A stretch of DNA of 26,598 bases, taken from the IMG/VR virus record IMGVR_UViG_3300009285_008383, positions 1 through 26,598 of that record; one strand, written 5' to 3'. Below are positions 1-26,598 of this stretch, piece after piece. The DNA is from a virus. Both the position numbers and the translations under genes were made by a program. The notes below the pieces were generated by a model. The model did no database searches and had not been told where the DNA came from. It saw nothing but the letters and a program-made list of their open reading frames with translations. Within the stretch, counting starts at the first letter, position 1, and every line of letters starts with the position of its first letter.

Positions 1-1
1 T

Positions 2-40
2 GTTTTGGACGAAAAACAAATTTTGGCTGTTTTGTGTTAA
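2..40 (+). CDS. Possible C-terminal end of an upstream gene (partial)
   Basis: Frame 2 is open from the window edge to a TAA at 38-40 and would encode a short tail ending ILAVLC. It is followed by an A-rich gap and then a strong Shine-Dalgarno for the next gene, which is where an upstream structural gene would be expected to end. Frames 1 and 3 are also open here, so this is only the most sensible reading. No function can be assigned. Confidence 0.25.
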   Translation, partial: VLDEKQILAVLC

Positions 41-55
41 TTATCAAAATAAAAA

Positions 56-61
56 AGGAGG
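56..61 (+). promoter_or_regulatory. Ribosome binding site fixing the start of the intron-split gene
   Basis: AGGAGG lies 14 bases before the ATG at 76. The same AGGAGGTG style precedes the starts at 7278 and 24016, with the close variant GGGAGGTG before 8163. It matters because unspliced translation from this ATG gives only a 10-residue peptide. The presence of a good site argues that the ATG is the true start of the spliced gene. Confidence 0.6.
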
Positions 62-75
62 TGGATTTAAAATTT

Positions 76-704
76 ATGCCTAACTTGGTAAGAAATTGCC
101 AAGTATAAATTCGGCTGTATCGGTGGAACTCCCAATGGGACAATACCGAGGGAAGTCATAATTGACCCCGTAGAGACTGAACGCCGACACGAAGTTACAG
201 TCCGGTCTTGTAGGTAACTACAAGAATCAAGCAGAAATGACTTGATCCTATTTACTATTTAGAGCAATAGAGTAACAAAAACGAAATATCTGGTCAGAAA
301 CAGACGCGGATATCATCGGAGATGACTCAACACCAACGCTTACGTTGAAAAACACGAGTTCTGGTTATGGTCTTTCCGTTGATACAACCAGCGGAACGGG
401 TACTGCGGTAGATGTACTTTCAGATAACACATCCTATGCAGCTCGTATTCGAAGCGCGGCAAGCGAAGCGCCTGCCTTACAGTTGTCACACTCTGTTATA
501 AACGGACCGACAATTGCTGTATTACAGCTTATTGCATCAGGAGCTTCGGCAGCATTCTTTGATTTCCGAGGAGCAGTTGCTTCAACGGCTTCATTGGGAG
601 TTACAGGAGCGAACGTAGCCGGGTTGATAAGAGTTTGGTATCAGGGATCAGGTGGAAATGCTCAAGGATGGATGCCTATTTATAGCGCAGCTGTTGCGTT
701 GTAA
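76..704 (+). CDS. Small virion-like protein, interrupted by a group I intron (join 76-89 and about 284-704)
   Basis: Exon 1 is ATG CCT AAC TTG GT, 14 bases behind an AGGAGG. Exon 2 resumes in frame after the intron, so the spliced product begins MPNLV-NIWSETDADIIGDD and is 144 residues long. Without splicing, the ATG frame stops at 108, and exon 2 has no good start of its own: only a TTG at 345 and a stop at 273-275 just upstream. The protein is rich in Ser, Thr, Ala and Gly, has no Cys, and ends with a beta-rich segment (RVWYQGSGG...GWMPIY). This resembles small capsid-decoration or fibre proteins of phages, but I do not recognise the family. Its place ahead of the adaptor and tail genes supports a structural role. 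The 3' splice site is chosen by frame and could be 9 bases further on. Confidence 0.65.
90..283 (+). ncRNA. Group I self-splicing intron
   Basis: The main group I helices can be drawn. P1 pairs exon ACTTGGT (83-89) with intron GCCAAGT (98-104), placing the conserved U-G wobble exactly at the 5' splice site. P3 is TCGGC/GCCGA (about 110-114 with 183-187). P4 is TCGGT/ACCGA and P5 is CTCCC/GGGA. P6 is GGG/CCC with an inner GTC/GAC. P7 is GACTG/CAGTC. The P7 flanks GTAGAGACTGA and AAGTTACAGTCC closely match the usual group I core (AGAGACTA, AAGATATAGTCC). P9 is CTTGTAG-GTAA-CTACAAG with a GNRA loop, and a second hairpin ATCAAG/CTTGAT follows. P8 is very short. At about 194 bases it encodes no endonuclease. 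The terminal G is taken as 283, the first G that keeps frame with exon 2 after the stop at 273; 292 is the alternative. Confidence 0.82.
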
Positions 705-722
705 GGGTAGACAAGAGGAATC

Positions 723-787
723 CCCTCATAACGGGAGGGTTGTGGGGGGGATCCTGGGGCGAATGTTGCCTGTCCAATTTTCGCCCC
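723..787 (+). other. Two hairpins in the gap before the HNH gene
   Basis: Downstream of the stop at 704 lies a short hairpin, CCCTC/GAGGG (723-727 with 735-739). It is followed by a stronger perfect 8-bp stem, GGGGCGAA/TTCGCCCC (756-763 with 780-787), with a 16-base loop. Neither carries a U-tract, so they are not classic intrinsic terminators. They sit directly before the HNH start at 797, which has no visible Shine-Dalgarno, so they could protect mRNA ends or limit expression of the endonuclease. Confidence 0.4.
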
Positions 788-796
788 TATAAGAAT

Positions 797-1408
797 ATGT
801 ATTGTTTATGTGGATGTGGAAGAAAAACTAAATTTTTTAGGGGGAAATACAATAAGTATATTTATGGACACAATGGAAACCATTATAAAATGGGTCATAA
901 GTTTCAAGGTTCGGGTTCACATTTATGGAAAAAGAATCATATCCCTTGGAATAAAGGATTAAATCATTCGGAAGAAACAAAAAAGAAATTATCTAAAATT
1001 TCTAAAAAACAAAAAAATAGAAATATTTTAGGATTGAAGAATGGGTGGGGATATTGGTTAAATAAGAAAAACCCATCTATGGAAGGAGATAAGAACCCAA
1101 ATTGGAAAAATGGAGTAAGTAAGATAACAAAAAAGAAGAGACAATTAGACATGGAAACAGTTGAATATGTTTTTTGGAGAAGAAGTGTTTTTGAAAGAGA
1201 TGATTTTACGTGTATTTCTTGCGGAAGACGTGGAAGGGGATATTTAGTAGCCCATCATATTAAATCATATTCACTATTTCCAAATTTTAGATATGAGATA
1301 AATAATGGGTGTACCCTGTGTATGAATTGTCACAACCAAACAATCGGAAATGAAAAATATCATGAAAAATATTTACAAGAGGTAATTTATGGCCACAACA
1401 CTCAATGA
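797..1408 (+). CDS. HNH homing endonuclease with NUMOD3-like DNA-binding segment
   Basis: This 203-residue protein starts at the ATG before CLCGCG; a TTG at 740 would only add an unlikely Gly/Cys leader. An N-terminal CxCGC segment is followed by a NUMOD3-like stretch (IPWNKG...SEETKKKLSK), a PNWKNG motif and a C-terminal HNH nuclease (about residues 130-190). The nuclease has CISCG, AHHIKSY and NNGCTLCMNCHN, giving the His-Asn-His residues and two zinc-binding Cys pairs. Such enzymes cut DNA at a target site and spread their own gene. The gene is far richer in A and T than its neighbours, which points to recent transfer. It is free-standing between structural genes rather than inside the nearby group I intron, which it might nevertheless serve in trans. 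Its end overlaps the next gene by 20 bases and carries that gene's RBS. Confidence 0.85.
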   Translation: MYCLCGCGRKTKFFRGKYNKYIYGHNGNHYKMGHKFQGSGSHLWKKNHIPWNKGLNHSEETKKKLSKISKKQKNRNILGLKNGWGYWLNKKNPSMEGDKNPNWKNGVSKITKKKRQLDMETVEYVFWRRSVFERDDFTCISCGRRGRGYLVAHHIKSYSLFPNFRYEINNGCTLCMNCHNQTIGNEKYHEKYLQEVIYGHNTQ

Positions 1409-2072
1409 TTTACAAAGTTCGGTAGCAGCCATGGTAGATCAATCGACTACTACACCCACAAGTGGCGGAAGTGAGTGGGAGCTTCGGAAGTCCTGGATAA
1501 ATCGGGCCATAGAAGAATTCGGCCAAGCATATGATTGGGAAGTATTGAGAAAAACGAGTTTCATCTCAGTTACCGGGGTTTCTCAAGGTTCTTTAACATT
1601 ACCTGCTGATTTTCGAAAGATGGCTCGAATGCCCGTGTACCATTCAAGCGGCGTATCAGGAGGAGAGGAATGGTCGGAAATAGTTCCCGATGAGATCGGG
1701 ATGTACGATTCAACCGAAAAGTATTTCTATCTTCTCGGTGACAGAGCAAACAACTTTACGATGATCTGGAACCCGGCAACGGTTGCATCCGGTGCGTCGC
1801 TCATGATTACCTATTTCGCATTTCCAACCTCCGTTACCTCACCCGCAGATACAGTAATACTGGAAAATCCTGAATTCTTAATCAACAGAAGTATCGCCTA
1901 TATTTTTGAAGCGAGAAGCGATTCCCGATTTCCTGGATTTGAGACGAGGGCACGAGATAATCTTTTGCAGATGATTAGCAGCCAGGATAATCAAAGCAGG
2001 GCAATGGGCGAAAACGATAATGTGAAAACACGGGAAGAGAAATATTGGGGATTTCGCATAGGGAGAGATTGA
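1389..2072 (+). CDS. Head-tail adaptor-like protein (P22 gp4 / T7 gp11 type position)
   Basis: This is a 227-residue acidic protein. The region WELRKSWINRAIEEFGQAYDW (about residues 30-50), followed by SLTLPADFRKMARM and a late helical region (NPEFLINRSIAYIFEARSD), is the layout I associate with short adaptor proteins under the portal of podovirus-like phages. It directly precedes a large hub-like gene with a 13-base gap, matching the adaptor-nozzle order of P22 (gp4-gp10) and T7 (gp11-gp12). The start at 1389 follows AGAGGT located within the end of the HNH gene. The family call rests on pattern and synteny; another tail-completion protein is possible. Confidence 0.55.
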   Translation: MATTLNDLQSSVAAMVDQSTTTPTSGGSEWELRKSWINRAIEEFGQAYDWEVLRKTSFISVTGVSQGSLTLPADFRKMARMPVYHSSGVSGGEEWSEIVPDEIGMYDSTEKYFYLLGDRANNFTMIWNPATVASGASLMITYFAFPTSVTSPADTVILENPEFLINRSIAYIFEARSDSRFPGFETRARDNLLQMISSQDNQSRAMGENDNVKTREEKYWGFRIGRD

Positions 2073-2085
2073 TAGAACAATATGT

Positions 2086-4017
2086 ATGATTGGACCGTTA
2101 AAAAAGCAGGCATATGTGCCACCAAAACCAGCGACGATTTCTTGGGATGGGTTTCGTGGCGGATTAAATCTTTTTTTACGACAAACGGAATTGAAGGGAA
2201 ACGAGTTGGCCCAAGCTGACAACTTGATGTTGACGGGATTGGGCGTTCCGACGAAGCGATGGGGAACACAAGATTATTTTTTAGCACAAGCAACGGGATA
2301 CGGAAGAGGATTGGTTGAGGCGAAATCAATAACAGATGTACGGGAAATCCTTGCCTTAACAGATTGGGGAATTTTAACAAAACAAAGCGGTACATCCTAT
2401 ACGGAAATTACAGGGGTATCGTGGCCTTCTGGATATAACCTGGAAGGCACGCAACTTAACAATGTAGTGTATTTGGTCAATGCGCAGAAACCGTTCGTGA
2501 AATACGATTTCACTTCGTTGGTTCCATTTGAAGCATTAAGTACTCCAACGAACATGGCGGCAACGAACATTTCTGGAGCAACAGGACTAACGACGTGGAG
2601 TTGGAGAGTATCTGCGGTATCAAAAACCGGAGAAACCCTTGCTTCGACGGCAATTTCTCTTGCCAGTTTGCCTCAGCTCTTGAGCGACACGTTGATACGA
2701 GTTACTTGGAACACGGTGTCTGGACCATCGGGAATTTTACAGGGGTACAACGTGTACCGTGGGGCGCAGGGAGATGAGACGTGGTTGGCTCGCGTTGATG
2801 ATACGTCAACACGTTACGATGATATCGGTATCAACGCATCACAACTAACGCTTCCACCGACCGCCGATACAACCGACGGGCCGAAGGCAAAGTATATCGT
2901 TCGTTTTGAAGATCGTTTGGTTCTGGCAGGCATCGACGGTGCACCAACAAAAGTGTTTATATCGGGAAGAGTACCCTTTCACGAGCGGTTTGATGCGAGT
3001 GGTGGCGGTGGATATATTTATGTGGATCCCGACACGGGAGACAACATTACCGGATTGGGCATTTGGAAGGGAAGAATTGTCGTTTTTAAAGAGAAAACGG
3101 TATGGGAAGTGACGCTCAATACCGTAACCGTTGGAAATTTCGCTTTATTGACACCGACCTATAAATTGGTAACAGCATCTCAGGGGTGCTCAAGTCACAG
3201 GACGATTGTACCCGTGAACAATGATTTGTTCTTTGCAAATCGAAGAGGAATCTATGTTCTCGGGCAACAACCGGGAGCAGGTGTTGAACAATTGTGGACG
3301 AATGAGTTGTCAGCGAAAGTACGGCCTATTTTTGATTCACTGACGCAAACAGATTTGGATAATGCGTGTGCAGCATACTTTGATTATAAGTATATTATCG
3401 CATTTCCGACATCAAAGAAAGCAATTGTTTTTGACCGGGAACGGGGAGCATTCATGGGACCGTGGATTACGTCGTTTGGTATTGGCAAACTGGAAACGAT
3501 AACAGACGGCACCGGAATAGAACGATTGCTTGCCGTTGACTCAACCGATAACTATATATCGGAGTTTTCAAAAAGCTTGACAGACGACAAGGGAACGGTC
3601 TTTTCAACGCTTTTAAAAACAAGAAAAGAAGATTTCGGAGACTGGACGCTCTTTAAGACCATTAACGAACTCTATACGAGTTTCAGGAATGTTTTCGGAA
3701 CCGTGGCAGTCAACATCTATCTTGAAGAAAGAAGCGGGGTCACGTTTACGGCAAAGTCATTTAACATTACCAGCACACAAGGAACAAGCGGATGGGGAGT
3801 AGATCAATTGGGAGTGGCGCAATGGGGACTGACAAACGTAGACGCCGCAGCATCATCTGACGAGATTTTGCGGAAGGCATTGCTTTATAAAACAGCGAGA
3901 ACAATGCAGGTAGAAGTTACTACGAGTGCAAAAGCAGATAATTATGAATTGTTGGCAATTAAGGCGTTTGGGGTCGCGCAGGGGAGAGGGTCGAGTCCCT
4001 CAGAATGGATTGTGTGA
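2086..4017 (+). CDS. Large tail hub/nozzle-like protein (P22 gp10 / T7 gp12 type)
   Basis: This 643-residue protein opens with a DGFRGGLN...QTELKGNELAQADNLML segment, typical of phage tubular or DNA-stabilising tail proteins. Beta-rich repeats follow, built around GLVEAKS, LTDWGIL and NNVVYLVNAQKPFVKYDF. Residues roughly 155-245 look like a fibronectin III-type insert (SWRVSAVSKTGE...GYNVYRG). The second half continues with YIVRFEDRLVLAGI, GLGIWKGRIVVFKEKTVWEV and DLFFANRRGIYVLG, reading like propeller or nozzle strands. By analogy with P22 gp10 and T7 gp12 it would form the tail tube tip that holds packaged DNA. Start ATG 2086 was chosen over the out-of-frame ATG at 2082. The size and order after the adaptor-like gene fit this role, but sequence similarity was not tested. 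Confidence 0.6.
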   Translation: MIGPLKKQAYVPPKPATISWDGFRGGLNLFLRQTELKGNELAQADNLMLTGLGVPTKRWGTQDYFLAQATGYGRGLVEAKSITDVREILALTDWGILTKQSGTSYTEITGVSWPSGYNLEGTQLNNVVYLVNAQKPFVKYDFTSLVPFEALSTPTNMAATNISGATGLTTWSWRVSAVSKTGETLASTAISLASLPQLLSDTLIRVTWNTVSGPSGILQGYNVYRGAQGDETWLARVDDTSTRYDDIGINASQLTLPPTADTTDGPKAKYIVRFEDRLVLAGIDGAPTKVFISGRVPFHERFDASGGGGYIYVDPDTGDNITGLGIWKGRIVVFKEKTVWEVTLNTVTVGNFALLTPTYKLVTASQGCSSHRTIVPVNNDLFFANRRGIYVLGQQPGAGVEQLWTNELSAKVRPIFDSLTQTDLDNACAAYFDYKYIIAFPTSKKAIVFDRERGAFMGPWITSFGIGKLETITDGTGIERLLAVDSTDNYISEFSKSLTDDKGTVFSTLLKTRKEDFGDWTLFKTINELYTSFRNVFGTVAVNIYLEERSGVTFTAKSFNITSTQGTSGWGVDQLGVAQWGLTNVDAAASSDEILRKALLYKTARTMQVEVTTSAKADNYELLAIKAFGVAQGRGSSPSEWIV

Positions 4018-4041
4018 TTAATACGCTCTAAATATCAATAT

Positions 4042-4734
4042 ATGATAACAAAATGTGTTCATTGTAACCAAACAATTAAGGTAAAACAAAAAAGGAATAG
4101 AGATGATTCTTTAAGAAAGAACTTCTTTTGCTCTATCTCTTGTTATAAAACTTACCGACTGGACAAGAAATGGACAGTAAAAGAATGTGCATATTGTCAC
4201 AATGAATTTAAATACCGAAGCAAACAAAAAGATCGGAAGTGTTGCTCATTGAGCTGTAATAGCAAGTATGGTCAAGTTTTAACAGGGAGCAATAAACAAA
4301 TAAAAACAAATTGCTTGGTGTGTAAAAAAGAAATTTTGTCATCTCCAAGCAATATTAAAAATGGTAAAGGAAAATATTGTTCTAAAAAATGTTTTTATTT
4401 GGTGTGTTCAGACGGCTGGATAGGCGACAAAAATCCCAAATGGAATGGCGGTATCACACCACTCTATCGTCGAATCCGAACGAGCACGAAATTTTACAAA
4501 TGGCGTAAAGCAGTATTAGAACGTGACAATTATACTTGCCAAAAATGCGGATACAATCCGAAATACGACGAAGGGAACACAAACATGGAGGCTCATCATT
4601 TATTTATGCTAAAAGATTTACTCATTCATAATCTGAAAAAACACATTTTTAGTCTCGACAACGGGACAACGTTGTGCCAACCGTGTCATCAGGTAATTAC
4701 TGATTATCAAAAGTTGAAGGAGGGATTGATATGA
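4042..4734 (+). CDS. HNH endonuclease with repeated zinc-finger modules
   Basis: This 230-residue, Cys- and Lys-rich protein has three Cys-paired modules in its N-terminal 130 residues: CVHC...CSISC, CAYC...CCSLSC and CLVC...CSKKC. They look like repeated zinc fingers for DNA recognition. A GDKNPKWNGG motif leads into a C-terminal HNH nuclease with ERDNYTCQKCG, MEAHHL and DNGTTLCQPCHQ. It is a likely mobile homing-type endonuclease inserted between the nozzle-like gene and the paralogue pair. Its architecture differs from the HNH gene at 797, so the two were probably acquired independently. Its last four bases overlap the next start as ATGA, so the structural gene downstream is translationally coupled to it. 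No intron core is visible around it. Confidence 0.85.
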   Translation: MITKCVHCNQTIKVKQKRNRDDSLRKNFFCSISCYKTYRLDKKWTVKECAYCHNEFKYRSKQKDRKCCSLSCNSKYGQVLTGSNKQIKTNCLVCKKEILSSPSNIKNGKGKYCSKKCFYLVCSDGWIGDKNPKWNGGITPLYRRIRTSTKFYKWRKAVLERDNYTCQKCGYNPKYDEGNTNMEAHHLFMLKDLLIHNLKKHIFSLDNGTTLCQPCHQVITDYQKLKEGLI

Positions 4735-5615
4735 CAGCTAGACTTTTAGAATCATCAAGCCAAAATGCCACGCAAACAACTTTAAATGGCACCATCAACG
4801 ATACAGTTACCACAGTCACACTCACAAGTGTTTCTAATCTTGTTGCTCCAGGAGTTCTTGTTATAGACCGACAGGATGGTAGCGGCAATGATACGCCCTC
4901 CAAACGGGAATACATCACATTCACAGGAATCAGCGGAAGTGATCTTACGGGTGTTACCCGTGCAGTGGCAGGTTCTACGGCTCAATCGCATAGTTCCGGT
5001 GCTCTCGTTGAATCGATATTGACTGCAACTCACTGGTCTGATCTTGTTGACTTTCTCCAAACAGAACATGATTCAGCAGGAAAACACGTCATTTCTACGG
5101 CGACCATAACATACACTGAAACAATACGGTTAGCAGTTACATCTATTGCTTCTGTTGCACGCATTCAATCTAGGCAGCTTGTTTCTACTTCAGTAGCGTC
5201 AATAGCGTTGGTTGCCGCCGCTTCAATTAACTATCCGCGACCAACCCAGATTATGTGGTCATGGGCAGGGGCGTTGCCAACCGTTCTTTCCAACGCAACA
5301 CAGAATTTCCCAATGGCACGGGCAATTCGAAACTGGACGCTTAAGAGTACATTCATTTCGTTGCTTTCGGCACCATCTTTGGGAACATTGGGAATAGACG
5401 TAAACTATTTCTCTACACCCACAGCCGCTGCAACGTCAATCTTTTCAACGAAACCGACAATAGACGTGGGGGAGTATACAACCGCTACCGCTGCAACTGC
5501 GCCCGTATTGAGTTTTACCTCGTTGGCATCTGGGGTCTTTTTGAGGCCAGAGATAGAAACGCCAAATGGAGCGGGGGAAGTGATGATTTCATTGATAGCA
5601 TCGGAACGACCATGA
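4731..5615 (+). CDS. Structural/tail-associated protein, paralogue 1
   Basis: This 294-residue protein is rich in Thr, Ser, Ala and Val and has no Cys. An N-terminal module contains GVLVIDRQDG...KREYITFTGISGSDLTGVTR and AQSHSSGALVE. This layout is seen in phage proteins that bind or decorate tails, where it forms a small beta barrel. A helical connector follows (THWSDLVDFLQTEHD), then a repetitive AVTSIASVAR / SVASIALVAAAS stretch. The C-terminal domain ends in PEIETPNGAGEVMISLIA. It is a tandem relative of the next gene, with the same length and collinear throughout. Tail fibre, spike or virion surface protein is the likely role, inferred from position. Start is the ATGA overlap with the HNH gene, with GGAGG a few bases upstream. 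Confidence 0.6.
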   Translation: MTARLLESSSQNATQTTLNGTINDTVTTVTLTSVSNLVAPGVLVIDRQDGSGNDTPSKREYITFTGISGSDLTGVTRAVAGSTAQSHSSGALVESILTATHWSDLVDFLQTEHDSAGKHVISTATITYTETIRLAVTSIASVARIQSRQLVSTSVASIALVAAASINYPRPTQIMWSWAGALPTVLSNATQNFPMARAIRNWTLKSTFISLLSAPSLGTLGIDVNYFSTPTAAATSIFSTKPTIDVGEYTTATAATAPVLSFTSLASGVFLRPEIETPNGAGEVMISLIASERP

Positions 5616-5649
5616 CAACACTATGATGACAAGTTTATACAAATAAACC

Positions 5650-6534
5650 ATGGCTGTAGCACTTTGGGAATCATCGCTGGTAGACGCAGTACAAACAACA
5701 CTTTCAAGTGCCATTACGTCGGGGGCTACAAGTATTCCGCTTACGAGTACGGCTACGCTTCTGGCACCGGGTATTGTGGTGGTTGATCGGATTGATAGCA
5801 CCGATAGCGAAACACCCACCAAGCGTGAATATATCTCGTTTACGGGCATAAGCGTCAACGATCTTACGGGTGTTACTCATGGCGTGGCGGGTTCTACTTC
5901 CCAATCTCACGGTTCCGGTGCAATAGTTGAAGGAGTTTGGACATCAACGCATTGGACGGATCTCCTTGACTTTGTGCAGGTTGAACACAACGCATCGGGA
6001 ATACATACTCTTTCTACAGCGACCATCGCCTATACCGAAACAGTACGACTGGCAGTAACGTCTATTGCCTCAATTGCCCGTATTGAAACCCCAATGATTG
6101 TTGTTGCCTCAGTAGCATCGTTGGCATTGGTGGCCGCTGCTTCACTTAGTTATCCTATGCCAACCCTAATCTCTTGGGGTTGGGCGGGAGCATTGCCTAC
6201 TGTTCTAACCGGAAACGCAACGCATTTTCCCATGATCCGGGCATCGAGAAACTGGACGCTCTCAAACACATTTATTTCATTATTGTCCGCACCGTCTCTT
6301 GGCACATTAGCGGTAGACATAAATTACTATTCAACGCCAACGGCATCGGCAACGTCAATCTTTACGACCAAGCCAACTATTGACGTAGGAGAGTATACAA
6401 CCGCTACGGCGGCAACCGCACCAGTTTTAGACTTGACGAGTTTGGCGAGCGGTACATTCTTACGTCCAGAGATAGAAACACCGAACGGAGCGGGGGAAGT
6501 AATGATTTCATTGATAGCAGAGGAAAGAGGATAA
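5650..6534 (+). CDS. Structural/tail-associated protein, paralogue 2
   Basis: This is a tandem paralogue of the preceding gene: again 294 residues, with the same domain order and long shared blocks. Examples are KREYISFTGISVNDLTGVTH against its counterpart, an identical TKPTIDVGEYTTATAATA block, and the same PEIETPNGAGEVMISLIA end. Differences are spread along the gene, including many silent ones, so the duplication is not recent. The start ATG at 5650 has no clear Shine-Dalgarno, unlike most late genes here, so its translation rate may differ from that of its partner. A role as a second tail or surface subunit is inferred from the neighbourhood. Confidence 0.6.
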   Translation: MAVALWESSLVDAVQTTLSSAITSGATSIPLTSTATLLAPGIVVVDRIDSTDSETPTKREYISFTGISVNDLTGVTHGVAGSTSQSHGSGAIVEGVWTSTHWTDLLDFVQVEHNASGIHTLSTATIAYTETVRLAVTSIASIARIETPMIVVASVASLALVAAASLSYPMPTLISWGWAGALPTVLTGNATHFPMIRASRNWTLSNTFISLLSAPSLGTLAVDINYYSTPTASATSIFTTKPTIDVGEYTTATAATAPVLDLTSLASGTFLRPEIETPNGAGEVMISLIAEERG

Positions 6535-6535
6535 T

Positions 6536-7264
6536 GTGGCAGTAAATAGTAATAGCCTTGATCTTGAACTATCTAGTTCGCAGTATTCATCTATTACTGA
6601 TGTTTCTCAAACGGGGCTAGATATAACAGGTGATATGACCATTATGGCATGGGTGAAACCAGAGTCATTGTCTGCTAATCACATGGTTGTATCTAAACGA
6701 GAAACAACAGGAAATCAACGATCATATCGTTTTTTTGTAGATTCTACTGGATTGGTTAACTTTATTGGAAGCTCTGACGGGATCAATCAAGATATAACTG
6801 GCAGTGGTAGTACCACAATATCAACAGGAGTGTGGAATCATATTGCTATCGTTTACGACAATGCAGGGACATTGGCATTTTATCTTAATACCGTAGCAGA
6901 CGGTACGGTAACTGGATTGCCTACGTCAATTTTTAATGGTACCGCTCCTTTTGCAATTGGAGCGGATTTTGCTGCGGGAGTAGCAGCAGACTTATTTGAC
7001 GGACTTGTAGATGAGGTTAGAATATTCAATCGCGTATTAACGGCGGGAGATATTGTTTCATTTTGGAAAAATGATATTGGCGATGCCAACCTACAGGGAT
7101 ATTGGCAGCTTAATAATGACTATCTTGATGTGACTACTAATAACAATGATCTGACCGCAACAGGGAGTCCGGTATTTTCAACTGATGTACCATTTGCTAC
7201 ATATGGAGCAGTTGGAGGTATAGTGTTTCCCGCATCGTTTGGAGGACCATTTGTTGAATTTTGA
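6536..7264 (+). CDS. LamG/concanavalin A-like lectin-fold protein
   Basis: This 242-residue protein starts at a GTG one base after the previous stop. It shows the hallmarks of a LamG-type jelly roll: an N-terminal SLDLELSSSQYSSI strand, DMTIMAWVKPES, the central GVWNHIAIVYDNAGTLAFYLNT and the late LFDGLVDEVRIFNRVLTAGDI. A short tail with GYWQLNNDYLDVTTNNNDL follows. Such domains bind carbohydrate or protein surfaces. In a phage tail cluster it probably helps contact the host surface, either alone or as a partner of the two paralogues upstream. The fold call is strong from the motif pattern; the ligand cannot be read from sequence. Confidence 0.8.
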   Translation: MAVNSNSLDLELSSSQYSSITDVSQTGLDITGDMTIMAWVKPESLSANHMVVSKRETTGNQRSYRFFVDSTGLVNFIGSSDGINQDITGSGSTTISTGVWNHIAIVYDNAGTLAFYLNTVADGTVTGLPTSIFNGTAPFAIGADFAAGVAADLFDGLVDEVRIFNRVLTAGDIVSFWKNDIGDANLQGYWQLNNDYLDVTTNNNDLTATGSPVFSTDVPFATYGAVGGIVFPASFGGPFVEF

Positions 7265-7277
7265 AAAGGAGGTGAAT

Positions 7278-7634
7278 ATGGATAACGCAACGGTAAATAT
7301 TGCAAAAAAGATGTCTGGAGGTATGAATGGACCAGGATCTATGACGGACACCCTTCTTGGGGCTCTCAGAGCCTTGCAGACCTATGCAAAAGCGATGGGT
7401 GAACAAGACGCAAACAGTGAAGATGTAACCTTGGTTCGTGGAATCATTTCCTCTCTTTCCCGGTTGATCGCTAAAGATCAAATGCACCAGATGCCGGATG
7501 GAACGATGATGGCCAATAGCGAAATGGGAGGTGATGCGGGAATGACGGGAGCAGGTATGGGTGGAGGAATGCAACCACCAGAGATGCCGGATTTGACGGA
7601 GTTGTCGAAATTACCGACTAATATGATGAGATGA
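7278..7634 (+). CDS. Small Met/Gly-rich virion-cluster protein
   Basis: This 118-residue protein starts at the ATG behind a textbook AAGGAGGTG; a TTG 39 bases earlier is rejected because it would bypass this site. A helical central part (LLGALRALQTYAKAMGEQD and VRGIISSLSRLIAKDQ) is followed by a low-complexity C-terminal region rich in Met and Gly (HQMPDGTMMA, GAGMGGGM), ending PTNMMR. I do not recognise a family. Similar small helical proteins with Met-rich tails occur beside ejection proteins in some phages, which fits the neighbouring Gln-rich gene. Its 3' end overlaps the convergent CAP gene by 17 bases. Confidence 0.65.
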   Translation: MDNATVNIAKKMSGGMNGPGSMTDTLLGALRALQTYAKAMGEQDANSEDVTLVRGIISSLSRLIAKDQMHQMPDGTMMANSEMGGDAGMTGAGMGGGMQPPEMPDLTELSKLPTNMMR

Positions 7635-8073
7635 GGACAGCGTATCCGTTTTGGAACTTTATGCACACGTCAGTATTGGGAAGAGAAATATTTTTTACAT
7701 GATCGAGAGGGCTTTTGATCCACGAATCAATAAGTTGTTTTTCATTAAGGAAATCTTTGGCAAGATTTTCTCCGATTGAAGAACACGTCGGACAGTAAAC
7801 GAAAATTTGGTTATCGGAACGGGAATAAAAGTCAGTATGAGAAAAGTCTTTTTGTATTTCAGCAAGTCGTATTTCAGCCAAGGGACAAAGGGCTTCATTC
7901 CAATCCATTGGCGATTGTCCAATCGAAGAACGGAAGTCGTTGATTTGTTTGAGAGCGGCTTGAGGGTTATCTAGTTTGTTAAAAACGAAAGAACTTATCG
8001 GGCTTTGGCGAAGAGCGAAGCCCACAAAAAAGGCAAAGAAAGGAATCAACAAATACAAAAAAAGTTTTCTCAT
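7618..8073 (-). CDS. Secreted CAP/SCP-superfamily domain protein (moron)
   Basis: This 151-residue protein has an N-terminal hydrophobic segment (residues 3-24, LFLYLLIPFFAFFVGFAL), either a signal or an anchor. A CAP fold follows: ALKQINDFRSSIGQSPMDWN, LCPLAEIRLAEIQKDFSH, IGENLAKD and LIDSWIKSPLDHVKNI, ending in an aromatic tip. The two His residues and the Glu of GEN match the typical CAP cavity. Four Cys could form disulfides outside the cell. It is the only leftward gene in the late block, with its own promoter, so it behaves like a moron: an accessory gene that may alter the lysogen or host surface. The start ATG at 8073 lies nine bases after the -10 box; an upstream in-frame ATG would fall within the promoter. 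The biochemical role of bacterial CAP proteins is largely unclear. Confidence 0.8.
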   Translation of the reverse strand: MRKLFLYLLIPFFAFFVGFALRQSPISSFVFNKLDNPQAALKQINDFRSSIGQSPMDWNEALCPLAEIRLAEIQKDFSHTDFYSRSDNQIFVYCPTCSSIGENLAKDFLNEKQLIDSWIKSPLDHVKNISLPNTDVCIKFQNGYAVLISSY

Positions 8074-8082
8074 GGTTTTAAT

Positions 8083-8111
8083 ACCATAGCACACTATATC
8101 ACAATTGTCAA
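8083..8111 (-). promoter_or_regulatory. Sigma70-type promoter for the CAP gene, giving a leaderless mRNA
   Basis: On the minus strand, TTGACA (8111-8106) is followed by a 17-base spacer and TATGGT (8088-8083), with TGTGC directly before the -10. The CAP start codon comes nine bases after the -10 box. Transcription would thus begin about two or three bases before the ATG, with no room for a Shine-Dalgarno. Box sequence, spacer length, TGTGC and nine-base gap are matched by the promoter at 23025-23053. Confidence 0.75.
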
Positions 8112-8162
8112 TGTCAAATCGATATGATTATTAAAAATTTTGTTGAAGGGAGGTGAAAATCT

Positions 8163-9425
8163 ATGGCAGTACAAGGAACATGGAATGTTTTAGGATACAA
8201 TATTCCTGATCTCGGTTTTACCGAAGGATTGGGGATTGGTTCTGGAACAAATTGGCAGAATCCGCAGATTCCTTTTTCAAGCACAGCACAAGACATAAAT
8301 CAAGCCAAGTACGCACAACAGCAATACTATCAGCAAGGAGGTCCGACGCTTCAGGCAAGTAGAATTCCTACATATTCTACACCTGCACCTTCTGGTGGGG
8401 GTGGTGGACAAGTTTTAGGTGGTCAAGCGCCTCAGCAAAGTGCAGATTCTCCCATTCGAGAACTTGAAAAGATTGGTTGGGAGAATATGAACCCAGATCA
8501 GAGAAGCCGATATCTTGCAATGATCGGACAGCAACAGCAGCAATCTGAGGCAGAGCGAAGACAAGCTGAAGAGGCACAACTCAACGAAATTTACTCACCG
8601 CTATTTGGTACTCTTGAGAGTCAAAAACAACAATATGAATCTCAACTTCCCGGCTATCAACAGCAAGTGACGGGCGAATTTGAGCGGGGATTAGAAGACG
8701 TTACTGGTCAAGAAGCAGAATCACAACGACAACTGGCAAAACAGGGAACAAGCGTACAAGAATCAGAGGCCAATGCGTTGCAAAAAGCACGACAAGTGTA
8801 TAACGAATTGTCTCAGCGGTACGGGGCATTGTTCGGATCACGAACATCAGCCGGACCATTTGCAATGGAGATACTGGGTCGTGAGACACAAAAACAGTTC
8901 GGTGATGTCGGTAAACTAGCAACACAGGGAATGCAGGCAGTTTCCGATGAAAAGAACCGTCTTACAACATGGGTCAATACGCAAAAGAATGAGTGGGGAA
9001 GAAAGAAAAACGAAGCGATGAATAATTTGACGATTTCGTTTAATAACGCAATTCAACAAATTAACGCGCAACGTGGTCAACTGGAGTCTGACAAGGCATC
9101 TCGCCGCTATGATATTCTGGCACAGGCTCGTGAACGCGCATCACAGATTGAAGCAGCAGATGTTGCATTTAATCGACAGCTTCAGCTATTCCAAGCTGAA
9201 CGAGGCAGCCAGATGCAGAGCGCTACACAAAACTTGGGAGTAGGTAACGTAGCAGGTGCTTATACAGAACAACTTGGTCAGGCATACAATCCGTCTGTTG
9301 CAAACGCGGCAACGCCTATTACTCAAACGCCCTACAACTATTTGGGCAACTATACAGAGGAGTATGACCCGATAACTGGTCAGCGTAGGCGGGTTCCTCA
9401 ATATTCTCTTGGGCAGGCACGATAA
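8163..9425 (+). CDS. Gln-rich coiled-coil protein, probable internal/ejection protein
   Basis: This 420-residue protein is rich in Gln, Ala and Glu. Residues about 1-100 are low-complexity (Gln, Gly, Pro, Ser). Residues about 115-365 are strongly helical, with long coiled-coil stretches such as QQQQQSEAERRQAEEAQ, RRYDILAQARERASQIEAA and FNRQLQLFQAERG. The tail is Pro/Tyr-rich. There is no signal peptide and no membrane segment. Position before the giant virion-type protein, together with composition, fits the DNA-ejection or internal core proteins of short-tailed phages. That role is inferred; no enzyme motif is visible. Start ATG 8163 follows GGGAGGTG. Confidence 0.6.
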   Translation: MAVQGTWNVLGYNIPDLGFTEGLGIGSGTNWQNPQIPFSSTAQDINQAKYAQQQYYQQGGPTLQASRIPTYSTPAPSGGGGGQVLGGQAPQQSADSPIRELEKIGWENMNPDQRSRYLAMIGQQQQQSEAERRQAEEAQLNEIYSPLFGTLESQKQQYESQLPGYQQQVTGEFERGLEDVTGQEAESQRQLAKQGTSVQESEANALQKARQVYNELSQRYGALFGSRTSAGPFAMEILGRETQKQFGDVGKLATQGMQAVSDEKNRLTTWVNTQKNEWGRKKNEAMNNLTISFNNAIQQINAQRGQLESDKASRRYDILAQARERASQIEAADVAFNRQLQLFQAERGSQMQSATQNLGVGNVAGAYTEQLGQAYNPSVANAATPITQTPYNYLGNYTEEYDPITGQRRRVPQYSLGQAR

Positions 9426-9469
9426 GCGCCAAGGGATGTAGGGAACACGAGTAAGCCGTAGAGATTGAT

Positions 9470-12400
9470 ATGGCAAAAAATGCCTTGCAATCGGTACTAG
9501 ACGTTGTAAAACGTGGTGCTACTCGGCTTGCGTCTGTAACTCCTGTTGGTCAGCTCGCGTCACGGGTCGCTCAGGCAACGCAGACGTTACGAGTGCCATC
9601 ATTGGAAGAACTCGAAAACACATATAGACAGAGTGTGGGACGAGTTTCTTCCGCTGTGCAAAAATATCCAACGCCGGTTTCCTATGTCGCTCCCAGAATT
9701 CGTCAGTATATCCCAGAAGTACGGATTCCAACAACGCCATCTCCACAGGAATACGCACGGGTGAGATTTCCACAAACGACATTTTCAAAAAACATGCAAT
9801 TGTTGCCTCGGGCTTTAACAACCGAGACACCAGTTGCGCGTTTTTTGTTTGAAAAGATTGGGGGACCCGGGCTTGAAGACGTAAAAGGGCCTCCGACTAT
9901 CGGAAAATACATAGCAGGAGTCACTGAAGCATCTTTGCCTGGTCTTTTGCCGATAAGTGGTGGACCTCAACTTGCGAGAAATATTTTACGGGAGGGAGTT
10001 AATATTCCCGCCGCATTAAAAAGCGGAGCCGCATTAACCGCATTTAACGTTGCTTTACAGAAACTGAAAGGAGAGAAGGTTTCTGCTCCAGAACTGGCAA
10101 CATCTTTTGGTTTTGGCGCACTATTTGGTATAGCAGCACCAACGCCACTGACAGGCATTTCAACGGCTGAACTTGGGATGGCGCGTAGAACACTTACAAA
10201 ATATGGTTTTGAACTGAAGGACTATGAAACCCCAGCACTGTTGAAAGCGAAGTTCCGACGCGCCGTACTAAATCTTCATCCTGACAAAGGAGGAAATCCA
10301 GAGGAATTCTCGGCATTTATTGACGCCTACAACAAAACGACATCCGCAGGAATTAGCGGAGGATGGGGACTTCCAGACATTCTCACCTGGATTCGCAATA
10401 TCTGGACGAAAAAAGCAGAAGCAAAACCTAAGGGCATTCGCTTGCTTCCTTCTGTTGAACCACCACAGGTTGTACGAGAGCTTCGTTATCCAAAAGAATT
10501 GCCTCCTACAATTGAGACTAGGCTCAGGGCCAGTACGGGTGGCTTCAGACAAGACACATTGAGAAGACTAGAACAGGGAAAAATGACGACTGGCGACTTA
10601 GAGCGTGTAGGAATTAAGCAAAACATAAGGCGTATTGATCTTGTAACGCTTCTTAAAAATTCTCCTGAACTAGCACAAAACCCTGTGCTTACCGTAGGCG
10701 AAGACGGCATGTTGCGGTTCGCTGGACAAAAACAACAGTTTTCTATTGTGCCTGAAGCATTGGGAATTACAACACCTCTTACTCCCGGTGAAGTAATTAG
10801 TTTGAAAAATATTATCGGGGATAAGGGAACATTTCCGGTTCTTGTAAGTAGTGAAACCCAAGTCGGAAGAACTCCCGAACAACAAGCACAAAAAATTGCA
10901 GACATTATTCGTCAGGAGTCCGGCATCGGTTCTCACGTCTTTGAGGGAGAACAAATCCGAACGGTTCTTCAAAAGGCAGGACTTGAAACGATTTCAGAGG
11001 GTATCATTGATACCCCGGGGTTTATTGTTCAATACCTAAAACGGGATCTGGCTACGGGAGAATCAATTACCCCTCGGCTAACAGTTAATGTATTTCCAAC
11101 AGAGGCAGCACAAGCACCCGCAGTTCAACCTCTTGCACCCGTAGTTCCTATAACGCCCAAGGTGCCAACTACTCCTCCTGTGGTTGCAGTTCCTAAACCG
11201 TTAGCAATGGAAGAAACTCCAGCACAAACAACGTCATTTGGTGGAGGAACCGTTGAGGTTGTTCCAACGAAAGTCGTGCAACACAAAGGAGAATATCTTG
11301 CTCAAATAGACAAAGTGCTTGGCATGGGAAAAGTTTCCGATGTGTATTACTGGGACAAAGTAGAAAAAAGATGGGCGTATTTAGAGGCAAATGTTAAACC
11401 GTATAAAAATCAACTGGACAGATTGGTTGAAAGAATTAAACCAGAGAAACCTGCTCCTGTAGAAAAAGTAAAGCAACAGGAAGTTCTTCGGGAAAATCGT
11501 CCTCCAGAGGAAGTCCGAACAGCGGCACTTGAGGTTCCAAAGCAAATGGTTCCAGAGTTGGGGTATGAGGTAGAACTTCCGCATATTGTTGCCGTAAAAG
11601 TGCTGAACTCTTTTGGTGACATAACGGTAAACTCAGGGTTTCAAACAAACTTTAAACCTCCGGTGTGGTCGATTACGATTCAAGGAAAAGCATCTGATGA
11701 TGCAGTTCGGGCAGCACGAAGTCTTGGTCTTCACGTTAGGGAACGGAAAGTCGATGGAACAAAACAATTGTTTACGGATATTTATCTTCCCAAAATTGGT
11801 GCAGACGAGGTAGGTATTCAAAAAGCTACGCAAGTCTTTGACGAATTTGCACTTCGCTACAACACCCTGAAACAAACACCGCAGCCTATTCCAGAAAAAC
11901 CTGCTCCAGTCATTCAGATTCCCAAACCCGGTGAGAAAGAAAAAGGATTTCTAAAAACCGCGCTTGAGTCAGAAACAACTGCACCGGAAGTAAAAAAAGT
12001 AGCCGAAGAATCTATTTACAAATTCTATACACCAAAGAAAAACAAAGCAGTATTTGAAAAGATGAGACCAGAGGTGGAAAAGGATTTCGAGGGGTGGGTA
12101 CAGCGAATTAAAGATCCCAACCAGGCATGGACTGATGAAGTAAATGCAGCAGGTCAGGTTGCCATGCTTAAGCTTCAACAGCAAGGTCGTCATGAGGAAG
12201 CAGCAGAACTTATTGACGCACTTGATGAAAAAGGAAGAATTGCAGGTCGGTCAATTCAGATATTTTCAAACTGGGACTTTTTGACGCCAGAGGGCATGAT
12301 TCGTTATGGCCAACGAATGATTCGAAAGAGTCAAGAAAAAGTGAGTTTCCTAGCTGAAATTGTAGGAAAAGGAAATGCCGTTCGGGAAATTCCCGAGTCA

Positions 12401-15400
12401 TCAAGAAAAACAGCAGACGAGTTAAACAAGGTTAACCAAGAGGTTGCCGAGCAGGTTGCACAGGAAGTTTCAGCACAGTTCGGTAAGACTGCACGACGGC
12501 TTGTTAACAGAGAAGAACTTGAACCCGAAGAGAAGCTTGGAAAACGGGTTATTAATTACGTTAAGTCGCTTGACAAGAAACAAAAAGAAGAAGATCCCGT
12601 GCAAGTTATGGTTAATACGCTCTACGCTGTTGCGCGGGAAGTATTGCCGGAAAAGACGGTTGCCACCCGTGATCCGCTTGAATTCGTTGCCAAGGCCATT
12701 AAAGAACGCAAGACATACCAGTTCGTTTGGGATGAAGCAAAGCGGATTGTTGAAGAGAAATTTGCAAAAGACCCTAAAGCTATTGAAAAGCTCGACGACT
12801 ATTTTGCGTACTATCTCAATCGTCCGTTCACCAAGTCTCAACTGGAGCGAACCGTCGGTGGGCAGATAAAAGTCGAAGAACTTGATTTGGGACAAGTCGT
12901 TCGTGAGTTTTACGTTGATCTTCAACGAAAGGTTGGCCAGAATCTTTCTGCGCATTTGGCAGAACGCGCTGGTTTGGTTGATGAAGACGCACGGATGCTC
13001 GAGACATTTGTGACGAAACGATTTGACGAGCTAACCCGGGCAAAGAAAGAACAGATTCTTACTGCGTTTTCTAAGCAATACCCAAAGACGATAAAGAAAA
13101 CCCTGTGGGAAGAGTTGATTCAACTGAGCAATCTTGGTGCGTTTTCAGATAAGAAGTATTACGACATTATTGCAAAAAGAACGGGTATTCCTAATCTGAA
13201 CGAAAATGTTGCTCAGGCACTCTACAAAAAGACGCAACATCTTCAGTCTCTTCCCGAAGGTAGTAAAGAGCGATTCGAGGCAACGCGAGAGGCGATTCAA
13301 CTTATGGCTGACCAAATTCCATTAGGTCTCTGGGATATATTTGATGCGTATCGATATCAGGGATTGCTTTCAAGTCCCCGTACCCAACAGCGTAACATCA
13401 TTCAAAACCTTTTTGCCGCAACGATGCTTCGTCCGGCAGTGCTTTCGCAGGAAGTGGTAATTGATTGGGTACAATTAATGATTTCCGGTAAGGAGCGGGA
13501 AGTGTACATGAAGCAAGTCCCCGCGTATTACAAGGGGCTTATCAACGCTCTTCCGACAGGCGTAGAGGCGTTAAAAAACGTATTTCGTGGTGTTTCAGAA
13601 ATAGAACAGCCTGATCTTCGAATGCTCAAGTTCCTGAAACTTCGCAAAGAACATCGGAATCTGACGATTGCAACCAACCTCATGGAGGGAATGGACAAGT
13701 TCTTTTCAGCAATCATTTCCAGTGGGGAATATGCGTCGCTTCGTGAACAGGGGGTTCCTGAAGAAGAGGCGCGCGCGCTTGCCCACAAGATAGCAGAGGA
13801 GTATCTGCTTCGTGCACCAACGGATCCTAATAACTTAACGGGTCAGGGGGCGTTGTGGTCAAGGCTTGATAAAGTAACCAATGGTATAGCCAACTTCCGA
13901 CGTGACATTCCCGGCATGACGCTTTTTGTTCCGTTTATTCGAACGGTTGCTAATTACGCAAAGCAAAATCTCCAGTTCGTTCCCGCAATAGGATCACTGG
14001 GAGCACTTTCCGCAACAGGAGAACAACAACGCCAGCAGCAGGCAAAAGCAGCGGTAGGACTGTATGCGGTTCTTTTTGGTTATCTTATGGCAATATCCGG
14101 CAACACGACATGGGATGTTCCGGCAGATAAAGATGAGCGACAAAAGTTTTGGGATTCCGGTAAACGCCCCTACGCTATCCGCATCGGCAACTGGTGGGTC
14201 CCTATGATTTATTTGGGTCCATTGACGTTGGCACTTGCTATTCCCGCTGCATTTAAACACTACGAAGCTGATGCACGAACGGCGTTGACAGACACTTGGG
14301 ATAAGCCGGTTTATCGTTCGATCCTGGGGCTTGCAAAAATGTTTTCTAACCTATCCATGATTTCCAACATCGGCGGATTTTTGCGCATCATTGAAGGAGA
14401 TGATGATTTTCGAATGGATGACCTTGCTGCATCTATTCTTTCCCAAGGGTTTCCCCTCATTGGTCTTTCCCGATATATATCAACCCTTGCCGACCCTGTC
14501 TATAGGAAAAGCGAAGGAGTAAAAGAAGGACTGATGAAGAGTATCCCTTTCTTGTCCAAAGGGCTTGAACCGTACCGGACGCTTACAGGCGAAGAATCAA
14601 AACGAAACCTCTCGTCCTACATTCTTCCCTACGATATCAACAGAGAGGATCCGGCAATGGATTACCTTCTCCGTCAACGACGGCTTCAACTTCAACGCAA
14701 TGCCATTATTAACCAACTCAAGAAAGACGTGGAGGTGCCGGAGAATATTAAAGCAGGATCGGAAGAAGAATATACCTATGCTTCCGAACATCCAGAAGTA
14801 GCGTATGAGTCAATGCTCAATTCACTCCAGCGCAGACTGTCAGAAACATACAAACAAGAGACTGAGATACATCTTGAAAAAGAGATAACAGACGAAGAAC
14901 GGCTGGCGCTTACTGAAGAAATTAACGTTCAAAAAGAAGAACTTTTACAGATGCTGGATCAGTTGTACAAAGAAATAAAGGCAGCCAAGGGAGAACAAGT
15001 AACCAAGAATATTTTCACTGACGAAGTAGAAGCTGCTGATTTTGAACAACAAATGCAACCGGTGTTGCAGGAGATAGGACAACAACAGGACGCATTTATC
15101 AAATCATCACAAACACTCACTCAACAACTGAAAGAACTGCGCAGTCAGTCGGAAAAGTACAAACAAATCCGTGGTTTTTTTGATCTTGCGGCTACCTCCG
15201 GCGGATCATTTGATCGGGCGCGTCAGTTTGCAGAAAAGCAAGGGATTCCCGGCGAACTTGCCGAGTATGATTTTTGGTCGGCTCAAAAGCTTAACGAGAG
15301 AAGTTTTTATATCCACTCGCTTATTGATAGCATGGATGGACAAAGCGTCTTTGATACGCTCGTTTCGCTCCGCCGTATGAGTCCCGGAACGGGTAACATG

Positions 15401-15799
15401 GTCCTATCAGATGAAATTGTTGGTGATCTTGTCGATGAAGGATATATCAGTAAATCGCTCGGCAAACAACTTCGAAAGATAAAAATAAAACTCAATGAGG
15501 CAGGGGAACCTATGGCGAGACTTCAGGCAGTAGGTACGGGTGGAGGTATGACCAAAGCAGATCAGAACAAGCTTTTGTCCATTCTAAAGCAACGGGACAA
15601 CGCATACCTCAGGGCGATGAAAATAAAACCACCAAAGATTACGGTTTCAAAGTTGAAGATGCCCAAATTCCAGGCGCCAAAACCAATCAAGATCCAAAAA
15701 CCGAAGGAGTCGAAATTTTATCTCCGGCTGGCAAAAGCAAAAAAGGTAAAGTTTCCGCAACTTAAAAATGTTGTCTATGCAACCCGAGGATCCTATTAA
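9470..15799 (+). CDS. Giant internal virion / polyvalent-type protein with a J-domain-like segment
   Basis: A single uninterrupted frame encodes 2109 residues. Residues about 236-292 resemble a DnaJ J-domain: LLKAKFRRAVLNLHPDKGG with HPD at 270-272, then EEFSAFIDAYNK. Residues about 545-580 form a Pro/Val linker. Long helical parts follow. The 1300-1700 region (GLLSSPRTQQRNIIQNLFAA, then AYAIRIGNWW-like PYAIRIGNWWVPMIYLGP with two hydrophobic segments near 1527-1545 and 1573-1592) resembles the region shared by large phage internal or polyvalent proteins. The last 60 residues are very basic. Such proteins are packaged in the head and ejected with DNA; the hydrophobic part could help cross the membrane. 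The J-domain could recruit the host DnaK. Function is inferred from size, order and these patterns. Confidence 0.65.
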   Translation: MAKNALQSVLDVVKRGATRLASVTPVGQLASRVAQATQTLRVPSLEELENTYRQSVGRVSSAVQKYPTPVSYVAPRIRQYIPEVRIPTTPSPQEYARVRFPQTTFSKNMQLLPRALTTETPVARFLFEKIGGPGLEDVKGPPTIGKYIAGVTEASLPGLLPISGGPQLARNILREGVNIPAALKSGAALTAFNVALQKLKGEKVSAPELATSFGFGALFGIAAPTPLTGISTAELGMARRTLTKYGFELKDYETPALLKAKFRRAVLNLHPDKGGNPEEFSAFIDAYNKTTSAGISGGWGLPDILTWIRNIWTKKAEAKPKGIRLLPSVEPPQVVRELRYPKELPPTIETRLRASTGGFRQDTLRRLEQGKMTTGDLERVGIKQNIRRIDLVTLLKNSPELAQNPVLTVGEDGMLRFAGQKQQFSIVPEALGITTPLTPGEVISLKNIIGDKGTFPVLVSSETQVGRTPEQQAQKIADIIRQESGIGSHVFEGEQIRTVLQKAGLETISEGIIDTPGFIVQYLKRDLATGESITPRLTVNVFPTEAAQAPAVQPLAPVVPITPKVPTTPPVVAVPKPLAMEETPAQTTSFGGGTVEVVPTKVVQHKGEYLAQIDKVLGMGKVSDVYYWDKVEKRWAYLEANVKPYKNQLDRLVERIKPEKPAPVEKVKQQEVLRENRPPEEVRTAALEVPKQMVPELGYEVELPHIVAVKVLNSFGDITVNSGFQTNFKPPVWSITIQGKASDDAVRAARSLGLHVRERKVDGTKQLFTDIYLPKIGADEVGIQKATQVFDEFALRYNTLKQTPQPIPEKPAPVIQIPKPGEKEKGFLKTALESETTAPEVKKVAEESIYKFYTPKKNKAVFEKMRPEVEKDFEGWVQRIKDPNQAWTDEVNAAGQVAMLKLQQQGRHEEAAELIDALDEKGRIAGRSIQIFSNWDFLTPEGMIRYGQRMIRKSQEKVSFLAEIVGKGNAVREIPESSRKTADELNKVNQEVAEQVAQEVSAQFGKTARRLVNREELEPEEKLGKRVINYVKSLDKKQKEEDPVQVMVNTLYAVAREVLPEKTVATRDPLEFVAKAIKERKTYQFVWDEAKRIVEEKFAKDPKAIEKLDDYFAYYLNRPFTKSQLERTVGGQIKVEELDLGQVVREFYVDLQRKVGQNLSAHLAERAGLVDEDARMLETFVTKRFDELTRAKKEQILTAFSKQYPKTIKKTLWEELIQLSNLGAFSDKKYYDIIAKRTGIPNLNENVAQALYKKTQHLQSLPEGSKERFEATREAIQLMADQIPLGLWDIFDAYRYQGLLSSPRTQQRNIIQNLFAATMLRPAVLSQEVVIDWVQLMISGKEREVYMKQVPAYYKGLINALPTGVEALKNVFRGVSEIEQPDLRMLKFLKLRKEHRNLTIATNLMEGMDKFFSAIISSGEYASLREQGVPEEEARALAHKIAEEYLLRAPTDPNNLTGQGALWSRLDKVTNGIANFRRDIPGMTLFVPFIRTVANYAKQNLQFVPAIGSLGALSATGEQQRQQQAKAAVGLYAVLFGYLMAISGNTTWDVPADKDERQKFWDSGKRPYAIRIGNWWVPMIYLGPLTLALAIPAAFKHYEADARTALTDTWDKPVYRSILGLAKMFSNLSMISNIGGFLRIIEGDDDFRMDDLAASILSQGFPLIGLSRYISTLADPVYRKSEGVKEGLMKSIPFLSKGLEPYRTLTGEESKRNLSSYILPYDINREDPAMDYLLRQRRLQLQRNAIINQLKKDVEVPENIKAGSEEEYTYASEHPEVAYESMLNSLQRRLSETYKQETEIHLEKEITDEERLALTEEINVQKEELLQMLDQLYKEIKAAKGEQVTKNIFTDEVEAADFEQQMQPVLQEIGQQQDAFIKSSQTLTQQLKELRSQSEKYKQIRGFFDLAATSGGSFDRARQFAEKQGIPGELAEYDFWSAQKLNERSFYIHSLIDSMDGQSVFDTLVSLRRMSPGTGNMVLSDEIVGDLVDEGYISKSLGKQLRKIKIKLNEAGEPMARLQAVGTGGGMTKADQNKLLSILKQRDNAYLRAMKIKPPKITVSKLKMPKFQAPKPIKIQKPKESKFYLRLAKAKKVKFPQLKNVVYATRGSY

Positions 15800-16334
15800 G
15801 CCATTGCTGGATATGGTAAACGCTGATTTTGGTCAGCTCTACGATGCTGATTCGTCCCGAGTGGAAAAAAAGTTTCAGCAGAAAAAAGACGGGTGGTGCG
15901 GCCCTGCGGCGCTTTCTTATGCCCTAGCGCAACAGGGATTTACCATTCCACAAACTACACTTGCACGGTTAACAAAGACAACAGTGAAAAACGGCGTTGA
16001 TCCCAAACACCTTCTCAACGAAGCGCGGCGATTCGGGTTTAATGCAGAAGTAATAAGCGGAGAGGATTCTAACGCGACGATTGAAGTTCTTGACCAAAAT
16101 TTACTTGACGGGAAAAGCGCAATAGTGGATTATTTAGAAGGAGATAATATTGATACCGACGGACACTACGTCGTCTATCAGGGCTCGACAGGGGGCAAGA
16201 TTATCGTTTGGGATCCTTCAAAAGGACGAAACATTGTTTTGGACAAAGAAAAGTTTGTTGCTCAGTGGAAAGATAAAACCGTTGGCGGAAGAGTATTTAA
16301 GAATTGGGCAATGATTCTGTCGAGACCCGTATGA
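15768..16334 (+). CDS. C39-like papain-fold peptidase
   Basis: This 188-residue protein has the Cys-His-Asp pattern of C39-type peptidases: Cys44 in DGWCGPAALSYAL, His133 in DGHYVVYQG and Asp149 in VWDPSKGRNIVL. C39-like domains usually cut at double-Gly sites or serve as general cysteine peptidases. Here, with no transporter attached, virion processing or cell-wall-related cleavage are both possible. The start overlaps the giant gene by 32 bases; an in-frame ATG at 15777 is an alternative, and neither has a strong Shine-Dalgarno. The stop overlaps the next start as ATGA, so the peptidase and the HExxH protein are co-translated. Confidence 0.75.
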   Translation: MLSMQPEDPIKPLLDMVNADFGQLYDADSSRVEKKFQQKKDGWCGPAALSYALAQQGFTIPQTTLARLTKTTVKNGVDPKHLLNEARRFGFNAEVISGEDSNATIEVLDQNLLDGKSAIVDYLEGDNIDTDGHYVVYQGSTGGKIIVWDPSKGRNIVLDKEKFVAQWKDKTVGGRVFKNWAMILSRPV

Positions 16335-17311
16335 GATTGAATAATGCGCTTACACAAGCAGGACAGGTAATACGTTCACTTGGGGAAAGATTCGGCAATG
16401 CAGTTATTGATACGGGACAGCAAGCTGTCCTCGGTTTGGCAAACGCACTTCCTGCCTCTATTCCCTATCGATTAGCTAACGCTAATTATGCAATTCGGGA
16501 ACGGCTTCTTCCCCACGTTCCGCAAAGTGCAATTCGTGATTTTGAAAGATACCACGAAGCTCGATCACAAGTTGCTCCCAAACAACGACTTGGATTTGAT
16601 CTTCAATATGGTGATCCCAATGCGTTCTACAATATGACGGAGAAATCTTTTTCTGCGCAACCACAGTCATTTTTTGAACCACCGCCAAGCGATCCATCAC
16701 TTGAACCATTTCGTCAAAGGGTTATTCAGGGGTCTAGTTTTACTCCTGAAGCGCAGAAGTTCTTGCAGCAAATTCCTGTCGTCCAAGCGCCATCAAGAGC
16801 ATCTGATCCCGGAACAGCATATGGACTCCCTCATACGTTTGGTAATCGGGTTCCCTATCCAACCGAATCATGGGAAGCTGCACAAAATCAGCTTGGCACT
16901 CCACACATCAGAATCAACCCCAATGTTCTTCCTCCCAACGCACCCGAAGGCATTGCTGAACAAGTGTTGCTCCATGAGTTTGTTCACGAGTTGCCTCGGC
17001 AAGTCGGAGCGAATGCTCGTGCTACCAGCGTTCTTAACGATCAGGCTGGAGTTGTTGATCCGTTTCTTCTTGATATCGCCAAAACGTACTTTGGTACTGA
17101 TAAAACGCCTTCTCCTGAAGAATTTTATGCAACAATGGCTGAAGTTCTTGGCCCAAGCATTATTTATGATCCTCAAGTTGGTCAGCTCTACCAGCATATT
17201 TTTAACCCGCCATCACGGTTTAACGAGGCAACGGTTGTTAATCCACGAGGAAGTGTAGTTCTTGGAGCAACCAGAAGTAATAGGAAAGGAAAAAAAATAA
17301 AGGCAAAATAA
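16331..17311 (+). CDS. HExxH zincin-like protein
   Basis: This 326-residue protein starts at the ATGA overlap with the C39-like gene. Its key motif is LLHEFVHELP with His215, Glu216 and His219, the zinc-binding HExxH of metallopeptidases. A likely third ligand region follows at PEEFYATMAEVLGP (a Glu in EEFYA). The first 100 residues are helical with hydrophobic patches, and the last residues are basic (RSNRKGKKIKAK). The region before the motif (HIRINPNVLPPNAPEGIAEQVL) also fits a minimal zincin domain. Likely role is a late peptidase, either acting in the virion or at the host surface; the substrate is unknown. Confidence 0.7.
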   Translation: MRLNNALTQAGQVIRSLGERFGNAVIDTGQQAVLGLANALPASIPYRLANANYAIRERLLPHVPQSAIRDFERYHEARSQVAPKQRLGFDLQYGDPNAFYNMTEKSFSAQPQSFFEPPPSDPSLEPFRQRVIQGSSFTPEAQKFLQQIPVVQAPSRASDPGTAYGLPHTFGNRVPYPTESWEAAQNQLGTPHIRINPNVLPPNAPEGIAEQVLLHEFVHELPRQVGANARATSVLNDQAGVVDPFLLDIAKTYFGTDKTPSPEEFYATMAEVLGPSIIYDPQVGQLYQHIFNPPSRFNEATVVNPRGSVVLGATRSNRKGKKIKAK

Positions 17312-17312
17312 T

Positions 17313-18014
17313 ATGGCAAGAATTATCAGTCCACTTCAAGATGAAAAAAAGTCAAATGCACTTGGGCAAGCGCTTCTTTCGTTTGCCCGATCTGCGGTTC
17401 GTCCAATTCAAAGGTTTCTGACTCCACAATATGCAAGTGCTCGGTTTATTTCTCCGACTCCAACGCCAACTATGACGCCAATGCCGACTCCAACACCAAC
17501 CCCGACTCCAACTATGACGCCAACATCAACTATGATGCCAACTATAACCCCTTACCCTACGCCATCGCTTAATAGGGGACAAACAGCGTGGGGGAATGAG
17601 CTAGAGGGAGTAGCCACACCTTCTGGCGTAGCTGCGGGAGTAGCGCGGGCAATAGGATTTAATGAAGCTTCTCTTAATCGGTATCCAGCACCTAATATAA
17701 CAGAGAGAGAAGAAACATATGGTCCAGCTGGAATTAATATACGTGCTCATCCACAAATAACTCGAGCCCAAGCAGAGAGTCCTGAATTTGCAAAAAACTT
17801 TATGGTAAATCGTTTAGTGGCAGCAAAAAAACTATTTCCTGATAATATAGAAAAACAAATACTTTATTATAATGTTCCAGGCAACGCATATCTTGATGCC
17901 AAGAATATTTCGTATCAGGCAGCATGGTATTTACAGAATGCTTTACGAACGATGGGACGAACGCCATCTGGAGAATACCTTCCCGTATTACGAAGGTATG
18001 GATTTTTTACATAG
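17313..18014 (+). CDS. Lytic transglycosylase-like protein with Thr/Pro linker
   Basis: This 233-residue protein begins one base after the previous stop. A basic N-terminal part is followed by a Thr-Pro-Met linker (about residues 48-86) and then a domain of about 145 residues. GFNEASLNRYPAPN, TYGPAGINIRAHPQIT and ILYYNVPGNAY match the order of SLT-type lytic transglycosylases: a catalytic Glu, then YG-GI-I, then a Tyr-rich end. Glu in GFNEASLN is the candidate catalytic residue. It would cut peptidoglycan glycan strands, either during infection or lysis. There is no signal peptide. The gene opens a cell-wall and lysis cluster with XhlA-like, M23 and holin-like genes following. The call is by motif pattern only and moderately sure. 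Confidence 0.55.
   Translation: MARIISPLQDEKKSNALGQALLSFARSAVRPIQRFLTPQYASARFISPTPTPTMTPMPTPTPTPTPTMTPTSTMMPTITPYPTPSLNRGQTAWGNELEGVATPSGVAAGVARAIGFNEASLNRYPAPNITEREETYGPAGINIRAHPQITRAQAESPEFAKNFMVNRLVAAKKLFPDNIEKQILYYNVPGNAYLDAKNISYQAAWYLQNALRTMGRTPSGEYLPVLRRYGFFT
17455..17570 (+). repeat. Degenerate Thr-Pro coding repeat
   Basis: Short units of the form ACTCCAACGCCAACTATGAC are repeated with variation within the transglycosylase-like gene, encoding Thr-Pro and Met-Thr-Pro runs. It forms a flexible linker, and such tracts change length readily by slippage. Confidence 0.75.
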
Positions 18015-18021
18015 GAATACT

Positions 18022-18231
18022 ATGGCAAACAGAGATATTGTAACAAACAGACAGTTGTACGAAGCGATACAAAACATCGAGAGGAAGATAGATGAAATCG
18101 TGAAGGAACGCATTACACCTCTTGAAGTGTGGAGAGGAGAAATTATGGGTAAACTTGCCGTATTCGGTTCGGTGTTTATCTTAGGAGCCAATCTCTTCAT
18201 TGATTGGCTCAAAGAGCGATTTCGGATATGA
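18022..18231 (+). CDS. XhlA-like small membrane protein
   Basis: This 69-residue protein has an N-terminal helical half (QLYEAIQNIERKIDEIVKERI) likely to form a coiled coil. A hydrophobic segment follows near residues 44-60 (LAVFGSVFILGANLFIDWL), with a short basic end. This is the layout of haemolysin XhlA-type proteins encoded beside phage endolysins. It could aid holin action or membrane damage at lysis. The stop overlaps the M23 gene's start as ATGA. The start ATG at 18022 follows AGGAAT; longer in-frame versions would overlap the upstream gene. Confidence 0.6.
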   Translation: MANRDIVTNRQLYEAIQNIERKIDEIVKERITPLEVWRGEIMGKLAVFGSVFILGANLFIDWLKERFRI

Positions 18232-19229
18232 AAAAAGCAGATTCGTTTAGTTATCCGTGTAAGTTTACAGGAACCTATCCATCTAGCTGGGCTGGATACA
18301 CATTCCTTCAGGCTACAACGCAGAACGCGCTTCATCCCGGTATCGATTGGAATTTTGGGGCAGGAGAAGCGGATTTCGGGATGGCGGTTCAAGCAATTGC
18401 CAACGGTGTCTGTGTTCACACAAGCGAACAGGCGGGTATTGGCTACGGTGAAATCGTCGTCCTCAAACACGAGCTGGCTGACCAGATGTATGAGTTTATT
18501 AAATCACGCTATCAGATTGACTCACGCACCCTTTACAGTTTCTATGCACATCTCAAGGATGCAAATGTCAGGCTGAATCAAGAAGTAGAACGGGGAGACT
18601 TGATTGGGTGGATTGGTAAATCAGGAACTGAAATTTCTCATGTTCACCAAGAGCTATATAAACCCGTTCCGGGTACTCAATGGCGATACTGGCCGACTTT
18701 GGCAGGAGGTTGGGATGCTAATAGGCTCAAGCAATATTATCTGGATACATATGATGTTATCGCAAATCAGCCAACCATTGCGTCTCCCGTTACATCATCC
18801 GATCTACAGGTTGAACTTGACAATGTACGTGCGGAACGGGACCGAAATTGGAATTGGTTTATTCGCGTGTGTGAAGCATTGCGTGTAGGAATTGATGTGG
18901 AAGCTGCGGAAAATTTGGCACGAAGTTTAGTTGATAATGACCAGTCGCTTGCGGAAAAAACCAAGCAACTTACCGAAGCTCAGGCAAAAGTTGCAGAACT
19001 AGATAGCGATCTCAAGATGCTCCAAAAGGTTCACGAAACTATGCGTGTAGAGAATGCAAAGTTGGCACAGGAAACCCATGAACAGGCCGAGACGATACAG
19101 AAGCAAGGTGAGAAGATAAACAGCCTTCAGGAGGCACTAAAAGACGTTAAGGATACCATTCAGAATCCAGTCGTGGGTCTAAAGAAGGTGTGGCAGGGAA
19201 TTTTAGAACTTATAGGGAGGAGGCGATAA
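18228..19229 (+). CDS. M23 endopeptidase (endolysin-like) with C-terminal coiled coil
   Basis: This 333-residue protein has an M23 (lysostaphin/LytM type) domain over about residues 10-165. HPGIDWNFG gives the first His and Asp ligands, FYAHLKD the catalytic His strand and SHVHQELY the HxH pair. Such enzymes cut peptidoglycan peptide cross-bridges. From about residue 185 to 310 the protein is a long heptad-rich coiled coil (EKTKQLTEAQAKVAELDSD, ENAKLAQETHEQAETIQKQ), ending in a short basic segment with VWQGILELIGRRR. No signal peptide is visible, so export would rely on the neighbouring membrane proteins. The unusual long coiled coil could dimerise the enzyme or bind the envelope. Starts at an ATGA overlap. 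Confidence 0.8.
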   Translation: MKKADSFSYPCKFTGTYPSSWAGYTFLQATTQNALHPGIDWNFGAGEADFGMAVQAIANGVCVHTSEQAGIGYGEIVVLKHELADQMYEFIKSRYQIDSRTLYSFYAHLKDANVRLNQEVERGDLIGWIGKSGTEISHVHQELYKPVPGTQWRYWPTLAGGWDANRLKQYYLDTYDVIANQPTIASPVTSSDLQVELDNVRAERDRNWNWFIRVCEALRVGIDVEAAENLARSLVDNDQSLAEKTKQLTEAQAKVAELDSDLKMLQKVHETMRVENAKLAQETHEQAETIQKQGEKINSLQEALKDVKDTIQNPVVGLKKVWQGILELIGRRR

Positions 19230-19231
19230 AT

Positions 19232-19462
19232 ATGAAATATCCGGAATGGAAAAGACAACTATGGCGGGGTCTGCGGACCGCAGTATCGGTTGCCGTGGCG
19301 CAAACGGCACTTTTAAAACCGGACTGGACTGATCCGGGTGTTGCAGTGAAAGCATTGGCAACCTCGTTCGTATCAGGATTTCTCGTCGCATTGGGCATGT
19401 GGGTTAGAGATCGGTTTGCAGGAAAAGATCAAACCGCACTTATTCAGAAATTGCCTATTTAA
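19232..19462 (+). CDS. Holin-like small membrane protein
   Basis: This 76-residue protein starts at the ATG two bases after the M23 stop, behind GGGAGGAGG. It carries two hydrophobic stretches, RTAVSVAVAQTALL (about 14-28) and VAVKALATSFVSGFLVALGMWV (about 37-58). The flanks are charged: basic KRQLWRGLR before and RDRFAGKDQ after. Size, two membrane spans and position directly after an endolysin-type gene fit a holin, which would make the pore that releases the lytic enzymes. No family-specific motif was recognised. Confidence 0.6.
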   Translation: MKYPEWKRQLWRGLRTAVSVAVAQTALLKPDWTDPGVAVKALATSFVSGFLVALGMWVRDRFAGKDQTALIQKLPI

Positions 19463-19484
19463 TACATGCCTGGAGGAGAAAAAG

Positions 19485-19515
19485 AAAAAAGCATCTAGGC
19501 AACAGACGCTTTTTT
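19485..19515 (+). terminator. Intrinsic terminator after the lysis cassette
   Basis: An interrupted stem GCATCT/AGACGC (one A-C mismatch) with a 7-base loop is flanked by six A on the left and six T on the right. It would end transcription of the lysis cassette. The symmetrical A and T runs mean that it could act in either direction. The next gene starts 18 bases later with its own RBS. Confidence 0.65.
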
Positions 19516-19533
19516 AATAAGGTGGTGAAAATT

Positions 19534-19869
19534 ATGAAAGAAAATACAGACTGGAAAGCTCGTGTATTAGCCACCGGAGGACTTTTGATGGGAGCTACTG
19601 GTCTTGTCTATTCATTTATGAAAGGCCCAAACCAACCAGAAGTACCAAATGGAAATCTACGGGCAACAGTAGAGACGATAGAAACACAGCAATATAAAGA
19701 TGAACTCATGGCATGTACTGATGAAAATATTCTTAAAAGTGCGCTCGGATTTACTACAGGGTCGATGCAGGATTGTGAAGATGAAAAAAACTATGTTGCG
19801 ACCAAGGCAGCAGATAGACCGAATTTTCTCTATCCTGAAGCTACGGTAATACCAAGAGTAGGATCATAA
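19534..19869 (+). CDS. Small membrane-anchored protein of unknown function
   Basis: This 111-residue protein starts at the ATG behind AAGGTGGTG; in-frame upstream starts lie within that site. A short basic N-terminus (KENTDWKAR) precedes a hydrophobic segment (VLATGGLLMGATGLVYSFM, about residues 10-28), so it is probably anchored with the rest on one side of the membrane. Two Cys occur in LMACTDEN and SMQDCEDEK, possibly forming a disulfide. It is followed two bases later by the next gene. I do not recognise a family; position after the lysis cassette suggests an envelope role. Confidence 0.6.
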   Translation: MKENTDWKARVLATGGLLMGATGLVYSFMKGPNQPEVPNGNLRATVETIETQQYKDELMACTDENILKSALGFTTGSMQDCEDEKNYVATKAADRPNFLYPEATVIPRVGS

Positions 19870-19870
19870 T

Positions 19871-20092
19871 ATGCAAGAAAGACCGAAGGGATGGTTTATT
19901 AAAAAAGCCAACATCATTGTCTTGAGTGAGGAAACAGAATACCTTGACGAATTAGTGGACAATAAAAACTTTAAGGCTGTTGATATTGAAGTGGATCGGC
20001 TTGATCCCCGTGGGAAATTTGATGAAGAAGAAGAAATTATTAAACGCTTAAATGAAGGACATGCCGATAGAACGGATTACATTGATGACTGA
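19871..20092 (+). CDS. Small acidic hypothetical protein
   Basis: This 73-residue, highly charged protein begins with a hydrophilic lead (MQERPKGWFIKKANIIVLSEE) and has DELVDNKNFKAVDIEVDRLD and a run of Glu (EEEEII). No membrane segment, Cys pair or catalytic motif is visible. It starts immediately after the previous stop and overlaps the next gene by eight bases, so it belongs to the same operon. Function unknown. Confidence 0.55.
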   Translation: MQERPKGWFIKKANIIVLSEETEYLDELVDNKNFKAVDIEVDRLDPRGKFDEEEEIIKRLNEGHADRTDYIDD

Positions 20093-20279
20093 GGGAAGCG
20101 GGTTTACCGTGGGATGTTTTGACTGTAAAGCAAAGACTCGGGAAGGATTGGGGCCATTATTTGCAACGGATAGAGAAGATTTTGTGGGGTCAGTTCTCGC
20201 CAGCAACGCCGCACAATTTCATGAGACTATGCACCCGACTCATCATATTGTTATTTTTAGCTTTCAAAGAAAACAATGA
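20085..20279 (+). CDS. Mini zinc-binding protein A
   Basis: This 64-residue protein contains GCFDCKAKT near the N-terminus and AAQFHETMHPTHHIVIF near the C-terminus, giving a CxxC plus His pair suited to one zinc ion. The next gene has the same scheme, so the two look like diverged relatives. The chosen ATG at 20085 overlaps the preceding gene by eight bases; in-frame ATGs at 20052 and 20061 are possible but have no better RBS. The stop overlaps the next start as ATGA. Function unknown. Confidence 0.55.
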   Translation: MTEGSGFTVGCFDCKAKTREGLGPLFATDREDFVGSVLASNAAQFHETMHPTHHIVIFSFQRKQ

Positions 20280-20494
20280 CCATTGAATATGAAACACTAC
20301 GAACGGGTGTTTACGCGGGAAAGGTTTTATGTAAAACGTGTGATCGTCACCAAGCATTTATACACAAGGGATATGGTAATGATGCAGAACCATTAGATAG
20401 AGAAGATAGAGAAATACTTGATGAGGCAGCAAGCAGACACGATAAGGCAAACCTTGGACAACACACCATAATGATTTATTTATTTACACCATGA
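20276..20494 (+). CDS. Mini zinc-binding protein B
   Basis: This 72-residue protein carries VLCKTCDRHQAF and, later, DEAASRHDKANLGQHTIMIYLF. The CxxC and the His-x-His-type end mirror those of the gene before it, including an aliphatic strand right after the last His. A zinc-binding adaptor or nucleic-acid-binding role is possible. It is coupled by ATGA at both ends, so it should be made in step with its neighbours. No known family was recognised. Confidence 0.55.
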   Translation: MTIEYETLRTGVYAGKVLCKTCDRHQAFIHKGYGNDAEPLDREDREILDEAASRHDKANLGQHTIMIYLFTP

Positions 20495-21069
20495 GAGACA
20501 TTTGGATTGAGCCGCCATATCAAACTATTTATCGTATTGCTGACCCCTTGGAAATGATGGTTCCCGTAGAGTTTGGACGATTTAATCGTCATCAAGTAGA
20601 TTGGATACGAAGACGAGATACTGATGTTTTAACAGGTTTAGTACGGTGTCAATTTATTGGAAGAGTAGCAAGCGGAAAAACCGTACAGTGTCCGATGGAC
20701 GAAGAAACGGCAGGAGGAATATCACAACTTCATGCACACCACATTATACCTCAAGGAGCGTGGGAAGGATGGCTACGATTTGGTGAGGAAACAGAAACAC
20801 CTCATCAACCTTGGAATGGCATTATGCTTTGCGCCCTTTATCACCATAATGGGCCTCGGGGTATCCATCCCGATTATGCAAGGGCGAGAGAAATTTATAA
20901 GTTTAATCAAAATTCTTTCAATGAAGTTGCCCATGAACACCACAAGTTGATTGAAGAAGGTATCCCATATTGGAATACTGAATATGATAATTTACTTTAT
21001 GACATAGCACGGGATAGAACGGAGGATTACTTATTTGTTCACCCGAATGATCCATTTCCTTATAAATAA
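20491..21069 (+). CDS. HNH-like nuclease-fold protein
   Basis: This 192-residue protein has an HNH-type core in its second half: LHAHHIIPQGAWEGW (the HH pair), QPWNGIMLCALYHH (the Asn and second His region) and GPRGIHPDYARAR. One Cys pair precedes it (RCQFIG...VQCPMDEE). Unlike the two homing-type HNH genes it is not AT-biased, is acidic, lacks NUMOD-like repeats and is ATGA-coupled at its start. This suggests a resident phage function such as a packaging-associated or DNA-processing nuclease rather than a mobile element. The catalytic call is moderate. GGAGG at 21021, inside the gene, provides the RBS for the next start. Confidence 0.65.
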   Translation: MRDIWIEPPYQTIYRIADPLEMMVPVEFGRFNRHQVDWIRRRDTDVLTGLVRCQFIGRVASGKTVQCPMDEETAGGISQLHAHHIIPQGAWEGWLRFGEETETPHQPWNGIMLCALYHHNGPRGIHPDYARAREIYKFNQNSFNEVAHEHHKLIEEGIPYWNTEYDNLLYDIARDRTEDYLFVHPNDPFPYK

Positions 21070-21448
21070 GATATTTTGTGTTGGAAAAGTAGTTCTTTTA
21101 ATTTTTGATTTTCAAACATCAGATTTCTATAATCCCATATATGTTCTTTTTGAGAAAGCAGAATCAGGATGCGGACCATCGAGCCTCCAAATTGCCCTTC
21201 GTGCATTGGATAAAAAAATGGATGATTGGGTTATTCCCCTTGTTGTAGAAGATATTGCCGCCGGTTTATCGTGGGATGAGATGCAAATGGTGGCGCACAT
21301 TTATTGTTGCGAGGCGGTGGTGAACAAAAACTCTTCGTATCAGCACCTTGTGGATGCGCATAATGAGACAGGATGCCCGATTATCGTTGGTTGGGACAGC
21401 GATAGAGACGGAGAGGCAGGAGCGCATTTCAGCGTCGTGAAAGAATGA
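21035..21448 (+). CDS. C39-like peptidase, N-terminal part (Cys and His half)
   Basis: This 137-residue protein has ESGCGPSSLQIAL (candidate catalytic Cys) and GAHFSVVKE (His) at the far end, matching the first two elements of a C39-type papain fold. The Asp element is missing and appears in the next small frame, one base back. The start is taken as TTG 21035, nine bases after GGAGG; an ATG at 21047 is possible. The N-terminus (FLINKIFCVGKVVLLIFDF) is hydrophobic. It is related in layout to the C39-like gene at 15768. The stop overlaps the next ATG as ATGA, so the halves could be made as two chains, or joined by a frameshift. Confidence 0.6.
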   Translation: MFTRMIHFLINKIFCVGKVVLLIFDFQTSDFYNPIYVLFEKAESGCGPSSLQIALRALDKKMDDWVIPLVVEDIAAGLSWDEMQMVAHIYCCEAVVNKNSSYQHLVDAHNETGCPIIVGWDSDRDGEAGAHFSVVKE

Positions 21449-21573
21449 GTCCTACGGAGATTACGTTGCTTGATCCGGGCCATGGCGACGAGATAACATT
21501 TACGAGAGAGGACTTTGAGAATAGATGGTCTGATGCTGAAACAGACAAGGCGTTTATGATTATATATCAATGA
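21445..21573 (+). CDS. C39-like peptidase, C-terminal part (Asp half)
   Basis: This 42-residue frame begins at the ATGA that ends the previous gene. It reads EITLLDPGHGDEITF and continues REDFENRWSDAETDKAFMIIY. This is exactly the end expected for a C39-like domain after its His strand: the DP-x-G with the catalytic Asp, then a phenylalanine-tryptophan helix and a final hydrophobic strand. It is too short to stand alone, so it most likely assembles with the upstream half or results from a frameshift at the junction. It is itself ATGA-coupled to the next small gene. Confidence 0.6.
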   Translation: MSPTEITLLDPGHGDEITFTREDFENRWSDAETDKAFMIIYQ

Positions 21574-21659
21574 AAAAAGACGAGTGGTTAGCCAATCTTA
21601 TTGTTGCTGCGGCAATTTATACCATTTTCTTTTGGGGATGGTGGAATATACTTAATTAG
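21570..21659 (+). CDS. 29-residue membrane peptide
   Basis: A short frame starts at an ATGA overlap with the C39 C-terminal part. After MKKDEWLAN it is almost entirely hydrophobic and aromatic (LIVAAAIYTIFFWGWWNIL), enough for one membrane span with a charged N-terminus. It ends in a four-base overlap with the convergent leftward gene. Very short frames occur by chance, but the coupled start and membrane pattern make it credible. Function unknown. Confidence 0.45.
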   Translation: MKKDEWLANLIVAAAIYTIFFWGWWNILN

Positions 21660-21931
21660 AAGATAGGAATAGTTTCTGGTTGAGTCATTTCTTGTCTTAC
21701 TACCTCTGATGCCCGATCTGGAATAACGATTTTAATAATGAATTCCCGTTTGGTTAGGTGATGTGTTTGGCCATAGTCGATATGGTCGAGGATGTGATCG
21801 ACGATGCCATCAAAAAGAAGAAATCGCCACGCATCTATTTGGTCCTCTTCTAAGACATCTGCACCGCCTAACGCATCTTCAATTGCTTGAACGATAATCC
21901 AACCGCCTAGCTCAACATACGGATCGATCAT
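21656..21931 (-). CDS. Acidic hypothetical protein at the end of the ssb operon
   Basis: This 91-residue acidic protein begins MIDPYVELGGWIIVQAIEDAL and contains an Asp/His-rich middle (DGIVDHILDHIDYGQTHHL) and a beta-like stretch (REFIIKIVIPDRA). No signal peptide or Cys pair is seen. It follows ssb by 23 bases; a TTG at 21943 is an alternative start, and neither has a clear Shine-Dalgarno. The end meets the rightward late block tail to tail. Family not recognised; position suggests a DNA-metabolism accessory. Confidence 0.55.
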   Translation of the reverse strand: MIDPYVELGGWIIVQAIEDALGGADVLEEDQIDAWRFLLFDGIVDHILDHIDYGQTHHLTKREFIIKIVIPDRASEVVRQEMTQPETIPIF

Positions 21932-21954
21932 GGGCAGGAACAAAAAGTGCGAGG

Positions 21955-22356
21955 TTAAAACGGCGTTGGTTCAGTTTTTTCCGCATCTTTTGGTTTTTCA
22001 CTGGTTACTTCTTCTGGTTTTCTTGAATCAAGAAGGATGAGGTCATCCATAACAATTTCTGTTATTGATCGTTGCGTTCCGTCTTGAGACGTAGGGGTTG
22101 TTGTTCGTAGTCTTCCTTCGATATATACCTTTCGTCCTTTGGTTAATAATTGACTGCAAAGTTCGGCCAACTTATTCCAGGCAACAAGCCGATGAAATTC
22201 CGTTTCCTCTTTTTTCTCTCCTGCTTCGGTTGTCCAATACCGATTTGTCGCAAGGCCAACGGAACAAACGGATGCACCAGAGGGGGTTTTTCGAAGTTCA
22301 GGATCCCGGGTGATATTGCCGATGAGCATTACTTTATTTAGATTCCGTGATGCCAT
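21955..22356 (-). CDS. ssb: Single-stranded DNA-binding protein
   Basis: This 133-residue protein has the classic SSB OB fold: LNKVMLIGNITRDPELRKTP at the start, then SVGLATNRYW, TEFHRLVAWNKLAELCSQLLTKGRKVYIEGRL and EIVMDDLILLD. It binds single-stranded DNA during replication, recombination and repair. The last residues (EKTEPTPF) keep the terminal Pro-Phe but lack the run of Asp that cellular SSBs use to recruit partners, so partner contacts may be weaker or phage-specific. The start ATG follows AGGAGGAATAAC; a longer in-frame version would overlap the upstream gene and ignore this site. Confidence 0.93.
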   Translation of the reverse strand: MASRNLNKVMLIGNITRDPELRKTPSGASVCSVGLATNRYWTTEAGEKKEETEFHRLVAWNKLAELCSQLLTKGRKVYIEGRLRTTTPTSQDGTQRSITEIVMDDLILLDSRKPEEVTSEKPKDAEKTEPTPF

Positions 22357-22357
22357 G

Positions 22358-22555
22358 TTATTCCTCCTTTTTCTTCTTTGATCTTGCGCGGTATCCTGCC
22401 TTAATAGAACAGTCTTTGCAAATTCTTCCTTCATATTCTACTTCTTTTCGTTCCCCGGTTAAAGGAGCAACGGAAAAATCGCGGACATGGACTTTATAAC
22501 TCTGGTAAAAGGCAACGAAGTTTTGGCAAAAACTGCAACGGATAATCTGTTTCAT
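22358..22555 (-). CDS. Small zinc-ribbon protein
   Basis: This 65-residue protein contains CSFC near the start and CKDC in the second half (RICKDCSIKAGYRARS), making a CxxC/CxxC zinc ribbon, and ends in a Lys/Glu-rich tail. Size and fold suit DNA binding or an adaptor role. It is ATGA-coupled to the HTH gene upstream and ends one base before the ssb start. Co-expression with ssb points to replication or its control. Confidence 0.6.
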   Translation of the reverse strand: MKQIIRCSFCQNFVAFYQSYKVHVRDFSVAPLTGERKEVEYEGRICKDCSIKAGYRARSKKKKEE

Positions 22556-22833
22556 AGGGGTTTTATACGAAGGGTATCACTAAATCCTCTGGGTTTGTAT
22601 TCAGGGTGTATTGTTACCCCCTCTTTTCCACCGTACCACTTCCACACAAAGGCTTTTACTTTGTCTGCTTCCAATCTAGTGTACATGCGCCACTGACCAC
22701 CTGTCCGTCGGGCTACAGGAACCTTGCCGGTTTTTTCAAATCGGTGAAGCTGAGAGAAGCTGAATCGGGAAAGCCCTTCGTGTTGTAATTCTTCAACAAT
22801 TCGTCCTCTGGTAATAAATGGAAATTCTCTCAT
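22552..22833 (-). CDS. MerR-like / excisionase-like HTH protein
   Basis: This 93-residue protein has a winged-helix pattern: RGRIVEELQHEGLSRFSFSQLHRFEK is the helix-turn-helix, followed by GKVPVARRTGGQWRMYTRLEADKVKAFVWKW. The RR-GGQWRMY wing and the terminal helix match MerR or excisionase-type DNA-binding domains, which bend or recognise promoter or att DNA. With no sensor domain it is more likely an excisionase or simple regulator. It is ATGA-coupled to the genes on both sides. Confidence 0.65.
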   Translation of the reverse strand: MREFPFITRGRIVEELQHEGLSRFSFSQLHRFEKTGKVPVARRTGGQWRMYTRLEADKVKAFVWKWYGGKEGVTIHPEYKPRGFSDTLRIKPL

Positions 22834-23015
22834 GGTTTTGCTTTGATTGCCTTTAGTGCATGTTTACACATTTTCTTTGGCCGGAAGATACCGTCAGGAC
22901 AATTACATCTAAGGGCACCGTAGCGGTCTATGTATACCCGATAACTCTTCCCTTTAGTCGTTTCTGATGGGATAAACGTGAAGTTCCGTTGTCCCTCAAA
23001 CACAACCGGTAGCAT
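22830..23015 (-). CDS. SWIM-type zinc-finger protein
   Basis: This 61-residue protein starts at the ATG nine bases after the -10 box of the promoter at 23025-23053. Other in-frame starts further upstream (GTG 23036, ATG 23024) would lie in or at the promoter. Residues about 15-35 are beta-like (KGKSYRVYIDRYGALRCNC), and the end RCNCPDGIFRPKKMCKHALKAI gives the CxC...CxH zinc ligands of a SWIM domain. SWIM domains bind DNA or protein partners and occur in recombination-linked proteins. As first gene of the ssb operon it probably serves DNA metabolism. It would be translated from a leaderless mRNA. Confidence 0.65.
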   Translation of the reverse strand: MLPVVFEGQRNFTFIPSETTKGKSYRVYIDRYGALRCNCPDGIFRPKKMCKHALKAIKAKP

Positions 23016-23024
23016 ATGTATCAT

Positions 23025-23053
23025 ACTATAGCACACTTACCCACCCTTGTCAA
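23025..23053 (-). promoter_or_regulatory. Sigma70-type promoter for the SWIM-HTH-ssb operon, leaderless
   Basis: On the minus strand TTGACA (23053-23048), a 17-base spacer and TATAGT (23030-23025) form a near-consensus promoter, with GTGTGC just before the -10. The SWIM ATG follows nine bases after the -10, so the mRNA is leaderless or nearly so. The -35 box lies inside the last codons (FDK) of the truncated ThiF-like frame. Architecture and the GTGTGCTAT block are shared with the promoter at 8083-8111. Confidence 0.78.
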
Positions 23054-23198
23054 ACTCTACCACTGCCACGTTACTACATCCCATTTTCCGTAGGGCAAGT
23101 AATGTCCAAGAACCTATTCCGCCACAGCCAATAAGAAGGATGGGAAAATCCAGTTCCTCTGGTTTAACTAAGTTGGTTTGGCGTTTGTAGATATTCAT
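23037..23198 (-). pseudogene. Truncated ThiF/E1-like gene (N-terminal relic)
   Basis: The 53-residue frame contains ELDFPILLIGCGGIGSWTLLALRKMG and ends VAVVEFDKGG-stop. This is the start of an E1-type Rossmann fold: the GxGGxGS nucleotide loop and the VEFD strand that should be followed by the N-x-x-R-Q region and catalytic Cys. All of that is missing, and the end runs into the operon promoter at 23025-23053. A full-length E1-like protein is encoded further upstream in the same operon, so this is a paralogue or leftover. Start ATG 23198 is used; a longer frame to 23312 overlaps the SPFH gene and adds unlikely sequence. Confidence 0.6.
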
Positions 23199-23242
23199 TG
23201 GGAAGAGCTGGCTGGGTAGTTCCAGCCCTTCGCAATACACAC

Positions 23243-24016
23243 CTATGGACTGATATTCAGAAACGGTACTGGCGCTCCTCCTCCCATATAAACAGGAAGA
23301 ACTCCATTCCATTTTTCCAACGCGAGTCTTTGCAATAACTCTACTGTCAATGTTTGTTTTAATAGCTCTTGTTCTTTTGCCTTTGCTTCTGCCCGTTTTA
23401 CTGTCGCGTCTGCTTCGAACTGAGCTTGTTGTCGCTGTTGTTCGGCGATAACTTTATGCTCAATTGCTTTCTCAAATTCTTCAGAGAATCCGATGTCTTT
23501 AAGTGCAACCTCTTGTAAAACAGCACCATACTTAGCCAAACGAAGAGAAAGATCGTCAAAAATCTGCTGCTTGATCTCTACCCGTTTATCCAACATCTCT
23601 TCAATGTTGTGTTTGGCGGTTGCTGCTTTTACTGATTCCTGAACCTGCGGGTCAATAATTTTAGTTTTAACATCCTCTTCCCGTCCGATGGTTCGAAGAA
23701 TTTCTGCTACCGCATCAGGATTGATACGATAAGTAACGGCAACTTTTACTTTTACGTCTTGCTGGTCGTTGCTCGCTGCGTCTGCATCTGCTTCATCGGT
23801 ATGGGTTCTGGTATCAAATACTACAATGTCTTTCGTAATTGAATTGTAAAAATACCAGCCTTCCGGGAACACTGTTCCTGTTACCCGTCCTTTAACAACC
23901 TCAACACCGCGATGCCCCGGGCCGATAAATGCAAATGGGCCGAAGAGTAGCAACACGAAAATAAATACCAACAATAATCCAGCACCAATGGCAACTATCT
24001 TAATTGTGTTTTCCAT
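23243..24016 (-). CDS. SPFH/prohibitin-like membrane protein
   Basis: This 257-residue protein has an N-terminal membrane segment (residues 6-28, IVAIGAGLLLVFIFVLLLFGPF). An SPFH/Band 7 domain follows: RGVEVVKGRVTGTVFPEGWYF, NDQQDVKVKVAVTYRINPDAV and a helix with KAATAKHNIEEMLDKRVEI. Residues about 170-225 form an Ala/Glu-rich coiled coil (AEQQRQQAQFEADATVKRAEA), then EKWNGVLPVYMGGG. SPFH proteins assemble into large membrane rings and control membrane proteases and lipid domains. A phage copy could guard a membrane protein from proteolysis or reshape the host membrane. The start ATG follows AGGAGGTG. It overlaps the tiny membrane gene upstream by 17 bases. Confidence 0.85.
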   Translation of the reverse strand: MENTIKIVAIGAGLLLVFIFVLLLFGPFAFIGPGHRGVEVVKGRVTGTVFPEGWYFYNSITKDIVVFDTRTHTDEADADAASNDQQDVKVKVAVTYRINPDAVAEILRTIGREEDVKTKIIDPQVQESVKAATAKHNIEEMLDKRVEIKQQIFDDLSLRLAKYGAVLQEVALKDIGFSEEFEKAIEHKVIAEQQRQQAQFEADATVKRAEAKAKEQELLKQTLTVELLQRLALEKWNGVLPVYMGGGAPVPFLNISP

Positions 24017-24137
24017 GCTTTTTCACCTCCTTCTGTCCTTGCTTTCTTCCAAATTCGATAAGTATGTGAGTCACCGCATAGAGAAAACCACCCAAAAGCG
24101 CACCGACCAGAATCCCGACTACCCAAATCTTAGCCAT
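24000..24137 (-). CDS. 45-residue single-span membrane protein paired with SPFH
   Basis: The ATG at 24137 sits behind a strong AGGGAGGCGAT site. Residues 3-26 are hydrophobic (KIWVVGILVGALLGGFLYAV), with Gly spacing that suits helix packing, and the tail is very basic (RKQGQKEVKKHGKH). The end overlaps the SPFH start, whose own Shine-Dalgarno lies inside this frame, so the two are coupled. Small membrane partners of SPFH rings are known in principle, but this protein is not recognisable as any of them. Confidence 0.65.
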   Translation of the reverse strand: MAKIWVVGILVGALLGGFLYAVTHILIEFGRKQGQKEVKKHGKHN

Positions 24138-24179
24138 ATCGCCTCCCTTCTGTTTTTCGTTTTGTCCATTGTATCGCTT

Positions 24180-24389
24180 TTAATTCTTCAGTTTTTTTAA
24201 TTCTGCTTGTAGGTTTTTCAAATCGTCTTTATGTTCTTCGGCATATTTTATTTGAGCTTCTAACACACATCGCTTACACCACCATTGACTCATACCATGA
24301 ATCCACCCCATGACTCCGGTGTCACCAACCCACCGTACTGTTCCTTTTCGTTTATGACAGTGTTCACAAATGATGTCTTTTTGCTTCAT
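24180..24389 (-). CDS. Small zinc-ribbon protein downstream of E1
   Basis: This 69-residue protein has ICEHCHKRKG and, 22 residues on, WWCKRCVLEAQIKYAEE, giving a CxxC/CxxC zinc ribbon, followed by a charged helix (EEHKDDLKNLQAELKKL). It starts at an ATGA overlap with the E1-like gene, so both are made together. It could hand partners to the E1 or bind nucleic acid. It is too Cys-rich and short to be a ubiquitin-like protein. Confidence 0.65.
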   Translation of the reverse strand: MKQKDIICEHCHKRKGTVRWVGDTGVMGWIHGMSQWWCKRCVLEAQIKYAEEHKDDLKNLQAELKKLKN

Positions 24390-25024
24390 ACGATCTCCCT
24401 TGGAAAAAATCTGTTCCCCGTAAGTTCTCTTTTCTTTCCCGTCTTGAGAAAATCCTGAGCAACCAGAGATCCGAACGCTGCTACCATGCGAACAAATGAT
24501 GCAGCCCCCTCTAATTCACAAATATCCAGTCCGTCGGCATCTTCCGGTGGTTGGTATTCTTCGTTCCAGAGAATCGACCATGTAAAACTTGGTGAGAATC
24601 CCACATGGAAACAGGGAATCTCAAAAGGAAGACATGATTCTTGAATGATTCGCCGTGCTTTTTGGTTGTCGAAACAATCAACAACTAAATGTGGAGATGG
24701 AGCTACTCCTGTTTCAATAGTTCCATCCCCTCCGCCTATAAATGGGCCGCCTAATATTGGCCCGAGATCCCACGGTGTTTCTATTTTTTTATTGACAACA
24801 CTTATCTTTCTATTCATTTTATGAACGACATATTCCAATGCGTCTACCTTTAGCATCCCGATATGATCGGAAATATATGCTTGAGTATTTGCCCTCACAT
24901 TGCGCTCTGCCACCTTGTCGAAATCCAAGACGGTAATTGCGTGTTCATCACGAAGATCAGAAGCCAATGAAACAGTTAGTAAAGATCCTAAACTCCCCGC
25001 ACCACAAATAAGAATGGTTTTCAT
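24386..25024 (-). CDS. ThiF/E1-like adenylating enzyme
   Basis: This 212-residue protein starts with MKTILICGAGSLGS (nucleotide loop, residues 8-13). VLDFDKVAERNVRANTQ follows (36-48, the D-x-D-x-V...N-x-x-R-Q pattern), then VVDCFDNQKAR in place of the E1 DN motif. A Cys lies in GLDICELEGAASF, a fit for the thioester Cys. E1 and ThiF enzymes adenylate the C-terminus of a small ubiquitin-like or sulfur-carrier protein. There is no CxxC zinc pair, as in some bacterial conjugation systems. The chosen ATG is four bases after the JAMM stop; an in-frame ATG at 25063 is possible. No ubiquitin-like partner or E2 was found in the window. Confidence 0.8.
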   Translation of the reverse strand: MKTILICGAGSLGSLLTVSLASDLRDEHAITVLDFDKVAERNVRANTQAYISDHIGMLKVDALEYVVHKMNRKISVVNKKIETPWDLGPILGGPFIGGGDGTIETGVAPSPHLVVDCFDNQKARRIIQESCLPFEIPCFHVGFSPSFTWSILWNEEYQPPEDADGLDICELEGAASFVRMVAAFGSLVAQDFLKTGKKRELTGNRFFPREIV

Positions 25025-25028
25025 TTTC

Positions 25029-25496
25029 TTAATTGACTTTTTTGAATTCTTTTTCGTCTCCATAGCTTCGCTGCAACAGTATCCACCCGTACCACTCGGG
25101 CTCATCTTCAGGGTCTTTGTGGATAACGTCGGATTCCTCAATAATTTCCCACTGTCTTTTCCCTTTACGGATCAGCCATTCTTCTTTGGACTCCAGCTTG
25201 AGGAAATACGTGACTTCGTGAAAATGCCCTTCACATTCGGATATAGTTGCAATTCTACAACTAAATGGATACATAGCGAGTCCTTGGGCAAGAAGCGTTG
25301 TCCGGTCTTCTTCGCTTAGTTCTTTCATTCCCGGCGGGTGAACGTGGGAAAGTGTATAGACAATACCGGGAGAGGTTTTGTGAAGTTTCCAGAGAAGTTC
25401 GGGAGGAAACACAGTGAGTCCGGCAGAACCGTCAACTAAATGAAGGATGTTTTTTTGTGGAGAGATGATTGCGCCTGTTTCCCTATAGAAGGTCAT
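25029..25496 (-). CDS. JAMM (JAB/MPN) metalloprotease
   Basis: This 155-residue protein contains a perfect JAMM motif: HVHPPGMKELSEED gives H51-x-H53, seven residues, S61-x-x-D64. Glu6 in RETGAIIS matches the catalytic Glu of the first strand. Such zinc enzymes remove ubiquitin-like tags or process precursors of sulfur carriers. The second half is highly charged with aromatic residues and has no recognised domain. The gene is ATGA-coupled to the endonuclease upstream and directly precedes the E1-like gene. The pair E1 plus JAMM is known from several bacterial ubiquitin-like systems and some phages. Confidence 0.82.
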   Translation of the reverse strand: MTFYRETGAIISPQKNILHLVDGSAGLTVFPPELLWKLHKTSPGIVYTLSHVHPPGMKELSEEDRTTLLAQGLAMYPFSCRIATISECEGHFHEVTYFLKLESKEEWLIRKGKRQWEIIEESDVIHKDPEDEPEWYGWILLQRSYGDEKEFKKVN

Positions 25497-26335
25497 GTTA
25501 TTTGGTCTAAAATTTCTTGCTCGTTAAGTTTATCCTGAATAAAAATAAAGCTTTTCCACCCATATTGAGCGAAATGATCCCGGCGTTTCTCAATGTAATC
25601 CCCCTGATGGTGATAAACATTTCCTACTTCAATCAGTATCTTTTTCCCATTGATGTTTACGAAGTCTGGATTCTTTCCTCCGATCCAAAAGTCTCCATTT
25701 CCTGTGTATTTATAGGGTAAATGGTGTTTTTGGATTATCCTTATCATTTGTTCTTCAAGAGATGTAGGACGAATCAATAATCCTTTTAACATCACTTGGT
25801 GTTGTTTTTCACACCATTCTTTATTTTCCCACAACTTTTTTATAGCAGGCTTAGGAGCACTCGAAGCGCAATGGAGTGAACAAAACTTTCCTCCTCCTCT
25901 TTTTATTTGATAAGGAAAAACTAAAAAACTTTCCCCACATATTTTACAGAAGGTGGTTATTTTCCCTCCCTTCCAATTGCTTGCTTTTTCTCCTCTATAA
26001 TTCTCACTAAATCTTTTTTTACTTTCGTTAGACCATTTTTTTCCTATACCATTTAAGCTCATTTTTCTTTTACTTTCTTCTGTATGTTTTTTTCCCAAAT
26101 TGGCCAATCTTATCTTTCTTTTATGTTCTTCTGATAGTTTTCTTCCTATCAACCATGGCTTCGTTTTGCCCAGTGTTGAACTTGAAATTTTCTTTTTAGT
26201 TGCGTTCGAACGCATAGCTACTCCTTTTTGCCCTTTATTCCAAGGTATTTGCCCTTTTTTAAATTGAGTACTGAGAGAATAGGCAATTCCCTTAATAAAT
26301 CTTCCGTAGGTATCTCGTGTATGTTTATTTTGCAT
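25493..26335 (-). CDS. Homing endonuclease: NUMOD3-like repeats, zinc finger and Vsr-like nuclease
   Basis: This 280-residue protein begins with NUMOD3-like repeats (IPWNKGQKG, KLSEEHKRKIRLANLGKKH and variants, residues about 30-105), DNA-contacting modules of homing enzymes. A GEKASNWKGG motif leads into a zinc finger (FCKICGESF...FCSLHCASS). The C-terminal domain has SLEEQMIRIIQKHHLPY, KNPDFVNINGKKILIEVGN and DYIEKRRDHFAQYGW. This matches a Vsr-like PD-(D/E)xK or EDxHD nuclease rather than HNH. The gene is very AT-rich like the HNH gene at 797, a sign of transfer. It lies between an unrecognised gene and the JAMM gene and is coupled to the latter by ATGA. Confidence 0.82.
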   Translation of the reverse strand: MQNKHTRDTYGRFIKGIAYSLSTQFKKGQIPWNKGQKGVAMRSNATKKKISSSTLGKTKPWLIGRKLSEEHKRKIRLANLGKKHTEESKRKMSLNGIGKKWSNESKKRFSENYRGEKASNWKGGKITTFCKICGESFLVFPYQIKRGGGKFCSLHCASSAPKPAIKKLWENKEWCEKQHQVMLKGLLIRPTSLEEQMIRIIQKHHLPYKYTGNGDFWIGGKNPDFVNINGKKILIEVGNVYHHQGDYIEKRRDHFAQYGWKSFIFIQDKLNEQEILDQIT

Positions 26336-26344
26336 TGTTTCGTA

Positions 26345-26598
26345 TCAAGTTCTCGTTATGTAAAGTGGAGTATCTTTTTGAAACTCCGATGCCAATGCTA
26401 CTATTCCAGAAATGTTATATCGCTTGTCAAACCCCGACAAACAGTAACCAGCATTTTCAACTCTTAACCGTTCATTTAAAATTGTTTTAACAATCTGTCT
26501 TCCGCTTTTCCATATCACTAAATATTTATTGCTCGCTTGTCGCGTTGCAGAGATAAACCTTCCTCCCGCCTCTGTAACTGCACGTTCTATTCTCTCAG
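26345..26598 (-). CDS. C-terminal part of an unrecognised gene (partial)
   Basis: The frame is open from the window edge and ends at a TGA at 26347-26345, giving 83 residues: an Arg/Glu-rich start (ERIERAVTEAGGRFISATRQ), then YLVIWKSGRQIVKTILNERL and a GYCLSGFDKRYNISGIV strand region. It looks like genuine protein, with mixed charge and beta-alpha alternation, but no family is evident. The following endonuclease gene starts nine bases after its stop, so both belong to the same leftward operon. Confidence 0.6.
   Translation of the reverse strand, partial: ERIERAVTEAGGRFISATRQASNKYLVIWKSGRQIVKTILNERLRVENAGYCLSGFDKRYNISGIVALASEFQKDTPLYITRT

Follow-up and report, generated by a model that had tools for sequence, protein, structure and literature searches.

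Ubiquitin-like protein (Ubl) tagging in bacteria serves as an anti-phage weapon. Prokaryotic Ubl-E1-JAB operons, with or without an E2, were described by Iyer, Burroughs and Aravind in 2006, including types 6d and 6e (PMC1779556). In BilABCD, BilA contains two Ubl domains, and the E1, BilD, is a large protein of two domains (PMC11354881); in CBASS, Cap2 combines E1 with E2 domains, and cGAS itself serves as the modifier (PMC10097602). The TAPI/TAPK proteins of lambda-type phages are part of tail assembly, and their cluster as described is without an E1 (PMC1779556). Here we analyzed a 26,598-nucleotide stretch of viral DNA (IMG/VR record IMGVR_UViG_3300009285_008383, positions 1 to 26,598), referred to as the window herein. 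In our view, the window probably contains the 3′ portion of a Ubl modification operon carried by the phage, through which proteins of the host or the phage would be reversibly tagged with a Ubl.

Layout of the locus and its JAMM and E1 proteins

A preliminary description of this DNA had named a JAMM protease with its catalytic residues, an E1, a zinc ribbon, a membrane peptide, an SPFH protein and a truncated E1. Open reading frames, Pfam searches and motifs confirmed that all six are real, and they lie tightly ordered on the minus strand. The features are given below in the order of transcription.

26345..26598, minus strand: 3′ end of the F gene (F profile; tblastn to F of relatives)
25493..26335, minus strand: free-standing homing endonuclease with NUMOD3 repeats (Pfam NUMOD3, E 1.6e-9)
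25029..25496, minus strand: JAMM (MPN+) metalloprotease, 155 aa (motif; profile of relatives' JAMM)
24386..25024, minus strand: E1-like adenylating enzyme of system A, 212 aa (Pfam ThiF, E 1.8e-14; alignment)
24180..24389, minus strand: zinc ribbon, 69 aa, passenger or accessory (two CxxC pairs; homologue in Rctr197k)
24000..24137, minus strand: single-span membrane peptide, 45 aa (open reading frame and spacing)
23243..24016, minus strand: SPFH/Band 7 protein (Band_7, E 8.8e-34; phrog_200, E 8.5e-51)
23037..23198, minus strand: stub of a second-type E1 (system B), about the first 50 codons (ThiF, E 1.2e-6; 78% identity to E1b of L144)
23033..23053, minus strand: deletion scar with TTGACA microhomology (blastn blocks on both sides; sequence comparison with L144)
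22830..23015, minus strand: SWIM-like zinc protein just past the scar (58% identity to L144 7869-8045)

The JAMM and E1 genes are separated by 4 nt, the E1 and zinc ribbon genes overlap by ATGA, and the membrane peptide and SPFH genes overlap by 17 nt. Good ribosome-binding sites precede the zinc ribbon, the membrane peptide and the SPFH gene, and none precedes the E1 stub. The cluster adjoins a gene for SSB and small accessory genes. Two of the listed genes stand outside the tagging system: the homing endonuclease is an insertion between F and JAMM, and the SWIM-like protein is a conserved flanking phage gene. Homing endonucleases also sit in the gaps of the corresponding operon of L144, the closest relative. 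Both the F fragment (26345-26596) and the homing endonuclease had been overlooked in the preliminary description.

The catalytic set of the JAMM protein is complete (E6, H51-x-H53, S61 and D64) when aligned with the JAMM proteins of relatives. The protein is divergent: a Pfam search with it fell below detection, while a profile of relatives' JAMM proteins matched at 17.5 bits (E 3.4e-4; all ORFs, 107 sequences), and orthologues in three related phages are 44-48% identical. Similarly, the nucleotide/ATP site of the E1 is conserved in the family alignment (GAGSLG loop, D34/D36, K59 and D116). Downstream of a D-x-x-D-N motif, C169 is shared by all 103 family members and is the candidate thioester Cys. 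The E1 proteins of these cassettes have a single ThiF domain and measure about 190-265 aa. For the E1, the best matches are ThiF/MoeB models, and a PRTRC ThiF model matched weakly (E 2.3e-4, 20.6 bits against a cut-off of 144.75). Scans with the window E1 or JAMM as single proteins found no relatives; the E1 relatives used here were obtained via an alignment seeded by tblastn matches.

A conserved Ubl, VWA, F, JAMM and E1 cassette

Upon comparison of the loci that carry this E1 family, we found a conserved gene order, Ubl - VWA - F - JAMM - E1, in both phages and bacteria. F is a protein of about 285 aa with an invariant C-terminal Cys, and no Pfam model matches it. Among phage loci with this E1 (n = 20, about 15 distinct), F was present in 19, JAMM in 18 and Ubl in 17, always with a shared orientation; for cellular and plasmid loci (n = 82), the counts were 67 for F and 40 for Ubl. 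Every cassette recovered by a scan with F only also has the E1. Many cyanobacteria carry a related cluster in which Ubl, VWA, F and E1 are grouped. The order shared with Ubl, VWA and F bears out the earlier suggestion that E1 plus JAMM marks a cassette of the Ubl attachment and removal type.

In the window, an ORF at 26345-26596, open at the contig end, encodes the C-terminal ∼83 residues of F, including the Cys motif AGYCLSG. This fragment scored 32.2 bits against the F profile, compared with 5.4 for the best of 1000 shuffles, and tblastn matched it to F of L144 (55%, E 8e-30) and of a second related phage, L146 (35%, E 3e-18). Relatives of the window phage were collected with its 643-aa structural protein as query, which yielded 13, while its 2109-aa virion protein found none. 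Phages related to the window phage have F, JAMM and E1 in the same order, and some also have VWA (E about 1e-21) and a probable Ubl. Because relatives carry both genes there, the Ubl and VWA genes of the window phage are expected past position 26598. Profile and small-ORF tail searches found no Ubl within the window. The preliminary description had placed missing partners beyond 26598, and the upstream position of Ubl, VWA and F in relatives agrees with this, with the end of F itself lying inside the window.

In relatives, the Ubl core comprises a single domain (about 66-90 aa) with Gly as its last residue. A model of the Ubl from phage locus L006 (pLDDT 91.8) has the beta-grasp order b-b-a-b-b and ends in G; its best PDB match was the FAF1 UBL domain at probability 0.91, with a Foldseek E of only 0.03. 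The likely Ubl of L146 matched the Ubl profile weakly (hhalign E 0.0025), and its assignment is mainly positional. JAMM was present in 8 of 8 loci (6 distinct) whose Ubl extends past the Gly vs 11 of 49 with an unextended Ubl, as raw locus counts in which kinship is ignored and loci without JAMM are mostly cyanobacterial.

The absence of a visible E2 noted earlier still holds by sequence, and F is no more than a candidate for that role. Every F examined, including the window fragment, has the Cys, which lies in a C-terminal part of a-bbbb-Cys-a order. A recognizable E2 was not confirmed: F had no Pfam or PDB-sequence match, hhalign to UBE2D2 gave a probability of 0.2%, and Foldseek with the whole F model returned mainly OB-like matches, none with E<1e-3. 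Neither F nor VWA matched E2 or PRTRC models. We found no description of a VWA-F-JAMM-E1 set in a literature search largely without subscription papers, which is weak evidence of novelty.

The main alternative, which we regard as unlikely, is that the cassette makes a sulfur carrier: a ThiS/MoaD-like Ubl would be activated by the E1, JAMM would act only in its maturation, and the product would be a thiolated metabolite or tRNA. The ThiF/MoeB affinity of the E1 fits such a role, and E1-Ubl-JAB sets tied to sulfur metabolism exist (PMC1779556). Single-Gly Ubl tails and a single-domain E1 are also compatible with it, and in phage Rctr197k many tRNA genes adjoin the cassette. However, rhodanese, cysteine desulfurase and sulfur-pathway genes went unrecognized in the neighbourhoods, where most ORFs were read by eye, and the constant partners are instead VWA and F, neither of which, to our knowledge, is known in sulfur transfer.

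A second alternative is counter-defence, in which JAMM would free phage proteins of Bil-like or CBASS-like Ubl tags added by the host, and the E1 would capture or sequester host Ubl. Anti-phage defence does use Ubl conjugation (PMC10097602), and JAMM-like proteases of Borg elements have been proposed as anti-tagging factors (PMC12660748). We find this improbable, since the genomes of relatives supply Ubl, VWA and F alongside E1 and JAMM, an apparent whole pathway rather than a lone stripping enzyme, and since Ubl, VWA, F and E1 also occur together in cyanobacteria.

The system B remnant and the SPFH block

The truncated E1 had been read as part of the operon. Its real start is probably 23198, which gives 53 codons, and these share 78% identity with the beginning of E1b, which is intact in L144. 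The stub matches the type-2 E1 profile in the first 50 positions only; continuation in another frame was rejected, as the rest of a type-2 E1 is absent from every frame. At this position L144 has a complete second E1 along with another Ubl and another JAMM, so the stub, by comparison with L144 and the type-2 profile, is a deletion remnant of a second Ubl cluster (system B) and not a working part. At the scar, 2.74 kb of L144 is missing from the window, comprising the rest of E1b, Ubl2, a 461-aa protein and JAMM2, and blastn blocks flank both sides of a breakpoint near 23033-23053. The TTGACA at the scar now supplies the -35 element of the promoter-like pair that follows, with a 17-bp spacer and TATAGT at 23030-23025. 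Type-2 cassettes of phages (L016, L020, L023, L025, L027 and system B of L144) share E1 and JAMM with system A, several with a Ubl. They differ in their E1 type, in a JAMM with an HSH motif, in a Ubl that sits beside E1 where present, and in a ∼400-aa partner in place of the F and VWA of system A.

Loss of most of system B, homing endonucleases invading the operon and the long branch of the window E1 (2.17) could together suggest that the whole window cassette is decaying and non-functional. This is very unlikely in our judgment, as the JAMM, E1 and F fragment of system A retain open frames and key residues.

Between system A and the system B stub, the zinc ribbon, membrane peptide and SPFH genes form a lineage-specific block; the cassette of L144 is present without any of the three. 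A zinc ribbon homologue adjoins the cassette in phage Rctr197k (L002 4968-5570, E 5.8e-6), and a family search matched none for the membrane peptide. The SPFH protein has its Band_7 domain at residues 31-204, preceded by a hydrophobic stretch. Linkage of E1 and JAMM to an SPFH membrane platform was suggested in the preliminary description, and adjacency and overlapping genes in the window contig favor the two working jointly. Tested from both sides, cassette loci and SPFH-bearing phages, this association was rejected. None of the 20 phage cassette loci contains SPFH, and 1 of 82 cellular or plasmid loci does, at a distance of 9.4 kb; the neighbourhoods of relatives thus show no association of E1/JAMM with SPFH. 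Any SPFH gene at all was found in 3 of 16 whole cassette-phage records, each >10 kb off. Four related phages with the E1 lack it (G015-G018, loci L144-L147), which leaves the window as the sole carrier among cassette-bearing relatives, and the one related phage with SPFH has no E1. Conversely, SPFH is present in 316 of 50,697 phage records, and in the best 3 of the 316, no E1 or JAMM is annotated in the vicinity. We give joint action with SPFH very little credence: the gene is a passenger outside the tagging unit, and a false lead is thereby removed.

Proposed working and comparison with known systems

In the Ubl modification that we favor, JAMM would trim the Ubl precursor back to its C-terminal Gly. 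The E1 would adenylate this Gly with ATP and then bind the Ubl to C169 through a thioester. From there the Ubl would be passed to a target, probably aided by F with its OB-like N-terminal part, small C-terminal domain and invariant Cys, while the VWA protein may serve as a metal-dependent adaptor. JAMM could later take the tag off, which would make the modification reversible. During infection, the tag would mark host or phage proteins as its putative substrates, presumably to the benefit of the phage. More tentatively, phages and cyanobacteria may share an undescribed, self-contained Ubl pathway in which the C-terminal Cys domain of F is a new E2-like transfer enzyme without detectable E2 kinship and VWA is the target adaptor, with some phages having two Ubl pathways in tandem; we hold this wider reading to be possible rather than probable.

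The phages studied here seem to encode their own complete tagging pathway, with a relative in the genomes of cyanobacteria, and in one phage lineage there are, or once were, two such pathways. It is now testable whether phages take over the cell by tagging host proteins, and F offers a new candidate transfer enzyme with an invariant Cys.

The operons of Iyer et al. share with this cassette a Ubl, a rhodanese-free E1 and a JAB/JAMM peptidase in one operon, as well as cyanobacterial members. Here, in contrast, the constant partners are VWA (CoxE-like) and F, the cassette is phage-borne, and it is without polyUbl or a recognizable E2. Type 6e polyUbl operons have tandem Ubl repeats and JAB fused to E1, whereas we observed a single Ubl and separate JAMM and E1 genes; type 6d PRTRC-like operons have an E2-like protein B and an alpha-helical protein beside Ubl, JAB and E1. 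BilABCD likewise combines Ubl, E1, JAMM and a Cys-bearing transfer candidate, with JAMM processing of the Ubl, but here both the Ubl core (about 66-90 aa) and the E1 (about 210 aa) consist of a single domain. CBASS Cap2/Cap3 shares E1 chemistry, a JAB isopeptidase and tolerance of a single C-terminal Gly; in the window and the neighbourhoods read, the E1 is single-domain and no E2-E1 fusion or cGAS-like gene was noticed. Lastly, TAPI/TAPK (Ubl plus JAB-NlpC) shares a phage-borne Ubl and JAMM, whereas in the cassette described here the E1 is central.

Gene layout and the open end of the cassette

The window is a complete IMG/VR record of 26.6 kb; since end repeats are absent, it is probably a fragment. 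It derives from a tailed phage whose proteins include an SU10-type adaptor and an internal virion protein. Our ORF calls recovered every gene listed in the preliminary description, arranged in transcription order as follows:

26345-26596, minus strand: open ORF at the contig end
25493-26335, minus strand: NUMOD3 homing endonuclease
25029-25496, minus strand: JAMM
start at 25024, minus strand: E1
between E1 and the E1 stub, minus strand: zinc ribbon, then 45-aa membrane peptide, then SPFH
23037-23198, minus strand, after SPFH: E1 stub
past the E1 stub, minus strand: SWIM, MerR-like, zinc-finger and SSB genes

The open ORF matches the C-terminus of F, a recurrent E1 partner (32.2 bits versus 5.4 for the best of 1000 shuffles), and retains its Cys motif. 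The cassette thus continues beyond the contig end. The homing endonuclease sits as an insertion between F and JAMM, and a search of the window for Ubl, the small ubiquitin-like beta-grasp protein, found none. Elsewhere, 9470-15799 encodes an internal virion protein of 2109 aa, in which a segment near residue 270 (HPDKGG) is J-domain-like; the protein had PHROG matches only, and an IMG/VR scan gave no relatives.

Conserved partners of E1

Using tblastn, we assembled a seed alignment (A1) of E1 from two phages and two cyanobacterial plasmids, which retrieved 22 viral loci and 197 loci in bacterial genomes. The best 80 of these 197 were kept and are mostly cyanobacterial, with Obscuribacterales, Chloroflexota, Planctomycetes and others also represented. 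Across 103 E1 proteins, conservation covers the nucleotide loop, two Asp, one Lys, a D-x-x-D-N motif and a single Cys, which is C169 of the window E1. In a tree, the window E1 has a long branch and groups next to the Rctr197k-type phage clade (support 98/95), although where exactly it belongs is unsure.

Four partners recur in E1 neighborhoods: Ubl (core of 66-90 aa, ending ..RPEAVYG or ..RPKTPFG), a ∼500-aa VWA protein (56 loci), F (∼285 aa) and JAMM. A cyanobacterial VWA member matches Pfam VWA_CoxE, and the N-terminal half has no Pfam match. The VWA gene is conserved between Ubl and F, phages included (L066 5749-7182; L006 6970-8514; L146, reverse complement, 3089-4705). At 20 viral E1 loci (about 15 distinct, some being one contig retrieved twice and others near-copies), F was found at 19, JAMM at 18 and Ubl at 17, always upstream on the same strand. 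Within the available flank, cellular and plasmid loci carried F in 67/82 and Ubl in 40/82, and JAMM in only 4/82. When the scan was seeded by F rather than E1, E1 adjoined F at all eight loci recovered, and JAMM was present at seven.

Modeling of Ubl gave a confident structure (pLDDT 91.8) with the beta-grasp strand order, with the UBL domain of FAF1 as best PDB match (probability 0.91, E 0.03). In the F model (pLDDT 85.9), the N-terminal part resembles an OB-fold through weak matches, none below E 1e-3, and the C-terminal domain runs from one helix through four strands and an invariant Gly-x-Cys-Leu turn to another helix. This arrangement recalls the core of E2. However, comparison of the F profile with that of UBE2D2 found nothing, so F as a transfer enzyme is a proposal.

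Related phages, the SPFH block and the E1 stub

One structural protein of the window led us to 13 related phage contigs, including some short fragments. E1 is present in four of these, F and JAMM in three, and SPFH in one, which lacks E1. L144, 79% identical in that protein, has the order VWA, F, JAMM, E1a, E1b, Ubl2, 461-aa protein, JAMM2, SWIM, SSB, and the gaps harbor several homing endonucleases. L146 has a probable Ubl, VWA, F, JAMM, an ADP-ribosyltransferase-like ORF, E1 and SSB, interspersed with other genes; its putative Ubl stands where expected and gave a weak hhalign match (E 0.0025; probability 11.8 versus 6.3 for the best of 100 shuffles). By eye, the ORF between JAMM and E1 (reverse complement, 8212-8577), overlapping both, is ADP-ribosyltransferase/RNA 2′-phosphotransferase-like. 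Homing-endonuclease-like genes abound in this phage group (window 25493-26335, 740-1408, 4042-4734 and 20491-21069); the Ubl operon gaps of L144 alone hold three different ones (1132-1503, 2349-2825 and 3392-4387).

The zinc ribbon, membrane peptide and SPFH had been described as one operon with E1/JAMM. In the window this block occupies the site where E1b directly follows E1a in L144, so it was either gained on the branch leading to the window or lost on the one leading to L144. The proposed tie to SPFH was not supported: SPFH occurs at 0/20 phage cassette loci, and in 3/16 whole cassette-phage records, each time >10 kb away. Among 50,697 phage records, 316 have SPFH genes, and the three best SPFH neighborhoods contain no annotated E1 or JAMM. 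Unlike SPFH, the zinc ribbon may be an accessory of the cassette, since phage Rctr197k has a homologue (E 5.8e-6) adjoining its E1 cassette.

A distinct, second kind of phage Ubl cassette, with another E1 type, a JAMM with an HSH motif, a ∼400-aa partner and, where present, a Ubl adjoining E1, occurs in L144 (4956-7833, in tandem with the first), L016, L020, L023, L025 and L027. Two blocks of the window align with L144: one covers the initial 149 bp of E1b (75%), and the other starts just ahead of SWIM (70%). The blocks are 13 bp apart in the window versus 2.74 kb in L144. In L144, TTGACA stands at both ends of the 2.74-kb piece, once within E1b codons and once within the −35-like box that precedes SWIM; a single TTGACA, 17 bp ahead of TATAGT, is present in the window. 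The top outside match of the stub is the second-type E1 of phage locus L027 (E 1.6e-6), and against the second-type E1 profile the stub matches over the first 50 positions only. Given the alignment blocks and the TTGACA at both ends of the missing piece, the stub is best explained by a deletion of that cassette which spared the beginning of its second-type E1. The junction (23053-23025) reads as a promoter-like TTGACA-17-TATAGT before SWIM, its −35 box within the stub.

A possible Ubl cycle and known systems

Taken together, the conserved gene set fits a reversible Ubl cycle, in which JAMM would expose the C-terminal Gly of Ubl, E1 would activate it, it would be carried by C169 and perhaps also by the Cys of F, and JAMM would take the tag off again. 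JAMM is present at 8/8 loci (6 distinct) where Ubl has a tail past Gly versus 11/49 tail-less loci, counts that ignore phylogeny; this hints at a trimming role. Single-Gly modifiers are known, such as Atg8/LC3 and, in CBASS, cGAS (PMC10097602). Alternatively, though less probably, Ubl may act as a sulfur carrier. Among the papers that our searches returned, none gives an account of a phage VWA-F-JAMM-E1 set. A 2006 study reported operons of Ubl, E1 and JAB as well as Ubl-JAB pairs of phages (PMC1779556), the Bil and CBASS systems were described later, and in Borgs JAMM-like proteases have been proposed as anti-tagging factors (PMC12660748).
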